Shown: piece by piece, positions 1-64,000 of the stretch
Numbering within the stretch: position 1 is the stretch's first letter
How the letters are laid out: every line of letters begins with the position of its first letter
From: Bacteroidetes bacterium ADurb.Bin139
GTDB lineage: Bacteria; Bacteroidota; Bacteroidia; Bacteroidales; UBA932
NCBI GenBank assembly: GCA_002070565.1
Contig: MWDM01000001.1
Span: forward strand, 1 to 64,000
Length of the DNA stretch: 64,000 bases
Direction: 5' to 3'
The notes under the pieces: model-generated
What the model saw: only the letters and a program-made list of their open reading frames with translations
What the model was told of the DNA's origin: nothing
Database searches by the model: none
Position numbers and translations under genes: made by a program

Positions 1-228
1 GTAACGGAAAATTACAATGTGCAGATCCAGGAAGGCGACGGGGTGATCCTGAATATGATCATAAAACAACAGGGAGCCACCCCTGTATTAATGACAGACG
101 GGGATGGACCCGCCCAGGAGGGTGGCAACCTGTTGCTGCTGAGTTCAGGAGAAGGAGACCAGACCACTACCTCTTTGGTGGACCTGGGTTATAATGGGAA
201 CTGGCACCTGGGTATTACCGTACGATAA
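1..228 (+). CDS. C-terminal fragment of an unidentified protein (partial)
   Basis: An open frame runs from the first base of the window to a TAA at 226-228, giving the last 75 residues of a protein whose start lies outside. The tail is rich in Gly, Asp, Leu and Thr, with short alternating hydrophobic stretches (VILNMII, NLLLLSS, WHLGITV) that look like beta strands of an extracellular or surface domain. I do not recognise the family. Its last 14 bases overlap the 3' end of the convergent symporter gene, and no terminator is visible. Confidence 0.5.
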   Translation, partial: VTENYNVQIQEGDGVILNMIIKQQGATPVLMTDGDGPAQEGGNLLLLSSGEGDQTTTSLVDLGYNGNWHLGITVR

Positions 229-1552
229 GATCCACAAATACGGCCGCTATCGCAACGGGGGCCACATAACGTATGAGAAAATAATAAGCGCGGAACAGGG
301 TGCCCTTAAGGGTACCCTGATTTGTAAATTCATCATAGACAGTTGACTTCTTGATGTACCACCCCACAAACAGGACAATGGACAAGCCGCCAAGAGGCAG
401 GAGTATATTGGCAGAGAGGTAGTCAAAGAAATCAAATATGGATTTCCCAAATATTTTCACGTGCTGCAATACGCCCTGAGACAGGGAACTGAAAGAAGCA
501 CAGACCGCCACCAAAGCCGATATGATGGCTACAGCTGTTTTCCGTTTCATTTTCAACTTTTCTGTAATATAGGCAGTCACCACCTCGAGCAGCGATATGG
601 ACGAGGTGATGGCCGCTATGAACAGGATCAGGTAAAACATAACGGCAAAAATGTTCCCCAGCGGTATCTGGGCAAAGATTCGTGGAAGAACAATAAAAAC
701 GAGTCCGGGACCTTCCTGCGGCGATATCCCGAAGGAGAACACGGCCGGCATAATGGCCAGTCCGGCCAGTATGGCAAACAGGGTATCTGACATGGCCGTA
801 GTAAAGGCCAGTTTGGTCAGATTTTCCCTTTTGGGGATGTACGAACCATAGGTGATCATGCAGCCCATGCCCAGACTGAGCGAAAAAAAGGCCTGACCCA
901 GGGCAGCCAGGGCTACCTGGGTATTGATTTTGGAAAAATCCGGTTTTACCAAAAATAAAATTCCTTTTTCTGCCCCCGGGAGGGTGACGGAACGGATCAT
1001 CAGAATGACAACCATGAAAAACAAAAAGGGCATCATGATCCTGGAATATTTCTCAATTCCTTTCTTGATGCCGGACATGACTATCAGGGCGCTGAGCAGG
1101 ATAAACAGTATTGTCCAGAATATGGGCCGGATTGGGGATGTAACCAGGGCTGCAAACTGGCTTTCTATGGCAGAGGCATCGGGGGTGGAAAAGACGTGGA
1201 TCACGGAGCGGAAAATGTAATCCATTGTCCAGCCCCCCACAACGGTATAAAAAGCCAAAATGCAAAAAGCGGCGACAACACCCACAATGCCCACGGCGCC
1301 CCAGGGAGTACGGGGGGCCAGCATCTGGAACGCTTTGACGGTGTTGGCCTGGGTCCGGCGGCCGATAATGAATTCGGAGATCATTATGGGCAGGCAGATC
1401 ACCAGTACAAAAGCAAGATAAATGAGGATAAAGGCAGCTCCTCCGTTTTGTCCCACCAGGTATGGGAAGCGCCAAAGGTTACCCAGTCCCACAGCAGAAC
1501 CCACCGTGGCCACCAGGACACCGAAAAATCCTGAAAATTCGTCACGTTTCAT
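215..1552 (-). CDS. Sodium-dependent transporter, neurotransmitter:sodium symporter (NSS/SNF) family
   Basis: A 445-residue polytopic membrane protein, probably a Na+-coupled amino-acid uptake system of the LeuT/MhsT fold. The first segment carries the family signature VGSAVGLGNLWRFPY (about residues 17-31), the unwound TM1 region that holds sodium and substrate in LeuT, followed by GQNGGAAF. About eleven hydrophobic segments follow, matching the shorter bacterial members. The start ATG sits 17 nt after a CAAATATA box read on this strand as TATATTTG. Substrate cannot be told from sequence. It is transcribed divergently from yfhO. Confidence 0.93.
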   Translation of the reverse strand: MKRDEFSGFFGVLVATVGSAVGLGNLWRFPYLVGQNGGAAFILIYLAFVLVICLPIMISEFIIGRRTQANTVKAFQMLAPRTPWGAVGIVGVVAAFCILAFYTVVGGWTMDYIFRSVIHVFSTPDASAIESQFAALVTSPIRPIFWTILFILLSALIVMSGIKKGIEKYSRIMMPFLFFMVVILMIRSVTLPGAEKGILFLVKPDFSKINTQVALAALGQAFFSLSLGMGCMITYGSYIPKRENLTKLAFTTAMSDTLFAILAGLAIMPAVFSFGISPQEGPGLVFIVLPRIFAQIPLGNIFAVMFYLILFIAAITSSISLLEVVTAYITEKLKMKRKTAVAIISALVAVCASFSSLSQGVLQHVKIFGKSIFDFFDYLSANILLPLGGLSIVLFVGWYIKKSTVYDEFTNQGTLKGTLFRAYYFLIRYVAPVAIAAVFVDLIVR

Positions 1553-1569
1553 AAAGAGCCGGTTTTACA

Positions 1570-1577
1570 CAAATATA
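1570..1577 (-). promoter_or_regulatory. -7 promoter box for the NSS symporter
   Basis: TATATTTG on the minus strand matches the Bacteroidota TAnnTTTG element, 17 nt before the symporter ATG. Confidence 0.55.
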
Positions 1578-1590
1578 CGCCCTTTCTTTT

Positions 1591-1598
1591 TACCTTTG
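1591..1598 (+). promoter_or_regulatory. -7 promoter box for yfhO
   Basis: TACCTTTG, a full TAnnTTTG match, lies 18 nt before the yfhO ATG. It forms a compact divergent promoter with the box at 1570-1577. Confidence 0.6.
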
Positions 1599-1616
1599 TT
1601 ATAAAATACGCGTGTT

Positions 1617-4109
1617 ATGCAGAAAATTCCCGTTAAAAAATGGCTCGTTTACCCGGTAGCCGCCGTGCTGTTTATGGCCATTGCCTACGGCTTTGTTCCA
1701 CAGGTTTTTCAGGGTAAAATCCTCAACCAGGGAGATATTACGGCCTGGCAGGCCATGGCCAGAGAAGCCAAAGAGTACAATCAGACGCATGAAGATGAAG
1801 CCCGCTGGACCAACGCTATGTTCAGCGGTATGCCTACCGTGACCATTAACAAAGTCACACGGGGCAATTACACCCGGGTCATCAGCCGCGTTCTGGAAGC
1901 GGGTGCAGCGCCGGCCTCTTACCTGTTCCTGTCTCTTGTGGGCGGGTTTCTTCTGTTTCTTGCTCTGGGGGTAAACGGGTGGCTGGCCATAGGGGGAGCC
2001 CTGGCCATAACTTTCTGTGCTTACAATATGCAGATCATACAGGCTGGGCATGTAACCAAGATGATTGCCATTGCCTACATGCCCTGGGTGTTGGCTTCAC
2101 TGGCGTATGCATACCGCAAAAACGCATTGACGGGAGCCTTGTTTTTTGCCCTGACCGTAAGTTTCCAGGTAGCTGCCAATCATCCGCAAATCACCTATTA
2201 CCTGGGATTCATCATGGTCTTTACCGTAGGCGGTTTGCTGGCAGAAGCCATTATCGGGCACAGGGTGCCACATTTTGTACGAACCACGGTGTTGCTGGTT
2301 GCTGCCGGATTGCTGGGATTGGCCACCTCGGCAAATCACCTGCTACCCACTTATGAATATACAAGGTATTCCATGCGCGGCGGATCTGAACTGGAAACTC
2401 CGGAGGGCGATACACCCCGCAAAGGGCTTGATATGGACTATGCCACGCAGTGGAGTTATTCCAGGATGGAGTCCTTCAATATGATGATTCCCGATTTCTA
2501 TGGCGGTCCATCTGTGGGGGCGCTGGACAAGGATTCACACACCTATGAAAAACTTTCGGGCATGGGATATAACCCCAACAGCATAATTTCCAACATGCCC
2601 CTTTACTGGGGAGAACAACCCTTCACCGCAGGTCCCATGTATATGGGAGCCATTATGCTCTTCTTTTTCGTGTTGGGGCTGATCCTGGTTAAAGGGCCTC
2701 TGAAATGGGCACTGGCCGGGGTTTGCGTACTGGCGCTGCTGCTGTCCTGGGGATACCACCTGGAGTGGTTTTCTGCGCTGTTTTTCCGGTATATTCCCCT
2801 TTATAACAAGTTCCGCACGGTGAGCATGATCCTGGTCATCTGGCAGATGGTGGTACCGGTGCTGGGCATTTATGCCGTATGGACCCTGCTGGAAAATCAA
2901 TACCCCGGGCAAAAATCGACAAGGGCCATTTACTGGAGTCTGGGCATTACCGCCGGACTGTGCCTGGTATTTGCCCTGGTGCCTTCCCTGGCCGGTTCTT
3001 TTACAGGACCATCCGATGCCTCGCTCCCAGGAGAACTGATCCCCGCCCTTGTGGCAGACCGTAAAGGGTTGCTACGCCAGGATGCCCTCCGCTCTGCCTT
3101 TCTGATAGCGGCCGCTGCCGTTATTATCTGGCTGGGTATCAATAAAAAAATAAAACAGTCATGGGCGATTGCAGCCCTGGGTATCCTGCTTATGGTGGAT
3201 TACCTGCCTGCTGCCAGAAGGTATTTAAACGATTCGCATTTTGTTACCCCCGGCCATTACAGCACCCAGTTCGCAGAAAGGCCTGTAGATAAGCTTATAA
3301 AGGAGGACCCGGATTTGTATTACCGCGTACTGGATCTTACCGGAAATCCTTTTTCGGACTCCCGCCCCAGTTATCACCACAAATCCATAGGTGGATACAA
3401 TGCGGCCAAGCTGCAACGGTACCAGGACGTGATAGACCGCCACCTGGTACCTGAAATGCAGTATTTCATAGACAAGCTGAGCCAGTGCCAGACGCTGGAC
3501 GAGGCTTCAGCCATATTTGCCTGGCAGGGGACACAGACCCGCACCCCGGTCATGAACCTGCTAAACACGCGGTATGTTATCCTTTCCAAAGACGGTGCGC
3601 CGGTTGTGAATCCTCATGCCCTGGGAAATGCCTGGGTGGTGTCTTCCATTACGGGTGCAGAAAGCAACCTGGAAGAGCTTGAAGCCCTTTCCCGCACCGA
3701 TCTGCGGACAACGGCTGTTATGCGTGATGCCCCGGTGGAATGGGTTCAGGCTGCCAGCCCGTCGGAATCGGCTGTCACATTAACGTCTTATTCTCCCAAT
3801 ACGCTCGAATACAAGGCTTCCATGGAAAAGGACGGGATTGTGGTTTTTGGAGAGGTTTTTTATCCCAAAGGGTGGAAAGCCTGGATAGACGGGGAAGAGG
3901 TGCCCATCCTGCGGTCCAATTACATCACCCGCACTTTATATGTGCCTGCCGGGGAACACCGGATACGTTTTACTTACCTTCCTGCTTCCTACACAACGGG
4001 TATACTGATTTCACGCATCAGTTCCTCGGCCTTGCTGCTGGCATTGCTGGCTGCGGTTGTGTTTGCCGGCGTTGGTATGTTACGAAAGAAAAAGGATACG
4101 GAAAAGTAG
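1617..4109 (+). CDS. YfhO-family polytopic membrane protein
   Basis: 830 residues with about twelve to fourteen hydrophobic segments and a large hydrophilic domain near residues 530-790, followed by a last TM helix and a basic tail (RKKKDTEK). This is the architecture of bacterial YfhO proteins (DUF6044/GT-C-like fold), which in Firmicutes are linked to glycosylation of lipoteichoic acid; the role in Bacteroidota is not established. The C-terminal domain has a beta-rich block with KGWKAWIDGEEV, typical of the family. The last 92 bases overlap the end of folA on the opposite strand. Confidence 0.85.
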   Translation: MQKIPVKKWLVYPVAAVLFMAIAYGFVPQVFQGKILNQGDITAWQAMAREAKEYNQTHEDEARWTNAMFSGMPTVTINKVTRGNYTRVISRVLEAGAAPASYLFLSLVGGFLLFLALGVNGWLAIGGALAITFCAYNMQIIQAGHVTKMIAIAYMPWVLASLAYAYRKNALTGALFFALTVSFQVAANHPQITYYLGFIMVFTVGGLLAEAIIGHRVPHFVRTTVLLVAAGLLGLATSANHLLPTYEYTRYSMRGGSELETPEGDTPRKGLDMDYATQWSYSRMESFNMMIPDFYGGPSVGALDKDSHTYEKLSGMGYNPNSIISNMPLYWGEQPFTAGPMYMGAIMLFFFVLGLILVKGPLKWALAGVCVLALLLSWGYHLEWFSALFFRYIPLYNKFRTVSMILVIWQMVVPVLGIYAVWTLLENQYPGQKSTRAIYWSLGITAGLCLVFALVPSLAGSFTGPSDASLPGELIPALVADRKGLLRQDALRSAFLIAAAAVIIWLGINKKIKQSWAIAALGILLMVDYLPAARRYLNDSHFVTPGHYSTQFAERPVDKLIKEDPDLYYRVLDLTGNPFSDSRPSYHHKSIGGYNAAKLQRYQDVIDRHLVPEMQYFIDKLSQCQTLDEASAIFAWQGTQTRTPVMNLLNTRYVILSKDGAPVVNPHALGNAWVVSSITGAESNLEELEALSRTDLRTTAVMRDAPVEWVQAASPSESAVTLTSYSPNTLEYKASMEKDGIVVFGEVFYPKGWKAWIDGEEVPILRSNYITRTLYVPAGEHRIRFTYLPASYTTGILISRISSSALLLALLAAVVFAGVGMLRKKKDTEK

Positions 4110-4554
4110 CTCCCCTTGAAAAATCCTGGCGCGATACCTCCTGCCAGACCAGGGGATCTATGGTCGGGAAAAACACATCGGCTCCATCTGGGGGCAGCGG
4201 AGCCTGCACGTGGGTGATGTAAAGCCTGTCTGCCAGGGGCATGGTTTGCCGGTAGATCTGAGCCCCTCCAATAATGAACACTTCTGTCTGATCGTTTAGT
4301 GTCGCCAGTACTTCTTCCAGCTTTTTCCCGGAGCGGGAAATCACTACGTTGTTGCGTCCGGGCAGGGGTTTTCCTAGCGATTCGTAAGTCCTGCGGCCCA
4401 TGATCACGGTATGTCCCAGGGTCAGGGACTTGAAATGCCTGAGGTCTTCGGTAATGTGCCACAACAACCCGTTGCGAACGCCCAGTTCCCCTGAAGGGCC
4501 CAGCACGGCAATCAGCGATAGTCTGAAGGAGCGGTTGATATTCTGTTTGTTCAT
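4018..4554 (-). CDS. folA: Dihydrofolate reductase
   Basis: 178 residues. It reduces dihydrofolate to tetrahydrofolate with NADPH, regenerating the cofactor oxidised by ThyA. Visible family features are [22 protein letters not shown] near the N-terminus, the cofactor-loop run [24 protein letters not shown], and [24 protein letters not shown]. The expected DHFR end is near FSFVTYQRR; a Pro/Gln/Ala-rich tail of about 15 residues follows. The start ATG overlaps the thyA stop by 4 nt, so the two are translationally coupled. The 3' end runs 92 nt into yfhO on the opposite strand. Confidence 0.95.
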
Positions 4555-5345
4555 ACGGCAACCGGGGCTTTGATAGCGGGATGGGGATTGTAATTCAGGA
4601 GGGAAAAATCGGTGTATTCAAATCCAAAAATATCACGACGTTCCGGATTCAGAACCATCTGCGGCAGCGGCCGGGGAGTCCGTGAAAGTTGCAGGCGTAC
4701 CTGGTCTGTGTGGTTTTTGTAAATATGCACATCCCCGAACGTGTGGATATAATCCCCCGGTTTGTACCCACACACCTGAGCCACCATAAGGGTAAGCAAA
4801 GAATAGGAAGCAATGTTGAAAGGGACGCCCAGAAAAACATCGGCACTGCGCTGGTAAAGCTGACAGGAAAGTCTTCCGTCTGCGACATAGAACTGGAAGA
4901 GAACGTGACAGGGCGGAAGTGCCATCCGGGGAATTTCCCCCACATTCCATGCGCTGACAATGTGGCGTCTTCCATTGGGGTTTGATTGTAAGCCTTCAAT
5001 AAGCGATGCTATCTGGTCAACGGTTTGTCCTTTTGCTGTTTCCCAGGAACGCCATTGTTTCCCGTAGACCGGACCCAGGTCTCCCCGCTGGTCTGCCCAT
5101 TCATCCCATATGGTTACTCCGTTGTCGTTAAGGTAGGCAACATTGGTGTCTCCGCGCAGGAACCATAACAGCTCATAAATGATGGATTTGAGGTGAACCT
5201 TTTTGGTGGTAAGCAGCGGAAACCCTTCTTCCAGGGGACAGCGCAGCTGGTATCCAAACACGCTCCGCGTGCCCGTCCCGGTCCTGTCTTCTTTGTCTGT
5301 CCCGTGCTCCAGTATGTGTTGCAGCAGATCCAAATAGTTTTTCAT
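4551..5345 (-). CDS. thyA: Thymidylate synthase
   Basis: 264 residues, the same length as E. coli ThyA. It methylates dUMP to dTMP using methylene-tetrahydrofolate. The nucleophile is Cys146 in [11 protein letters not shown], at the E. coli position, with the folate/dUMP-binding Arg in [11 protein letters not shown] near residue 21 and the conserved GVPFNIASY block. It is first gene of a thyA-folA pair. A TACCTTTG box ends only 7 nt before the ATG, so the transcript probably has almost no leader. Confidence 0.97.
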
Positions 5346-5352
5346 GGCAAAG

Positions 5353-5360
5353 CAAAGGTA
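5353..5360 (-). promoter_or_regulatory. -7 promoter box for thyA-folA
   Basis: TACCTTTG on the minus strand, with only 7 nt between the box and the thyA ATG. Since Bacteroidota transcription starts a few nt after this element, the leader should be 0-3 nt. Confidence 0.6.
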
Positions 5361-5373
5361 GCCATTTTCTATT

Positions 5374-5381
5374 TACCTTTG
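5374..5381 (+). promoter_or_regulatory. -7 promoter box for aspS
   Basis: TACCTTTG 19 nt before the aspS ATG. It is back-to-back with the thyA box, so two divergent promoters share about 55 bp. Confidence 0.6.
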
Positions 5382-5400
5382 CGGGCATAAAACTAACGAT

Positions 5401-7164
5401 ATGTACAGGACACACACATGCGGCGAACTTGACCTATCATGTACAGGCCGGCAGGTTACCCTGGCCGGGTGGGTACAACGGATAAGAAAACTGGGCGGGA
5501 TGACTTTCATAGACCTGCGTGACCGGTACGGGATTACCCAGCTGGTGGTGAAAGAAGATTCCCCCGCCGCGGTAAAAGATACGGCCGAATCGCTGGGCCG
5601 CGAGTATGTTATCAAGGCAGAGGGAATGGTGGTGGAGCGAAGCAGCAAGAATCCGAAGATACCTACCGGAGAAATTGAGATTTCCCTGAGCGGGATACAG
5701 GTGCTGAATCCTGCGCAAATACCGCCTTTCACGATAGAGGAAAACTCCGATGGCGGGGAAGAGCTGCGCGCCCGTTACCGATACCTGGACCTGCGCAGGC
5801 CCCCGTTGCAACAAGCCATGATGCTCAGGCACCGCATAGCGCAGCAGACACGCAGTTATCTGAGTGGTGGCGGGTTTCTGGAGATAGAAACTCCCTTTCT
5901 GATCAAATCGACCCCGGAAGGAGCCCGGGATTTTGTCGTTCCCTCACGCATGAACCAGGGACAGTTTTATGCCTTGCCGCAGAGTCCGCAACAATTCAAG
6001 CAGTTGCTCATGATTGCCGGGTACGACAAATATTTTCAGATTGTACGCTGTTTCCGGGACGAGGACCTGAGGGCAGACCGGCAACCCGAATTCACCCAGA
6101 TAGACTGTGAAATGTCTTTTGTGGAACGGGACGATGTCCTGGCACAATTTGAAGGATTGATCTGCCACCTGTTTAAAACTGTACTGGATATTGAAATACC
6201 TGCTCCCCTGCCCCGCATGTCCTACCAGACTGCTATGGAAAAATACGGCAGTGATAAGCCCGACATACGGTTTGATATGTTGATAAACGATCTTACCCCC
6301 CTTACAAGAGACACCGGATTCGGCGTCTTTCGGAACGCTGACTATGTGGGGGCCATATGCGTCAAGGGGGCAGCCGGGTACACCAGAAAACAGCTGGATG
6401 AACTTACAGAATGGGTGAAGCGACCGCAGATAGGCGGTTCCGGATTGGTTTATGTGCGCTGCCTGGCAGAAGGCGATGGATTGATGGTCTATAAATCATC
6501 TGTGGACAAATATTTTGACCAGCAGGCGCTGGCCCGCTGGGGAGGGTTGTGCGGGACAACAGACGGCGACTTGTTGCTGGTAATGAGCGGAAAGAAAACC
6601 AAAACCCGGGAAGCGCTGGGGAGCTTGCGTCTGGAAATGGGCAACCGGCTGGGATTGAGGAATAAAGACGTTTTTGCTCCTTTATGGGTGTACGACTTCC
6701 CGTTGCTGGAATGGGATGAAGAAACACAACGGTTCTACGCCAAACATCATCCCTTTACCGCCCCCAAACCGGAAGACCTGGACAAATTCTACAGCGACGA
6801 TTCCCGTGACCTGGAGCGCGTAAATGCCAACGCTTACGATTTGGTGCTTAACGGTACCGAAATTGGCGGAGGATCCATAAGGATACATGATGCCCGTATG
6901 CAGGAAAGAATGTTTCAGATACTGGGCATGGGTCCTGAAGAAGTCAATGCCAAATTTTCTTTCATCATTGATGCCTTCCGCTTTGGGGCGCCCCCGCATG
7001 GAGGAATTGCCTTCGGATTTGACCGCTTGTGTTCGCTCTTTGGCGGTTCGGAAAGCATTCGCGATTTCATCGCATTCCCAAAAAACAATTCCGGCAGGGA
7101 TGTCATGATAGATGCTCCCGCCGAAATTGATGCCTTGCAAAAAAAGGAACTGGGTCTTAAATAA
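5401..7164 (+). CDS. aspS: Aspartyl-tRNA synthetase
   Basis: 587 residues, normal for the bacterial type. Class II enzyme charging tRNA-Asp. It has an N-terminal OB-fold anticodon-binding domain (about 1-105), the class II motif 2 region [18 protein letters not shown] (about 219-236), the bacterial GAD insertion domain (about 285-420) and motif 3 in [10 protein letters not shown] near residue 533. The start follows a TACCTTTG box. A small hairpin (aagggc-acag-gccctt, 7164-7179) lies at the convergent junction with the serine hydrolase, but no T run follows it. Confidence 0.98.
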
Positions 7165-7177
7165 AGGGCACAGGCCC

Positions 7178-8338
7178 TTACCGGATAAAGATGTCGTACA
7201 GGGCGTTGATCACGTCTGTCTGAACGGGCATGAATCCGTTTTCCCTGCGGGGGATTGACGTATCACAGCCGTTGCATAGGACAATGAATCCAAATTTCTT
7301 ATCCTTTTCAAAGAACATAGCCGAGAAAAGTCCATAAGCGCTTCCGGTATGCCCGGTCATGATTTCTCCTTCTATCAGTTTGTCGGTCTTTTGCAGGGCA
7401 AATCCGTATCCAAGGCCTGTATCCGCAGAATCCGGGCCTCCCGGGCTTAGGGGCGTCTGCATGAGTGCCACGCTTTGCGGGGTAAGCACTTCCCGGCCGT
7501 CCAGGGTCCCGTCGTTGATCTGTACCAATGCCTGGCGTGCCAGATCAGGGGCACTGATCTTAAGACCTCCGGTAGGGGAAAAGATAACCGTAGAGGAGTC
7601 CATCACATAATTCTCAATGTCACTTATTCTGGAATTATATGCCTGCGGCTGGGGTATAAACTGCCCTTGCTGAAACGTATAAATGGTGGCAAAACGGGTG
7701 GTGTCCAGGTCGTTAACATTGAACGAGGCATAGACTCCAAGTGGTTCCAGTATATTATACCGGACGTATTGGTCAAAGCGTTCCCCTGAATGGATCTCCA
7801 CAAGGGTCCCCAGGGTGTTGAACCCCAGGTTGCAATATTGATAGCCGGTTCCGGGTGCATAGGCATTGAAGGATCGCGACACGTCCCCGGTGATATCAGG
7901 GCGGATCACGTCAAGGGTAAAGTAGCCGGCACTGTCGCTCAGGCTGGAAGTATGGGAAAGCAGCATCCTGTATGTGATGGGTATGTCCGGGTAAAGGGGG
8001 TTCCTTACCGGGAAGCCGAGCGCTTTTCCAATGTCATCATCCAGGTCAAAACAACCCGCTTCATAAAGCTGCATTATGGCAGTGGCGGTAAAGCTTTTTG
8101 ATATGGAGGCTATACGCATCAAATGGGATGAATCCAGGGGCTCGCCGGTTTCCAGGTTTTTGAAACCGGTTGCCCCGGTATATACCACCTGGTTATCGCA
8201 AATCACGGCAACTGACAATCCCACCGCATTGAGTTCCTTCCCAAGTTCATCCAGGCGGATATCCGCTTTGTGTGCCCTGTAGCCGGAACAGGAGACCAGG
8301 ACCAGCAGTGCGGCCAAAATAATGACAGTTCTTTTCAT
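7178..8338 (-). CDS. Serine hydrolase, class C beta-lactamase/penicillin-binding fold, lipoprotein
   Basis: 386 residues with a lipoprotein signal (lipobox LVSC, Cys17), so probably attached to an envelope membrane. The serine-hydrolase motifs are SISK (Ser78, Lys81), YCN in GTGYQYCNLGF, and HTG in MTGHTGSAYGLF near the C-terminus. The family includes beta-lactamases, DD-peptidases and esterases; the substrate cannot be assigned. It is convergent with aspS and divergent from rsmA. A TACCTTTA box (8361-8368) could serve as promoter. Confidence 0.88.
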   Translation of the reverse strand: MKRTVIILAALLVLVSCSGYRAHKADIRLDELGKELNAVGLSVAVICDNQVVYTGATGFKNLETGEPLDSSHLMRIASISKSFTATAIMQLYEAGCFDLDDDIGKALGFPVRNPLYPDIPITYRMLLSHTSSLSDSAGYFTLDVIRPDITGDVSRSFNAYAPGTGYQYCNLGFNTLGTLVEIHSGERFDQYVRYNILEPLGVYASFNVNDLDTTRFATIYTFQQGQFIPQPQAYNSRISDIENYVMDSSTVIFSPTGGLKISAPDLARQALVQINDGTLDGREVLTPQSVALMQTPLSPGGPDSADTGLGYGFALQKTDKLIEGEIMTGHTGSAYGLFSAMFFEKDKKFGFIVLCNGCDTSIPRRENGFMPVQTDVINALYDIFIR

Positions 8339-8360
8339 AGATTAAAGTGTTAAATTTCTG

Positions 8361-8368
8361 TAAAGGTA
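8361..8368 (-). promoter_or_regulatory. Probable -7 promoter box for the serine hydrolase
   Basis: TACCTTTA on the minus strand differs from TAnnTTTG only in the last base and lies 22 nt before the ATG. Confidence 0.35.
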
Positions 8369-8375
8369 TAAAAAC

Positions 8376-8383
8376 TACCTTTG
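8376..8383 (+). promoter_or_regulatory. -7 promoter box for rsmA
   Basis: TACCTTTG with 7 nt between the box and the rsmA ATG, predicting a leaderless or near-leaderless mRNA. Confidence 0.6.
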
Positions 8384-8390
8384 CATCGTC

Positions 8391-9191
8391 ATGGAAGTAA
8401 GGCCTAAAAAATCACTGGGACAACATTTTCTCAACGACCGCCAGGTTGCCTGGCGCATAGTAGAAAGTTTATTGCCGGGTACAGGAACAATGACCGGACA
8501 GGGATGCGCAGTAGTGGAAGTGGGACCGGGAACGGGTGTTCTTACGTCTTTTCTGCTGGAAAAACCGGGTATTGACTACTATGCCATAGAACTGGACAGG
8601 GAATCGGTGGCTTTTCTGCAAAAAAAATACCCCGGCCTGGGTGACCGGCTCATTACCGGTGATTTTCTCACGGTATCCCGTTCTGTTTTTCCGCACGAAT
8701 TTTCTCTGATAGGAAATTTTCCTTACAATATTTCTTCACAAATCTTCTTCAGGGTGCTGGAATGGCGCGGATCGGTCCCCAGGATCGTGGGCATGCTCCA
8801 GAAAGAGGTGGCCGAAAGGTTTTGTGCTCCCCCGGGATCAAAAACCTACGGGATCCTGAGCGTACTGTTGCAGACCTGGTACGATACGCAATATTTATTT
8901 ACCGTGCCTGCCGGTGCTTTTACCCCTCCGCCAAAGGTGCAGTCGGGTGTTATCCGCCTTACCCGCAATGACAGGACTTCCCTGGGGTGCCCCGAAGATT
9001 TGTTCCGCAAAGTGGTCCGGGCAACTTTCAACCAGCGCCGGAAAACCATTCACAACAGCCTGAAATCGTTATTGGGTGAAAAAACCAATTTTACCTCGCC
9101 CTTGTCGGGACAACGACCCGAGCAATTGGGAGTGGAGGAATTCATTCAACTGACGCAGCAGGTGGCCGCCGTTCTCAATGCTGGTTCATAG
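8391..9191 (+). CDS. rsmA: 16S rRNA (adenine-N6)-dimethyltransferase RsmA/KsgA
   Basis: 266 residues. It dimethylates two adjacent adenosines in the 3' terminal hairpin of 16S rRNA during small-subunit maturation. The N-terminus KKSLGQHFLND is diagnostic. The SAM-binding motif is VEVGPGTGVLT (about 43-53) and the catalytic motif IV is NFPYNIS (about residue 107), followed by the C-terminal helical domain with NQRRKTIHNSLKSLL. Its last 17 bases overlap the convergent ABC permease gene. Confidence 0.97.
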   Translation: MEVRPKKSLGQHFLNDRQVAWRIVESLLPGTGTMTGQGCAVVEVGPGTGVLTSFLLEKPGIDYYAIELDRESVAFLQKKYPGLGDRLITGDFLTVSRSVFPHEFSLIGNFPYNISSQIFFRVLEWRGSVPRIVGMLQKEVAERFCAPPGSKTYGILSVLLQTWYDTQYLFTVPAGAFTPPPKVQSGVIRLTRNDRTSLGCPEDLFRKVVRATFNQRRKTIHNSLKSLLGEKTNFTSPLSGQRPEQLGVEEFIQLTQQVAAVLNAGS

Positions 9192-10452
9192 CATCCACGG
9201 GGTTCATCCTGGCGGCCTGCAGGGACGGGATAAAGCCTGCCACAACACCTACCAGCCCCGATATCAGCACCCCGCGCATTACGTTGCCCACAGACATGGT
9301 CATCACAAAATCATAGCGGTGGGTGACAAAAACGGTAAGGCCCCATACGATAAGGATCCCTATGAGCCCCCCCAGAATAGCCAGCAGTACGGCTTCAAAA
9401 AGGAATTGGGTCAGCACAAAGGAGCTTTTGGCCCCCATGGCTTTTTCAATGCCTATGATATGGGTCCTTTCCTTAACGGAAACAAACATGATATTGGCCA
9501 CACCAAAAGCTCCAATGAGAATGGAAAAGCCACCGATCACCCAGCCGGCCAGTGAAATGACGTTGAAAAGCTGAGACAGGGCATCGTCCAGGAACGACAT
9601 CCGGTTCAGGGCAAAGTTGTCTTTCTGAATGGGCTTAAGGCGGCGAACTGCCCGCATGGCATTGCGCAGCTCGGCCATAAATTCCTCCTCATCGGCCACG
9701 GGATCCTTGTGTACCACTATGCTGGGGGACGTATTTCTCAGGTCCAGGAAGTTGCGGATAAAAGGCATGGGAATGATGACGGCATCGTCATAGCTTATGG
9801 GGTCAAACAGGGATTCGCCTTTTTTCTTGATAACGCCAATCACGCGGGTGGTAAAACCCCCGATCTTAATGTTGCTGCCGACCGGTGATATTCCTGCGGG
9901 GAATAACTCATCGGCCACGTTCTGGCCAATCACCACCAGCGGGATGTTTTCGGATGCTTCGGCGGGGGTGAAATAACGGCCTTCCCCAATCTCAAAATAA
10001 GAGATCTTGTTCCAGTCATAGGTTACCCCCTGGACTCCCGCGTTGCGAATGGTGTTGCGTTCATAGCTCACATTGGTTGACGTGTAGACAGAAAGGGCCA
10101 GCATGTCTGCGTGCGTCAGCGATTTTTGAAGGAAAACAAATTCTTCATACGTGTTGTTGGGACGCTGTCTGTATTCCCACCATTTAAAACCTCCCTCTTC
10201 TGCAAAGGCTTCCCAGGAAAATTTATCGATGTAAACTACATCGGTTCCCAGCGCGGAAAACATGTTCCGGACATTTTTTTCCAGAGCCTCGATAGCCGTG
10301 AAGACGGCTACAATGGAAAAGATACCGATGGTTACCCCCAGTAGGGAGAGAAAGGCCCTGAATTTATCTCCCTTGACTGAATCATAGGCCATTACAAAAC
10401 TTTCACCCAGCAGTTTAAAGAAGATGTTGATGCTTCTGAAGATCTTTTTCAT
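9175..10452 (-). CDS. ABC transporter permease, MacB/FtsX type
   Basis: 425 residues. One TM helix near the N-terminus (AFLSLLGVTIGIFSIVAVFTAI), a periplasmic MacB-like domain of about 230 residues, then three TM helices containing the FtsX core (GAFGVANIMFVSVKERTHIIGIEKAMGAK) and the closing PSLQAARMNPVDAM. Such permeases work as mechanotransmission partners of a separate ATPase in efflux or lipoprotein traffic. No ATPase gene is adjacent, so the partner must lie elsewhere. Its start overlaps the mutS stop by 4 nt, making it the second gene of a mutS transcript. Confidence 0.9.
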   Translation of the reverse strand: MKKIFRSINIFFKLLGESFVMAYDSVKGDKFRAFLSLLGVTIGIFSIVAVFTAIEALEKNVRNMFSALGTDVVYIDKFSWEAFAEEGGFKWWEYRQRPNNTYEEFVFLQKSLTHADMLALSVYTSTNVSYERNTIRNAGVQGVTYDWNKISYFEIGEGRYFTPAEASENIPLVVIGQNVADELFPAGISPVGSNIKIGGFTTRVIGVIKKKGESLFDPISYDDAVIIPMPFIRNFLDLRNTSPSIVVHKDPVADEEEFMAELRNAMRAVRRLKPIQKDNFALNRMSFLDDALSQLFNVISLAGWVIGGFSILIGAFGVANIMFVSVKERTHIIGIEKAMGAKSSFVLTQFLFEAVLLAILGGLIGILIVWGLTVFVTHRYDFVMTMSVGNVMRGVLISGLVGVVAGFIPSLQAARMNPVDAMNQH

Positions 10453-13058
10453 TCTTTTTGTCCGATTTTTCTTTTCAATTCCCGTAAGGCATCAAATGCT
10501 TCCAGGGGCGTTAATCTGTTTATGTCAATAGATTCGATGTCTCTTTTGAGGGCCTGCAACAGCGGATCTTCCAGCTGGAAGAAAGAAAGTTGCCTGGGTC
10601 TTTCGGGAGATGGCGGCCGTTCTTTGCCGGTCTCCATGATCTTGAGCACTTCCTGTGCCGTGAGGATGACCCTGCGAGGCATTCCGGCCATGGTGGCCAC
10701 GTGGATGCCAAAGCTGTGTTCTACACCCCCGGAAATCATTTTTCGTAAAAATAGCACCTTTTGTCCCCGCTCTTTCACGGCTATGTGAAAATTTTTGACC
10801 CGGGGATATTGTTCTGTCATTTGGTTGAGTTCGTGGTAGTGGGTGGCGAAAAGCGTTCTTGCGCGTGCCCCGGGCTTTTCGTGCAGGTATTCCACGATGG
10901 CCCATGCTATGGAGATCCCGTCGTAGGTGCTGGTTCCGCGTCCAATTTCGTCAAAAAGCACCAGGGAGCGGTCGGTCACATTGTTAAGGATGGCCGCCGA
11001 TTCCAGCATCTCTACCATAAAGGTGGATTCCCTGCGGGCTATGTTGTCCGAAGCCCCCACGCGGGTAAACAATTTATCTATGATCCCCAGGCTGGCTTCT
11101 TTGGCCGGAACATAGGATCCTATCTGCGCCAGGAGCATGATGAGTCCGGTCTGTCGCAGCAAGGCCGATTTTCCCGCCATGTTGGGTCCGGTAAGAATGA
11201 TGATCTGCTGCCCGCCGCTATCCAGGTACACGTCGTTGGGGACATACGCTTCTCCTGGGGGCATGAGTGTTTCCAGTACCGGGTGCCGCCCCTGGCGGAT
11301 GTCAATCACATCGTCATCTTGCATCCGGGGTCTGGCATATTTTTGTTCCCTGGCCAGAATGGCAAAACCCACGAGGCAGTCGAGCCGGGCAAGGATGCGC
11401 GCGTTCTGCTGTATGGGAGGTATGGTTGCACGTATGGCTTCGACCACCTGGTTAAACAGGTCCTGCTCAATCTGTGCTATTTTTTCCTCGGCCCCGAGTA
11501 TTTTTTCTTCATAGGATTTGAGCTCTTCTGTAATGTAGCGCTCTGCGTTTACAAGAGTCTGTTTGCGAATCCAGGACGCTGGCACTTTGTCTTTATGGGT
11601 GTTGCGGACTTCTATATAATACCCGAATACGTTGTTAAAGCCTATTTTAAGGGAAGATATGCCCGTCTGGCCGGCTGCCTGCTGTTGCATTTGCTGCAAG
11701 TAGTCTTTGTTGTGCGAAAGGATATGGCGCAATTCGTCCAGCTGAGGATCCACTCCCGGGGCAATCACCTGGCCTTTTCCGGGTTGTGCCGCGGGTGAGG
11801 GAACAATCATATGCTGCAGCTTGTCTGTCAATGCAGTACAGTGGTCCAGCCCGGCGGCCAGTTCATGTACCGGATCTTCTGACGGGATTTGTTGGATCAG
11901 CGTTTTTATCCGGGAAGCCTGTTTTAGCCCGGTCCTGAGTTGTGCTACTTCCCGGGGAGTGATCCTGCCGGCTGCAGCCCTGGAAACTATCCTTTCCATA
12001 TCACCTGTCTGAGAAAGCAACTTGCCCAGTTTACCGGCCAGTTCCCATTGTTCCAGCAGGGATGATATCACATTGTGGCGTTCTTCGATGGCTGTGCGGG
12101 AGCGCAGGGGCATCACCAGCCACTGGCGAAGCAGTCTGGCTCCCATGGGGGTGCGTGTCTTGTCTATAACCTCTATCAGGCTGGCTCCTTTTTCGTGGTT
12201 TTCTGAACGGGGGAACAATTCCAGGTTGCGGATACTGTACTTGTCAAGCCACATAAAATGTTCCTTGTCTATGCGCTGCAGGGTGCACAGGTGGCTGTAA
12301 CTGGAATACTTGTTCATTTCCAGGTAAAAAAGCATGGCCCCGACGGCAGATATGGCCAAAGGAAGGTTTTCAGCCCCGAATCCTTTCAGGCTGTCTACAC
12401 CAAAATGCGTTTTCACTTTTTCCCGGGCGGCAGCATGAACAAAAGCCCAGTCATCTATTGTGGAGAAATAAACCTGTTGGTCTGTCCGGGATTTCCAGAA
12501 TTTTTCGGTTCCCCGTTGTACCAGAATTTCCCGGGGGGCGTATTGCGATAAAAGACTGCCGGTATAAGCCATGTCTCCCTGGGCTATCTGGATGGTGCCG
12601 GTAGATATGTCGGTAAAAGCTATTCCTGCCGTTTCAGCTGTTCCTTCCCTGTGCAGATAAAGACTTGCCAGAAAGTTGTGCTCAGAAGCGTCAAGCAGGC
12701 TGGGATTGTAGGAAAGTCCGGGGGTGACTACCTCGGTAATGCCTCTTTTAACAATCTTTTTTGCCAGTTTGGGGTCTTCCAGCTGGTCGCATACAGCTAC
12801 CTTATACCCGGCACGTACCAATTTGGGCAGGTAGGTGTCCAGGGCGTGGTAAGGAAATCCGGCCAACTCTACCGAGGAGGCCGACCCGTTGGCCCGGCGG
12901 GTAAGTACTATGCCCAGCGCCTTTGATGTTTTGATGGCGTCCTCTCCAAATGTTTCATAAAAGTCACCCACCCTGAAAAGCATCAGGGCGTCAGGATAAT
13001 CTGCCTTAATGGCAAAATACTGCTCCATCAGGGGTGTCTTTACGGGTTGAGATGCCAT
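10449..13058 (-). CDS. mutS: DNA mismatch repair protein MutS
   Basis: 869 residues. It recognises mispairs and small loops and recruits MutL. The mismatch-stacking Phe lies in the GDFYETF motif near the N-terminus. The ATPase has Walker A GPNMAGKSALL, the STFMVEM block, Walker B LVLFDEIGRGTSTYDG and the TLFATHYHEL switch. I chose ATG 13058: a TTG at 13067 also opens this frame, but a TACCTTTG promoter box (13065-13072) covers it. The start and promoter lie inside the 3' end of the upstream nuclease gene, which overlaps by 53 nt. Confidence 0.96.
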   Translation of the reverse strand: MASQPVKTPLMEQYFAIKADYPDALMLFRVGDFYETFGEDAIKTSKALGIVLTRRANGSASSVELAGFPYHALDTYLPKLVRAGYKVAVCDQLEDPKLAKKIVKRGITEVVTPGLSYNPSLLDASEHNFLASLYLHREGTAETAGIAFTDISTGTIQIAQGDMAYTGSLLSQYAPREILVQRGTEKFWKSRTDQQVYFSTIDDWAFVHAAAREKVKTHFGVDSLKGFGAENLPLAISAVGAMLFYLEMNKYSSYSHLCTLQRIDKEHFMWLDKYSIRNLELFPRSENHEKGASLIEVIDKTRTPMGARLLRQWLVMPLRSRTAIEERHNVISSLLEQWELAGKLGKLLSQTGDMERIVSRAAAGRITPREVAQLRTGLKQASRIKTLIQQIPSEDPVHELAAGLDHCTALTDKLQHMIVPSPAAQPGKGQVIAPGVDPQLDELRHILSHNKDYLQQMQQQAAGQTGISSLKIGFNNVFGYYIEVRNTHKDKVPASWIRKQTLVNAERYITEELKSYEEKILGAEEKIAQIEQDLFNQVVEAIRATIPPIQQNARILARLDCLVGFAILAREQKYARPRMQDDDVIDIRQGRHPVLETLMPPGEAYVPNDVYLDSGGQQIIILTGPNMAGKSALLRQTGLIMLLAQIGSYVPAKEASLGIIDKLFTRVGASDNIARRESTFMVEMLESAAILNNVTDRSLVLFDEIGRGTSTYDGISIAWAIVEYLHEKPGARARTLFATHYHELNQMTEQYPRVKNFHIAVKERGQKVLFLRKMISGGVEHSFGIHVATMAGMPRRVILTAQEVLKIMETGKERPPSPERPRQLSFFQLEDPLLQALKRDIESIDINRLTPLEAFDALRELKRKIGQKE

Positions 13059-13974
13059 AAGAAGCAAAGGTAATAAATTTTAAGGTTACCGGCAGGTGGT
13101 CACTGATCCCGCCTTTATAGGCCGGCCCTTGATAGGTTCGTTTGGGTTTGTGACCCAGGTGTGTCTGGTCGCGCTCCAGCAAATGCGGCAGCCGTGCTAC
13201 TTTTACATATTCCAGATCCCGGTACAAAGAAGAACTGACCAGGAACTGGTCCATGCACTCCCAGGCACCGGCGTATTTATACGTATCCGGCGGAGATATG
13301 TTTATCAGGCGGCCCGAGGCCAGGCTTTGCAGGGTCGCTGCCTGCGGAGGATCGTTGAAATCGCCCATAACCACGATCCGGGCCCCCGCAGAAGCATTGC
13401 CTATGCTGTCAACTACCCTTTGAAGGATATTGGATGCGGCTTGTCTGTGGGTTTGGGCCCCGGCTCCGCCCCGGCGGGAGGGCCAGTGGTTCACAAAAAA
13501 ATGAAGGGTGTCTCTCTGGTCCAGTACTCCCCTGACATAAAGGATTTCCCTTGTCCCCAGGGTACCGCCTTTCCCGTCGGGTATCCTGTAAAAGGTGGTA
13601 CCCTGGGGGCGGAATCGTTCTTTCCTGTAGAGGAGCGCCACGTCCATACCGCGGGGATCCGGGGAATCCCGGTGAATAATACCGTAACCAAGACGTGAAA
13701 GCGGGGTATCGTTGATAAGCTGGAAGAGGACAAAGAAATTTTCTATCTCGCACAACCCTATGATGCATGGTGCCTCCCACGTTCCATCGTCCTGCTGCCC
13801 GCAGGCGATGATGGTTTTGACAATGTCATTGCGTTTTTTATAAAACCTGGGCCAGGTCCAGGCATAGCTCCCTTTGATGGTGAAATCGTTGTCATTGGTT
13901 GCCGGATCGTCTAAGGGATCAAAGTAGTTTTCCACGTTCCAGAAAATTACCAGGCAAAAAATAAACCGTATCAT
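13006..13974 (-). CDS. Endonuclease/exonuclease/phosphatase (EEP) family protein
   Basis: 322 residues with a short hydrophobic N-terminus, so possibly exported or anchored. The EEP fold is shown by FWNVENYFD near residue 12, GLCEIEN (metal-binding Glu), NHWPSRRGG, VVMGDFNDPP and the terminal GGISDHLPV (catalytic Asp-His). These proteins cleave phosphodiester or phosphomonoester bonds; whether the substrate is DNA, RNA or a lipid or sugar phosphate is not visible. About 22 residues past the usual family end (after LKFI) are encoded in a stretch shared in another frame with the mutS promoter and start. Confidence 0.88.
   Translation of the reverse strand: MIRFIFCLVIFWNVENYFDPLDDPATNDNDFTIKGSYAWTWPRFYKKRNDIVKTIIACGQQDDGTWEAPCIIGLCEIENFFVLFQLINDTPLSRLGYGIIHRDSPDPRGMDVALLYRKERFRPQGTTFYRIPDGKGGTLGTREILYVRGVLDQRDTLHFFVNHWPSRRGGAGAQTHRQAASNILQRVVDSIGNASAGARIVVMGDFNDPPQAATLQSLASGRLINISPPDTYKYAGAWECMDQFLVSSSLYRDLEYVKVARLPHLLERDQTHLGHKPKRTYQGPAYKGGISDHLPVTLKFITFASYGISTRKDTPDGAVFCH
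13065..13072 (-). promoter_or_regulatory. -7 promoter box for mutS, inside the upstream EEP coding region
   Basis: TACCTTTG on the minus strand ends 6 nt before the mutS ATG (13058). It lies within the coding sequence of the upstream nuclease, suggesting mutS has its own near-leaderless transcript. Confidence 0.55.
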
Positions 13975-14030
13975 GAACCCAAGTTATGTATACCTAAGGG
14001 GATAAAAAGGACAAATCGTAAAAAAGTTAT

Positions 14031-14038
14031 TAGTTTTG
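14031..14038 (+). promoter_or_regulatory. -7 promoter box for ychF
   Basis: TAGTTTTG, a TAnnTTTG match, lies 29 nt before the chosen ychF ATG. It covers the alternative upstream GTG at 14038, supporting the later start. Confidence 0.5.
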
Positions 14039-14067
14039 TGCCCCTTTCAATCTTAATCATTGTTTGT

Positions 14068-15171
14068 ATGGCACTCAAATGTGGTATTGTAGGACTGCCC
14101 AATGTGGGCAAATCCACCCTGTTCAATTGTGTTTCTTCGGGCAAGGCACAGGCTGCCAATTTTCCCTTCTGCACCATTGAGCCAAACCTGGGCTCGACGC
14201 AGGTGCCGGATACCCGCCTGGAACAACTGGCTTCTCTGGTCCATCCGGGACGTATTGTCCCTGCAACCGTTGATTTTGTGGACATTGCCGGACTGGTCAA
14301 AGGCGCAAGCAAGGGTGAGGGGCTTGGGAACCAGTTTTTGGCCAATATCAGGGAAACTGACGCCATCCTGCACATCCTGCGCTGTTTTGACGATCCTGAC
14401 GTGGTGCATGTGGACGGATCGGTTGATCCGGTACGGGATAAGGAAATCATTGATACTGAATTGCAGCTAAGGGATCTGGAAACAATAGAAAGCCGGATAG
14501 CAAAAGTACAGAAACAGGCCGTCACCGGCTGGGATAAACAGGCCGCCAAACTGGCCGGTTTGCTTGTCCGTTACCGCGATGCCCTGAGCCGGGGCAACAA
14601 TGCCCGGACTGTGGTGCCTGCCAATCAGGAAGAGGAACGGATGGCCCGGGAATTGTTCCTGCTGACCAACAAACCGGTGCTTTATGTTTGCAATGTGGAT
14701 GAGAAGTCGGCCCAAAACGGCAATGTGTATACCCGTAAAGTGGCCGAAGTCCTGGAGAAGGAAAATGAACAGTACCTGATCGTGGCAGGACGCATAGAAT
14801 CAGAAATCGCAGAGCTGGAATCATACCAGGAACGGCAGATGTTCCTCGAATCCATGGGGCTGCAGGAATCAGGGGTTTCGCGTCTTGTCAAAGCTGCATT
14901 CAGGTTGCTTGAACTGGAAACCTATTTCACGGCAGGACCCATGGAAGTGAAGGCCTGGACATACCGCAAGGGAACAAAAGCCCCGCAGGCTGCAGGGCTT
15001 ATTCATACTGATTTTGAGCATGGTTTTATTCGTGCAGAAGTGATCAAATTTGATGACTTCATGCGTTACGGTTCCGAAGCTGCCTGCCGCGAAGCCGGCA
15101 AAATGGCTGTGGAAGGAAAAAATTATGTGGTGCAGGACGGGGATATCATGCACTTTCTTTTCAGCCGCTAA
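14068..15171 (+). CDS. ychF: Redox-regulated ATPase YchF (Obg family)
   Basis: 367 residues, the usual size. YchF binds ribosomes and hydrolyses ATP rather than GTP; roles in translation fidelity and stress are reported in E. coli. The P-loop is GLPNVGKSTLFN at residues 8-19, switch II is DIAGLVKGASKGEGLGNQFL, and the C-terminal TGS-like domain holds TYRKGTKAPQAAGLIHTDFE. The start at MALKCGIVGLPN matches the family; an earlier GTG at 14038 falls in the promoter. The stop overlaps that of the convergent PpiD-like gene by 4 nt. Confidence 0.97.
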   Translation: MALKCGIVGLPNVGKSTLFNCVSSGKAQAANFPFCTIEPNLGSTQVPDTRLEQLASLVHPGRIVPATVDFVDIAGLVKGASKGEGLGNQFLANIRETDAILHILRCFDDPDVVHVDGSVDPVRDKEIIDTELQLRDLETIESRIAKVQKQAVTGWDKQAAKLAGLLVRYRDALSRGNNARTVVPANQEEERMARELFLLTNKPVLYVCNVDEKSAQNGNVYTRKVAEVLEKENEQYLIVAGRIESEIAELESYQERQMFLESMGLQESGVSRLVKAAFRLLELETYFTAGPMEVKAWTYRKGTKAPQAAGLIHTDFEHGFIRAEVIKFDDFMRYGSEAACREAGKMAVEGKNYVVQDGDIMHFLFSR

Positions 15172-17261
15172 AAGAACCTGGCCCTGTTATCTTCTACTTT
15201 AGCACTTTCCTGCAATACCATAGGAACCATCTGAATCTGCACGTTGGAATAATAGGCGGCACTTTGCAATGCATCGTTTTCTGTGTAGTAGGCTCCGTCC
15301 TGGCGTTCATCTACCCGGAACACATATACGCCAATTTCGCCTTTGAAGGGTCCGTACAGTTTCTGTTCCTCGGCTGCCGAGACGGCGCCTGCAAATTTTG
15401 GGTCTGTCTGCTGCATGGATGCAAAGGCTATGGCGGTCTGGGTGGAAATGGTCCTGCCGGTAGCTTCTGCCCAGGATTCAAGCGATGTATGGCCGGCCAG
15501 TTCTTCGCGGATCTGCTGGTAAGAGCGTTCCATCTTCTTTTCCAGGGTAAGGATGGATTCTATCTCGGCCTGTTTTTCCTGCAGGGTGGCTGTTCCTTTT
15601 TCATGAATGCCGTTTACGGCTGCCACAAAGAAATATTTATTGTCTACCGATATAACCGGAGAAACGGCTCCGTATTTGGCCTCAAAGGCCCAGCGGACCA
15701 TTTCGCGCATATGCTCGTACCCGGAAATTGTCCTGGCGTCTTGTGTAATCCCCATGGCAGGGATGACCATCAGGTTGCTTTGCATGGCAACCCGGTTGAA
15801 TTCTTCCAGATTCCGGCTTTGTGTAGATAAATTGTTTGCCGCGGAATATATGGCCTGGTATGTTTCCTTCCCGGCAACGGCTTCCTTTACAAGAACGGCA
15901 AGCTGTACCTTTTTGTGCAACCGCGTGCGCTGAGTTACTTTGACAAGATGCAGGCCGTATTGAGTTTCAATGGTGAAGAGTTTTTCAAGGGGCGCTTCAA
16001 ATACCGATTCCATGCCCGGTATGTAGGCTTGACCGTCAAACCAGCCTAAAACGCCCGGAAGGGCATTGGGGTTCTTGTCTGCCGAGAACTCCGCGGCAAG
16101 TTCCTGAAAACGCCCGGGAGCGGTGTTGAGTATGGCAATCAGGCTGTCGGCCACTTTAGCCGCCTCTTCTTTGTTGCTTCTTTGCAATAATATGTGGTGT
16201 ACAAATACCGAATCGGGCAATTGTTTGATATCGGCTATCCTGGCAGCGCGGAAAAAATCGTTCTCCTTATAAGGGGGAAGCACAGAGCGCCGGGTGGCAC
16301 TGAAAGCAAAGCTGTCCAGAGCGGCAGATACAGAAGACAATTCTCCTTTCTTGTAGTAATACGTATCCAGCGGTTTATCTGAATTGCGGGCCAGGAACAG
16401 GCGCAGATTATCGGATGCCACAAATTCATCGTATACTTTTTCGATATTGGCCTGAGCCAGGGCAATGTCTTCCGGTGAAGGCAATATGGGGAAAACCACA
16501 TATTCAATGTCCCGTGTTGCTATCTGCCGGTATTGGTGTTTGTGCGCTTCGTAATACTGCCGTATTTCCTGTTGGGTGATTGTAATGGTCGTGTCCCTGG
16601 CAAAGGATACCGGTGTCAGGCAAAAGCTCACGTTCGAGGTGATGTTGTTATCTTCCATGATCTTGCGCAGTTCCACCGGGGTGACGATATTGCTCTGGGC
16701 CAGCAGGGAGCTGTATTTGGTGAACAACCTTTCTGTCTCCATGTTCTCTTGCAGGAAATTCCAGTACATTCCCAAAATCCCGTCTGGCTCTGCGCTGGCA
16801 TTCTGTACAAACATGGTCAGGCGTGAGCGGTCAAACTGTCCGTCCTCTCCGCGAAACACAGCATCGTTAATGATAACGGGTGAAATATCCCTTCCCTGAA
16901 CCATATCAAACATTTCTTCGTCCCCAAGGCGAATGCCGGCCTTTTCCATTGCTGGCATATACACCAGGTCCTTAAGGAAGGTCTGCCAGGTACCCTCTTC
17001 CACAGCTTGCTGGCTTTGTTCATCCAGGGAGGTTGTTCCTGTTATGGCCTGTTGCAGGTTTTTCAGATTTTCCAGTTTTTTGACGTATTCCATATAGGTA
17101 ATGCCCTGTTGGTTCATCTTCCCCACGTCGTTTTTGGAAGAAAACATGGATATGGCCGACTGTAACGTGCCGGGGTCAATAATAAAGGAAATTAATGCTA
17201 TAGCAATAAGTACGGTAATAAAAATACCCATCTTTACGCGTATCTTTTCCAGGAGTGCCAT
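15168..17261 (-). CDS. PpiD-like peptidylprolyl isomerase/periplasmic chaperone (SurA N-terminal + parvulin)
   Basis: 697 residues: a single N-terminal TM anchor (MGIFITVLIAIALISFII), a SurA-like chaperone region, and a parvulin domain about residues 350-450 (FVHHILLQ, ALPGVLGWFDGQAYIPGMESVF, TQYGLHLVKVTQR). A long C-terminal helical region follows. PpiD-type proteins assist folding of exported and outer-membrane proteins in the periplasm. It is the last gene of the run OMP - TPR - lptC - ppiD, which fits an outer-membrane assembly role. Spacing to lptC is 10 nt. Confidence 0.9.
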   Translation of the reverse strand: MALLEKIRVKMGIFITVLIAIALISFIIDPGTLQSAISMFSSKNDVGKMNQQGITYMEYVKKLENLKNLQQAITGTTSLDEQSQQAVEEGTWQTFLKDLVYMPAMEKAGIRLGDEEMFDMVQGRDISPVIINDAVFRGEDGQFDRSRLTMFVQNASAEPDGILGMYWNFLQENMETERLFTKYSSLLAQSNIVTPVELRKIMEDNNITSNVSFCLTPVSFARDTTITITQQEIRQYYEAHKHQYRQIATRDIEYVVFPILPSPEDIALAQANIEKVYDEFVASDNLRLFLARNSDKPLDTYYYKKGELSSVSAALDSFAFSATRRSVLPPYKENDFFRAARIADIKQLPDSVFVHHILLQRSNKEEAAKVADSLIAILNTAPGRFQELAAEFSADKNPNALPGVLGWFDGQAYIPGMESVFEAPLEKLFTIETQYGLHLVKVTQRTRLHKKVQLAVLVKEAVAGKETYQAIYSAANNLSTQSRNLEEFNRVAMQSNLMVIPAMGITQDARTISGYEHMREMVRWAFEAKYGAVSPVISVDNKYFFVAAVNGIHEKGTATLQEKQAEIESILTLEKKMERSYQQIREELAGHTSLESWAEATGRTISTQTAIAFASMQQTDPKFAGAVSAAEEQKLYGPFKGEIGVYVFRVDERQDGAYYTENDALQSAAYYSNVQIQMVPMVLQESAKVEDNRARFF

Positions 17262-17271
17262 CTTGTAAATT

Positions 17272-17904
17272 TTATGGTTTTGGTTCTATTTCAGGGCGCG
17301 AAGTTAATTCTTTTTCTTCATTGGACAAAGTGTCCTTTTGAATGTACCCGTAAGAATCAAACGGTTTCAGGATTTTGGCGTTAGTGGCCCTTTCGTCCGA
17401 TTCCATGCCGTAACCCTGGGCAAAAAAATCGGGTGAAGTCAGCCGCACATAACAGTGTGTATAGATTTTTTTCTGTTGCTGGTCCCAGTAAAGGGTGTCT
17501 GTTTCCATGGTTTCTTCCTTGAGCAGGTTCCTGATCACCACATTGCCTGTAGCTATCCAGATCTGCTGTTCCCCGGAACGGTGCAATGCTTTGTCTGCCG
17601 TGATCACCGTTTCAAGTATCCCTTCCCTGGTGTAGACTTCTACGCGGAATGAAAAAGGGAAAATTTCATAGGGGTCGGTTCCGCGTGAATATTTTTCCAT
17701 ATAGGGAGCGGTAAGCCGGCCCATAACAAGCCCTCCCTCGACCTGCCATCCTTCCATGTTCTGAACAGTCTGTGTAGGGATGCTGTCCAGGTTATCCAAA
17801 GATTCAACCGTTTTCATCCGGTTTTTGCACGAGACAAATATGGTAGCAAGAGACAGGCCCGTTGCTACCATGATCACTGTTGTTTTCCTGAGGGGAAAAA
17901 ACAT
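17272..17904 (-). CDS. lptC: LPS export system periplasmic protein LptC
   Basis: 210 residues with an N-terminal hydrophobic segment ending in FVSCKN, so perhaps a lipoprotein in this phylum. The beta-jellyroll pattern of LptC is seen in FRVEVYTREGILETVITADKA, IWIATGNVVIRNLLKEETMETDTLYWDQQQKKIYT and FFAQGYGMESD. LptC hands LPS from the LptBFG complex to LptA across the periplasm. The ATG shares one base with the preceding TPR stop (TAATG), and the PpiD-like gene follows 10 nt later. Confidence 0.9.
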   Translation of the reverse strand: MFFPLRKTTVIMVATGLSLATIFVSCKNRMKTVESLDNLDSIPTQTVQNMEGWQVEGGLVMGRLTAPYMEKYSRGTDPYEIFPFSFRVEVYTREGILETVITADKALHRSGEQQIWIATGNVVIRNLLKEETMETDTLYWDQQQKKIYTHCYVRLTSPDFFAQGYGMESDERATNAKILKPFDSYGYIQKDTLSNEEKELTSRPEIEPKP

Positions 17905-19244
17905 TATTTTGTTGTTCTGACAGTTGTCGTAGCCGACAAACCGTTAGCTCTTACCGTATAGGCAGAGCCTTCTGCCAAATCATGCATAAAAGCCTCTTCC
18001 ACGGTGGGAAAATACTGCCTGTAGGTGCTGATCAGGCGATCGCATTCTTCTTCAAGAGAAGGATCGGCCTGTTTTGCTTTTACAAAATAATCCACAGCTA
18101 CCCAAAAATTGGCGCGTGCATCAATATCGGGCATTTCTCCGTCGCGGACTTTTGCAATGGCCCAGATGTGACCCATCAAAAGGTAAGCTTTTCCCTTTAA
18201 TCCCGGGTTGAACTCAAAAGACTGGAGTGCGTACTGTGCAGCAGCGGTATAATTGTTGATCTTTTTGTAGTAGAAAGTGCCCAATTCCAGTAAATACTCA
18301 CCTTTAGTTGTGGTGTCTACAGACTCTGAATTGATGGCATTCTTGAGGAACATGACGGCATCATCGTTGATATCCCGGGCCGAACACAAGCGGTACAGGT
18401 AATAGGCCGAGTTGTAGGACGGCTCTATTTTGTACAGGCTCTGAACGGCATTGAAGAACAGGTCGGAACTTTCACATCCTGCATTAGAAAGCAATTGTAC
18501 AACACGTCTTACATAGCTTATGTCTGTGCAATTCTGTTCAAAGCGCGGCTCAAACAGGGCAATCAGATTGTCGCAATCTGCTACTCCGCTGACGGCAAAA
18601 AGCGTTTCAAAACTGTTGCGGGCTTCTGTCATGGCTTCGCTTTGATCAACCTGGCTTTTTTTATCAAACAAAGCGCTTCCCTGCTCATATACGTTAATAA
18701 CGTCTTCTGCTGTAAGTTTTCCTTCCTTGAAAAGGCTGGATGCATACTGCATGTTAAGGACAAGAATGTTTTGATCTGTTTGTTCTTTTCCAAATTTAAC
18801 CACATCCTGGAGTGCCGCGAAAATTTTCATGTCGTCTCCCTTGTAATAGGTGGCCATGTCATAAGCCTTGAATGTATAGGCACTTAAACGGGCTTTTGTG
18901 GCAGGGAATTTTTCAATTCTTATATCATACATCAGGATGAGAGAATCAACCAGTTCTTTTCTGTATTTATCGTCTTTTGTCTGGTTAATCATGAATTTAA
19001 TAATATTTTGCCCATCCTGATATAAGGATTGTGTTACCCCTTTTGGACATACTTTAAGTGCTCCCCTCCAGGAAGGAAGGGCTTCTTTCATGTTCCCGTT
19101 CTTGTAGTATTCTTTATAAAAATTCAAATACCTTACGCACGCCACGCTGTCTTCCGGTGTAGCACCAAACTTTCCCGACTGAGCATAGCTTTGCGTTATA
19201 AAAGCGAACATGAACAAAGAAAATAGGATTCCGATTTTTTTCAT
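17904..19244 (-). CDS. Exported tetratricopeptide-repeat protein
   Basis: 446 residues with a Sec signal peptide (ILFSLFMFAFITQSYAQ). The rest is helical with TPR-like units, e.g. CVRYLNFYKEYYKNGNMKEALPSWRGAL, the AYYLYRLCSARDINDDAVMFLKNAI segment, and a later pair around YALQSFEFNPGLKGKAYLLMGHIW. No catalytic motif is seen; a periplasmic scaffold role is an inference. It sits 11 nt after the outer-membrane barrel gene and overlaps lptC by 1 nt, so the four envelope genes appear to be one operon. Confidence 0.85.
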   Translation of the reverse strand: MKKIGILFSLFMFAFITQSYAQSGKFGATPEDSVACVRYLNFYKEYYKNGNMKEALPSWRGALKVCPKGVTQSLYQDGQNIIKFMINQTKDDKYRKELVDSLILMYDIRIEKFPATKARLSAYTFKAYDMATYYKGDDMKIFAALQDVVKFGKEQTDQNILVLNMQYASSLFKEGKLTAEDVINVYEQGSALFDKKSQVDQSEAMTEARNSFETLFAVSGVADCDNLIALFEPRFEQNCTDISYVRRVVQLLSNAGCESSDLFFNAVQSLYKIEPSYNSAYYLYRLCSARDINDDAVMFLKNAINSESVDTTTKGEYLLELGTFYYKKINNYTAAAQYALQSFEFNPGLKGKAYLLMGHIWAIAKVRDGEMPDIDARANFWVAVDYFVKAKQADPSLEEECDRLISTYRQYFPTVEEAFMHDLAEGSAYTVRANGLSATTTVRTTK

Positions 19245-19255
19245 TTTTGCGTATT

Positions 19256-20563
19256 TTAATTGTATCTATGCTTAATAAACCAAATATCGTGCAAATTAAA
19301 GTTCAAAATTAACATAATATACCTTTCCCTGATAAGATTGTTTTCAATATTTCCGCGCTGGCCCGCATCAACAGATACTCCTATGGAATTGTACCAGCGG
19401 TATACCGGCACTGAAAATCCTAATGTCACCCCTATGGCCGTAACCTGATTCCCGTTGAGCATCATGTAGGACTGGTCGTAATAAGCGCCCATACGATAAG
19501 TCCACCGGCGCATAAAATAACGGATGCTGTATCGGTCGGGGGTAAATTCAAACCCGGCTTTCAATGTTCTGCTTAATGCCGGTTCAAAAAGAACCCCGGG
19601 GGTTGCTGCAAAATTTGATTTTCTCCAGTCTGATTGGGTATAATCTGCCCCAAAAACCCATTTGTCCCTTTTGCGGATGGAAAAACCCACCGTCCATTCC
19701 ATGGGAATGGACATTTGAGACCCCTGGCTGATCATGGAATAAACCGTATCTATGACGGAACCCCTCTCTACCTTAGCAAACCTTGTAACATCTCCGCGGA
19801 GTTTTGCCCCGGGCTGGAATGTGGCGCCTACCGTAAACGAGGTGCCTGGAGAGACATTTCCGAAAGCCTGCACTCCAAACTGCGCTCCAAATGATCCGAT
19901 CACAATGTCATAGCCGGTCTTCAGTGTCCCGTATAATTCCGGATTAGAAAGGGATACGGCCTGTGCGTTTTTTTCAATATTCCCGAAATAAAACATGCCC
20001 TGGGCCCCTACTGACAGGTGGCGGAAAAAAGTGGCCGAAAAAGCAGCGAAGGCCTGGTTTATGCTTCCCTGTCCATAATGGAAATAGCGGAAAGAACCTA
20101 TGTTTGCCAGGATGTCTTCCCTGGATTCGTCTTCTACAAAGCGATATCCCACGTTGCTGTAGGGGATGATTCCCAGTTGCATGGCAGAACTTTTCCATAC
20201 AGGAAAAGACAGGATAATATGATGCATATTAAAGGCATTGTAAGCAGAAGAGCGTGTTCCGTCGGTGTTTATGAAATTTTTTTGCATCAACCCAAAATCG
20301 AGCATAAAGGACAGGGAATCACGTGATGAAGCCGAAGCCGGGTTCAGGTAGTTGATGTAGCGGTTATCCCGCAATCCCGCTCCGATCCCGCCCATGCCTC
20401 TGTTCAGGGAAGTACCCGGTCTGGTTACCTCTCCCACACCAAACATGGAATAGGGGGTATAGGTGCCTAATGCATCGGTAAAGTTCTGTGCTGCAGTTCT
20501 GGCCGTTCCAATGAGCAGGAACAGGCAGGAAAAAGCCAGAATCCGGAATCCTGTTTTTTGCAT
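19256..20563 (-). CDS. Outer-membrane beta-barrel protein
   Basis: 435 residues with a signal peptide (RILAFSCLFLLIGTARTAAQ). The mature part opens with YTPYSMFGVGEV and RGMGGIGAGLRDNRYINYLNPASAS, a pattern of FadL/PorV-like Bacteroidota barrels, then alternating amphipathic strands (e.g. WTVGFSIRKRDKWVFGADYTQSDWR) to a C-terminal aromatic/basic strand. The substrate is unknown. I placed the start at ATG 20563 rather than 26 codons earlier because a promoter-like pair lies just upstream: TTTG, 19 nt, then GACATTTG ending 6 nt before this ATG. First gene of the lptC operon, 22 nt after mfd. Confidence 0.85.
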   Translation of the reverse strand: MQKTGFRILAFSCLFLLIGTARTAAQNFTDALGTYTPYSMFGVGEVTRPGTSLNRGMGGIGAGLRDNRYINYLNPASASSRDSLSFMLDFGLMQKNFINTDGTRSSAYNAFNMHHIILSFPVWKSSAMQLGIIPYSNVGYRFVEDESREDILANIGSFRYFHYGQGSINQAFAAFSATFFRHLSVGAQGMFYFGNIEKNAQAVSLSNPELYGTLKTGYDIVIGSFGAQFGVQAFGNVSPGTSFTVGATFQPGAKLRGDVTRFAKVERGSVIDTVYSMISQGSQMSIPMEWTVGFSIRKRDKWVFGADYTQSDWRKSNFAATPGVLFEPALSRTLKAGFEFTPDRYSIRYFMRRWTYRMGAYYDQSYMMLNGNQVTAIGVTLGFSVPVYRWYNSIGVSVDAGQRGNIENNLIRERYIMLILNFNLHDIWFIKHRYN

Positions 20564-20569
20564 AGCTTG

Positions 20570-20600
20570 CAAATGTCGCACTTTTTCAGGGTTTTGCAAA
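20570..20600 (-). promoter_or_regulatory. Candidate -33/-7 promoter for the OMP-TPR-lptC-ppiD operon
   Basis: On the minus strand, TTTG (20600-20597) is followed after exactly 19 nt by GACATTTG (20577-20570). That is the Bacteroidota -33/-7 layout with one mismatch in the -7 box. It ends 6 nt before the OMP start. Confidence 0.45.
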
Positions 20601-23600
20601 TATTTTAAAAAAATTGTACGCTGCTTCAACACTGTTAACATGAGGTATTTTCACAAACAGTTTATTTTTTTGTTCCTTAACCTGGAAATTTTTGGGATTC
20701 AATGATATATAATTCAGAATATCTGAAAATTGTTTCGATTTGTAATACGCTGACTGCTGGTCTGAAATGAAATATGCAAGCATTATGCCGTTTTTAAGCA
20801 CAACACGCTCAAATCCTGTCCGTGCGGCCATTTGCCTTAACCTGACAATAAATCCAAGTTGTCTGAACTGTTCCGGTATGGGCCCGAACCTGTCTTCAAG
20901 GGACGCAAAGAAACGCTGCAGCCGGTCTTCGTCCTTTATGTTGTCCAATTCCTTGTATAGCCGGATTTTTTCAGCAACCTGCCCTATGTAATCATCGGGA
21001 ATCATTACTTCAATGTCTGTTTCAATGGTACAATTGACGGCTGCCGGTTTTCCCTCACATGCAGGATTCAGCTCGGCCAGAGCTTCTTCCAGTATGCGCT
21101 GGTAGGCTTCAAAGCCCATCTGGAGAATAAAACCGCTTTGTTCTCCCCCCAACAGGTTCCCGGCCCCGCGGATATCCAAATCCTGCATGGCAATGTTAAG
21201 ACCGCTTCCCAATTCTGTAAAGGATTCCAGCGCTTTAAGCCTTCTTTTGGCGTCTTCTCCCAGGTTGACGTCTTTGGGCACCAGCAGGTAACAATAGGCT
21301 TTCCTGTTGGAACGTCCTACCCGGCCCCTCATCTGGTGCAGGTCGCTCAATCCGAACCGGTGTGCCCGGTTAATGATTATGGTGTTGCAATTGGGAATAT
21401 CTATCCCGTTTTCTATGATAGAGGTGGAGAGCAATAAATCGTAATCCCCACAAATAAAATCGAGCAGGATTTTTTCCATGGCCCTGGGAGGCATTTGTCC
21501 ATGAACAATCGAAATTCTTAGGCCGGGACGTATTTGCCGCAGGGTATCGGCCACATTTTCAATGTCCATGATGCGGTTGTGGACAAAAAAAATCTGCCCT
21601 CCCCTTTCAAGTTCGCGGTCTATGGCCTCTCCTATGATTTCCTGGTCAAAAACCTGTACTTCCGTATGAATCGGAAGCCGATTGGAAGGCGGAGTCTGCA
21701 TGATGGATAAATCCCTGGCTCCCATCAGGGAAAACTGCAAAGTCCGGGGTATGGGGGTGGCCGTCATGGTCAGGGTATCCACATTGACTTTCATCTGTTT
21801 GAGCTTTTCCTTGGCTGCAACGCCAAATTTTTGTTCTTCATCAATGATAAGTAGGCCGAGGTCCTTAAACAGCACATCCTTGTTGAGCAGCCGGTGTGTC
21901 CCGATAATGATGTCAATGGTTCCCGCCTCGAGCTGCTGAAGAATTTCTTTAGTCTGGGCAGGTGTTTTAAGGCGGGAAATGAACTGGGTTGTAACCGGAA
22001 ATTCGGCCAGCCTCTCGCAGACCGTCTGGTAATGCTGCAGGGCCAGAATGGTTGTGGGAACCAGGAAGGCCACCTGCTTTCCGTCGGTAACGGCTTTAAA
22101 GGCAGCCCGTATGGCAACTTCTGTTTTCCCAAATCCCACATCCCCGCATATCAGACGGTCCATGGGATAGGGCTTTTCCATATCTTCCTTGACCTGTTGT
22201 GTTGCCAGGAGCTGGTCCGGCGTGTCTTCAAAAAGAAAAGAAGCTTCCAGCTGGTTTTGCAGATAGGTATCTGCAGAGAACGCAAACCCTTTTGCAGCAG
22301 TTCTTTCAGAATAGAGTTTAATCAGCTCGCCGGCTATATCCTTTACCTTTTTCTTGGTTTGTTGCTTGATTCTGTTCCAGGCCCCGCTCCCCAGCCTGGA
22401 TATCCTGGGCGGTTCACTGTCTTTGCTTTTGAACCTGGCAATTCTGTGAAGTCCGTGAATGCTTACGTACAGGGCATCGTTGTCCTGATAAATGAGTTTG
22501 ACGGCTTCCTGAACCTTTCCGTTGTTGTTGATCTTGACCAGGCCGGCGAATATCCCTACCCCATGGTCAATGTGGACCACATAATCTCCTATCCTGAACC
22601 CGGACAGATCATTGATGGTGATCTGTTCGCTCTTTTGTACGGCCCTTCTCAGGTATACCCTGTGAATACGCTGGAATAGCTGGTGGTCTGTATAATAGCT
22701 AATCTTATTGTAATGGTCTGTAAAACCTTCGTGTAAGGAAAATTCCTGGTACTGTACCAAATCGTCAGGACAGTCCAGGCTTCGAAAAATTTCCTGCAGT
22801 CTTCTTATCTGAGCCCGGTTTTCACTCAAGATAAAGACCTGGTATCCCTTTTCCTTTCTTGTCTGAATGTCTTTGACAAGCAAGGCGAAATTCTTGTTGA
22901 TCACCGGCTGGGGCGTAGTCTGGTAAAGGATCTTCTGTCCTTCTTCTGTCAGTGGATTTATGGCAATCACCGGGATGTTTGCCGGGATGTTTACGGCTTG
23001 TTCGTGGAACAGCCAGACCAGGGCATTGCCTTGAATCATTTCAAGCAAAGACTGGTCTCCTTCCAGCCGGGGTATTATGCTTATAGTGTTGCGCTCTTCT
23101 ATGGATAATTGGGTATTCTGGTCAAATATCCTGATGTTTTCTACCTGGTCCCCAAAAAAATTGATCCTGCAGGGCCGGTTTTCTGCATAGGAAAAAACGT
23201 CCAGAATACTCCCCCTGACAGCAAATTGTCCCGGTTCGCTGACAAAGTCGGTTTTTTCGAATCGTGCCTGAAAAAGTATTTCTTTGATCTCCTGGTGCGA
23301 TATTATCTGGCCTTTCCGGATATCCAGAGATCCTGTCTCCAGGATTTCTTTTTCAGGAATACCCTCCTGCAGCGCTTTGGGATAAGTTACCAGCAGGATA
23401 TCTGAAGGTTTCCTGTAAAATTCTGCAACTGCGCCAAGGGCCATGGTCCGTTGCACCTGGAAAGACTCATCGGGCCTGGCTGTTTTTCCTGTTCCCCTGT
23501 ATGAAGCCGGGAACAGATACACGCACTGGTAACCCAGCAAAACAGAAAGGTCTGCGGATGCGTAAGAAGCTTCTGTTGAATTTTCAAGTATCAGCACATG

Positions 23601-23750
23601 GATCCTGCCGGGTGCCTTTTTGACTAAGGATGCAATGGGAAAATAGATGGCAGATCCGGCAAGTCCTTTTAACAATAGGTTTTCCGTTGCGTTTTCGCTG
23701 TGCTTTTTTTCAAGAAATGCCTGTATTTCCCGTACATCAAAGTCTGTCAT
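20586..23750 (-). CDS. mfd: Transcription-repair coupling factor Mfd
   Basis: 1054 residues. It removes RNA polymerase stalled at lesions and recruits UvrA. The layout is a UvrB-homology region (N-terminal third), the RNAP-interaction domain (about 380-450, IGDYVVHIDHGVGIFAGLVKI), a RecG-like translocase with Walker A CGDVGFGKTEVA and DEEQ box LLIIDEEQKFGV, helicase motif VI HQMRGRVGRSNRKAYCYLL, and the C-terminal TRCF domain. This is shorter than E. coli Mfd (about 1150), as usual in Bacteroidota. The 5' end overlaps the C45 hydrolase gene by 14 nt. Confidence 0.97.
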   Translation of the reverse strand: MTDFDVREIQAFLEKKHSENATENLLLKGLAGSAIYFPIASLVKKAPGRIHVLILENSTEASYASADLSVLLGYQCVYLFPASYRGTGKTARPDESFQVQRTMALGAVAEFYRKPSDILLVTYPKALQEGIPEKEILETGSLDIRKGQIISHQEIKEILFQARFEKTDFVSEPGQFAVRGSILDVFSYAENRPCRINFFGDQVENIRIFDQNTQLSIEERNTISIIPRLEGDQSLLEMIQGNALVWLFHEQAVNIPANIPVIAINPLTEEGQKILYQTTPQPVINKNFALLVKDIQTRKEKGYQVFILSENRAQIRRLQEIFRSLDCPDDLVQYQEFSLHEGFTDHYNKISYYTDHQLFQRIHRVYLRRAVQKSEQITINDLSGFRIGDYVVHIDHGVGIFAGLVKINNNGKVQEAVKLIYQDNDALYVSIHGLHRIARFKSKDSEPPRISRLGSGAWNRIKQQTKKKVKDIAGELIKLYSERTAAKGFAFSADTYLQNQLEASFLFEDTPDQLLATQQVKEDMEKPYPMDRLICGDVGFGKTEVAIRAAFKAVTDGKQVAFLVPTTILALQHYQTVCERLAEFPVTTQFISRLKTPAQTKEILQQLEAGTIDIIIGTHRLLNKDVLFKDLGLLIIDEEQKFGVAAKEKLKQMKVNVDTLTMTATPIPRTLQFSLMGARDLSIMQTPPSNRLPIHTEVQVFDQEIIGEAIDRELERGGQIFFVHNRIMDIENVADTLRQIRPGLRISIVHGQMPPRAMEKILLDFICGDYDLLLSTSIIENGIDIPNCNTIIINRAHRFGLSDLHQMRGRVGRSNRKAYCYLLVPKDVNLGEDAKRRLKALESFTELGSGLNIAMQDLDIRGAGNLLGGEQSGFILQMGFEAYQRILEEALAELNPACEGKPAAVNCTIETDIEVMIPDDYIGQVAEKIRLYKELDNIKDEDRLQRFFASLEDRFGPIPEQFRQLGFIVRLRQMAARTGFERVVLKNGIMLAYFISDQQSAYYKSKQFSDILNYISLNPKNFQVKEQKNKLFVKIPHVNSVEAAYNFFKIFAKP

Positions 23751-24963
23751 ACGTTTCTTCGATCATGGCCGAGATTTCTTTGTACATCTCTTCTACTTTG
23801 TTTTTTGCCAGTTTTTTTCCCGTAAGACCTTCTTTTTCAAGGGTGGCAATAAGTGTTTCGTATTTTTCAAAAAGTATTGATTTCAGGATGGCAAGCTGCT
23901 GCATAAAGCCTGTGCCCCGGCTGTTATGAATTAAAGAAAAATGCATATAACGCGGACCGTTTCCTCTTTCCACGGAAAATACCCGGTGCTTGAGCGCAAC
24001 GGCTTTTTCACACAAGGGAGAACGGTTGTTTTCCCCTTGTCCCAGGAGCAGGGCGGGCTGGCTTGCTCCCATTTGCACCCACAGGGGAATACACACTCCG
24101 GCGGGGGGATATCCCATCACCGTCCACATGATGGTTTTAAGAGGATCTTCCCCCGGCTTGACCCCTTCTATCACCACAGAACAGGTGCTCGAGCGGCGGG
24201 GAATGAAGTCCTGGTCTATAAACCATCCTTTTGCGTTTTGCGGGGAAAAAACAGGATCACAAAGATCCATTCCCAGAAATGCATGGTAAAAAGAGCGGGA
24301 AACATGGCTGAAAATCCATTGCGGGGTAAAATCCATGGAGGACGATTTTTGCAAAAAAAGATCGCTGGCCGTTATATACCGCATGTATCCCGCTCCCTGG
24401 CCTATTCTTCCGGTGTAGGAAAAATTGGTATAAACCAGGTACCCGTTTGGCGCATTGCGGGGGTCATTAGCGTCTACCTTAACCCAGGAATGGTTGTTGA
24501 CCTCGTAATAAGCAGCCCCTCCCAAAGCGTCTATAACACCAAAATTGGCTTCTACCCTCATGGGTCTGGATAGCGTATCCAGAAAACGTTCAAAATCCTC
24601 AAGATCTGCACAAATTTCCAATGCCCTGAACATGAGTTTCCCTTCGTGATCCATATCCTCCACCTGATCATCCTTTAAATTGTAGGAGGCTGTATTCATA
24701 ATGGAAAAACCTGCCTTATTGGTGCCAATCCATGCTGCTTCCCCTTTATCGGGAGCATCTACAAGGGCCAGAAAATCATATTTTCCGGTATTGAAATAAG
24801 CTATGCGGTTTTGTTCCTGGCCGGTATCCCTGTGTTTCCATAACAATGGCTTACCGTTAGCGGTCACTTTTCCCGTTATGATAGCCGAGGTGCATGCCTG
24901 TGACCGGATGGTTACGAAAACAAGAAATAGGCTAAAAACGGCAAAAAAAAGGCTTTTCTTCAT
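23737..24963 (-). CDS. C45-type Ntn-hydrolase (acyltransferase/amidase-like), exported
   Basis: 408 residues. The signal peptide (SLFFAVFSLFLVFVTIRSQA) ends directly before Cys24 in A-CTSAIITGK. In the NTN-hydrolase fold a new N-terminal Cys acts as nucleophile, so signal removal may itself expose the active residue. GKPLLWKHRD and WIGTNKAGFSIMNTASYN match the C45/choloylglycine-hydrolase-like family. Likely reaction: cleavage or transfer of a linear amide or acyl bond in the periplasm; substrate unknown (acylated amino acids, bile-salt-like amides or penicillin-like compounds are all possible). It sits between ruvB (11 nt) and mfd (14-nt overlap). Confidence 0.8.
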   Translation of the reverse strand: MKKSLFFAVFSLFLVFVTIRSQACTSAIITGKVTANGKPLLWKHRDTGQEQNRIAYFNTGKYDFLALVDAPDKGEAAWIGTNKAGFSIMNTASYNLKDDQVEDMDHEGKLMFRALEICADLEDFERFLDTLSRPMRVEANFGVIDALGGAAYYEVNNHSWVKVDANDPRNAPNGYLVYTNFSYTGRIGQGAGYMRYITASDLFLQKSSSMDFTPQWIFSHVSRSFYHAFLGMDLCDPVFSPQNAKGWFIDQDFIPRRSSTCSVVIEGVKPGEDPLKTIMWTVMGYPPAGVCIPLWVQMGASQPALLLGQGENNRSPLCEKAVALKHRVFSVERGNGPRYMHFSLIHNSRGTGFMQQLAILKSILFEKYETLIATLEKEGLTGKKLAKNKVEEMYKEISAMIEETYDRL

Positions 24964-24974
24964 GGCAAATCTTC

Positions 24975-25988
24975 TTAAAATAGTGTGTTGGTTTCTGTTG
25001 GAAATACTCCTACGTGCTCGTAGGCGAGCTTTGTTGCTTCTCTTCCCCTGGGTGTTCTCTGCAAAAAACCTTCCTTGATAAGGAAAGGTTCATAGACTTC
25101 TTCCAGGGTCCCTACTTCCTCGCTTACTGCAGTAGCTATGGTACCTATACCCACAGGACCTCCGTTGAATTTGTGGATGATGGTGGATAATATTTTATTA
25201 TCCATCTGGTCCAGCCCCCTTTTATCAATATTGAGGGCATTAAGGGCATATTGCGTTATGGATGTGTCTATCTTTCCTGAACCTTTTACCTGGGCAAAGT
25301 CCCTCACCCTTCTGAGCAGGGAATTGGCAATCCTGGGTGTTCCCCTGCTGCGGGAAGCAATTTCCCGGGCGGCCTTTTCTTCAATTTCCACCTGCAGTAT
25401 GGATGCAGACCGCAGCACAATCTGCAGCAACACAGAGGCGTCGTAATATTCCAGATGACATTGTATGCCAAAACGCGCCCTGAGCGGAGAAGTGAGCAGA
25501 CCGCTCCTGGTGGTGGCCCCAACCAGGGTGAATGGTTGCAGGGATATTTGTACCGAACGGGCACCCGGCCCTTTATCCAGCATGATGTCAATGGTAAAAT
25601 CTTCCATGGCAGAATACAGATACTCCTCAACTACAGGGGATAGACGGTGAATCTCGTCTATGAAAAGGACATCCCTCGGCTCCAGTCCTGTAAGCAATCC
25701 CGCCAGGTCACCGGGTTTATCGAGCACCGGACCCGAAGTGATCCGCATTCCTACCCCCATTTCATGGGCTATGATATGGGCAAGCGTTGTTTTCCCTAAT
25801 CCGGGAGGGCCGTGCAAAAGTACATGATCCAGTGATTCATCCCTGAGCATTGCCGCTTTTACAAATACTTTTAGATTATCTGTTATCTTATCCTGACCCG
25901 AGAATTGGGTAAATTCCCTGGGTCTTATCTGTTCTTCAAAATCCTTGTCAATCGTTTCCTTGTTCAGGTGGGGATCAAAATCTGCCAT
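24975..25988 (-). CDS. ruvB: Holliday junction branch-migration ATPase RuvB
   Basis: 337 residues. AAA+ motor that, with RuvA, drives branch migration at Holliday junctions. Walker A is [11 protein letters not shown] (residues 60-70), Walker [12 protein letters not shown] (about 107-117), sensor 1 [10 protein letters not shown], arginine finger region LRARFGIQ, and the winged-helix end [19 protein letters not shown]. ruvA is about 23 kb away here, so the two are not in one operon. Upstream is an AT-rich 200-bp gap with no clear TAnnTTTG box. Confidence 0.97.
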
Positions 25989-26188
25989 GAAGCAATAATA
26001 TATAAATAATTTTTACTTATAAGGTTTCTATTGTTTATTATATGTTTGTTGATATGTTGAAATAAAACCTTAAATATTAATAATCAATAATTTATGCACT
26101 AATTCCAATAAAAATGATGTTCATATCCCTGTTGGTAAAAAATGTAAAAATTGCGGTTTATCCACAAAATAATATTTATGAACAAAAG
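25989..26188. other. AT-rich intergenic spacer with DnaA-box-like 9-mers
   Basis: About 200 bases, strikingly A+T-rich compared with the flanks. It contains TTATCCACA (26158-26166, a perfect match to the classical DnaA box) and two near matches in the same orientation, TTATGCACT (26092-26100) and TTATGAACA (26176-26184). No gene, tRNA or clear terminator is seen. It probably also holds the ruvB promoter. Confidence 0.35.
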
Positions 26189-26557
26189 TCATTTTTTTAT
26201 ACCCGGTTTAATCAACAGGTTTTGCACAGGAACCAGTGTGGTTATAAACAATAAGCCCGAAGTGATCAAACCTTCGGAAAGTATTGCAATCACAGGGAAG
26301 TATACCCTATAATGGAATTCGGGCGATGTAAACGCCAGGTTGCTCAGTTTGAAAAGGGCAGCTATCAGGGTAACCAATACAGGGACCATCACCTTCCTTT
26401 CGCTTTTTTTGAAGGCCATGATCAGGCAATAGGCCCCGAAGGGGTAAAGCAGGATCCCGGCAGAATTTTCTACAAAATGGAGCAAAAAACCGATTACTGC
26501 TTCTGCCAGTCCCCAACAAACCGCCCAAAATAGTATGATACGAAGGTTATTTTTCAT
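26189..26557 (-). CDS. Small four-helix membrane protein of unknown function
   Basis: 122 residues, mostly hydrophobic, with four likely TM helices (IILFWAVCWGLAEAVIGFLLHF; GILLYPFGAYCLIMAF; VMVPVLVTLIAALFKLSNLAF; PVIAILSEGLITSGLLFITTLVP) and short basic loops. I do not recognise the family. The start overlaps the end of the molybdenum hydroxylase large subunit by 11 nt, so it is probably translated from the same message. A role tied to the enzyme, such as membrane docking or substrate passage, is only a guess from position. Confidence 0.7.
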   Translation of the reverse strand: MKNNLRIILFWAVCWGLAEAVIGFLLHFVENSAGILLYPFGAYCLIMAFKKSERKVMVPVLVTLIAALFKLSNLAFTSPEFHYRVYFPVIAILSEGLITSGLLFITTLVPVQNLLIKPGIKK

Positions 26558-28829
26558 TGTATAAAGGTTTTATCAATTCTTCCCGGGTGGCTGGCAGGGA
26601 GAGCATTTTCCCTCTGGCATCGCAAAGAGCAAGCCACACTGAAAGGGCATATATAAGCGGAGGTTCACCTATGGCTCTGGAATTATGTATATTACGCGGT
26701 TCCGGGTTTCCCGGGAATAAACGTATATGAAAATGTTCGGGGAGTTCATAAATCCCGGGGATCTTGTAATTATCCAGGGAATTGGTAAGCAGTTGTCCTT
26801 TTTCATTTGTAATAAGCTTTTCCAGGGTACACCACCCCATTCCCTGTATGAATGCGCCGTGGATCTGCCCCAGGTCAATTCCCTGGTCTATGGATTCTCC
26901 GCAATCGTGAAGGATCCATACATCGGGGACCCTGAATTCACCGGTCAGCAGGTTCAATTCCACCATGGTAACAGCGCACCCCATCACATAGTACCAGTAA
27001 GGACGGCCCTCCATGGTTTCCAGTTCAAACCCTATTCCTTCTCTTTTATAGAAACCCTTTTCACTCAAAGATTCAAGGGACATATAGGCATTTAGTGCCA
27101 ATTCATTGAAAGTAACTCTTTTGCCCACTTCTTTACAGGTAATGGCGTTGTTTTTCCACTCCAGTTTGCCTTTTTCCAATCCCATCATTTCCAGCGCTAT
27201 AGGATGAAGGCGTTTTTTGAGTTTATCACAGGCATCTTTCAGCGCAGAGCCCGCAAAATCACTTCCGGTAGACGCGGCCGTGGACGTTGTATTGGGAATG
27301 ACAGCGGTGGATGTATCACTTATCCGGATATTTTCAATGGAAACGCCCAGTTCCCTTGATACCACGGTTCTTGATTTATCGTAAAGACCCTGACCCATTT
27401 CTGTGCCCGGAATGTGAATAAGCACAGACCCGTCCCGGTATATGTTGATGAGCGCCCCTGCCTGGTTCAGGAAACTTTCATTGAAAGAAATGCCAAATTT
27501 ACCGGGAACCAATGCCAGACCGCGTCTGATAGAAACGTTTTTTCGGTTGAAGGCTTTGATCTGTTTTCGCAAATCGTTGTATTGGCTCATTTCAAGCATC
27601 CGGCGATGTGCTGTACGCAGGATGTTGTTTTCCACCAGCATATTACACGGTGTTGTGTTGTTTTTCTTTATGCCATAATAGTTTTGCCACCGTACCACCG
27701 CCGGATCCTTTCCCAGGGCTCCGGCTATTTGCGTTACAATGGATTCTATGATGGAAAAGGCCTGGGGCACCCCAAAGCCCCTGAAGGCCGTGTTGCTGGG
27801 TTTATTTGTCTTGCAGGGATAGTAAACCACATTCAGGTTGGGGATGAAATAAGCCCCGTCAATGTGGAACAGGCTGTGATGAAGAACGGCATAGGAAACA
27901 TCGGTACACCATCCGCAGTCAAAAGCCACGGAAAGGTCGATGGCAAGGATCTTGCCCAGGTGATCAAAACCAACATCCCAGGTGGCTTTGAAGGGATGCC
28001 TCTTCCCCGAGATACGGAAATCCTGGTCCCTTTCCAGGATCAGAAGGATAGGTTTGTTTGTTTTCCAGGCCAGCAGCGAAGACCAGGCCACCGACCAGTT
28101 GGCCTGTGCCTGTTTTCCTCCAAAACCTCCACCAATGCAGCCTGCCTCTACTTCTATGTCCGAGGCCCTGAGCTGGAGCAATGAGGCCGCAAAACGCTGG
28201 TTGTCTGATGGGTTCTGTGTAGATGCGCGGATAAAGAATCCTCCCTGGTGCCGCGGAACGGCATAAGCCGAGTGGGGCTCAAAATAGTAATGCTCCTGAC
28301 CCCCGGCCTGTAGCGACCCTTTTTCCCTGAAAGGAACCTTCTCCATGGTTTCCGGGGTATTTCCCCTGATCAGATGCAGCGGTTCGAATAAAAAAAGCTT
28401 TTTCTCCAGGGATTCCTCAACCGAAAGTACAGGCGGCAAAACCTCCCATTTCCACTGTATGAGCAAGGCCGCCTTTTTTGCGTTCTCCAGGGTGTCGGCA
28501 GCCACCAGGCATACAACGTGTCCCAGATAACCGCAAATCCCGCCCACCGGGAGCAGGCAGGGTTCATCCTCTATGATGGGGGCCATCGTATTGGGACCCG
28601 GAATATCGCTTGCCGTAACCACCGCTGCAACACCGGGGAAAGCCAGTGCCGCACGTACGTCCAGTTCAAGCAGGCGTGCGTGGGCGTAGGGCGACGAAAC
28701 GGCATAACCCCTGAGCGTTCCTTCATAAAGCTCCAGATCGGGAATGTAGCGGGTCTGACCCGCCAGATGTGCCGCTTCTCTGTATTGTGTAAATTTATCT
28801 TCCGTCATGTTCCCCGTTATATGATTCAT
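26547..28829 (-). CDS. xdhB: Xanthine dehydrogenase, molybdopterin-binding large subunit
   Basis: 760 residues of the XDH branch of molybdenum hydroxylases. Family markers are GGQEHYYFEPHSAYAVP, GCIGGGFGGKQAQ, KTNKPSNTAFRGFGVPQ (holding the Arg equivalent to bovine R880) and the catalytic Glu in AIGEPPLIYALSVWLAL (bovine E1261 equivalent). The likely reaction is hypoxanthine to xanthine to urate, or hydroxylation of a related heterocycle. The start overlaps the FAD/Fe-S subunit gene by 35 nt; an alternative ATG at 28808 would reduce this to 14 nt. Mo-cofactor and maturation genes are not in the window. Confidence 0.92.
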   Translation of the reverse strand: MNHITGNMTEDKFTQYREAAHLAGQTRYIPDLELYEGTLRGYAVSSPYAHARLLELDVRAALAFPGVAAVVTASDIPGPNTMAPIIEDEPCLLPVGGICGYLGHVVCLVAADTLENAKKAALLIQWKWEVLPPVLSVEESLEKKLFLFEPLHLIRGNTPETMEKVPFREKGSLQAGGQEHYYFEPHSAYAVPRHQGGFFIRASTQNPSDNQRFAASLLQLRASDIEVEAGCIGGGFGGKQAQANWSVAWSSLLAWKTNKPILLILERDQDFRISGKRHPFKATWDVGFDHLGKILAIDLSVAFDCGWCTDVSYAVLHHSLFHIDGAYFIPNLNVVYYPCKTNKPSNTAFRGFGVPQAFSIIESIVTQIAGALGKDPAVVRWQNYYGIKKNNTTPCNMLVENNILRTAHRRMLEMSQYNDLRKQIKAFNRKNVSIRRGLALVPGKFGISFNESFLNQAGALINIYRDGSVLIHIPGTEMGQGLYDKSRTVVSRELGVSIENIRISDTSTAVIPNTTSTAASTGSDFAGSALKDACDKLKKRLHPIALEMMGLEKGKLEWKNNAITCKEVGKRVTFNELALNAYMSLESLSEKGFYKREGIGFELETMEGRPYWYYVMGCAVTMVELNLLTGEFRVPDVWILHDCGESIDQGIDLGQIHGAFIQGMGWCTLEKLITNEKGQLLTNSLDNYKIPGIYELPEHFHIRLFPGNPEPRNIHNSRAIGEPPLIYALSVWLALCDARGKMLSLPATREELIKPLYNEK

Positions 28830-30210
28830 AAAGAAGGATCAGCATATTTTTTGCCACATCCATCCGGTATGCGGCACTTCCCCGTACATCGGAAATGGGG
28901 GAAAAGTCTTTTTCAAGCCAGGCCGAGGCTTTCTGGCAATTGGCCCGGGAAAACACCTTCCCTTTGAGAAAACGCTCTGTGTGCAGGGCACGTGCCGGAA
29001 CGGCCGCCATGCCGCCGTAAGCCAGACGTACCGATTTGCATGTTTTTCCCTCCACCCGGACAGAGGCTGCAAAAGAAACAGAACTGATGTCCATGTTTTT
29101 GCGCCTTGACTGCTTATGGGCAAAATGATACGTTTTTTCTGCGGGGATGGGAAATTCCACGGCAAGCAATACTTCATCTGACCTCAGGTCGACCGTACGG
29201 TATCCGGTGGTGAAAAGGTCTGCCTTTATGCTACGTGTCCCACGTGGCCCGCAGACCACACAAACAGCGTCATGTGCAAGGCACAGCGGCATGGTGTCCC
29301 CGACAGGAGACCCGTCGGCTATGTTGCCTCCGATCGACGCCTGGTTCCGGACCTGTAAAGAAGCAAAGGAATCCAGGTATGTTATCATGTAAGGAAAGTG
29401 CGGTCCCATTTGCTCTTTCATGGTTTCAAAACTGCAACCCGCCCCCAGGGAAATAGCGGAGTCTGATACGTGCACCCGCAATAATTCACGTATCCGGGAA
29501 ATATCAATGACCGGGCCTTTGTAGTCCATGCAGGAGCCTGTAAAGCCCGAGGCAATGCGCGCCCCGGGATATTTATTTCTGGCCGCATATAAATCTTCCA
29601 GGGTAAGGGGGAGCAGGTATGCACTGTTTCCCTGCACAAAAACATGCATCCTGTTTTCTGTCTCTGGAAAATCCAGGGGCTCTTCCCTTCCGGCCTTAAT
29701 ACCGGAGTTGCTGTCCAGCGAAATCATGGCATCCACAATGGATTGATAACCGGTACAACGGCAGAGGTTTCCCGATAAAGAACGCCTGATCTGCTCCTGG
29801 TTCATGGGAAGGCGGTTTTTCAAATGGATATAGGAAGACAATACCATTCCCGGTGAGCAGACACCACACTGGCTTGCCCTTTCCCGTAAAAAAGCCTCCC
29901 TGATGGGAGCAGTATCCAGTAATTGTTGCGGGGCTTCTATGGTAAGCAAATGTTTTCCGTGAAGCCGGGGAAGCCGCATGAGGCAGGAATCGGCCGAAAC
30001 CCTTTTTTCAGACCCCGTAACTTCATCCGCGTGGGCGACGACCACCGTGCAGGCTCCGCAATCTCCCGCCCCGCACACCTCTTTTGTCCCCGTCAATTTT
30101 TCATACTGGCGCAGGTAATGGAGGACAGAGCAGGAAAGTGGCGGGCTTTCCGGTTGGGAAAAATCAATTTCCCGGGGTTTTCCATTCAGATAAAAGCGAA
30201 GTAAATCCAT
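28795..30210 (-). CDS. xdhA: Xanthine dehydrogenase, FAD/2Fe-2S small subunit
   Basis: 471 residues. The N-terminal plant-type 2Fe-2S domain has CGAGDCGAC (Cys46, 51, 54). The second 2Fe-2S domain has CGVCSPGM and LCRCTGYQ (about 115-155). The FAD-binding domain follows (about 190-360; QASIGGNIADGSPVGDTMP) with a C-terminal FAD-domain tail. It passes electrons from the Mo site to NAD+ or another acceptor. The fused Fe-S/FAD arrangement is that of bacterial XdhA. It begins 10 nt after the GH20 stop, which places it in the same operon as cell-wall sugar hydrolases. Confidence 0.93.
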   Translation of the reverse strand: MDLLRFYLNGKPREIDFSQPESPPLSCSVLHYLRQYEKLTGTKEVCGAGDCGACTVVVAHADEVTGSEKRVSADSCLMRLPRLHGKHLLTIEAPQQLLDTAPIREAFLRERASQCGVCSPGMVLSSYIHLKNRLPMNQEQIRRSLSGNLCRCTGYQSIVDAMISLDSNSGIKAGREEPLDFPETENRMHVFVQGNSAYLLPLTLEDLYAARNKYPGARIASGFTGSCMDYKGPVIDISRIRELLRVHVSDSAISLGAGCSFETMKEQMGPHFPYMITYLDSFASLQVRNQASIGGNIADGSPVGDTMPLCLAHDAVCVVCGPRGTRSIKADLFTTGYRTVDLRSDEVLLAVEFPIPAEKTYHFAHKQSRRKNMDISSVSFAASVRVEGKTCKSVRLAYGGMAAVPARALHTERFLKGKVFSRANCQKASAWLEKDFSPISDVRGSAAYRMDVAKNMLILLYESYNGEHDGR

Positions 30211-30220
30211 AAACGGTCTG

Positions 30221-32431
30221 TTATTTTTCTATCCAGAGATCCTGCAAATAAAAAGTCAGGGGATCATTACCCTTCTCTATAACAAGGCGGACCGATAACA
30301 CAGGTGAATCGGGGACAAAACGGCATCCGCCGTTTTCCCAGGCACAGGCAGCGCGTTTGAAGTCAACCCCGTTGGAAGAATATTCCACGTGGGCAAAATC
30401 AACCATGTCAATATCTACACCGGGCAAACCGGTGCGGACCAGTATACCGGGTGTATGAACCGGTTGTTCAAAGGCAAACTGAAGGTATTGTCCTTCCTGC
30501 AGCGGGCCAAAGCATTGCACATAAGTAGAAGGGTTGTTGTCGCCCAGGTTTGAAAGGGGTGTCCTCCTGTTAATTTCCAGGTTCCCGGTGACACGGGTAA
30601 CGGGTTTCTGGTTGCGGTCATAGGGCAGATGTGCCTGGACCACAATGCTCCGGACATGGTCCCTGAAAAAAGCCGCAAAGCGATAAGGTTCAGGATGATC
30701 TGTTTTAATGGGAGATGTATACAAAGACGAGCGGGAGCAGGGATCGGACCCGTCGCTGGTATAACGCATGACCATCCACGGATATTCATTTTCTGCCACT
30801 ATGTATCCGTTCATGTAACCAGCGCGCGGGGGCGGGACACGAAAACGGATGCCCATGAAATACAAACGGTCAAAATGTGTAAGGGAAAGACGGGTATTGA
30901 AATCTTCCCAGTCTTTTTTTGCCAGGGGACTCCACGCTACCTCGGCAAGGGCACAAAGCCGCGGATACACCTGGTATTCTGCGATGCGCTCCGGCCTGTC
31001 CATCAATTCGGACCACAACCCTCCCTGGATGCCAAGAATCAGCTCTTCCCGGGCAGGGTCAATTCCCGCCATCAGGACGGGGTCAAATGAATACACTTTC
31101 TCCACATTGGTGATAGAGGCCCATGTCATGCCGCGTTCTGCCGGGGTGTGTTTCATGTCAATGTAACAATGCGAGGCAGGCTGGGCAATGACCCGGTAAC
31201 CCCCGTTAACGGCCTGGGTGATCTTTTCAATGGACTTCCAGGCATGTACAACGGTTTTTTCCCGATCCAGGTTATCACCGTCCATGATATCATCCCACCC
31301 CACCAGTGTTTTTTCGTATTTATTGAGGATTCCCTGCATACGCTCTGCAAAGTAGGCCTGCATGCCGGCAGGATCTTCCATATGGTGCTTGTGCATGTAC
31401 GCTGTGCAGCGTGTACAGCTGGCCCACTGGCTGGTGACCACTTCGTCCCCTCCAATGTGAAAATACCGGGAAGGAAAGAGCGCGGCCATTTCACGAACAA
31501 TATCATCCAGCATCTGGTAATTTTTTTCATACGAAGCGCACCAGACATTGTTGCTGGTCCCCTGGATGCTCAGTTCCACCTCTTCTGTCAGGTCGCAGAG
31601 GATGTCGGGATAGCTTGCAATAGCGGCTTTAGAGTGCCCCGGAAGGTCAATTTCGGGGATGATCTCTATATGGCGTTCTGCAGCATAGGCCACGATCTGA
31701 CGGATTTCCTGCTGGGTATAAAAGCCGCCGTACTTTTCTCCCGCATGGCCGTAGGTTGTGGGCAGAACCTGGCCCGGACCGCGCCAGGCTCCTTTTTGGG
31801 TCAGAAAAGGATATTTTTTTATTTCAACACGCCAGCCGTTATCATCGGAAAGGTGCCAGTGAAAAACGTTCAGCTTGTGCCTGGACATCCAGTCAATGAA
31901 ACGTTTGACGTATTCAACCGTATAGAACTGACGGCTTACATCCAGCATCATGCCGCGATGCGAAAATCTGGGGTAGTCCCTGATCTGAACGCAGGGAATT
32001 TTAACCTGAAGGGCGGGCAGGTATTGATCCGGTTGGTAGACAGGTTGGTATACATTGGCAGGAAACAACTGCAGGAGTGTTTGCGTACCGTAGAAAAAAC
32101 CTGCAGCATCGCCGGCTCCGATCTCTGTAAAGTCTTTTGTTACAAGTAATGTGTAACCCTCGGGGGGCAGGGATTGGTCATAAGAAAAAACGAGGGCGTT
32201 GGACAAGGGGCGGGTTTTCACGTTTCTGATGACAATTCCCGTGGATGGTTCTATGGTTTCCCTGAACAGGGCGGCTGCTTCCCGGGCCAAAGGCAGGGCT
32301 GCTTCCTGAAAGAAGAGGGAAGTCTGCCCGTTGAAGAGGAAAAAGCCATCCTGGGGAATTGTTTCTACAGGGGCCGGGATCAAATGGAGCAAGGAGGTCA
32401 TAAACAAAGCGAGTAAAGTATTCATAGTCAC
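30221..32431 (-). CDS. Beta-N-acetylhexosaminidase, GH20, exported
   Basis: 736 residues with a signal peptide (LLALFMTSLLHLIPAPV). An N-terminal GH20b domain is followed by the catalytic barrel with the Asp-Glu pair in HIGGDE (residues 325-330), used for substrate-assisted removal of terminal GlcNAc/GalNAc. After the barrel come a chitobiase-like domain (MRYTSDGSDP) and a C-terminal discoidin/F5-8-like carbohydrate-binding module (about 610-736). The ATG overlaps the DUF4251 stop by 4 nt (ATGA); a second in-frame ATG lies 6 nt later. With NamZ upstream it could strip GlcNAc from muropeptides or host glycans. Confidence 0.93.
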   Translation of the reverse strand: MTMNTLLALFMTSLLHLIPAPVETIPQDGFFLFNGQTSLFFQEAALPLAREAAALFRETIEPSTGIVIRNVKTRPLSNALVFSYDQSLPPEGYTLLVTKDFTEIGAGDAAGFFYGTQTLLQLFPANVYQPVYQPDQYLPALQVKIPCVQIRDYPRFSHRGMMLDVSRQFYTVEYVKRFIDWMSRHKLNVFHWHLSDDNGWRVEIKKYPFLTQKGAWRGPGQVLPTTYGHAGEKYGGFYTQQEIRQIVAYAAERHIEIIPEIDLPGHSKAAIASYPDILCDLTEEVELSIQGTSNNVWCASYEKNYQMLDDIVREMAALFPSRYFHIGGDEVVTSQWASCTRCTAYMHKHHMEDPAGMQAYFAERMQGILNKYEKTLVGWDDIMDGDNLDREKTVVHAWKSIEKITQAVNGGYRVIAQPASHCYIDMKHTPAERGMTWASITNVEKVYSFDPVLMAGIDPAREELILGIQGGLWSELMDRPERIAEYQVYPRLCALAEVAWSPLAKKDWEDFNTRLSLTHFDRLYFMGIRFRVPPPRAGYMNGYIVAENEYPWMVMRYTSDGSDPCSRSSLYTSPIKTDHPEPYRFAAFFRDHVRSIVVQAHLPYDRNQKPVTRVTGNLEINRRTPLSNLGDNNPSTYVQCFGPLQEGQYLQFAFEQPVHTPGILVRTGLPGVDIDMVDFAHVEYSSNGVDFKRAACAWENGGCRFVPDSPVLSVRLVIEKGNDPLTFYLQDLWIEK

Positions 32432-32895
32432 ATTTTCAAATTTCCCAGGTAAGTAATACTTTGCCGGGTACTGCTGTTAATAGAAAGGGTTGCCATTCCG
32501 CTCAAAGTGATTTTCAGATAGAATGTAATGTTTTCGTTGGTTTCTGTTTTGGATGTAAAGACAATGGTGTACCCTTTCCGTTCGTTAAACGATGTCTGGG
32601 TTTGAACTTCCGCATTTTCCAGTTCTATGGCCAGTTTGCGGGGATCGGCCGGAGCGGTGTGGGACCGCCCGAAATACGGCAGGTAAGCAGACACGCGGGT
32701 GCTGTCAAACCTCATTTCATAATATGGGGAAAGCATCACGGACCTTCCTGTGGCGGGATTGGCCCTGTCAAAGAGGATCACAAATTGTCCGCTTTCCACA
32801 ATGGATTTGACCTGCTCTTCTTTTTTGTCCTGACCGTATGTGGTGCCAGGCAACAGCAGCAGCAGGCATAAAGAAAGAATTAAGCTGGTTTTCAT
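32428..32895 (-). CDS. DUF4251 family exported protein
   Basis: 155 residues with a signal peptide (LILSLCLLLLLPGTTYGQ) and a beta-rich body. Residues such as MLSPYYEMRFDSTRVSAYLPYFGRS and FTFYLKI-like ITFYLKITLSGMATL match the Bacteroidota DUF4251 family, whose function is unknown. The body ends in SINSSTRQSITYLG. It is sandwiched between namZ (2-nt gap) and GH20 (4-nt overlap), suggesting a periplasmic accessory protein made together with the glycosidases. Confidence 0.82.
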   Translation of the reverse strand: MKTSLILSLCLLLLLPGTTYGQDKKEEQVKSIVESGQFVILFDRANPATGRSVMLSPYYEMRFDSTRVSAYLPYFGRSHTAPADPRKLAIELENAEVQTQTSFNERKGYTIVFTSKTETNENITFYLKITLSGMATLSINSSTRQSITYLGNLKM

Positions 32896-32897
32896 GA

Positions 32898-34088
32898 TTA
32901 TTGGGGATAGATCAGGTATTGGTTGCGTTTCACCTTAAAATCCTCCAGCTGATCAGCCCAGAGGGCTGCGATTTGATCGGCAGTCTTTCCCTGGAGGATC
33001 ATGGGGCGGACATAGTCCACACCAACAAGCTTTTCAAAATACGAGGTAAAGAATTCATCACCGATTTTTGCGTTTTCATTCAGGTTGCGGTATGCATCTA
33101 TCACGTATTGAAGGTCAAATCCCCTGGCACGGATCACTTCATCGGGAGGAGAGGTGCGAAGGTCTACCCCGTAACAAAGGACGTCCTTTTGAATTGGATT
33201 TCGTGCCCCGGGTACGGATTGGGGAGTAAAGGAAAAATCGTGGCCGGCCATTTGAGGGTGTCCGTATACCTGGAAGGGAAAATCGGTTCCACGCCCCAGG
33301 CTTACAGGAGTTGCCTCGAACAGGCAGATAGAGGGGTACAGGTAGATGGAGCGGTTGTTGGGCAGGTTGGGTGAGGGTTTTACCGGTAATTCATAAATGG
33401 TCCGGTGCGTATAATTAAGGCAGGGAATAACGGTCAGGGGTGCCTGCAGGCTGTCTTGAAGCCAGAATTCCCCATTGATCATACAGGCCAGTTCCCCCAG
33501 CGTCATGGCGTGTACCACAGGTATGGGAATTACCCCCACAAAAGAACGGTATTGCATGTCAAGTACAGGACCCGAGGCCATGTGACCGTTAGGGTTGGGC
33601 CGGTCCAGCACAAGCAGGGGAACGTTGTTCACCGCGCAGGCTTCCATCAGGTAATACAGGGAAGACAGGTAGGTATAAAAACGAAGTCCCACGTCCTGAA
33701 TATCAAAAATGGCAATATCAATTTGCTGCATCAGGCTGTCTGCGGGGACCGCACCGCGGCCATAAACCGATATGACGGGAATACCGGTTTTGGGATCAAT
33801 CTGGTGGTCAATCTGTGCGCCGGCGTCTTCATTACCCCTGAAACCATGCTCCGGGGCAAAAATCATTCTTATATCCACGCCCAGGGAGAGCAGGCTGTCT
33901 ACCAGGTGTTTGTCTTCTATAAGGGCTGTGTGGTTGGTAAGCAGCCCTACCCTTTTTCCTTTGAGCAGGGAAAGGTAAGCCTCTGTGTTTTCTGCGCCGG
34001 TGCGCAGCGAAGTATTTTCCTGTGGATTCACGCAGGAAGCCAGGGTTAGGGATAGTCCCAGAATTCCGATGTAAAGCAAGTGTTTCAT
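32898..34088 (-). CDS. namZ: Exo-beta-N-acetylmuramidase NamZ-like lipoprotein (DUF1343, GH171)
   Basis: 396 residues with a lipobox (TLASC, about Cys19). NamZ enzymes release terminal MurNAc from peptidoglycan fragments, as shown in Bacillus subtilis and Tannerella forsythia. The family signature is present: [61 protein letters not shown] and [27 protein letters not shown]. It is the first gene of the namZ-DUF4251-GH20-xdhAB cluster. A TAACTTCG box lies 4 nt before the ATG. Assignment to the family is strong; substrate specificity is inferred from relatives. Confidence 0.88.
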
Positions 34089-34092
34089 GCAA

Positions 34093-34100
34093 CGAAGTTA
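34093..34100 (-). promoter_or_regulatory. Possible -7 promoter box for the namZ-xdh cluster
   Basis: TAACTTCG on the minus strand has one mismatch to TAnnTTTG and lies 4 nt before the namZ ATG. tRNA-Pro has the same TTCG variant. Confidence 0.35.
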
Positions 34101-34129
34101 TGAAAAAATTGCATCTCGGCATTGTTTTG

Positions 34130-34137
34130 TATTTTTG
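34130..34137 (+). promoter_or_regulatory. -7 promoter box for sdhAB
   Basis: TATTTTTG, a TAnnTTTG match, lies 18 nt before the sdhA ATG at 34156. It supports that start over an earlier in-frame codon at 34087. Confidence 0.55.
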
Positions 34138-34155
34138 TATGTCAAACCAATTATC

Positions 34156-36099
34156 ATGTCTGCGATCCTTGATGCAAAAATCCCGGAAGGTCCGCTGGAA
34201 CATAAATGGACACGCTGCAAAGAATCTCTGAAAGCGGTGTCTCCCGCTAACAGGGAAAAGATGCATATTATCGTGGTGGGAACGGGACTTGCAGGAGCCT
34301 CGGCAGCAGCGGCCCTGGGCGAACAGGGGTACCGCGTGAATGTGTTTTGCATGAGCGATTCTCCGCGCAGGGCACATTCGGTCTCGGCCCAGGGGGGGAT
34401 CAATGCGGCAAAGAATTACCGGAACGACAACGATTCGGTAGAACGACTCTTCATGGACACGTTGCGGGGCGGGGATTTCCGCTCCAGGGAGGCCAATGTG
34501 TACCGTCTTGCCCAGGTGAGTAACGCCATCATTGATCATTGCGTTGCCCTGGGGGTCCCCTTTGCCAGGGATTACGGCGGGTATCTGGACAACAGGTCTT
34601 TCGGCGGCTCACTTGTAAGCAGGACATTTTATGCCAGGGGACAGACAGGACAACAGCTCCTGCTGGCGGCCTATTCTTCGCTTAACAGGCAGGTGGCCCG
34701 GGGGAAGGTAACGGTCCATAGCCGGGAACAAATGATGGAGCTGGTGACAGAACATGGACGTGCCCGGGGGATCATCACCCGGGATATGGTCACAGGAAGG
34801 GTAACCGCCTACCCTGCCCATGCGGTGGTTCTTGCCTCGGGAGGATACGGAAATGTTTACTACCTTTCTACCAATGCCATGAATTCCAATGGCTCGGCCC
34901 TGGTACAATGCTGGAAAAAGGGAGCTCTCTTTGCCAATCCCGGTTTTGTCCAGATACATCCCACATGCATTCCGGTGCATGGCCAATACCAGTCCAAGCT
35001 AACACTGATGAGCGAATCGCTCCGAAACCACGGAAGAATATGGGTGCCTGCCAGAGAAGAAGACGTCAGGGCTTTGCGGGAAGGCAGGATCAGGCCATCG
35101 GCCATTGAGGAAGAGAATAGGGATTATTACCTGGAACGCAGGTATCCCGCCTACGGGAACCTGGTTCCCAGGGATGTGGCATCGCGGGCAGCCAGGGAAC
35201 GCTGTGACGCAGGCATGGGCGTGAGCAGGACCGGGCGTGCCGTCTATCTTGATTTAACCCAGGCCATAGAAAAGCACGGTAAGGCATTCATAGAAAGCCA
35301 ATACGGGAATTTGTTGCAAATGTATGAAAAGATTACGGGAGAAGACCCGTGGAAAGAACCCATGCAGATCTATCCCGCCATTCATTATACCATGGGCGGA
35401 TTGTGGGTAGATTACCATCTGATGACCACCGTGGAAGGCTTGTTTGCCATTGGAGAAGCAAATTTCAGTGATCACGGGGCAAACCGCCTGGGGGCCTCGG
35501 CGCTGATGCAAGGTCTTGCAGATGGTTTTTTTATCCTGCCTTATACACTTCCCGCCTACCTTGCCGACAAAACCGCCGAACCATGTCCCGATGCGGCATG
35601 GGATATATTCATGCAGGCAAGGGCGGCTGTGCGGGAACGCATAGAGCGGCTCATGGATTTAAAAGGCAGGGTGCCTGTTGATACGGTGCACCGCAGATTG
35701 GGCGACCTGATGTGGGAAGGGCTTGGGATTGAAAGGTCCGGGGAGGGATTGACCTCACTGATGCCCCAAATTGAATCTCTGGAGGAATATTTCTGGAATG
35801 AGGCCGGTATAACCGGCAACCACACAACAGTGAACCAGGAGCTGGAAAAAGCCATTCATCTTGAAGACTATTTTACATTAGCCCGGTTAATGCAAACAGA
35901 CGGATTGCACCGCAAGGAATCGTGCGGAGGTCATTTTCGTGTAGAAAGCCAGACAAACGAAGGAGAAACGCTGCGGGATGACAGCCGTTTCTCTTATGTG
36001 GCTGCCTGGGAATACCGGGGAGAAGGGAAAGCCCCGCTTCTGCATAAGGAACCTCTTGTATTCGATAATATTAAACTGACAGAACGAAAATATCGGTAA
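34156..36099 (+). CDS. sdhA: Succinate dehydrogenase/fumarate reductase flavoprotein subunit
   Basis: 647 residues. Interconverts succinate and fumarate; in anaerobic Bacteroidota it usually works as the fumarate reductase of the succinate pathway. The FAD-binding start is [20 protein letters not shown], the flavin-linking His is in [11 protein letters not shown], and active-site blocks are [14 protein letters not shown] and [29 protein letters not shown] completes the FAD domain. The start at MSAILDAK fits relatives and the promoter. The expected cytochrome b anchor gene (sdhC) is not upstream: the neighbour is divergent namZ. Confidence 0.95.
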
Positions 36100-36100
36100 C

Positions 36101-36838
36101 ATGTTTTTCGTGTTGAAAATTTGGCGGCAGGCAGGCCCCGGGGCCAGGGGTTATTTCCAGCATTTTAAAATGGAGGGGGTACCGGAAGACACATCGTTCC
36201 TTGAATTGCTGGACATCCTGAACAATCGTCTGGTATCACAGGGGCAGGAAACAATCGCCTTTGACCATGATTGCAGGGAAGGAATCTGTGGTGCCTGTGG
36301 GTTGTACATAAACGGGAGACCTCATGGTCCGGACCAGGAAATAACCACATGCCAGCTGTATATGCGCCGTTTCAGGGATGGCAGCACCATTACCGTTGAA
36401 CCGTGGCGTTGCGGGGCTTTTCCCGTGATAAAAGACTTAATGGTTGACAGGAGGGCTTTTGACAAAATTCTGCAGGCAGGCGGTTTTATCAGCGCCAATA
36501 CGGGAAGTGCGCCGGAAGCTCATAACATACTAATAACCAAAGAGAAGGCAGAAGAAAGCATGGATGCCTCGGCCTGTATCGGATGCGGGGCATGCGTGGC
36601 TACCTGCAAGAATCGGTCGGCCATGTTGTTCGTGGCTTCAAGGGTGAGCGCACTCTCCCTGCTGCCCCAGGGTAAACCGGAAGCAAGCCGCAGGGCGCGG
36701 GCCATGGTGGCCAGGATGGATGAGCTGGGATTTGGCTCCTGTACCAATACAGGGGCATGTCAGATGGAATGCCCGAAAAACATTACGATTGCACATATTG
36801 CCCGGCTTAATCGCGAGTTCTTGTATTGTAAACGTTAA
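36101..36838 (+). CDS. sdhB: Succinate dehydrogenase/fumarate reductase iron-sulfur subunit
   Basis: 245 residues, starting 1 nt after the sdhA stop. The N-terminal 2Fe-2S ligands are in CREGICGACG and the following TTCQL. The C-terminal ferredoxin domain has CIGCGACVATCKN and GACQMECPKNI, ligating the 4Fe-4S and 3Fe-4S clusters. It carries electrons between the flavin and the quinone site in the membrane anchor. No anchor gene follows; the next gene is convergent. A stem-loop (36829-36874) overlaps the stop codon and may end the transcript. Confidence 0.95.
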   Translation: MFFVLKIWRQAGPGARGYFQHFKMEGVPEDTSFLELLDILNNRLVSQGQETIAFDHDCREGICGACGLYINGRPHGPDQEITTCQLYMRRFRDGSTITVEPWRCGAFPVIKDLMVDRRAFDKILQAGGFISANTGSAPEAHNILITKEKAEESMDASACIGCGACVATCKNRSAMLFVASRVSALSLLPQGKPEASRRARAMVARMDELGFGSCTNTGACQMECPKNITIAHIARLNREFLYCKR

Positions 36839-36874
36839 TCATTTTTGTACCAGCAAAAGTGAAAACAACGTTTA
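36829..36874. terminator. Nested stem-loop between convergent sdhB and TonB-family gene
   Basis: The outer arms taaacgtt (36829-36836) and aacgttta (36867-36874) are perfect complements. An inner stem pairs catttttg (36840-36847) with caaaagtg (36854-36861) through one G-U. It covers both stop codons and could act on both strands, though no long T run follows. Confidence 0.4.
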
Positions 36875-37553
36875 ATTAAGCTGGAAATTGATGGGGAAAT
36901 TGTACGGCACCCTTACGTTCCTGTCCCGCTGTCTGCCGGGTTTCCATCTTGGGGACGAAGAAACAACGCGAACAGCCTCTTTGTCAATGAGCGGGTCGAT
37001 TCCGCGCAGAACTTTTACATTCCTGACATAACCGTCTGCATCTACCACGAAAGAAAGCACAACGCGGCCCGCAACGCCGTTTTCTTTGGCCACCTGGGGA
37101 TAAACTATGTGCTCCAGCACCCATTTGGTAAAAGTGTTTTCATCACCGCCCTGGAATGTGGGTTTTTCTTCTACAATGGCCAGAGGAATTTCATCTTCCT
37201 CAACAATTTCCTCTTGTGCAGCCGGCGCAACATAGTCGCGAATCTCTACCGCAAACGCAGCATCATCCTCGTATTCAATGATCATGTCATCTTCAATGAA
37301 AATGTCATCTTCAACGATTTCTATGGCATCGGAGAGTACTGGGAGCTGTACCGTTTGTGACAGGGAAGGAGGTGTTTCCAGGGTTATGGGGATCTGCTCC
37401 TCTTCAATGACTTGTTTTACCCCGGCATTGAGAAAACGTGCTGTTTTGTTGTAAATCTTGTATTCAAAAGCAGCAAGGACCACAACAAAAGCAACGATAA
37501 AACCGATTTCGGTGAAAAGCGGGCTTTTTTTTTGTTTCCATGGCTATGGTCAT
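36872..37553 (-). CDS. TonB-family energy transducer paralogue 1, frameshifted in an A9 run
   Basis: A single-TM protein with an acidic linker and a C-terminal TonB domain (YPQVAKENGVAGRVVLSFVVDADGYV), closely similar to the intact paralogue at 38824-39516. The long open frame extends only to 37483 (GTG), which would lose most of the TM helix. Upstream DNA still encodes it (SPLFTEIGFIVAFVVVLAAFEYK) but in the frame shifted by one from the ATGs at 37553 and 37541. The shift falls in nine A residues (37525-37533). Eight would give METKKSPLF, matching the KKSP of the paralogue. It may be a dead gene, a sequencing error or a slippage-expressed gene. No exbB/exbD is nearby. Confidence 0.75.
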
Positions 37554-37600
37554 TTTAATTATGGTCCCTATCAAGGTATTAGCAAAAAATATGCCTGAAA

Positions 37601-38758
37601 TCACCACAAGAACGTCCCAAAGGGGTATCTGCCAGCCTGAACTTCGGCAGCCATGCCGTACAGATCCCGGCGAAACTTATCAATGTTGATTTTTTCCTTG
37701 GCAGAAATGAAAATACAGGGATCATGCAATTTTGAAATCCATGTTTTTTTAAAAGATTCAAGACTGAATGTGCCGTCAGGTGTCGGGCGTTCCTGAAAAG
37801 CGTCAATTTTATTGAAAACAAGATAAACAGGCTTATCTGCACAACCAATGTCCCGTAGCGTATCCTGGACTACGTGCATCATCTCTTCAAAGTTTGGATG
37901 CGATACATCCACAACATGAACCAGCACATCGCTTTCACGCACTTCATCCAACGTGCTTTTGAACGATTCCACCAATTGTGTTGGTAGTTTTCGGATAAAA
38001 CCAACCGTGTCGCTTAGCAGAAAAGGTATGTTTTCAACAACAACTTTGCGTACGGTCGTATCCAGTGTCGCAAACAGTTTGTTTTCCGCAAACACGTCTG
38101 TTTTTGCCAAAAGGTTCAGGATCGTGCTCTTGCCCACATTAGTGTAGCCAACCAGTGCCATTCTGGTCAGAGATCCCCTGTTGCCCCTCTGGGACATCAT
38201 CTGGCGGTCGATTTTCTGCAATTTATCTTTGAGCAGGGCAATTTTATCCAGAATAATGCGCCGGTCTGTTTCCAGCTGTGATTCCCCCGGGCCACGCATA
38301 CCAATACCTCCGCGTTGTCTTTCAAGGTGTGTCCACATGCGCGTTAGCCGGGGCAGCAGGTACTGGTATTGTGCCAGTTCAACCTGGGTTTTGGCGTAAG
38401 CGGTTTTAGCACGCCGGGCAAATATATCCAGAATGAGGTTGGTGCGGTCAAGGATACGGCAGTCAAGAGCACTATCCAGGTTTCGCAATTGGGAAGGAGA
38501 CAATTCATCATCGAAAACGGCAATGGAAACGTTTTCAGCTTTTATATAAGAAGCCAGTTCCTGAAGTTTCCCGCTACCCAGATAGGTATTGGGGTGGGGC
38601 TTTTCTAGACGTTGAAAAAAACGGCCTCCGCGCTCAAGACCTGCTGTATCTGCCAGAAATTCCAGTTCATCCAGGTATTCATCAAATTGCGCTGTATCGG
38701 TTCCGGGTCTTATAATACCTATAAAAACAGCCTTGTCTTGTTCTTTAACGCTTTCCAT
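37601..38758 (-). CDS. hflX: GTPase HflX
   Basis: 385 residues. Ribosome-associated GTPase that splits stalled 70S ribosomes in E. coli. It has the N-terminal HflX domain, the glycine-rich linker RQRGGIGMRGPGESQLETDRR, G1 GYTNVGKST, G3 DTVGFIRKLP and G4 NKID. It lies between the two TonB paralogues on the same strand: a terminator separates it from the upstream TonB gene, and the frameshifted one follows about 50 nt after its stop. Confidence 0.95.
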   Translation of the reverse strand: MESVKEQDKAVFIGIIRPGTDTAQFDEYLDELEFLADTAGLERGGRFFQRLEKPHPNTYLGSGKLQELASYIKAENVSIAVFDDELSPSQLRNLDSALDCRILDRTNLILDIFARRAKTAYAKTQVELAQYQYLLPRLTRMWTHLERQRGGIGMRGPGESQLETDRRIILDKIALLKDKLQKIDRQMMSQRGNRGSLTRMALVGYTNVGKSTILNLLAKTDVFAENKLFATLDTTVRKVVVENIPFLLSDTVGFIRKLPTQLVESFKSTLDEVRESDVLVHVVDVSHPNFEEMMHVVQDTLRDIGCADKPVYLVFNKIDAFQERPTPDGTFSLESFKKTWISKLHDPCIFISAKEKINIDKFRRDLYGMAAEVQAGRYPFGTFLW

Positions 38759-38763
38759 AAAGT

Positions 38764-38793
38764 GAAAAAAAGCGCCCTTAATGACGGGCGCTT
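38764..38793 (-). terminator. Rho-independent terminator after TonB paralogue 2
   Basis: Arms gggcgctt (38793-38786) and aagcgccc (38777-38770), 8 bp with an 8-nt loop. On the minus strand the stem is followed by a T run (38770-38764). It lies between the TonB stop (38824) and the hflX start (38758). Confidence 0.75.
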
Positions 38794-38823
38794 AAAAAAT
38801 TTGTACTAAAAAGCACAGACTTC

Positions 38824-39516
38824 CTATCTGAGCTGGAAATTCAGGGGGAAATTATAACGCACCCTAACGTTCTTATCACGCTGTCTGCCTGGTTTCCACC
38901 TGGGTGAAGAAGATACAACGCGAACAGCTTCTTTGTCTATGGACGGGTCTACTCCCCGAAGAACGGTGACATTCTTGACATACCCGTCGGCATCTACAAT
39001 AAAGGAAAGAACAACACGGCCCTGAACTCCGTTTTCTTTTGCTACCTCGGGATAAACGATCCGATCGAAGACCCATTTTGTAAAAGTGTTCTCGTCACCA
39101 CCCAGGAAGGTGGGTTTTTCTTCTACAATTGCAACAGGAATTTCTTCTTCCTCTACAACTTCTTCCGGAGTATAAGAGATATAATCGCGAATCTCTACCG
39201 CAAAAGTAGCGTCATCTTCTGATTCAATGATAATGTCATCTTCAATGGTAATATCATCGTCGACGATTTCAATGGCATCTGAAAGAACCGGGAGTTGTGC
39301 CGTTTCGGGCGGAGGGGGAGGTGTTTCCAACGTTACCGGGATTTGCTCCTCTTCAATGACTTGCTTAACCTCGGTATCGATAAAACTGGCGCTTTTTTCG
39401 TAAGTCTTGTATTCAAAGGCAGCCAGAACAATTAGAAGAGCAAAGACCAGACCGATCTCAATGAAAAGCACTCTCTTGTTTTCAAGATTTGCTTTAGGGC
39501 TTTTTTTCTGTACCAT
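38824..39516 (-). CDS. TonB-family energy transducer, paralogue 2
   Basis: 230 residues: short basic cytoplasmic N-terminus (QKKSPKANLENKR), one TM helix (VLFIEIGLVFALLIVLAAF), a periplasmic linker rich in Pro, Glu and Asp (ETPPPPPET; DDDITIEDDIIIESEDD), and a C-terminal TonB domain (GRVVLSFIVDADGYVKNVTVLRG, then SSPRWKPGRQRD). It should deliver proton-motive energy to TonB-dependent receptors, with ExbB/ExbD encoded elsewhere. It starts 22 nt after tRNA-Ala on the same strand with no separate promoter seen, so it may share the tRNA transcript. Confidence 0.9.
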   Translation of the reverse strand: MVQKKSPKANLENKRVLFIEIGLVFALLIVLAAFEYKTYEKSASFIDTEVKQVIEEEQIPVTLETPPPPPETAQLPVLSDAIEIVDDDITIEDDIIIESEDDATFAVEIRDYISYTPEEVVEEEEIPVAIVEEKPTFLGGDENTFTKWVFDRIVYPEVAKENGVQGRVVLSFIVDADGYVKNVTVLRGVDPSIDKEAVRVVSSSPRWKPGRQRDKNVRVRYNFPLNFQLR

Positions 39517-39538
39517 TATTTAAAATAATTTAATTGTG

Positions 39539-39612
<74 letters not shown>

Positions 39613-39623
39613 ATCAGGACTTG

Positions 39624-39631
39624 CAAATGTA
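39624..39631 (-). promoter_or_regulatory. -7 promoter box for tRNA-Ala (and probably tonB paralogue 2)
   Basis: TACATTTG on the minus strand, ending 11 nt before the tRNA 5' end, preceded by a long A/T run. Confidence 0.55.
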
Positions 39632-39658
39632 AAAAAAAATATTTAAAAAACAATTTAG

Positions 39659-39666
39659 TAATTTTG
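39659..39666 (+). promoter_or_regulatory. -7 promoter box for ybeY-mnmG
   Basis: TAATTTTG, a TAnnTTTG match, 20 nt before the ybeY ATG. Confidence 0.55.
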
Positions 39667-39686
39667 CGGCGTTATTTAAAAACAGA

Positions 39687-40121
39687 ATGATTCTTTTTTA
39701 CACAAGCAATACATCTTTTAAAGCAAGCAACAGACGTGCCATAAAAAAGTGGATATCCGACGTTCTTAAATCTTATGGGAAACAGGTAGGCGACATAGGT
39801 TTAATATTCTGCGATTCTGAGTATATGCTCCAATTAAACAAGAAATACCTGGATCATGATCATTATACAGACGTGATTACGTTCACGTATTCAGAAAAAG
39901 AAAGCAAGCGGCTGAGTGGAGATATTTTTATTGATCCGGAAACTGTTTTTTTCAATGCTCAAAGATATGGACAGAAGAAAGAACAGGAATTACTAAGGGT
40001 AATCATTCACGGTATACTTCACATGGCAGGGTTGAATGACAGGACGCCGAAGGAAAGAAAAAAAATGCGCAATGCAGAAGACACAGCGCTTAACGGAATA
40101 ACAATCAACCCCTTGAAATGA
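39687..40121 (+). CDS. ybeY: Endoribonuclease YbeY (rRNA maturation)
   Basis: 144 residues. Metal-dependent RNase acting in 16S rRNA 3' processing and ribosome quality control. The zinc motif reads HGILHMAGLND: the first two His of HGxLHLxGxDH are kept and the third is Asp-Arg here, as I recall for Bacteroidota relatives. The core LNKKYLDHDHYTDVITF is also present. The stop overlaps the mnmG ATG by 4 nt. This gene and mnmG look lower in G+C, with more AGA/ATA-type codons, than their neighbours. Confidence 0.92.
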   Translation: MILFYTSNTSFKASNRRAIKKWISDVLKSYGKQVGDIGLIFCDSEYMLQLNKKYLDHDHYTDVITFTYSEKESKRLSGDIFIDPETVFFNAQRYGQKKEQELLRVIIHGILHMAGLNDRTPKERKKMRNAEDTALNGITINPLK

Positions 40122-41995
40122 CATACAATTACGACATAATTGTAGTGGGAGCAGGTCATGCCGGATGTGAAGCAGCCCATGCAGCAGCAAGGCTTGGATC
40201 CAAAACCCTGCTCATAACCATGGACATAACAAAAATGGCCCAGATGTCGTGTAATCCTGCAGTCGGAGGTATTGCCAAAGGCCAGATTGTAAGAGAGATA
40301 GATGCCATGGGTGGTGCAATGGGACTTGTTACAGACAGGAGTACCATACAGTTCAGAATGCTCAACCGCTCAAAGGGTCCGGCAATGTGGAGTCCTAGGG
40401 CACAATGCGACAGGATGTTATATTCCATAAGCTGGAGAGAAATACTGGAAAACACAGAGGAACTTTACATATGGCAGGACCAGGTTGTTTCCCTTTTGTT
40501 GGAAGGCAATAAGGTAATTGGTGTGAAAACGCAGTTCCAGCAGGAATTCTATGCTCGGGCTGTCATTCTCACCAATGGAACTTTTTTGAACGGGAAGATT
40601 TTCATAGGATGGCAATCCACACCTGGTGGGAGAATGGGAGAAACGCCGGCTTTAGGTCTGAGTAAGCAACTGTTAGAAAGTGGCATACAGATAGAACGCA
40701 TGAAAACCGGAACGCCACCCAGGATAGACGGGAGAACGGTAGAGTTTGCATCATTACAGGTACAAAAAGGAGACGTGACCCCTCAAAAATTTTCTTTTTT
40801 AAACACACTGTCCGCCATTCAGGAAAAACAAAAACAAATGGACTGCTATATGGTGTATACCAATGCTGCAGTTCATGAAAAATTAAGAGAGGGATTCAAG
40901 GACTCTCCGCTATTTGCAGGAAGGATCAGCGGTAAAGGACCCAGATATTGTCCCAGTATAGAGGATAAATTAAAAACATTCGAGGATAAAGAGCAACACC
41001 AGCTTTTTCTCGAACCGGAAGGGTGGAATACAAACCAGTACTATTTACAGGGATTTGCATCGTCACTCCCAATAGAAATTCAATTCCAGGCAGTACGCAA
41101 AATCAAGGGCCTGGAAAACGCAAAATTTCACAGCCCTGGATATGCGGTAGAATATGATTATTTTCCCCCAACACAACTTTTTCATACGCTTGAGGTAAAA
41201 AAAATTGAAAATTTGTTTTTTGCAGGGCAGGTCAACGGCACAACAGGGTACGAAGAGGCGGCGGCACAGGGATTAATGGCCGGAATCAATGCACACCAAA
41301 AGGTCAATAAACTAGAACCCCTGATATTAAACAGGGACCAGGCTTACATAGGGGTACTCATAGATGACCTGGTCACAAAAGGAGTTGACGAACCGTACAG
41401 AATGTTTACTTCACGTGCAGAATACAGGATACTTTTAAGGCAGGACAACGCAGACGAAAGACTAACATTAACGGGATATAGCATAGGAATGGCAAATGCT
41501 GAAAGATACAACTTTCTGCAAGAAAAGATTGAAAAAAGAAACAGGATCCTGCAATGGCTGGAAAGCACATCAATAGAACCGGATAAAGCCAATCAAATAT
41601 TGCTCAGGGCCGGAACCGCCCCGGTGAACACCAAAAGAAAATTCGCACAAATTTTAAGCAGACCGCAAGTAAAATGGGAAGACATTGCCGGATTTGTTCC
41701 ACGTGGAACATTATATGAAGAAGACCCCCGGGCCGCAGAATATTATGAGTCAGCAGAGATTGTGATAAAGTACAGAGGTTATATTGAGCGAGAAAAAGCG
41801 TTTGCAGAAAAGGTTCTCAGGTTGGACACGGTGACCATTCCTGAGAAATTTGACTATTCAAAAATACGCTCCCTGTCTACAGAGTCACGGCAAAAGTTAC
41901 AAAAAATCAAACCCCGCACTATTGGTCAGGCCTCCAGGATCCCGGGGGTGTCTCCTGCCGACATTTCTGTTTTACTGTTGTATCTGGGGCGTTAA
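40118..41995 (+). CDS. mnmG: tRNA uridine-5-carboxymethylaminomethyl modification enzyme MnmG (GidA)
   Basis: 625 residues. With MnmE it modifies U34 of several tRNAs using FAD. The dinucleotide motif is VVGAGHAGCEAAHAAARLG at the N-terminus, followed by MSCNPAVGGIAKGQIVREIDAMGG, GTFLNGKIFIG, GMKTGTPPRID-like RMKTGTPPRIDG, and the C-terminal MnmE-binding helical region ending KIKPRTIGQASRIPGVSPADISVLLLYL. It forms a two-gene unit with ybeY through a 4-nt overlap. MnmE is not in the window. Confidence 0.97.
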   Translation: MTYNYDIIVVGAGHAGCEAAHAAARLGSKTLLITMDITKMAQMSCNPAVGGIAKGQIVREIDAMGGAMGLVTDRSTIQFRMLNRSKGPAMWSPRAQCDRMLYSISWREILENTEELYIWQDQVVSLLLEGNKVIGVKTQFQQEFYARAVILTNGTFLNGKIFIGWQSTPGGRMGETPALGLSKQLLESGIQIERMKTGTPPRIDGRTVEFASLQVQKGDVTPQKFSFLNTLSAIQEKQKQMDCYMVYTNAAVHEKLREGFKDSPLFAGRISGKGPRYCPSIEDKLKTFEDKEQHQLFLEPEGWNTNQYYLQGFASSLPIEIQFQAVRKIKGLENAKFHSPGYAVEYDYFPPTQLFHTLEVKKIENLFFAGQVNGTTGYEEAAAQGLMAGINAHQKVNKLEPLILNRDQAYIGVLIDDLVTKGVDEPYRMFTSRAEYRILLRQDNADERLTLTGYSIGMANAERYNFLQEKIEKRNRILQWLESTSIEPDKANQILLRAGTAPVNTKRKFAQILSRPQVKWEDIAGFVPRGTLYEEDPRAAEYYESAEIVIKYRGYIEREKAFAEKVLRLDTVTIPEKFDYSKIRSLSTESRQKLQKIKPRTIGQASRIPGVSPADISVLLLYLGR

Positions 41996-42098
41996 GTGTT
42001 TATATACCATTAAAGAACAGTTTATAAGGCATATTTACCTAAACAAAGAATGCTTTATTAAGGAACAATATTTAAGTACAGAAGCAAAAAAAATATAC

Positions 42099-42106
42099 TA
42101 CTTTTG
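42099..42106 (+). promoter_or_regulatory. -7 promoter box for the TonB-dependent receptor
   Basis: TACTTTTG with 7 nt to the ATG. The 118-nt gap from the mnmG stop is A/T-rich. It also contains an imperfect inverted repeat around ttataaggcat (from about 42022) and atgctttattaa (42049-42060) that might be an operator. Confidence 0.5.
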
Positions 42107-42113
42107 TGGGTTT

Positions 42114-44501
42114 ATGCACCAAAGCACATTGTTTACATTGAAACGTATTGTAATTATCACGCTAATCTTCCTGTTTCCCTTTGTTTCTCTAAAGGCACAA
42201 CAAATGGTACAAACTGTCAAAGGAAGGGTAGTGGACGATATATCGGAACAACCCCTGGTAGGCGTTGGGGTGGTGGTCAATAACAGCGGTTATCTGGCCA
42301 CCTATACCGATATTGACGGTTATTACAATATTCCCAATGTCCCCATTGGCCGGATTTCCATCCTTTTTTCAAGCATAGGTATGGAAAGCGTCTATATGGA
42401 AAATATTTCACTCAATTCGGGAAAGGAGCTGGTGATTAATATCACCATGCGCGAAGACGTGATGACGGTCCGGGAAATAGTCATCACTGCAGAAAGGGAC
42501 AAATTGCGTCCGGTGAACGATATGGCTACGGTTTCTGCCAGGACATTCTCTGTGGCCGATGCCGAAAGGTATGCCGGTGCCATGAGTGATATATCCAGAA
42601 TGGCTCAGAATTTTGCAGGAGTAGGCACGCCCAACGATTCAAACAACGACATTGTTATCAGGGGTAATTCCCCGTTTGGTCTTTTGTGGCGTATGGAAGG
42701 AGTCGACATATACAATCCCAACCATTTTGCCGATGGCGGGGCTACTGGTGGGGCAATCAGCATGCTGAATGTAAACACGTTATCCAATTCCGATTTTTAC
42801 ACCAGTGCTTTTCCTGCAGAATATGGCAATGCCTACTCAGGAGTTTTTGACATCCACCTGAGGGAGGGGAATTACGATAAACATGAATTCACAGGCCAGC
42901 TTGGCATCAACGGTCTTGAATTCGGAGCAGAAGGACCGCTTTCCAGAAAATCGAAAGCTTCCTATCTGGGCTCTTACCGTTATTCTTTCCTGGATGCGCT
43001 GGCTTACCTGGGGTTTGAATTTGGAACGGGATCTGCCGTTCCCAGGTACCAGGACTGGACAGCAAAGATTCATGTCCCTACGCCCAAAGGCGGAACCTTT
43101 TCATTTTTCACAATTGGGGGTACGGGAAAAGTCAGCATAATAAACGGAGAATCGGATTTTTACAATTATGCAGATGATATTGCCACACAGTCAGGAATGG
43201 CCGTTGCCGGGATACGATACCAGAAAAGCCTGGGACATAATCAGTCCCTCAATATTGCGCTGGCCGGATCCTATTCCTCCTTTTCGGCGCAGATTGACTC
43301 TATGAATGCGCAAACCCTTCTCAAAGACCGCAGCCAGGATGCGCTGCTCATGCGTGAATTCCAGAGTCTGCAGGCTGTCCACAATGTTAAGCTGGGGAGC
43401 CGGGTGTCCCTGCGTTCGGGACTTACCGGCAAAAGACTTGCCTACAAGTTCATATCCAATGATTATTCAATGACCACCTATCCAAAAGACGTGAACGAAG
43501 TGGGTTACACATTTCTTCTGGGCGGATTTTCGGAAGTGTCCTACAGGGCCACACCAAAGCTGACCCTGGATGCCGGCGTGAATGCCCAGTTTCTTTTCCT
43601 GAACCAGACCTGGAATATAGATCCACGATTTGGAATTTCATGGAAATTCAAAGAAAAGCACGAATTGACTTTTGGATACGGGCTCCACAGCCAGTACCAG
43701 GGTCTTGAGATTTATATGACCAAACTGTTTTCCCAGGCTGTTGACAGCAAGATCTATCCCAACAGGTACCTGGACATGACACGTGCGCACCACCTGGTGC
43801 TGGGATACCAGTGGCGCATGGCCCCATCCACACGGCTTAAGGCAGAGGCTTATTATCAGTATCTATACAACATTCCGGTAGACCTTTATGAACCGTATTA
43901 CGCGGTTGTCAACCTGACGGGGATGAATTTTGACAAATACGGACGAGTCTATGTAAGCGATGCAACCGGTTACAATTATGGGCTGGAACTTACCCTGGAG
44001 CGTTTTCTGTCCCGCGGATGGTATTACATGGTGACCGCATCTGTCTTTGAAAGTAAATTCAGAAGCATTGACAACATACTGAGAAATACCCGGTACAACA
44101 GTAATTTTGTATCCAACATTTTGATAGGTAAAGAGTTTGAATTATCAAATAATCCCACTGCAAAAAACATATGGACTTTCGGGGGTGATGTGAAATTTTC
44201 TTTTGCCGGGGGACAACGCTATATCCCTGTAGACCTTGATGCTTCCAGGGCTACCGGGACAACAGTCTATGTTTATGAGCAGGCCTACGTGCCAAGACAT
44301 CCGTTCTACATGCGCGGCGACCTGAAAGCCTGGGCAAAAATCCAGCAACAGAAAGTTACCCATGAAATAGGGGTTGAGATCCGGAATTTCACCAACCGCA
44401 AGAATGTGTATTCCTATGAATATGACGTGAAGCTGGAAGATATGAAAACAACGTATCAAACCGGCTTGCTCCCCCTGGGGTATTACAGAATAACCTTCTG
44501 A
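42114..44501 (+). CDS. TonB-dependent receptor with carboxypeptidase-like regulatory domain
   Basis: 795 residues. The signal peptide (IVIITLIFLFPFVSLKAQ) is followed by a carboxypeptidase-regulatory-like beta domain (VKGRVVDDISEQPLVGVGVVV, about 30-115), a plug (IVIRGNSPFGLLWRMEGVDIYNPNHF, about 120-230) and a 22-strand-type barrel ending YRITF with a terminal Phe. No SusD-like partner follows, so it resembles a stand-alone importer of a metal chelate or small ligand rather than a SusCD polysaccharide system; the ligand is unknown. I start at ATG 42114, just after a promoter box; the open frame further upstream overlaps mnmG. Confidence 0.92.
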   Translation: MHQSTLFTLKRIVIITLIFLFPFVSLKAQQMVQTVKGRVVDDISEQPLVGVGVVVNNSGYLATYTDIDGYYNIPNVPIGRISILFSSIGMESVYMENISLNSGKELVINITMREDVMTVREIVITAERDKLRPVNDMATVSARTFSVADAERYAGAMSDISRMAQNFAGVGTPNDSNNDIVIRGNSPFGLLWRMEGVDIYNPNHFADGGATGGAISMLNVNTLSNSDFYTSAFPAEYGNAYSGVFDIHLREGNYDKHEFTGQLGINGLEFGAEGPLSRKSKASYLGSYRYSFLDALAYLGFEFGTGSAVPRYQDWTAKIHVPTPKGGTFSFFTIGGTGKVSIINGESDFYNYADDIATQSGMAVAGIRYQKSLGHNQSLNIALAGSYSSFSAQIDSMNAQTLLKDRSQDALLMREFQSLQAVHNVKLGSRVSLRSGLTGKRLAYKFISNDYSMTTYPKDVNEVGYTFLLGGFSEVSYRATPKLTLDAGVNAQFLFLNQTWNIDPRFGISWKFKEKHELTFGYGLHSQYQGLEIYMTKLFSQAVDSKIYPNRYLDMTRAHHLVLGYQWRMAPSTRLKAEAYYQYLYNIPVDLYEPYYAVVNLTGMNFDKYGRVYVSDATGYNYGLELTLERFLSRGWYYMVTASVFESKFRSIDNILRNTRYNSNFVSNILIGKEFELSNNPTAKNIWTFGGDVKFSFAGGQRYIPVDLDASRATGTTVYVYEQAYVPRHPFYMRGDLKAWAKIQQQKVTHEIGVEIRNFTNRKNVYSYEYDVKLEDMKTTYQTGLLPLGYYRITF

Positions 44502-44504
44502 CAA

Positions 44505-45224
44505 TCAGTCTAAAGGAAGGTAAAAAATACTATCTTCGAAGCTGAATCCCTTAACGGGAACATTGAAATGAGCCAACGCTCTCAAATACGACGATGCTTC
44601 GTTTTGCCCGGCGTATCTGTAAGGTTTGCACAAGACACCCCGGCCTGTCTCTGAGGGATAGCAAAACCTTGGGGGAACCACGTAACCCTTGCGAAACAGG
44701 CATTCTTTGAAAGCAAAATCGAAGATGGGAAATGGCCAGAGAAATGTAAATTTCTGCCCCTGAGCATCGTCTTTGTATGTCGCATAGAGTTCATTGGCCG
44801 GGAGCTGGCTACGAGGCCCGTTACAGGCAGACATAGAAACAGGAGCGGGGATACGCACCGGGGTTTCAAAACCTCTTTTCAGATAGTAACTCTGCAGGTT
44901 TTCGGTTGCCGGATATAGCAACACAAAGGGGAATCCTCCCGCCAGGGCACGGGCAAGCAACAAAGACCCGAATCCCTTTTTTTGCTGCAAGGGGTGTGTT
45001 GCCAGGCCATAAGCACAGATACCCTCCAGGGCCACTCTGCCTCTTTGGTAAAGGGTGATGGGAAACAGTGTAAGACAAGACATTCCCCCGGGATGGTAAA
45101 GCACCGTTCCCAGTTCCAGGCAATGATCTGTAACAAAGGCAGCATAATCAGGGTTATCCCCGAAAGCAGCGCACCAGATCTGGCGGAGCGCCTTCTTATC
45201 ATTGCCGTTTGCTTTGCGGATCAC
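44505..45224 (-). CDS. GNAT family N-acetyltransferase
   Basis: 239 residues. The acetyl-CoA region is AYGLATHPLQQKKGFGSLLLARAL (about 71-94), followed by LLYPATENLQSYYLKRGFE, a typical beta-bulge and helix 4 block. The C-terminal half resembles the extra domain of Eis-like GNATs rather than a second clear GNAT. The substrate is unknown. It overlaps the acyl-CoA ligase stop by 4 nt and is the last gene of the gcvH-threonine aldolase-ligase cluster. Three bases separate it from the convergent receptor gene. Confidence 0.85.
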   Translation of the reverse strand: MIRKANGNDKKALRQIWCAAFGDNPDYAAFVTDHCLELGTVLYHPGGMSCLTLFPITLYQRGRVALEGICAYGLATHPLQQKKGFGSLLLARALAGGFPFVLLYPATENLQSYYLKRGFETPVRIPAPVSMSACNGPRSQLPANELYATYKDDAQGQKFTFLWPFPIFDFAFKECLFRKGYVVPPRFCYPSETGRGVLCKPYRYAGQNEASSYLRALAHFNVPVKGFSFEDSIFYLPLD

Positions 45225-47002
45225 GACGGATAGATCGATGCGATTAGTTTTTCGTAATGCTTATGCAGCTGGGCGCGGCGTAATTTGAGGGTTTGCGAGA
45301 GCAGACCGTTTGCAGTAGTCCATTCATCATTGACAAGACGGAAAAATTTGATCTGTTCATGCGGGGCCAGTGTTTTGTTGATCCGCTCAATCTCCCTGTG
45401 GATCAAATCATTGATCTCCCTGGTCTGGTAAAGGTTTTCCAGATCCTGGAAAACCATTTTATGGCGGGCTGCCCAATCCTGTACCTGGGTGGAATTGGGG
45501 ATGATAATGACCGAGACCACTTTCTGATTGCTTCCTATGACCAGCGAGCTTTCAATATAAGGCGATTCGTTCAGTTTACCTTCAATTACCTGGGGAGCTA
45601 CATACTTGCCGTTGGATAATTTAAAGATTTCCTTTTTACGGTCCGTAATGCGCAGAAAAACGCCATTGGTCATTTCCCCCACATCGCCGGTGTGGAACCA
45701 GCCTTCAGCGTCTATGACTTCTCTGGTGGCTTCGGGATTTTTGTAATAGCCCATCATGATATGCGGCCCGCGTGTAAGGATTTCCCCATCTGGTAAGAAT
45801 TTCAGTTCCGTTCCTTCCAGCACTGTACCAACCGTCCCGATTTTTCGGAGCATGGATTTGGGCTTGTTCACAGCAATTACAGGGGCAGTCTCTGTAAGGC
45901 CATATCCCTCGTAAATGTACATTTTTGCGGCCGAAAATAGACGTATGACACACGCTCTGATGGAAGAACCTCCGGTAACTATGAGCATCTCATGCCCTCC
46001 CAGGTTGGCCCTCCATTTGCTGTATACCAGTTTGTCAAAAAGATTGTTAAGCGTTCTGCGCCAGAAGGTAAGCCTTTCATAGTCAAAGGTATTCCCGAAG
46101 TTCCAGGCCATTTTATAGATCACACGTTTGATTCCTTTAAGGCTCTTGCCGGCGTCTTCCAGTTTCTTGTACATCATTTCTATAACACGTGGAACAGCAC
46201 AAAATCCGTCTGCCTGGATATCTTTCAGATCGCGGGCAATGGTCCCCATGTTCTCTGCATAATAGATACTGATTCCCAGGGACTGGAATTCATAGTTCAT
46301 GGTTCTTTCGTAGATATGGCATAAAGGAAGGAAACTCAGGTAACGGTGCGAGGAGTTCTTGCACTGCTGTGCAGCATGGGCCAGGAAATTGAAGACAATA
46401 CTGCTGTGGGCATGCATCACACCCTTTGGCGTTCCCGTGGTTCCCGATGTATAGATGATGGTTAACAGGGTGTCCGGGGTTATGTTCTTTTTGTTCTCCT
46501 CTATCACACTGGCCCATTTTTCCTTATTGTCCCTGCCAATTGTCACGATCTGGTCCAGATTATTGGCCCCCTCTACAGGGTCTACGGTAAAGACTGCCGG
46601 AGGATTCTTGAGCGAGGCAATTACCGGGGCCAGGTGTTTATACAGGAGGGCACTGCCTATGATTATGATCTTTGCATCTGAATGGGGTATGATATAGCGG
46701 TAATCGTCTTCACTCAATGTAGAATAGACGGGCACATGGACCATGCCGGCCAGGGCTGTTCCCATATCCACAAAATTCCATTCGGGCCGGTTGTTCATGA
46801 CCGTGATTACCTTGTCCTGCTGCTGTAAACCATATTCCAGGAAACCGTATGCATAATCATGTGATATTTCTACATATTCCCGGGAGCTGTACTTCCTCCA
46901 GACACCTTGTACCTTACCGGCCAGGATATCTTCTTTTGGATAATTGACCTGCAGTCTTTCAAGCAAATCAAAGAGTCTGGTTACTTTAACAATATTATTC
47001 AT
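45221..47002 (-). CDS. Long-chain fatty-acid-CoA ligase-like AMP-binding protein
   Basis: 593 residues of the ANL superfamily. The P-loop is YTSGTTGTPKGVMH (about 190-203), the A5 motif is YEGYGLTETAPV, A7 is GWFHTGDVGEM and A8 is ITDRKKEIFKLSNGKYVAPQ. The length and the GYGLTET/KLSNGKY set fit FadD15/FAA-type long-chain acyl-CoA synthetases, which make acyl-CoA from fatty acid, ATP and CoA. It overlaps threonine aldolase and GNAT genes by 4 nt each, so all three are probably coupled in translation. Confidence 0.92.
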   Translation of the reverse strand: MNNIVKVTRLFDLLERLQVNYPKEDILAGKVQGVWRKYSSREYVEISHDYAYGFLEYGLQQQDKVITVMNNRPEWNFVDMGTALAGMVHVPVYSTLSEDDYRYIIPHSDAKIIIIGSALLYKHLAPVIASLKNPPAVFTVDPVEGANNLDQIVTIGRDNKEKWASVIEENKKNITPDTLLTIIYTSGTTGTPKGVMHAHSSIVFNFLAHAAQQCKNSSHRYLSFLPLCHIYERTMNYEFQSLGISIYYAENMGTIARDLKDIQADGFCAVPRVIEMMYKKLEDAGKSLKGIKRVIYKMAWNFGNTFDYERLTFWRRTLNNLFDKLVYSKWRANLGGHEMLIVTGGSSIRACVIRLFSAAKMYIYEGYGLTETAPVIAVNKPKSMLRKIGTVGTVLEGTELKFLPDGEILTRGPHIMMGYYKNPEATREVIDAEGWFHTGDVGEMTNGVFLRITDRKKEIFKLSNGKYVAPQVIEGKLNESPYIESSLVIGSNQKVVSVIIIPNSTQVQDWAARHKMVFQDLENLYQTREINDLIHREIERINKTLAPHEQIKFFRLVNDEWTTANGLLSQTLKLRRAQLHKHYEKLIASIYPS

Positions 47003-48024
47003 GTCAGTGATTTTTTTAAATCGTTAATAAATGCATCTACATGTGTTTTCCGGGTGTTGAAGGAGCACATCCAGCGAACTTCCCCGGTTGTTTCATTCCA
47101 GATATAGAAAAAGTGCTTTTCTACCAGCTTTTTCCGGGCATATTCCGGTATTATGGCAAAAACAGCATTGCTTTCCACTTTTTGTGTAATGGTCACTCCC
47201 GGCAGCTTCCTGACGCCCGAGGCCAGGTAGCGGGCCATGTTGTTCGCATGACGCGCATTTTCAAGCCATAGCCCATGGTTCAGGTATGCCAGGTATTGTG
47301 CGGCCACATAACGGCTCTTGGAATAGAGCTGCATGGACTGTTTCCGGATGTACAGGAAATTTTCAGCCAGGTGTGGGTTAAGCAAGACAACGGCCTCGCC
47401 CATAAGCATTCCGTTTTTTGTGCCGCCAAAGGATAGGGCGTCTACACCCGCCCGGGTGGTTATGGCCTTAAGGGGAAGATCCAGGTATGCGGCGGCATTG
47501 GCCAGCCTGGAACCGTCCATGTGCAGGTACATGCTGTGCTCGTGGGCCAGGTCTGCCAGGGCCTGTATTTCTTCCGGAGTATAAGCCGTGCCGAGCTCGG
47601 TAACCTGTGAAATGGAAATCACTTTTGGCTGGGAATGATGCTGAAAACCAAAACTCCGGAGCAGGGGCCTGACGTGTTCGGGACGGAGTTTCCCGTCTTC
47701 TGTGTGGGCTGTTATGACCTTACATCCTGTAAAACGCTCGGGAGCACCGCATTCATCCTGGTTGATGTGGGCGGTTTCTGCACAGATTATCGCATGATAC
47801 GGCTGCGTGAGGGCCTGCAGGCACAGGACATTGGCCCCTGTCCCGTTGAAAGCGAAAAATGCCTGCGCATGTTCACCAAATATTGACCTGAACACTTCCC
47901 CTGCCCTTGAAGAATAATCGTCTTCCCCGTAAGAAAGCTGGTAATCCCGGTTGGCATCTGCAAGAGCCTTTAGTACAAAGGGATGTGCCCCGGAATGATT
48001 GTCGCTTCCAAAGCTTGTTTTCAT
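46999..48024 (-). CDS. Low-specificity L-threonine aldolase family (PLP enzyme)
   Basis: 341 residues. Fold-type I PLP enzyme that splits threonine or allo-threonine into glycine and acetaldehyde. The PLP-binding Lys is in LSFGGTKNGML, with HMDGSRLANAAAYL supplying the cofactor-contacting Asp and Arg, and FGSDNHSGAHPFVLKAL at the N-terminus. It starts 19 nt after gcvH, so glycine production and the glycine-cleavage H protein are co-encoded. A beta-eliminating lyase of the same family cannot be fully excluded. Confidence 0.9.
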   Translation of the reverse strand: MKTSFGSDNHSGAHPFVLKALADANRDYQLSYGEDDYSSRAGEVFRSIFGEHAQAFFAFNGTGANVLCLQALTQPYHAIICAETAHINQDECGAPERFTGCKVITAHTEDGKLRPEHVRPLLRSFGFQHHSQPKVISISQVTELGTAYTPEEIQALADLAHEHSMYLHMDGSRLANAAAYLDLPLKAITTRAGVDALSFGGTKNGMLMGEAVVLLNPHLAENFLYIRKQSMQLYSKSRYVAAQYLAYLNHGLWLENARHANNMARYLASGVRKLPGVTITQKVESNAVFAIIPEYARKKLVEKHFFYIWNETTGEVRWMCSFNTRKTHVDAFINDLKKSLT

Positions 48025-48043
48025 AAAATCATATTGACAGACC

Positions 48044-48421
48044 TTATGCGATTAATTCCCCGTATGCACGGGCATCGAGCATATCATCAACCTCTCCTGG
48101 ATTTGACATCCTGATTTTAACCATCCAGCCTTTGCCGTATGGATCCTCATTGACAGTCTGAGGTGCGTCCTCCAGTAATTGGTTGATCTCTTCCAGGGTT
48201 CCTGACACAGGCATGAAGGCATCGGCAACGGTTTTTACGGCCTCTATGGCCCCGAATACCTCGCCCTTTTCAAGGGTTTCGCCCAGGGTGGGTATATCAA
48301 CAAAAACAATATCGCCCAATTGGGATTGTGCAAAATCTGTAATGCCCACAATGGCCAGATTGCCTTCAATTTTTAACCACTCATGTTCTTTGGAATACTT
48401 GAGATTGTCCGGAATATTCAT
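48044..48421 (-). CDS. gcvH: Glycine cleavage system H protein
   Basis: 125 residues. Lipoyl carrier that moves the aminomethyl group between the P and T proteins. The lipoylated Lys is in GAIEAVKTVADAFMPVSG (about residue 63), and the fold starts with YSKEHEWLKIEGNLAIVGITDFAQSQLGD. gcvP and gcvT are not nearby. H protein is also the entry point for lipoate assembly in some bacteria, so a lipoate-relay role is possible. First gene of the operon gcvH - threonine aldolase - acyl-CoA ligase - GNAT; a TATCTTTG box lies 25 nt upstream. Confidence 0.96.
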   Translation of the reverse strand: MNIPDNLKYSKEHEWLKIEGNLAIVGITDFAQSQLGDIVFVDIPTLGETLEKGEVFGAIEAVKTVADAFMPVSGTLEEINQLLEDAPQTVNEDPYGKGWMVKIRMSNPGEVDDMLDARAYGELIA

Positions 48422-48446
48422 AACAATAAGATTAAGTTTAGTGACA

Positions 48447-48454
48447 CAAAGATA
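48447..48454 (-). promoter_or_regulatory. -7 promoter box for the gcvH operon
   Basis: TATCTTTG on the minus strand, 25 nt before the gcvH ATG. It lies between gcvH and the end of ruvA. Confidence 0.55.
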
Positions 48455-48469
48455 GCGAAATATGACAAA

Positions 48470-49060
48470 CTACAAGAGCTTGAGGGCTTGTCTGATCATG
48501 TCCTCCAAACTGCAGGAAGGGTTCTCTTTCTGCAGGCGTGAGATGACCTTTTCAACCGCCGACCGCTGAAAGCCCAATTGTTGCAGGGCGGCGGCAGCCG
48601 CGGCCCCGGTTTCTGAAACAGCCGGTGCCGTAAGGCCCGTGCCGTCCGAATCCAGATCGACTTTCAACATTTTATCCCGCAGGTCAATGACCATTCTTTC
48701 GGCCGTTTTGATGCCAATGCCCTTGACACTTTTTATCCTCACAACATCGCCTGTGATCAGGGCGTTGCGTAGTTCTGCGCTGCTCATGGCCGAGAGGATC
48801 ATCCGTGCTGTGTTGGGACCGACACCGGTAACCCCGATCAAAAGCCGGAAAATCTCGCGCTCATCGCGGGTAGCAAAACCGTAAAGCAAGTGGGCATCAT
48901 CCCTGACCTGGAGGTGTACCCACAGCAACACTTCTTTCAGGGTATGGATGGCCGAGTATGTCTGCAGGGATATGAGCAAATGATAACCAATCCCGCCTGT
49001 TTCAACCACGGCCTGCGTGGGATCTGCGCTGACCAGGTTTCCCTTTATGTATTCGTACAT
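48470..49060 (-). CDS. ruvA: Holliday junction branch-migration protein RuvA
   Basis: 196 residues. Tetrameric DNA-binding partner of RuvB. The OB-fold N-terminus is MYEYIKGNLVSADPTQAVVETGGIGY, two helix-hairpin-helix motifs are in LIGVTGVGPNTARMIL and IKSVKGIGIKTAERMVIDLRDK, and the C-terminal RuvB-contact domain ends DMIRQALKLL. The start at 49060 is chosen because an earlier in-frame codon (49093) would lie upstream of a TATATTTG promoter box (49083-49090). It is divergent from sufS. Confidence 0.95.
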   Translation of the reverse strand: MYEYIKGNLVSADPTQAVVETGGIGYHLLISLQTYSAIHTLKEVLLWVHLQVRDDAHLLYGFATRDEREIFRLLIGVTGVGPNTARMILSAMSSAELRNALITGDVVRIKSVKGIGIKTAERMVIDLRDKMLKVDLDSDGTGLTAPAVSETGAAAAAALQQLGFQRSAVEKVISRLQKENPSCSLEDMIRQALKLL

Positions 49061-49082
49061 TTTAACGGAGCTTAATACACTG

Positions 49083-49090
49083 CAAATATA
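49083..49090 (-). promoter_or_regulatory. -7 promoter box for ruvA
   Basis: TATATTTG on the minus strand, 22 nt before the ruvA ATG at 49060. It rules against the longer ruvA frame. Confidence 0.55.
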
Positions 49091-49097
49091 CATTTAT

Positions 49098-49105
49098 TAT
49101 CTTTG
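49098..49105 (+). promoter_or_regulatory. -7 promoter box for the suf-folK-glyQS operon
   Basis: TATCTTTG ends only 4 nt before the sufS ATG, predicting a leaderless mRNA. It overlaps the divergent ruvA promoter region. Confidence 0.6.
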
Positions 49106-49109
49106 AAGC

Positions 49110-50357
49110 ATGAATTGTTCATCTATCAGGGAACAGTTTCCTGCCCTGTCACAAAAAATATACGGGAAACCTCTTGTTTACCTTGACAATGGGGCGACAA
49201 CCCAGAAACCCAGGAAAGTACTGGACGTACTGCAGGAAATGCAAGGGGGGTTGAACGGGAATATCCACCGGGCTGTCCATTACCTGAGCGTGCAGTGCAC
49301 AGAACGGTATGACAAGGCCCGCTCTACCATACGCGATTTCATCAATGCCGCCTCTGCCGACGAGGTTATTTTCACCAGCGGGACGACCGCCTCGCTCAAC
49401 CTGCTTGCGTATTCGTTCGGGCAGACCTACATCCGTCCCGGAGACCGTATTGTGGTTACCGGGGCAGAACACCATTCCAATATTGTTCCCTGGCAGATGA
49501 TGTGCAAACGCACCGGGGCGCGGCTTGAAGTATGGAATATTGACGATTCGGGTGCCATGGACCCCAAAAAACTGGAACAGATCCTGGATATACCCGGAGA
49601 TAAACCCAAACTGTTGGCCATAACGCATATTTCCAACGTACTGGGACTGGTCAATCCCCTGTCCCATATCATACGCATAGCCCATTATTACAACGTTCCG
49701 GTGGCTGTGGACGGAGCCCAGGGTATTGTTCATAAGAAAGTGGACGTACAGGAAATGGATGCCGATTTCTACGTATTTTCGGGACACAAGCTTTACGGGC
49801 CTACAGGCACAGGTGTCTTATACGGAAAAGAAAAATACCTGGAAGAGATGGTTCCCTGGCAGGGCGGAGGCGATATGATAGAAAAGGTTTGCCTGCCCAC
49901 AGGGACCACCTATGCGCGGCTTCCCCTCAAATTCGAAGCCGGGACAGCCAACTTCATTGGCGTGGCAGGACTGGGTGCAGCCGTTGAATTTATTAGCAGC
50001 CTGAATGGCTTTGATATCGAGTTACATGAAAACGAAATAACAACAAAGGCCATGAAGGCCCTGCAGGAAATCGAAGGCTGCAGGATATACGGGGTCCCCG
50101 GAACCTATTACGGTCAGGTTTATGAAAAAATACCGGTCTTTTCCATGTCCATAGAAGGGGCACATCCGGCCGACATAGCCACATTGCTGGATAAGATGGG
50201 CATTGCCGTCCGGTCGGGCATGTTGTGTGCCGAGCCATTGCTGGAGCGTTATCATCTGACGGCTGTGCTGCGGGCATCATTTGCCTTGTACAACACCCTG
50301 GAGGAACTGGACTATTTTGTGGAGTCTCTGAGGAAAGTATTGAAAATGCTTCGTTAA
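49110..50357 (+). CDS. sufS: Cysteine desulfurase SufS
   Basis: 415 residues. PLP enzyme that takes sulfur from cysteine for Fe-S cluster assembly. The PLP Lys is in FSGHKLYGPTGTGVLYG, the active Cys in VRSGMLCAEPLLERY, and TGAEHHSNIVPWQ contacts the cofactor. It is followed 12 nt later by sufE, its persulfide acceptor. sufB, sufC and sufD are not in the window. It is the first gene of a seven-gene plus-strand run. Confidence 0.96.
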   Translation: MNCSSIREQFPALSQKIYGKPLVYLDNGATTQKPRKVLDVLQEMQGGLNGNIHRAVHYLSVQCTERYDKARSTIRDFINAASADEVIFTSGTTASLNLLAYSFGQTYIRPGDRIVVTGAEHHSNIVPWQMMCKRTGARLEVWNIDDSGAMDPKKLEQILDIPGDKPKLLAITHISNVLGLVNPLSHIIRIAHYYNVPVAVDGAQGIVHKKVDVQEMDADFYVFSGHKLYGPTGTGVLYGKEKYLEEMVPWQGGGDMIEKVCLPTGTTYARLPLKFEAGTANFIGVAGLGAAVEFISSLNGFDIELHENEITTKAMKALQEIEGCRIYGVPGTYYGQVYEKIPVFSMSIEGAHPADIATLLDKMGIAVRSGMLCAEPLLERYHLTAVLRASFALYNTLEELDYFVESLRKVLKMLR

Positions 50358-50369
50358 TCCCGTTTTATC

Positions 50370-50807
50370 ATGACTATTGAAGACAAACAGGCACAGATAA
50401 CAGAAGAGTTCTCCTTTCTGGAGGACTGGATGGATAAATACGAATTACTGATTGAGCTGGGGAAAAAACTGCCCCCGCTGGAAGAAAGTTCCCGTACAGA
50501 AAAAAACCTGATCAGGGGATGTCAGTCCAGGGTTTGGCTTGCAGTGAGCCGGGAAGACGGAAAGCTTCATTTCAGGGCCGACAGTGATGCCCTCATCACC
50601 AAAGGTATCATATCGCTCCTGGTGCATGTTTTTTCGGGGCACACCCCGGGTGAAATCCTGGGCGCAGACTTGTCTTTCATTCAAAAAATCGGCCTGAAGG
50701 AACACCTCTCCCCAACGCGGGCCAACGGGCTTTTGTCCATGATAGAGCAGATACGGCTCTATGCCCTGGCTGCCAATACAGAAAACACAAAAGAACATGG
50801 AAAGTGA
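50370..50807 (+). CDS. sufE: Sulfur acceptor protein SufE
   Basis: 145 residues. It receives persulfide from SufS and stimulates its activity. The acceptor Cys is in NLIRGCQSRVWL (about residue 50), with the family N-terminus FSFLEDWMDKYELLIELGKKLPPL and the C-terminal ARANGL-like TRANGLLSMIEQIR. The DUF59 gene starts inside its last codons. Confidence 0.95.
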   Translation: MTIEDKQAQITEEFSFLEDWMDKYELLIELGKKLPPLEESSRTEKNLIRGCQSRVWLAVSREDGKLHFRADSDALITKGIISLLVHVFSGHTPGEILGADLSFIQKIGLKEHLSPTRANGLLSMIEQIRLYALAANTENTKEHGK

Positions 50808-51126
50808 ATTGGGAAAAAGCATAAGACGTGCCCTGAAGCAGATTTTCGATCCCGAAATCCCTGTCAACATTGTAGACCTTGGTCTTATCTATGGCATTGA
50901 AATAGGCGAAAAGGAAGAAAAGGGACATCCCGTAACCGTTACCATGACCCTTACGGCCCCCAATTGCCCTATGGCCGAACAGGTAATAGAAGAAGCCCGT
51001 TTTACTGTCAGCCATGTTCCCGGTGTATCCCGGGCGGCTATTAACCTGACCTTTGACCCGCCCTGGGATCCTTCCCGCATGAGTGAAGAAGCCCTGCTGG
51101 ACACCGGCCTATACGGAATGTACTGA
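50797..51126 (+). CDS. SUF-associated DUF59/MIP18-family Fe-S assembly protein
   Basis: 109 residues. DUF59 proteins (SufT/PaaD/CIA2-like) help deliver Fe-S clusters. The core is FDPEIPVNIVDLGLIYGIEI and the conserved Cys motif is TLTAPNCPMAEQV. The start at ATG 50797 overlaps sufE by 11 nt; an upstream codon at 50761 would lie further within sufE and adds residues unlike the family. Position after sufSE supports a SUF role. Confidence 0.9.
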   Translation: MESELGKSIRRALKQIFDPEIPVNIVDLGLIYGIEIGEKEEKGHPVTVTMTLTAPNCPMAEQVIEEARFTVSHVPGVSRAAINLTFDPPWDPSRMSEEALLDTGLYGMY

Positions 51127-51132
51127 ACCGGG

Positions 51133-51603
51133 ATGCCAAACCATACAACATACCTTCTTACGGGAAGCAACCTGGGTGACCGGGATGCCCTGCTGGAACA
51201 GGCCTTGCAGGCATTGAGCGCCCTGGGCAGGATCACGGCCGTTTCGCCCCGCAGGGAAACAGAGCCATGGGGCTTTACGCATCCCGTTCCGCCTTTTCTG
51301 AACCAGGCCTTGCGACTGGAAACCAGCCTGGCGCCCGAAGAACTGCTGGACCATTGCCTGCAGATAGAAAAAAGATTGGGCAGAATACGACAGGACCGGG
51401 AGGCCCATGGCAAAGGCGGGAAAACCTACGTTTCACGGCTTATAGACATTGATATACTTCTGTACGATAATTTGATCATGGACACCGGCAAGCTCACCCT
51501 GCCACACCCGCATTTAAAGGACCGGGATTTTGCAAGGGAACTGCTGAAAGAGATTCTCCCAAAAAGTCTATCTTTGGAGGACTTTTTACCAAATGATTTA
51601 TGA
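51133..51603 (+). CDS. folK: 2-amino-4-hydroxy-6-hydroxymethyldihydropteridine pyrophosphokinase
   Basis: 156 residues. It activates 6-hydroxymethyldihydropterin with ATP in folate synthesis. Family marks are LLTGSNLGDRDALL, the EPWGF box with NQALRLETSLAPEELL, ExxLGR in IEKRLGRIRQDREAHG, and RLIDIDILLYDN with the metal-binding DID. The stop overlaps the glyQS ATG by 4 nt. thyA and folA are elsewhere in the window, so folate genes are dispersed. Confidence 0.95.
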   Translation: MPNHTTYLLTGSNLGDRDALLEQALQALSALGRITAVSPRRETEPWGFTHPVPPFLNQALRLETSLAPEELLDHCLQIEKRLGRIRQDREAHGKGGKTYVSRLIDIDILLYDNLIMDTGKLTLPHPHLKDRDFARELLKEILPKSLSLEDFLPNDL

Positions 51604-53141
51604 CACAGGACGATTTATTCAAAAACATCATTGCCCACGCCAAGGAATACGGTTTCATATTTCCCTCCAGCGAGATTTACGACGGGTTGAGCGCCGTGTA
51701 CGATTATGGACAGAACGGGGTAGAGCTCAAGAACAACATCAGGAAGTACTGGTGGGATTCACTGGTACGGATGCACGACAATATTGTAGGGCTCGACGCG
51801 GCAATTTTCATGCATCCAAAGATATGGGAAGCCAGCGGGCATGTGGCCGCCTTTAACGATCCGCTCATAGACAATAAGGATTCCAAAAAAAGATACCGGG
51901 CAGATGTGTTACTGGAAGATTACCTGGCCAAGCTGGAGGAAAAGATAAACAAAGAAGTGGCCAAAGGCCTGAAACGGGTTGGGAAACAATTTGATGAAGC
52001 GCAATTCAGGGCCACCAATCCCAATGTGCTCAGGGAACAGGCCAGGATTGACCAACTGCAGAAAAAAATGAACACAGCCCTGAACCAGAACGATTTGGAG
52101 GGATTACGACAGCTTATTCTGGATTGCGGGATCGCTTGTCCTATATCGGGGACCAGGAACTGGACCCAGGTGCGGCAGTTTAATCTGATGTTCAGCACCC
52201 AGCTGGGTGGTACCGACGAAAGGGCATCCCAGGTCTTCCTCAGGCCCGAGACGGCCCAGGGGATTTTTGTGAATTTTCTGAATGTGCAGAAAAGCGGCCG
52301 CATGAAGGTTCCCTTTGGCATAGCCCAGACCGGGAAGGCTTTCCGGAACGAAATCGTAGCCCGTCAATTCATTTTCAGAATGCGCGAATTTGAACAGATG
52401 GAAATGCAGTTCTTTGTAAAGCCGGGAGAAGAGATGAAGTGGTACCAATACTGGAAGGACATGCGCCTGCGCTGGCATTTGTCACTGGGCCTGGGTGCAG
52501 ACATGTACCGTTTCCACAACCACGATAAGCTGGCCCATTATGCCAATGCCGCCTGTGATATTGAATTCAAGTTTCCTTTTGGGTTCAAGGAACTGGAAGG
52601 GATCCACTCCCGGACAGATTATGACCTCTCGCGCCATGAAGAGTTCTCGGGCCGCAAATTGCGGTACTTTGATCCGGAAACCAATGAAAGTTATATCCCC
52701 TATGTGGTGGAGACTTCCATTGGCCTGGACAGGACGTTTTTGGCTGTCCTGTCTGCCTCGTACCGGGAAGAAGAACTTGAAGACGGCCAAACCCGGGTCG
52801 TATTGCGCATACCTCACATACTGGCCCCTGTAAAGCTGGGGGTTTTTCCCCTGGTAAAAAAGGACGGATTGCCCGAGGCGGCACAGGAGATTCTCAAAAC
52901 GCTCCGCATCTGCCACGCCTGTCTTTATGACGAAAAGGACAGCATAGGAAAACGCTACCGCAGGATGGACGCCATAGGCACGCCCCTTTGCATAACAGTA
53001 GACCATCAGACCCTGGAAGACAATACCGTAACCATCAGGGACAGGGACACCATGCTACAGGACAGGGTTCCGGTTGAGAACCTTTCCGGAATTCTGGATG
53101 AAAAATTAAACAGCAGGAATTGGCTCGGAAAACTCACATAA
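51600..53141 (+). CDS. glyQS: Glycyl-tRNA synthetase, single-chain alpha2 type
   Basis: 513 residues. Class II synthetase of the archaeal/eukaryotic-like single-polypeptide form used by many Bacteroidota. It has the N-terminal FPSSEIYDGLSAVYDYG block, motif 2 FRNEIVARQFIFRMREFEQMEMQFF, the SCRTDYDL-like GIHSRTDYDLSRH, motif 3 ETSIGLDRTFLAVL, and the anticodon-binding domain (about 400-513; KRYRRMDAIGTPLCITVD). It overlaps folK by 4 nt and the VanZ gene by 22 nt. Confidence 0.97.
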   Translation: MTQDDLFKNIIAHAKEYGFIFPSSEIYDGLSAVYDYGQNGVELKNNIRKYWWDSLVRMHDNIVGLDAAIFMHPKIWEASGHVAAFNDPLIDNKDSKKRYRADVLLEDYLAKLEEKINKEVAKGLKRVGKQFDEAQFRATNPNVLREQARIDQLQKKMNTALNQNDLEGLRQLILDCGIACPISGTRNWTQVRQFNLMFSTQLGGTDERASQVFLRPETAQGIFVNFLNVQKSGRMKVPFGIAQTGKAFRNEIVARQFIFRMREFEQMEMQFFVKPGEEMKWYQYWKDMRLRWHLSLGLGADMYRFHNHDKLAHYANAACDIEFKFPFGFKELEGIHSRTDYDLSRHEEFSGRKLRYFDPETNESYIPYVVETSIGLDRTFLAVLSASYREEELEDGQTRVVLRIPHILAPVKLGVFPLVKKDGLPEAAQEILKTLRICHACLYDEKDSIGKRYRRMDAIGTPLCITVDHQTLEDNTVTIRDRDTMLQDRVPVENLSGILDEKLNSRNWLGKLT

Positions 53142-53551
53142 AACAACGATTTGTACAGGGTTTCATGATTTTTCTCCTGGTGGCTTACCTGGGAGGATGC
53201 ACCTACCTTTTATTTGTTAAGGGGGATTCGCTTCCGGAACTCAAAAAGTCAGGCGCGATTTTATGGCTGGCCTCTTTACTGGGTGTTATGCCGGATAAAG
53301 TCATACACGCGGTACTCTTTATTCCCATCATTCCCCTTACCTGGGGGGCTGTGAGGCCCCGGCGGGGCATGACAAAAGTCATAATCCTGTGGTCGGGGCT
53401 GATCTTTGGGGCCATAACAGAAATCATACAGCATTACCTTCCGTACAGGACCGGAAACATATCCGATCTGGCAGCAGATATATTTGGGAGTGTCCTGGGT
53501 GTTCCTTTTTTGCTGCTGTTTTTTTCAGGTGAAAAAACAAAACGAAAATGA
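53120..53551 (+). CDS. VanZ-family small membrane protein
   Basis: 143 residues from TTG 53120, which places basic residues (RKTHIKQR) before the first helix; ATG 53165 (128 residues) would start directly in the helix and is the main alternative. Four TM helices are seen, with the VanZ markers DKVIHAVLFIPII and GAITEIIQHYLPYRTGNISDLAADIFGSVLG. VanZ relatives give teicoplanin resistance in enterococci, but the general role is unknown. It overlaps the ABC transporter gene by 4 nt. Confidence 0.85.
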   Translation: MARKTHIKQRFVQGFMIFLLVAYLGGCTYLLFVKGDSLPELKKSGAILWLASLLGVMPDKVIHAVLFIPIIPLTWGAVRPRRGMTKVIILWSGLIFGAITEIIQHYLPYRTGNISDLAADIFGSVLGVPFLLLFFSGEKTKRK

Positions 53552-56466
53552 ACGAGATTATTTTATCGGGACTGCTCAATCTCTTTGCCCTGTTCGGGGC
53601 TTTGGCCGGGATAGACAAAGAGCGTGCTGCAAAAATGATTGCAGCCTATCTTGACCAGCACTTTGGCATACGCCGCAGGGAAACCTACCTGGGCCTGTAC
53701 CGGGATCTGACCGACCTTTATGAGCTGTCTCCGGATCTGGACAAGGATAAGATCATAGAATCGGTATGCGAAGGATTGCGCAAAAACATTGAATCCTCCG
53801 AACAGTCTTTGCTGCTGTTGCGTTTTATGGAGTTTTCCGCCATAAACAGGGAAGGTTTTCTGAAACAGGAAGATCTATTTCACAAAGTAGCCGCTCATTT
53901 TAATGTGACCGATGAAGAACTCATGCATTTCAGGGCATTTGTGCTGGAGGGGGAGACCGACCGGGTACGCAATTTCAGGCCGGAAGGCTGGAATGGGATG
54001 CTGCGCCTGATAGATTTGCCCGGAAAAAATCTGATAGCTTTTACTTACCGGGGAAATGACCAGGTGATGATGAACGATGTCCCGGTATTGCAGGATACCT
54101 TCCAGCTGTGGCAGCAAAGTGCTCTTATGAAGGGGAAAAAGGGAAATCCGCTGTATTACAGCAACGTGCAGGCTCTTTTTCAGGCCAGGGAAACCGCCTT
54201 CACCCCTATTGAACTGGCCGGTCGGGGTATTGAATTCCGCTTTCCACACAGCGACAACGGGCTGCACAATTTCTCTTTCACGCTCAGATCGGGGCAGCTT
54301 GTTGCCATCATGGGAGGAAGCGGGGTAGGGAAATCCACGTTGCTGGGCCTGCTCAACGGGAACATCAGGCCGCAGCAGGGACAGATCCTGCTTAACGGGC
54401 ACTCCATTGAAGAAACGATTGTGCAAAAGCTCATCGGATTCGTGCCGCAGGATGATTTGCTGATCGAGGAACTGACCGTGTTTCAGAATCTATGGTATAC
54501 GGCAAGGCTTTGTTTTGACGGGATGTCCGTCCAATGGCTCGAAAATAAAGTGATGGAGGTGCTCACAGACCTGGGCCTTGCCGCCACAAGAGACCTGAAG
54601 GTGGGCTCGGCACTTAACAAGACAATCAGCGGGGGACAACGCAAAAGGCTCAACATTGCACTGGAGCTGATCAGAGAACCGGCAGTGCTTTTCCTGGACG
54701 AACCCACCTCGGGCCTGAGCTCCTCAGACTCGGAAAAGGTCATTAATCTGCTGAAAGAGCAAACCTTCAAAGGCCGGCTCATAGTGGTCAACATCCACCA
54801 GCCTTCCTCTGATATTTATAAATTGTTTGACCGCCTGTGGCTGCTGGACAAAGGAGGGTACCCGGTCTTTGACGGGAATCCGATAGAGGCAGTAACTTAT
54901 TTCAAGCAGGCGGCCCGGCACGCCGATGAGCAAACAAGCATGTGTTCCACATGCGGGAACGTGAACCCCGAGATAGTTCTCAACATCCTGGACTCCAAAT
55001 CGCTGGACGAAACCGGGCGCTTAACCGAAAAACGCCGTATAAGTCCGGAAGAATGGCATAACAAATACCTGGAAACAAGACAGGAGGAAGAAAAGCCATC
55101 TGTGAAGGATGTGCCCGTAACAAAACAAAAGAAACCCTCCCCATGGAAACAATTCCGGATATTTTTGGAACGTAACCTGCAGACAAAAAAAGCCAATACG
55201 CAGTATTTACTCATTTCCCTGCTGGAAGCTCCTTTGCTGGCAGCCATTGTTGCCATGCTCACCCGGTATGCTCCCGAAACGGGGTACAGTGTCATGGACA
55301 ACAAGAATATGGTCTCGTTTTTTTTCATGGCCGTTATCGTAGCCATATTCATGGGCATGAGTGTGAGCGCAGAGGAAATCTTCAAAGACCGTTCCCTGCT
55401 CAAACGGGAACGCTTCCTGCGCCTGAGCCATAACGGTTACATCTGGTCAAAGATCGTGTTTCTGGCAGGACTTTCTCTCCTTCAGACGCTGTTGTTTATC
55501 CTGGTGGGACATGCTATTATGGGAATTCAAGGCATGCTGGGCATCTGGTGGATCATTCTGTTTGCCTCTGCCTTTGTGGCCAACCTGACCGGGCTGGTGC
55601 TTTCCCAGTCTTTAAGCTCCATTGTTGCCATCTATATCACCATCCCCCTGCTGCTCATACCCCAGATCCTTTTATGCGGGCTGGTAGTCAAGTTTGACGA
55701 CCTGAATCCATCAAGCAAAACAGGCAATGTGCCCGTAATTGGTGAAGTGATACCTTCACGCTGGGCCTTTGAAGCGCTGGCGGTAAGTTCATACATGTAC
55801 AATCCCTACATGAAACATTTTTTTGAAGACGAGAAGGAAAAATTCAGGGCTCAATATTACCGGCTCGGATTTTTGGAGGAATTGCAGAGCCAAATGGAAA
55901 CGGCACAGGATGAATATATTAAGCAGAACGCAGTGGATCCGCAAAGACTCCGTGTCATTACGGGCGGTATGCTCAAACTGGCCGAGGTTACCGGGCTGGA
56001 ACCGTTCACTTATCCGCTGGATTCATGGTCTGCAGAGCTGTATCAGACCCTGGACGGTTATTACAAACAGGCAGACAAGGCATTGTCGGCGGGTTCTTTG
56101 CATTACACGCACGCCATAGACAGGGTGAACCGCGACCTGTTGGAAGAAATGGGAAGGGAGGGATTGCTGACACTGAAAAAAAACAATCACAACCTGTTTC
56201 TGCAAGATCTGGTTCTCAACACATCCAGTACGCGTATGTACAGACTGGTGGATCATGTGATCGTTCCCCGGGTGGGGCAGATTTACCTGGAGCCGTCTAC
56301 CCGTGATGGGCGTGCCCCCTTTTACAGCCACGTGAAAATCCTGGGAACGTGGAAAATCCCCACCCTCTGGTACAACCTGGGGGTACTGGGACTCATGGCG
56401 GTTTTGACATCACTGGCTTTGTTTTTAGAGATTCCAGCCAGGTTTATGCGTAAGAAAAGCACATAA
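53548..56466 (+). CDS. ABCG-like ABC transporter: TerB-like N-domain + ATPase + ABC-2 permease
   Basis: 972 residues in one chain. The N-terminal 1-140 is a helical domain resembling tellurite-resistance TerB/DUF533, followed by a short beta region. The ATPase (about 220-450) has Walker A GGSGVGKST, signature ISGGQRKRLNIA, Walker B AVLFLDEPTSGLSS and switch NIHQPSSD. A cysteine motif CSTCGNVNPE follows. Six TM helices form the ABC-2 permease (about 560-720 and the C-terminus), with a roughly 200-residue extracytoplasmic insert before the last helix. Export is likely; substrate unknown. It ends the suf-glyQS run. Confidence 0.87.
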   Translation: MNEIILSGLLNLFALFGALAGIDKERAAKMIAAYLDQHFGIRRRETYLGLYRDLTDLYELSPDLDKDKIIESVCEGLRKNIESSEQSLLLLRFMEFSAINREGFLKQEDLFHKVAAHFNVTDEELMHFRAFVLEGETDRVRNFRPEGWNGMLRLIDLPGKNLIAFTYRGNDQVMMNDVPVLQDTFQLWQQSALMKGKKGNPLYYSNVQALFQARETAFTPIELAGRGIEFRFPHSDNGLHNFSFTLRSGQLVAIMGGSGVGKSTLLGLLNGNIRPQQGQILLNGHSIEETIVQKLIGFVPQDDLLIEELTVFQNLWYTARLCFDGMSVQWLENKVMEVLTDLGLAATRDLKVGSALNKTISGGQRKRLNIALELIREPAVLFLDEPTSGLSSSDSEKVINLLKEQTFKGRLIVVNIHQPSSDIYKLFDRLWLLDKGGYPVFDGNPIEAVTYFKQAARHADEQTSMCSTCGNVNPEIVLNILDSKSLDETGRLTEKRRISPEEWHNKYLETRQEEEKPSVKDVPVTKQKKPSPWKQFRIFLERNLQTKKANTQYLLISLLEAPLLAAIVAMLTRYAPETGYSVMDNKNMVSFFFMAVIVAIFMGMSVSAEEIFKDRSLLKRERFLRLSHNGYIWSKIVFLAGLSLLQTLLFILVGHAIMGIQGMLGIWWIILFASAFVANLTGLVLSQSLSSIVAIYITIPLLLIPQILLCGLVVKFDDLNPSSKTGNVPVIGEVIPSRWAFEALAVSSYMYNPYMKHFFEDEKEKFRAQYYRLGFLEELQSQMETAQDEYIKQNAVDPQRLRVITGGMLKLAEVTGLEPFTYPLDSWSAELYQTLDGYYKQADKALSAGSLHYTHAIDRVNRDLLEEMGREGLLTLKKNNHNLFLQDLVLNTSSTRMYRLVDHVIVPRVGQIYLEPSTRDGRAPFYSHVKILGTWKIPTLWYNLGVLGLMAVLTSLALFLEIPARFMRKKST

Positions 56467-56479
56467 TCCGGGTTTTTTT

Positions 56480-56487
56480 TATATTTG
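56480..56487 (+). promoter_or_regulatory. -7 promoter box for the lipoprotein gene
   Basis: TATATTTG lies 45 nt before the ATG at 56533. An earlier in-frame codon at 56485 falls within this box, which supports the later start. Confidence 0.5.
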
Positions 56488-56532
56488 TATGATTATTTCG
56501 AAAATATTATCAACATTCAAAAAGACCTAAAT

Positions 56533-57357
56533 ATGAGAAAAATCGCCATTGCGCTATTATTCGCCTCTGCACTTATAGTGGGTGCCTGCGGCAACACTGC
56601 TTCCAAAAAGAAAGATGCCGGTACAAAATCGGACATTTCTATGCAGGAGCAATACCTGACACAGGATTTAATCATTAAAATTGATTCACTGATCGCCGGA
56701 TTCCAGCAATTGGGTGTTATGCCCAATATGAAAGCCATTGATGAAGGAACACTGGTTCTTACAGACCGCGAAAAGAGGGTCAAACCCACTTACCTTATGC
56801 CCCTTGACAGGGTAAATGAACTGATCACCCTGAACCAGAAAAGCAGGGCTCTGGCTGTTTATGCAGTGGACAGGGAAATAGCCCAGTTATACGGGATTCC
56901 CCTGGAAGAATACGACAAGGTGATAACACAACTTATGATCGACACCGATAATGTAGCGCTCATGGAAGGTGCAGAGATCAAGGTGGAAGTAAACGCCCTG
57001 GACGTGGACTCCTGGATTGTAACCATGGGTGAGGAACAACTGGGGAAGGAGCAAATGCATTTGTTCTTTGAAACTGTCGCAGCAGGCATAATGGAATCAT
57101 TGTATATTACCAGCCTGGACATACCCCGTTATATCACTTACTTCAATGACCAGACAGCCTCCGATGTTTCCTACAGGCTCCTGCTGGTTGTGGAAGGCAT
57201 AGAATCCCTGCTTCCCTACCATCCGGAACTGGAAACCATCCGCGGGATCCTTGAACCGCTCAATGTCATCAATGCCATAAACGTCAAACAACTTGAAGAA
57301 CAACTGAACACACTGGCAGCAGTTATTGCCGACGGACGGAATAAACTGCTTGACTGA
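56533..57357 (+). CDS. Lipoprotein of unknown function
   Basis: 274 residues. Lipobox at IVGAC (Cys19) after a clear signal peptide (KIAIALLFASALIVGA). The mature part is mainly helical and acidic: a repeated look of DLIIKIDSLIAGFQQLG and VNELITLNQKSRALAVYAVDREIAQLYGI, with no catalytic motif I recognise. It has its own promoter box and ends at a strong terminator (57380-57409), so it is monocistronic. Confidence 0.8.
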   Translation: MRKIAIALLFASALIVGACGNTASKKKDAGTKSDISMQEQYLTQDLIIKIDSLIAGFQQLGVMPNMKAIDEGTLVLTDREKRVKPTYLMPLDRVNELITLNQKSRALAVYAVDREIAQLYGIPLEEYDKVITQLMIDTDNVALMEGAEIKVEVNALDVDSWIVTMGEEQLGKEQMHLFFETVAAGIMESLYITSLDIPRYITYFNDQTASDVSYRLLLVVEGIESLLPYHPELETIRGILEPLNVINAINVKQLEEQLNTLAAVIADGRNKLLD

Positions 57358-57379
57358 TACTTAAAACCTAATCGTGTGT

Positions 57380-57409
57380 AAGCCGCTCCTTTAACCGGGC
57401 GGCTTTTTT
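57380..57409 (+). terminator. Rho-independent terminator after the lipoprotein gene
   Basis: Arms aagccgctc (57380-57388) and gggcggctt (57397-57405), one G-U pair, 8-nt loop, followed by a T run to 57409. Confidence 0.8.
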
Positions 57410-57431
57410 CAGGTTCAGCACGAACAGTCGG

Positions 57432-57534
57432 AGGTGGAACCTTAGCGCGCCAAAATTCAGCTTTGGTTTGTAAGGCACTGTAATAGAGTTAGTTAAGATT
57501 TGCATTGCAAATTTGGCGCGCTAAGGTTCCACCT
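57432..57534. repeat. Inverted repeat, 23-bp perfect arms
   Basis: The left arm 57432-57454 and right arm 57512-57534 are exact reverse complements (aggtggaaccttagcgcgcc plus aaa, and its complement) around a 57-nt A/T-richer centre. No open frame of interest lies inside. It looks like a small mobile or REP-like palindromic element, or a structured RNA. Confidence 0.8.
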
Positions 57535-57550
57535 GTGGGTGGGGTTCGCG

Positions 57551-57649
57551 GGAGGGTAGTAAGTAGTTGAAAACGCATGAAAGATTTTAATGCGCACATA
57601 TACAATGTGTTATACGTTTATGTAACATAGTTGTTACTTACTACCCTCC
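57551..57649. repeat. Inverted repeat, 15-bp perfect arms
   Basis: ggagggtagtaagta (57551-57565) is the exact reverse complement of 57635-57649. The 69-nt centre has a smaller imperfect hairpin around tgttata...tgtaaca (57608-57627). It directly follows the 23-bp-arm element. Confidence 0.75.
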
Positions 57650-57697
57650 CCTCCAGCAACTAAAAAATGTTTGGTGCTGCTTCGCAGCGTAAAATAA

Positions 57698-57717
57698 GCG
57701 CCAAACGTGTTTGGCGC
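57698..57717. repeat. Short palindrome gcgccaaac-gt-gtttggcgc
   Basis: Nine-bp perfect arms with a 2-nt centre. The GCGCCAAA core also occurs in the arms of the 57432-57534 inverted repeat, so the core appears four times in alternating orientation within 280 bp. Confidence 0.7.
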
Positions 57718-57732
57718 ACCACATTGAAGACT

Positions 57733-57820
57733 ACCGGGCGACCACCGGGCGATTAGCGGACGAGCAGCGGGCGACCAAAAGGCGATCAGCGGACGAGAAC
57801 TGGGCGGGCACCGGGCGGTT
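57733..57820. repeat. Degenerate 11-bp tandem repeat, eight copies
   Basis: Eight consecutive 11-mers of the type a(c/g)cgg(g/a)cga(c/t)c: accgggcgacc, accgggcgatt, agcggacgagc, agcgggcgacc, aaaaggcgatc, agcggacgaga, actgggcgggc, accgggcggtt. The period is close to one DNA helical turn. It is not in a credible gene. Confidence 0.8.
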
Positions 57821-58032
57821 GTTTGAGCGGGAAAGCGCATAATTGCCAGGGTCGCTGCACTACAAAGAACGGAGAGTCCCGGCATAAAGAATATACGCTC
57901 TGTTCTTAGCTGTTAAGTGGTTTCCTGCAGGAAGGGCTGAAGCCTCGGCAAAGTGAAAAGGCTTCCCGATCTTACACTACTCTTAAGGAGGCAGCGACTG
58001 CCCTTAATGTAGTGGTTCCGGCTTGAACATAA
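57821..58032. other. Rest of the gene-poor island: small palindromes only
   Basis: I see no gene here. Minor structures are a 12-bp palindrome ttcctgcaggaa (57922-57933), a hairpin gaagcc...ggcttc (57939-57965), and a longer imperfect stem cactac...gtagtg around ggcag-cga-ctgcc (about 57975-58013). Nothing indicates a known ncRNA family. Confidence 0.45.
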
Positions 58033-58064
58033 AAACCGGTCAAAAATTGCTTTTCAACCGGTTT
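58033..58064 (-). terminator. Terminator after tRNA-Pro
   Basis: Arms aaaccggt (58064-58057 on the minus strand) and accggttt (58040-58033), 8 bp, followed on the minus strand by two further T residues. It begins just downstream of the tRNA 3' end. Confidence 0.65.
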
Positions 58065-58068
58065 CCTG

Positions 58069-58142
58069 TCGGGGTGGTCCGACTCGAACGGACGACCCCC
58101 TGCTCCCAAAGCAGGAACGCTAACCAACTGCGCTACACCCCG
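58069..58142 (-). tRNA. tRNA-Pro (anticodon TGG)
   Basis: 74 nt with acceptor CGGGGTG/CACCCCG, anticodon stem CCTGC/GCAGG with loop TTTGGGA (anticodon TGG), T-arm GTTCGAGTC and A73. CCA is not encoded. A TATCTTCG box (58157-58164) lies 14 nt upstream. Confidence 0.95.
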
Positions 58143-58156
58143 AAACTTCAGGGCTG

Positions 58157-58164
58157 CGAAGATA
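58157..58164 (-). promoter_or_regulatory. Possible -7 promoter box for tRNA-Pro
   Basis: TATCTTCG on the minus strand, one mismatch from TAnnTTTG, 14 nt before the tRNA. It lies just past the remnant SOD stop codon. Confidence 0.35.
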
Positions 58165-58175
58165 GGGATTTTTTT

Positions 58176-58690
58176 TTATTTTATTCCTTTAAGCGTTTTC
58201 TCGTATCTTTTTTCCACTTCTTTCCAGTTGATCACGTTCCAGAAAGCGTCCAGCCGCTGCCAAAACGGGTGGCACCCGCTGTGGCAAAAGCGGTTTTCAT
58301 TCCAGCAAGAGAACCGAAGGTTTTATCAATGGCGTTGGCCAGTTTTCCGGAAGGTCCACCCGGGCCGGAATGTTGTGCCCGTTCGGTGGGTGTCATGTTC
58401 TCCCAGAAAAAAGTGTGGTTGTAGTAACCGCCGCCGTTGTTACGAATGGCTGCCGGACATTTGCTGATATTGGCAAAAATAGTTTCAAGGGACATCGTCG
58501 CCACTTCCATTCCTTCAACTGCTTTTATAAAATTATTGTAGTAGGCCTGGTGGTGGCGGCTGTAGTGGATTTCCATGGTTTGCGTTGCGGTTTGAGGGGT
58601 GGTTTGAAGGGCTGTTTGAGCTCCCAGGCCGTATGGCAACGCCAGGAGTCCGCCCAGCAGAAGGGTAATTGTAAGCTGTATTGTTTTCAG
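58176..58690 (-). pseudogene. Fe/Mn superoxide dismutase remnant with internal deletion
   Basis: The N-terminal SOD part is clear: EIHYSRHHQAYYNNF and NGGGYYNHTFFWENMTP supply the first two metal-ligand His, up to FGSGW. At about 58251 the frame then breaks and ends at 58232. In the next frame the DNA continues as AFWNVINWKEVEKRYEKTL to a stop at 58176-58178, the normal SOD C-terminus. The roughly 50-60 residues between, including the DVWEHAYY block with the other two ligands, are missing. Upstream of the TTG at 58639 the frame encodes a signal-peptide-like stretch (KTIQLTITLLLGGLLALP) with CTG at 58690 where an ATG is expected. Almost certainly inactive. Confidence 0.8.
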
Positions 58691-58829
58691 GGTTGTTTAT
58701 TATTGAATAATCTTGTCTTTTACACTTTATTTGTTTGAAAATTTTAGTGTTACAAATAATTTGCCATAAAAAATTCAATCGCCTCAAACCTGCTGTTTTG
58801 GCAGGAGAAGATGGAATCTCAAAATATTG

Positions 58830-58837
58830 TATCTTTA
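58830..58837 (+). promoter_or_regulatory. Possible -7 promoter box for the Ig-like/LRR protein
   Basis: TATCTTTA, one mismatch from TAnnTTTG, 38 nt before the ATG at 58876. Confidence 0.35.
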
Positions 58838-58875
58838 AAAATAATTCATGTAGGGGGTTTTCAAAAAAAACGGGG

Positions 58876-60060
58876 ATGAAAGATATTATTCTTCATTTAA
58901 TAACAACCATGTTCGTTTTTGTATATCCACGAGTTGCCTCGCTAAATCTTGAACTGAACAGTGTTTCCATAGAAAGTGACAGCCTGATGATTGGCTATGG
59001 CACCTCCTATTTGCTGCATGCAACCGTAAATCCGGAATCGTCTTTTAACCTGGTGGATCTGACCTGGAAAAGCAGTGATGAGGGCATAGTTGCCGTGGAC
59101 CAGGATGGTTTTCTCTCTGCCCTGGGTCATGGCAGCGCAACCATTACAGTAGTTGCATCTATTGCAGATACAACCTGTGCCGACTCGTGTTTTGTGCTGG
59201 TGTATCCTGTTCCTGTCAGGATTCCCGATACCGGATTCAGATCCTATTGCCTGCCTGTTGCCGACAGCAACGGCGATTTTATGCTTACTTCAGACGAACT
59301 GGCGGCTATTGACAGGATCAGCGTCTCTGAAAGGGGGATCAAATCGTTGGAGGGGCTGCAGTATTTTACGGCCCTGGAAAGTCTGGTTTGTTACAACAAT
59401 TCGCTTACCAGCCTGGATGTGAGCGGCAACAAGGCACTTAAAATGATCTTATGTGCCGGCAATGAACTTACTGCACTGGATCTTAGCCATAATCCGGTCA
59501 TGGAATATGTGGATTGCAGCAACAATAAGCTGGAAAAGCTGCATGTGAGTGATAACAGTAATCTTATGCTGGTCATATGTGCCAACAATGAACTGACAAG
59601 CCTGGTGGTGAGCCGTAACGCACGTCTTGAATACCTGGATTGCAGCAAAAACCATATTAAGGATCTGGATGTTACAGGAAACAGGGCCTTGACCGTTCTC
59701 AACTGCAGTGACAATGAGCTGGCAGCATTAAATCTTAAGAATAACAATAAACTGCTCATGCTGGGGTGTGGATTCAACAGGCTTACAGGGCTGGATTTGA
59801 GTGAGAATGTTATGCTAGAAAATCTGAATTGTCAAAGCAATATGCTTGACTTTCTGGATTTGAGCCACAGCAAATCCTTGCTTCGCCTTCATTGTGCCAA
59901 CAATCAGCTGACGACTCTGGACTTAAGTGCCCAGCCCGCTTCACAATGCCAGTTTCTGGACTGTACAAACAATCCGTGGTTGTTTGAGTTATGGCTGAGG
60001 AAGGGGCAGGATACATCGCTTTATTCCATGGATGAGCATACCGGGGTTAGGTACAGGTAG
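58876..60060 (+). CDS. Exported protein with BIG2 Ig-like domain and nine leucine-rich repeats
   Basis: 394 residues. A weak signal-like N-terminus (IILHLITTMFVFVYPRVAS) is followed by a BIG2 domain (about 30-115; LTWKSSDEGIVAVDQDGFLSALGHGSATITV), a linker with a calcium-binding-like DSNGDFMLTSDE, then nine roughly 21-residue repeats of the type LTxLDxSxNxxLxxLxCxxNx (about 176-365) and a short cap (NPWLFELWLRKGQ). This is the Bacteroidota Cys-containing LRR style. It is probably a surface or secreted binding protein. No T9SS or LPXTG-type sorting tail is evident. Start at ATG 58876. Confidence 0.83.
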   Translation: MKDIILHLITTMFVFVYPRVASLNLELNSVSIESDSLMIGYGTSYLLHATVNPESSFNLVDLTWKSSDEGIVAVDQDGFLSALGHGSATITVVASIADTTCADSCFVLVYPVPVRIPDTGFRSYCLPVADSNGDFMLTSDELAAIDRISVSERGIKSLEGLQYFTALESLVCYNNSLTSLDVSGNKALKMILCAGNELTALDLSHNPVMEYVDCSNNKLEKLHVSDNSNLMLVICANNELTSLVVSRNARLEYLDCSKNHIKDLDVTGNRALTVLNCSDNELAALNLKNNNKLLMLGCGFNRLTGLDLSENVMLENLNCQSNMLDFLDLSHSKSLLRLHCANNQLTTLDLSAQPASQCQFLDCTNNPWLFELWLRKGQDTSLYSMDEHTGVRYR

Positions 60061-60065
60061 TGGTA

Positions 60066-60240
60066 GGGATTACGTCGCTTTGCTCCGTGATCCCCAATTG
60101 GGAAGGCTTCAAAATTTAACAGTTTTTCAGCAATCAAGGGCATTGCCTTCACTACGTTCGGCGTTCCCCAGAGTTGGAAACTTCAGAGCTTACAGCTCTT
60201 CAGTAACCGCGGGATTACGTCGCTTCGCTCCGTGATCCCT
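60066..60240. repeat. Pair of 29-30-bp direct repeats, each an imperfect palindrome
   Basis: Copies at 60066-60095 and 60211-60240 read gggattacgtcgctt(t/c)gct then ccgtgatccc and differ at one internal base. Each folds as a 9-bp stem (gggattacg/cgtgatccc) with an 11-nt loop. The DNA between them has no gene. Confidence 0.75.
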
Positions 60241-60252
60241 TGATTGGATTCT

Positions 60253-60380
60253 CAAAGAAAAACAAGCCAGACTGCCTGCGGCAGTTAAAAGCAAAAAAAA
60301 ACAGACCGTCTTTGAGCAAGCTCAGACGGTCTTTTTATTTTTTGCTTTTTCCCTTTGGGGGCTGGCTTGTTTTTTCTTTG
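60253..60380. terminator. Nested palindrome with bidirectional terminator downstream of tRNA-Ser
   Basis: An outer 18-bp stem (60253-60270 with 60362-60380, one bulge) encloses two hairpins: actgcc-tgc-ggcagt (60271-60285) and agaccgtct...agacggtct (60303-60332). The second is flanked by A and T runs that could extend the stem. The inner hairpin should terminate transcripts from either side. The whole folds as a three-way junction. Confidence 0.65.
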
Positions 60381-60381
60381 G

Positions 60382-60468
60382 CGGTGAGGGGGGGATTCGA
60401 ACCCCCGGTACCCTTGCGAGTACGTCAGTTTAGCAAACTGGTGGTTTCAGCCACTCACCCACCTCACC
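60382..60468 (-). tRNA. tRNA-Ser (anticodon GCT)
   Basis: 87 nt with acceptor GGTGAGG/CCTCACC, anticodon loop TTGCTAA with GCT, a long class II variable arm (GTACTCGCAAGGGTAC) and T-arm GGTTCGAATCC. G73 is the serine discriminator. CCA is not encoded. Confidence 0.95.
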
Positions 60469-60490
60469 AAACCTTTACTTTTAAGGAGGG

Positions 60491-60498
60491 CAAAGGTA
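60491..60498 (-). promoter_or_regulatory. -7 promoter box for tRNA-Ser
   Basis: TACCTTTG on the minus strand, 22 nt before the tRNA 5' end. A TTGCAAAAT stretch lies about 20 nt further upstream at the -33 position. Confidence 0.6.
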
Positions 60499-60590
60499 TT
60501 AATTTTATTTTATTTTGCAATTGGTCCGCACCCTGGTGTCTGGCAGTGCCCTGGCGCCAGGGGGGAAGCCGGGTAAGATGCGGAAATTAT

Positions 60591-61547
60591 TTATTTTGCA
60601 ATCTGGTCGCGCATGTTGGTGTCGGCCTGGATGTTTTTCAGGCGGTAGTAATCCATAATACCGAGGTTGCCTTTGCGGAAAGCTTCTGCGATGGCAAGCG
60701 GAATTTCTGCCTCGGCAAGGATGACTTTGGCGCGAGCCTCCTGGGCATCGGCAATCTTTTCCTGTTCCAGGGCAACGGCCATGGCACGGCGCTCTTCTGC
60801 GCGGGCCTGGGCTATGTTCTTATCGGCGTTGGCCTGATCCATCTGCAGTACGGCCCCGATGTTTTTGCCCACATCAATGTCTGCAATGTCAATGGAAAGG
60901 ATTTCGAAGGCGGTTCCGGAATCCAGCCCTTTATCCAGGACCACTTTTGAAATGTAATCGGGGTTTTCCAATACCGATTTGTGGGAAGAAGCCGAACCGA
61001 TACTGGAAACAATGCCCTCACCCACGCGGGCCAGAACGGTTTCTTCTCCGGCTCCCCCGACCAGTTGCTTGATGTTGGCCCGGACTGTGACACGGGCTTT
61101 GGCTATAAGCTGGATACCGTCTTTTGCCACGGCAGAAACGGGCGGGGTGTTGATCACCCTGGGATTGACCGACATTTGCACGGCCTCGAACACGTCGCGT
61201 CCTGCCAGGTCAATGGCGGCAGCCATTTTAAAATCCAGTGGGATATTGGCTTTATCTGCAGATATCAGGGCATTGACCACCTTGATTATATTTCCTTTGG
61301 CCAGGTAGTGGGCTTCCAGGGCATTCACATCCAGTTTCAGACCGGCTTTAGTACCGGTGATCATGGCCATGACGATGGTGCTGGGCGGAACTTTCCTCCA
61401 ACGCATGAGCACCAGTTGGATCAGGCTCACCCGCACTCCGGATATCAGGGCCTGGAACCACAGGGTGATGGGGAAGAACCACAAAAGGATGAATAAACCA
61501 ACAATCCCGATGGCTATCCACATTAACGTTATACCTACGCTTGACAT
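60591..61547 (-). CDS. floA: Flotillin-like protein FloA (SPFH domain)
   Basis: 318 residues. One N-terminal TM helix ([23 protein letters not shown]), then the SPFH core (about 50-200; [26 protein letters not shown]) and a C-terminal Ala/Glu-rich coiled coil (about 220-300; [26 protein letters not shown]). FloA scaffolds membrane microdomains in Bacillus. It follows an NfeD-like gene after 11 nt; SPFH and NfeD proteins are commonly paired. Last gene of the operon. Confidence 0.94.
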
Positions 61548-61558
61548 AATAATTTCTT

Positions 61559-62029
61559 TTAGTTGTTTTCTACTGGAGATACAAATATACTCAATCCATC
61601 GATATAGACGACCTTGATGGGGGTATTAGCCTGAATAAGGCCCTGGGAAGAGCGGACTTCTATGGTTACATCGCCAAACCGGCCGTTGCCTGCCGGGTTC
61701 AGGCGGGTCAGGCTTACTCCTTCCATCCCCACGACGATACCTTTTTCCTGGGGGGAAGGGATGGCTTTTTGGTCTATCTTCTGATGCAGGGTGATTTTGC
61801 GCCAGGTTTTTGAACGCAGGACAAAAAACAACAGAACACCACACAGTAGGAGCGCTGCAAACAAAACGATAAATCCGATGGTGTTCCCGAATTGAGTGAA
61901 AGCCATTACGATAGCGCCAATGAAGCTGGCCAGTCCCAGGATGCCGGTGATGCCAAATCCGGGGATCACAGTCATCTCGGCTATGATTAACAAAAGTCCC
62001 AGGACCAAAAGTGTTATGATCAATCCCAT
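61559..62029 (-). CDS. NfeD-like membrane protein
   Basis: 156 residues: three hydrophobic segments ([41 protein letters not shown] region and [18 protein letters not shown]), then a C-terminal OB-fold (about 90-156; [25 protein letters not shown]) typical of NfeD. It lacks the protease half of long NfeD forms. It probably partners FloA, whose gene follows. The PD40/SPOR gene precedes it by 10 nt. Confidence 0.92.
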
Positions 62030-62039
62030 ATCTTTATTA

Positions 62040-63977
62040 TTAATTGGTTACTTGTTGAACAGTCACGGTGTCAAATCCTTTTTCACGAAGCACAGAAGCC
62101 AGTTCTTCTGCCTGGGAAGCCGAAGCGAAAGGGCCGATGAAATAATCGGTTCCACTGCCGGTAATTACCCTGATTATATCCTTGTCCGAGAGTTCACCCA
62201 CCAGGGAAATAAGGGCAGGGGGGATTTGATTGCTTCCCAGGTAAACATGGAAAGCCGCCACTCCTTCGGGTGCCGTCTTGTTTTGGGCTTCCCTGCGCCT
62301 TCCCTCCAGGACAGGAATGGATTTTCCCTGAAAATAGGCCACTACAATGGCCCCAGTGATACCCCGTCTTTTAACAGAGGCCAAAGCACGCGCGGCATCG
62401 GCATAATTGTAAAATTGTCCGGCATAGTATACATAATGGTTCCCGGCACGTACTTCAAATATGGGGCTAATCCCTTTTAGCTGACTTATAGTGGCTTTTC
62501 GCGCTACCGTAAACAACTGTATGCGATAATACAGGCCCGGAGGCTCGTTTTCCCAGGGGACAATCACCGACTCCTGCTCTATGCGAAATTCCAAATTTAC
62601 CGGTGGGACAACCGGAAGGGGAGCTTCGAACAAATGGCTGTCCAGGCTGATGAGTTGTTGCTTTACAGGAAATAAATCCATTTCCTGTAACCCGGAAGCA
62701 CTTGAGGCAGGGCTTTTTGACGCAGGCGTCGTAACGGGAGGCAATACGCCATGAGATAGGAACAGATCCTCTATGGATTGTGCCGATTTTCGCGTATCAC
62801 GAAGGGATTGTTGCAATTCCATAAGAACAAATTCTTCTTCCCTAATGGTATTGGCAATCGCCCTCCTGTCTTCTTCAGGTGTAAGTGAACTATAGTACTT
62901 TCGCAAGCTATCCAGTTTTTTTTCATGGCCCGCTACCTGGACTTTTAGATTCCTGACGGCCGCCGTAAGTTGGGTGTAGTGGGCTGTGGCCTCCCGTGTT
63001 TTTTCCAGGATTGAGTCGGGCACTGCCATCCCGGCTTCTTTTGGGCCATACTCCCTGTCCCGGGTTTTGTTTCCCGATAAGGGCATCATGGCAATTTCCC
63101 GGAGTTCTTTTACCGAGGCTGGCCGTATTTTTACCGGAGCACTTTCATATTCCACCTTGTACAAGACCAGCGAATCTTTTGGGGCGGCACGGTCCGAGGT
63201 AAAATAAAAATAACGAGAATCATCCGAAAGCATGTAAAGCAGATCGTTATGGGTCGAGGAGAAGGGAATGCCCAGATTTTCCGCCAGGCCCCATTCCTGT
63301 GTCTTAGTGTCCCAACGGCTTACGTAAAGGTTCATCCCTCCCAGCCCGGGAAGTCCGTTTGAGCTGAAATACAGGGTTTTTCCATCGGAACTCAGGACAG
63401 GGTAGATCTCGTTGCCCGGAGTATTGATCCCCGGCCCCAGACGCACGGGCGGACCCCACAAAAAAGCTCCGTTCGCCAGGATGTCTTTCTTCTGTATCAT
63501 ATAAAGGTCCCAACCCGAGCCGGAAGCAGAGTCTTTTGCCGAAAAGACTATCCGGTCCTGGGTTGCCCTGTAAAAAAACGGAAGCCGGGTGTCGCCCTTA
63601 TCGTTTACATGACTGAGCAGCTCAAATGGGGGCAGGGCCCATGATCCGGAAGGGGAAAGATCGTAGAAGAGGAAAAACTCCCGGTAAGGAATCACAGTCC
63701 GGCCCAGCACATGGGGCCTGACCACATAATTACTCAGGATCAGACCGTTCTCACATAGCACCCGGCGTTGTTGGGCACGGGCTATAAAAGCAGAATCACC
63801 AGACAGGCTTATGGCTCTGGTATAGGCTTCTTTTGCTCTTTCGAATTCATAGGCCACACGAAGCTGTTCTCCTTCAAGGAATAAGGACGAAGCAGAGGCC
63901 TGTTGGGCATAGGTAAGGGTAGCGGGAAAAAACAGACCCGCGATCAAAGATATTTTTATGAGCAATTTAATAGCCAT
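62040..63977 (-). CDS. Envelope protein with TPR-like start, PD40 repeats and two SPOR-like domains
   Basis: 645 residues with a signal peptide (IKISLIAGLFFPATLTYAQ). After a short TPR-like helix pair (about 30-70) comes a WD40-like PD40 region (about 110-290; IYPVLSSDGKTLYFSSNGLPGLGG, then YMLSDDSRYFYFTSDR). A coiled coil follows (about 325-400). Two C-terminal SPOR-like units come last: YYRIQLFTVARKATISQLKG (about 485-560) and FHVYLGSNQIPPALISL to VTVQQ (about 575-645). SPOR domains bind denuded glycan of peptidoglycan. The OmpA domain common in related PD40 proteins is absent. First visible gene of the floA operon; its promoter lies beyond the window or within the last 23 nt. Confidence 0.82.
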   Translation of the reverse strand: MAIKLLIKISLIAGLFFPATLTYAQQASASSLFLEGEQLRVAYEFERAKEAYTRAISLSGDSAFIARAQQRRVLCENGLILSNYVVRPHVLGRTVIPYREFFLFYDLSPSGSWALPPFELLSHVNDKGDTRLPFFYRATQDRIVFSAKDSASGSGWDLYMIQKKDILANGAFLWGPPVRLGPGINTPGNEIYPVLSSDGKTLYFSSNGLPGLGGMNLYVSRWDTKTQEWGLAENLGIPFSSTHNDLLYMLSDDSRYFYFTSDRAAPKDSLVLYKVEYESAPVKIRPASVKELREIAMMPLSGNKTRDREYGPKEAGMAVPDSILEKTREATAHYTQLTAAVRNLKVQVAGHEKKLDSLRKYYSSLTPEEDRRAIANTIREEEFVLMELQQSLRDTRKSAQSIEDLFLSHGVLPPVTTPASKSPASSASGLQEMDLFPVKQQLISLDSHLFEAPLPVVPPVNLEFRIEQESVIVPWENEPPGLYYRIQLFTVARKATISQLKGISPIFEVRAGNHYVYYAGQFYNYADAARALASVKRRGITGAIVVAYFQGKSIPVLEGRRREAQNKTAPEGVAAFHVYLGSNQIPPALISLVGELSDKDIIRVITGSGTDYFIGPFASASQAEELASVLREKGFDTVTVQQVTN

Positions 63978-64000
63978 AATGGGACTAATGCGAACTACAA

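Follow-up and report, generated by a model that had tools for sequence, protein, structure and literature searches.

A xanthine dehydrogenase-type enzyme with replaced purine-binding residues at the end of a cell-wall sugar hydrolase row in uncultured Bacteroidales

Genes of the xanthine dehydrogenase (XDH) type are commonly annotated as purine catabolism genes. In the XDH of R. capsulatus (XdhAB, PDB 1jro/2w3r), the E232V exchange lowers kcat/Km for xanthine from 56.4 to 0.49 and leaves hypoxanthine activity undetectable, R310M has no detectable xanthine activity, and aldehyde oxidation rises when these residues are replaced (excerpt of PMC2671166). The XDH-like aldehyde oxidases (AOX) share the fold, and in these single-chain eukaryotic proteins the Glu and Arg of XDH are likewise not conserved (excerpt of PMC5746545), with Val/Met in mouse AOX1. 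The nicotinate/hypoxanthine hydroxylase HxnS of Aspergillus nidulans is an XDH copy of shifted specificity inside a gene cluster; it keeps both residues and is altered by an Ala insertion adjoining Thr1010 (same excerpt).

The window analysed here, a stretch of 64,000 nt, carries an XDH-type enzyme in a single minus-strand row which reads namZ, a DUF4251 gene, GH20, xdhA, xdhB and a small membrane gene, tm122 (Table 1). The first-pass annotation had described a one-strand row of six genes with gaps of +2, -4, +10, -35 and -11 nt, and this was borne out by the ORFs and Pfam matches: +2 for namZ/DUF4251, +10 for GH20/xdhA, -35 for xdhA/xdhB and -11 for xdhB/tm122, the DUF4251/GH20 junction being -4 with the GTG start of GH20 and +2 with the ATG start. 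All junctions are of 10 nt or less and leave no space for a terminator, so that the claimed absence of terminators between the genes also stood. Near the end of the row, the sole terminator-like stem lies beyond tm122, and the regional total is at chance level (9 observed against 10.1 expected). Promoter scans gave 2 Bacteroidota-type sites against 1.3 expected and 13 sigma-70-type sites against 10.3 expected. Among relatives the gap sizes persist, the GH20/xdhA junction measuring 4-10 nt in 8/8 readable loci. Co-transcription of the six genes is likely.

Table 1. Features of the six-gene row and selected XdhB codons (positions in the window)
Feature	Position	Strand	Description
namZ	32898-34088	minus	GH171-type exo-beta-N-acetylmuramidase-like; Pfam NamZ_N/NamZ_C
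DUF4251 protein, 155 aa	32428-32895	minus	PF14059 7.6e-25
GH20 beta-N-acetylhexosaminidase	30221-32431	minus	GTG start 32431 or ATG start 32425; PF00728 5e-113
xdhA	28795-30210	minus	Two [2Fe-2S] domains and FAD domain; Pfam
xdhB	26547-28829	minus	Molybdopterin subunit, altered substrate pocket; MoCoBD_1/2
tm122 (122-aa small membrane protein)	26189-26557	minus	Short, four-helix member of a family with lengths of 193-211 aa
Gln240 codon, xdhB	28110-28112	minus	Bovine Glu802 / R. capsulatus GluB232 position
His317-His318 codons (CAT CAC), xdhB	27876-27881	minus	Bovine Glu879-Arg880 / R. capsulatus ArgB310 position
Asn450-Glu451 codons, xdhB	27477-27482	minus	Bovine Thr1010-Val1011 positions
Glu722 codon, xdhB	26664-26666	minus	Catalytic bovine Glu1261 position, retained
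Possible terminator past last gene	26151-26167	minus	6-bp stem and T run

The product of namZ matches NamZ_N (1.1e-74) and NamZ_C (1.4e-28), has 4jja as its nearest solved chain (E 1.8e-143) and is a predicted lipoprotein (LASC lipobox, by eye). The GH20 protein carries a C-terminal CHB_HEX_C domain and the catalytic Asp-Glu pair, its HIGGDEV motif aligning with HIGADEV of 6ezr. The DUF4251 protein has a signal-peptide-like start (by eye), and no PDB relative was found for it at E<=1. The enzymes of this first module look exported, and together (NamZ, usually DUF4251, and GH20) they would strip wall fragments of MurNAc and GlcNAc residues. The row thus shares domains and exported start with NamZ (GH171) exo-muramidase and GH20 hexosaminidase systems, but it contains no kinase, etherase or permease gene.

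The XDH domain set (two [2Fe-2S] clusters, FAD and Moco subunit) is complete in XdhAB according to Pfam, with Fer2, Fer2_2, FAD_binding_5 and CO_deh_flav_C in xdhA, and the Fe-S and FAD motifs were seen. The subunit split and the Fe-S, FAD and Moco domains are those of R. capsulatus-type XdhAB. Neither subunit reached the cut-off of its NCBIfam equivalog, xdhA scoring 380.3 bits against TIGR02963 (cut-off 467) and xdhB 746 bits against TIGR02965 (cut-off 849.5). In bovine numbering, row-type XdhB retains the catalytic Glu1261 and Gln767, two positions also shared with the R. capsulatus enzyme, as well as Phe914 and Phe1009. It differs from that enzyme by Gln for Glu802, His for Arg880, Asn for Thr1010 and Glu for Val1011. 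The Gln and His were found in 9/9 row-linked XdhB proteins. Glu802 and Arg880 were both kept in 17/17 comparison XDHs and, in a second search of Bacteroidales XDHs, in 89/89 (the best 89 places, from 114 genomes with a match, leaving aside the window's own place and places that were weaker, partial or 26-29% identical), two sets which may overlap; 29 of these 89 loci had just 1.5 kb flanks. Asn at the Thr1010 position occurred in two of the same best 89. The arginine within TAFRGFG corresponds to bovine Arg912; it is Arg880 that aligns with His318. The name xanthine dehydrogenase, as given in the first-pass annotation, therefore fits the fold but does not fit the purine-binding residues (Gln240/His318).

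Histidine can carry a positive charge and might partly replace Arg880, and glutamine is near glutamate in shape.

As the positions that hold the purine are now Gln, His, Asn and Glu, a non-purine substrate is most likely. The first-pass annotation had offered, as its alternative, a molybdo-hydroxylase acting on another heterocycle, and Gln240 and His318 do indicate a different substrate. Our preferred reading, which we regard as probable, is that the row is a probable transcription unit of two modules in which XdhAB most likely oxidises a non-purine substrate and tm122 is a membrane accessory. The sequence points to the Gln/His XdhAB as a neofunctionalised molybdenum hydroxylase, whose chemistry would be retained through the catalytic Glu, the Gln near Mo, the two [2Fe-2S] clusters and FAD. 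Its substrate would most likely be an aldehyde or another heterocycle, and a soluble acceptor would receive the electrons by way of Fe-S and FAD. Annotation of XDH-type genes as purine catabolism can thus be unsafe even at 35-45% identity, and one enzyme with defined residues offers a small testable system for substrate change in XDH.

It is rather unlikely that XdhAB is still a purine hydroxylase of narrowed or shifted specificity, as HxnS is. The retained Phe914, Phe1009, Gln767 and Glu1261 would fit this, as would HxnS itself and the hxA mutants at the Arg position, which have altered specificity and cannot use xanthine (excerpt of PMC5746545). However, row XdhB has lost both the Glu and the Arg that HxnS keeps, and it has Asn in place of Thr1010, the residue that, according to the same excerpt, binds N1 or N7 of hypoxanthine.

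The six-gene order was kept in 7/7 genomes of the genus whose locus could be read whole. The linkage is thus conserved beyond the strain, and the possibility that it is peculiar to this strain was rejected. Conserved order was nevertheless rejected as proof of a shared pathway; it is weak evidence because the flanks (frdAB, ruvB, a C45-type gene and mfd) are equally conserved at the locus, even where XDH is absent. The sugar module was present without row-type XDH in sister genomes G128, G106 and G117 (GH20 retained; loci L105, L107 and L108), and G021 had NamZ only, also without it; DUF4251 is missing in G117 and G021. In a second genus (g11), GH20 stood at the same frdAB/ruvB locus in 10/10 loci read, with no XDH there, and NamZ-GH20 adjacency was also found (L121). 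Two g11 genomes have the membrane gene directly after GH20 with no XDH between. An ordinary XDH of another type is encoded at a different genomic site in two relatives, and canonical XDH-membrane cassettes lie away from the row locus. In the XdhB tree, G021 and G117 group with g11, and a single-genus clade was rejected (p-AU 0.0015); the trees of tm122 and XdhA were poorly resolved, and in the species tree G071 covers 26% of columns. The row-type cassette was lost at least twice in the genus, in G128 and in the ancestor of G021, G106 and G117.

The row is therefore composed of two modules of different history, the sugar module being the older resident at the locus; xdhA-xdhB-tm122 would have been added downstream of it no later than in the ancestor of the genus. 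Since the sugar module is older and persists without XDH, the cassette was lost at least twice and ordinary XDH lies elsewhere, a shared pathway joining the two modules is not supported.

These observations bear on the proposal of the first-pass annotation that the row scavenges lysed-cell debris, the glycosidases taking wall sugars and XDH oxidising nucleic-acid purines. The tight one-strand junctions of all six genes in 7/7 whole rows and the overall family match to XDH speak for it, but the sugar genes stand without XDH, canonical XDH cassettes occupy other sites, Glu802 and Arg880 are replaced in all nine row-linked proteins, and no NCS2 purine permease was found in the genome. Moreover, other Bacteroidales XDHs (L026-L030) adjoin genes that we read as XdhC-like, and several of them adjoin amidohydrolase/carbamoyltransferase-type genes resembling known purine pathways, whereas the row XDH does neither. 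The debris unit is thus very unlikely, and purine scavenging as the main function was rejected on the residues and the permease search.

That a horizontally moving XDH cassette merely landed downstream of the sugar operon and is now being lost also seems improbable. The losses in the genus, a broken second-type XDH in G106 and a frameshifted xdhB in G138 agree with it. On the other hand, the derived residues are invariant in 9/9, and the dN/dS of xdhB (0.08-0.09) is similar to that of GH20 and NamZ; the gene is therefore kept and not decaying. Across this one lineage of uncultured Bacteroidales, both purine-use residues are replaced in a gene that is under purifying selection.

A functional coupling, in which wall-sugar catabolism makes use of the Mo enzyme or of its electrons, for instance through oxidation of a released amino sugar in its aldehyde form or as a derivative, is equally improbable. 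The Gln/His enzyme occurs only at the end of a NamZ-GH20 row (7/7 whole loci and 2 partial), aldehyde oxidation increases in R. capsulatus XDH when the same two residues are replaced (excerpt of PMC2671166), moeA deletion in a Flavobacterium alters polysaccharide metabolism (excerpt of PMC12758843), and the g11 membrane genes adjoin GH20 without XDH. Against this, four genomes keep the sugar module, or NamZ at least, without row-type XDH, and the sugar enzymes look exported whereas XdhAB has no signal sequence (by eye). The Gln/His state is also of single origin, so that its perfect agreement with the row counts as a single event, not as nine.

The Moco genes moaA, moaC and moeA and an ABC uptake set were present. 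XdhC, the protein that brings R. capsulatus XDH to maturity, was found by PF02625 in 3/3 genomes of L026, L028 and L030 and in 0/16 genomes of the host's taxonomic family, including 12 with XDH; the genomes compared are mostly incomplete MAGs, in which XdhC, MoeA or XDH missing from a single genome may reflect incompleteness. Given that none of these 16 family genomes gave a match to XdhC, XdhAB could be unsulfurated and poorly active. The row genome also differs from R. capsulatus-type systems by the small membrane gene after xdhB.

In our preferred two-module reading, tm122 may serve as an accessory in the membrane, possibly for a solute linked to Mo or to a cofactor. It had no significant Pfam match, and four long helices appear in its low-confidence AF2 model (pLDDT 58, pTM 0.43). 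Ten tm122 matches lay outside the host's taxonomic family, of which L067 and L068 (motif absent in the alignment) and L069 (weakest score) were discarded as chance matches or as overly distant. Distant relatives matched PF09819 (ABC_cobalt) and PF09605 (Trep_Strep) at best at 4e-4 and 2e-4, under the Pfam cut-offs. The protein encoded after one of these relatives shows weak similarity (2.9e-5) to the T component CbiQ. In the tm122 comparison, profile A3 gave no PDB match at E<=10. The family to which tm122 belongs is uncharacterised and possibly ECF-S-like, a likeness that comes from the weak matches of its distant relatives and not from tm122 itself. ECF S components have six helices and T and A partners, unlike the four helices of the low-confidence model, and no T or A component gene lies within the row. 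It would be a long shot that a new Gln/His hydroxylase clade oxidises a NamZ/GH20 product, such as a wall amino sugar in open-chain aldehyde form or a derivative of it, and that this enzyme is made with no XdhC and has the help of a dedicated ECF-S-like membrane protein; if true, the catabolism of cell-wall sugars would have a branch that depends on molybdenum. Within the host's taxonomic family, the tm122 family was limited to Moco-making genomes (14/14). The clade draws attention to this family of membrane proteins, as yet without a name, whose genes lie next to those of molybdoenzymes in genomes that gave no XdhC match.

The six ORFs of the row (namZ, DUF4251, GH20, xdhA, xdhB and tm122, the last encoding a 122-aa small membrane protein) were confirmed on the minus strand by ORF reading of the window, with the positions and gaps of the first-pass annotation. 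In profile scans, the row gave Pfam matches to NamZ_N/C, DUF4251 and GH20 with a C-terminal CHB_HEX_C; xdhA and xdhB together had the full domain set of a split xanthine dehydrogenase (XDH), and the 122-aa protein matched no significant family. The genome assembly comprises 2.18 Mb in 181 contigs, with an estimated completeness of 96%, and the relatives that carry names are MAGs of uncultured Bacteroidales.

The row-linked XdhB differs from XDHs at substrate-contacting positions, numbered by count along the aligned bovine chain (offset 570) with a cross-check on Glu802, Gln767 and Glu1261. Among 26 aligned XdhB sequences (9 row-linked, 17 others), Glu802 is replaced by Gln and Glu879-Arg880 by His-His in 9/9 row-linked proteins, while Thr1010 is replaced by Asn and Val1011 by Glu in the 8/8 covering both sites; the broken XdhB of genome G138, which stops short of them, was left out there. 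Glu802 and Arg880 are retained in 17/17 XdhB from outside the row and, in a wider and possibly overlapping set of XDHs of the order, in 89/89 each, position 1010 being Thr in 87 and Asn in 2 of these 89. The window XdhB retains Gln767, Phe914, Phe1009 and Glu1261. Passages of PMC4334109 and PMC3624778 describe the purine-like oxipurinol as hydrogen-bonded by Glu802 and Arg880, with Glu1261 as the catalytic residue. For Rhodobacter capsulatus XDH, part of PMC2671166 reports that the E232V, R310M and double variants had purine oxidation cut or abolished and aldehyde turnover increased. The window xdhB is under purifying selection (dN/dS 0.083-0.090, four comparisons), the stem branch of its clade is long (0.8 changes per column vs 0.49 in the sister clade), and the enzyme reaches neither of the two NCBIfam equivalog cut-offs for XDH. 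The most likely reading is a molybdenum hydroxylase derived from XDH and acting on a substrate other than that of XDH. A molybdo-hydroxylase for another heterocycle had been the second guess of the first-pass annotation, and the active-site residues support this guess in that they point to another substrate. Its clade, more than the gene row, is the point of interest. No published description of the six-gene row or of a Gln/His XDH was found among titles and abstract beginnings, few subscription papers being covered.

XdhB matches occurred in 13/149 family genomes, confined to two genera. The expected conservation of gene order in related genomes was borne out: the whole row is in one piece in 7 genomes (window, L020, L021, L022, L023, L046 and L040; L046 and L025 are one genome, counted once), and in loci L038 and L024, interrupted by contig ends, the readable part is consistent with it. 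The lowest XdhB identity to the window among row-bearing genomes is 65%. Junctions range from -1 to 4 nt (namZ>DUF4251), -4 to 10 (DUF4251>GH20), 4 to 10 (GH20>xdhA) and -8 to -14 (xdhB>tm122, without L038, whose xdhB is broken); the xdhA>xdhB overlap varies with the choice of ATG. Judged from these short junctions, the row is likely co-transcribed. Kept gene order alone is little evidence, because the flanks are equally conserved in place, divergent frdAB lying at one end and ruvB, a C45-type gene and mfd at the opposite end.

The sugar module (namZ, usually DUF4251, and GH20) also occurs in genomes of the genus that have no XDH at this site (Table). G021 and G117 do have an XDH-membrane cassette, but at another locus and with no sugar genes beside it; the same holds for G064 and G111, from the second genus, g11. 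GH20 adjoins frdA in 10/10 g11 loci read; in genus g18, NamZ and GH20 are neighbours in L121, and L122 ends inside GH20. NamZ is nearly universal (141/149 family genomes). In a species tree built on RuvB, C45, FrdA and Mfd, the six-gene genome G040 branches deepest, G128 and G071, the latter a six-gene genome, form a pair (100/99), and G021, G106 and G117 are nested within the genus. From this topology, the row is therefore most simply ancestral in the genus, with the row-type XDH lost at least twice. In the XdhB tree, the G021 and G117 enzymes group with g11 (100/99), and a forced single XDH clade for the genus was rejected (p-AU 0.0015). The sugar module can therefore do without XDH. The shared pathway proposed earlier, scavenging sugars and purines from debris, is thus unsupported, as the sugar module persists without XDH and order retention carries little weight.

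Table. Features of the window and of related loci
Locus (genome)	Coordinates	Observation
Window	26189-26557 (-)	tm122
Window	34087-36099	frdA ORF as given; start probably too early, relatives aligning from a 14-letter protein stretch; a later start leaves ~70 nt between frdA and namZ, space for divergent promoters
Window	23737-24963	C45-type acyltransferase/hydrolase-like protein between ruvB and mfd; NCBIfam match weak, below cut-off; gene present in 15/16 family genomes searched
L059 (G000, window genome)	C3:8000-27500	Molybdenum cofactor genes (MOSC-MogA-type fusion, moaC, moaA, moeA), ABC uptake genes for a binding protein, a permease and an ATPase, and an aldehyde ferredoxin oxidoreductase gene together
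G128		namZ-DUF4251-GH20, 298 nt, ruvB
G106		namZ-DUF4251-GH20, 229 nt, ruvB
G117		namZ-GH20, 284 nt, ruvB
G021		namZ only, 265 nt, ruvB
L038 (G138)	3236-5300	xdhB split over several frames, xdhA and tm gene readable; assembly error or decay
L045 (G106)	14873-16877	Shortened XDH in the place of the intact G021 cassette; xdhA without Fe-S domains, 504-aa xdhB missing large parts; no tm gene found; looks like gene decay
L109 (G133)	6021-8806	GH20, one-base overlap, 193-aa tm122 relative; frdAB/ruvB locus as in the row; genome has MoeA
L110 (G122)	5623-8408	As L109
L060	8007-11545	tm122 relative, second membrane protein, TonB receptor-like protein, NTPase_1-like protein (Pfam-scanned in L060); adjoins periplasmic nitrate reductase-type genes
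L062	3617-7152	As L060
L064	7761-10847	As L060, except for the NTPase_1-like protein
L065	7663-10770	As L064

The tm122 protein is a four-helix short form of a family whose members adjoining canonical XDHs have 193-211 aa, and whose invariant residues include a W-G..E...G..LH stretch. It was found in 14/149 family genomes: 12/12 XDH-bearing ones (including G138 with its broken XDH; G106, with a decayed XDH and no tm122, is outside this count) and, in addition, G122 and G133, where XDH is absent and the relative comes straight after GH20. Of 89 other XDHs from Bacteroidales, none had it as a neighbour in the flanking sequence read. Across the phylum, matches occurred in 11/395 genomes, and 7 loci apart from the window genome (L060-L066) were taken as real relatives. 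A molybdopterin oxidoreductase adjoins the relative in 6/7 (called by profile for L060, L063 and L064, by eye for L062, L065 and L066), and a second membrane protein follows, then a TonB receptor. The second membrane protein of L064, the one scanned, weakly matches the T component CbiQ (2.9e-5, NCBIfam). Several family members have weak Pfam matches of S-component type; Trep_Strep and ABC_cobalt are S-component families. A membrane role of tm122 tied to molybdenum or its cofactor is a lead rather than a result, and the cassette of L060, L062, L064 and L065 may be an undescribed uptake system linked to molybdoenzymes.

Profile search found XdhC_CoxI neither in the window genome nor elsewhere among the 16 family genomes covered, 12 of them XDH-bearing; it is present in 3/3 genomes whose related XDHs are without tm122. 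According to part of PMC2997495, R. capsulatus lacking XdhC makes XDH devoid of Mo-MPT, so XDH maturation here must differ, or XdhC must be too divergent for detection. A Flavobacterium moeA deletion is linked to polysaccharide metabolism in part of PMC12758843. The window genome encodes moaA, moaC, moeA and a MOSC-MogA-type fusion, and MoeA is present in 23/149 family genomes, including 14/14 tm122-bearing ones and not G128.
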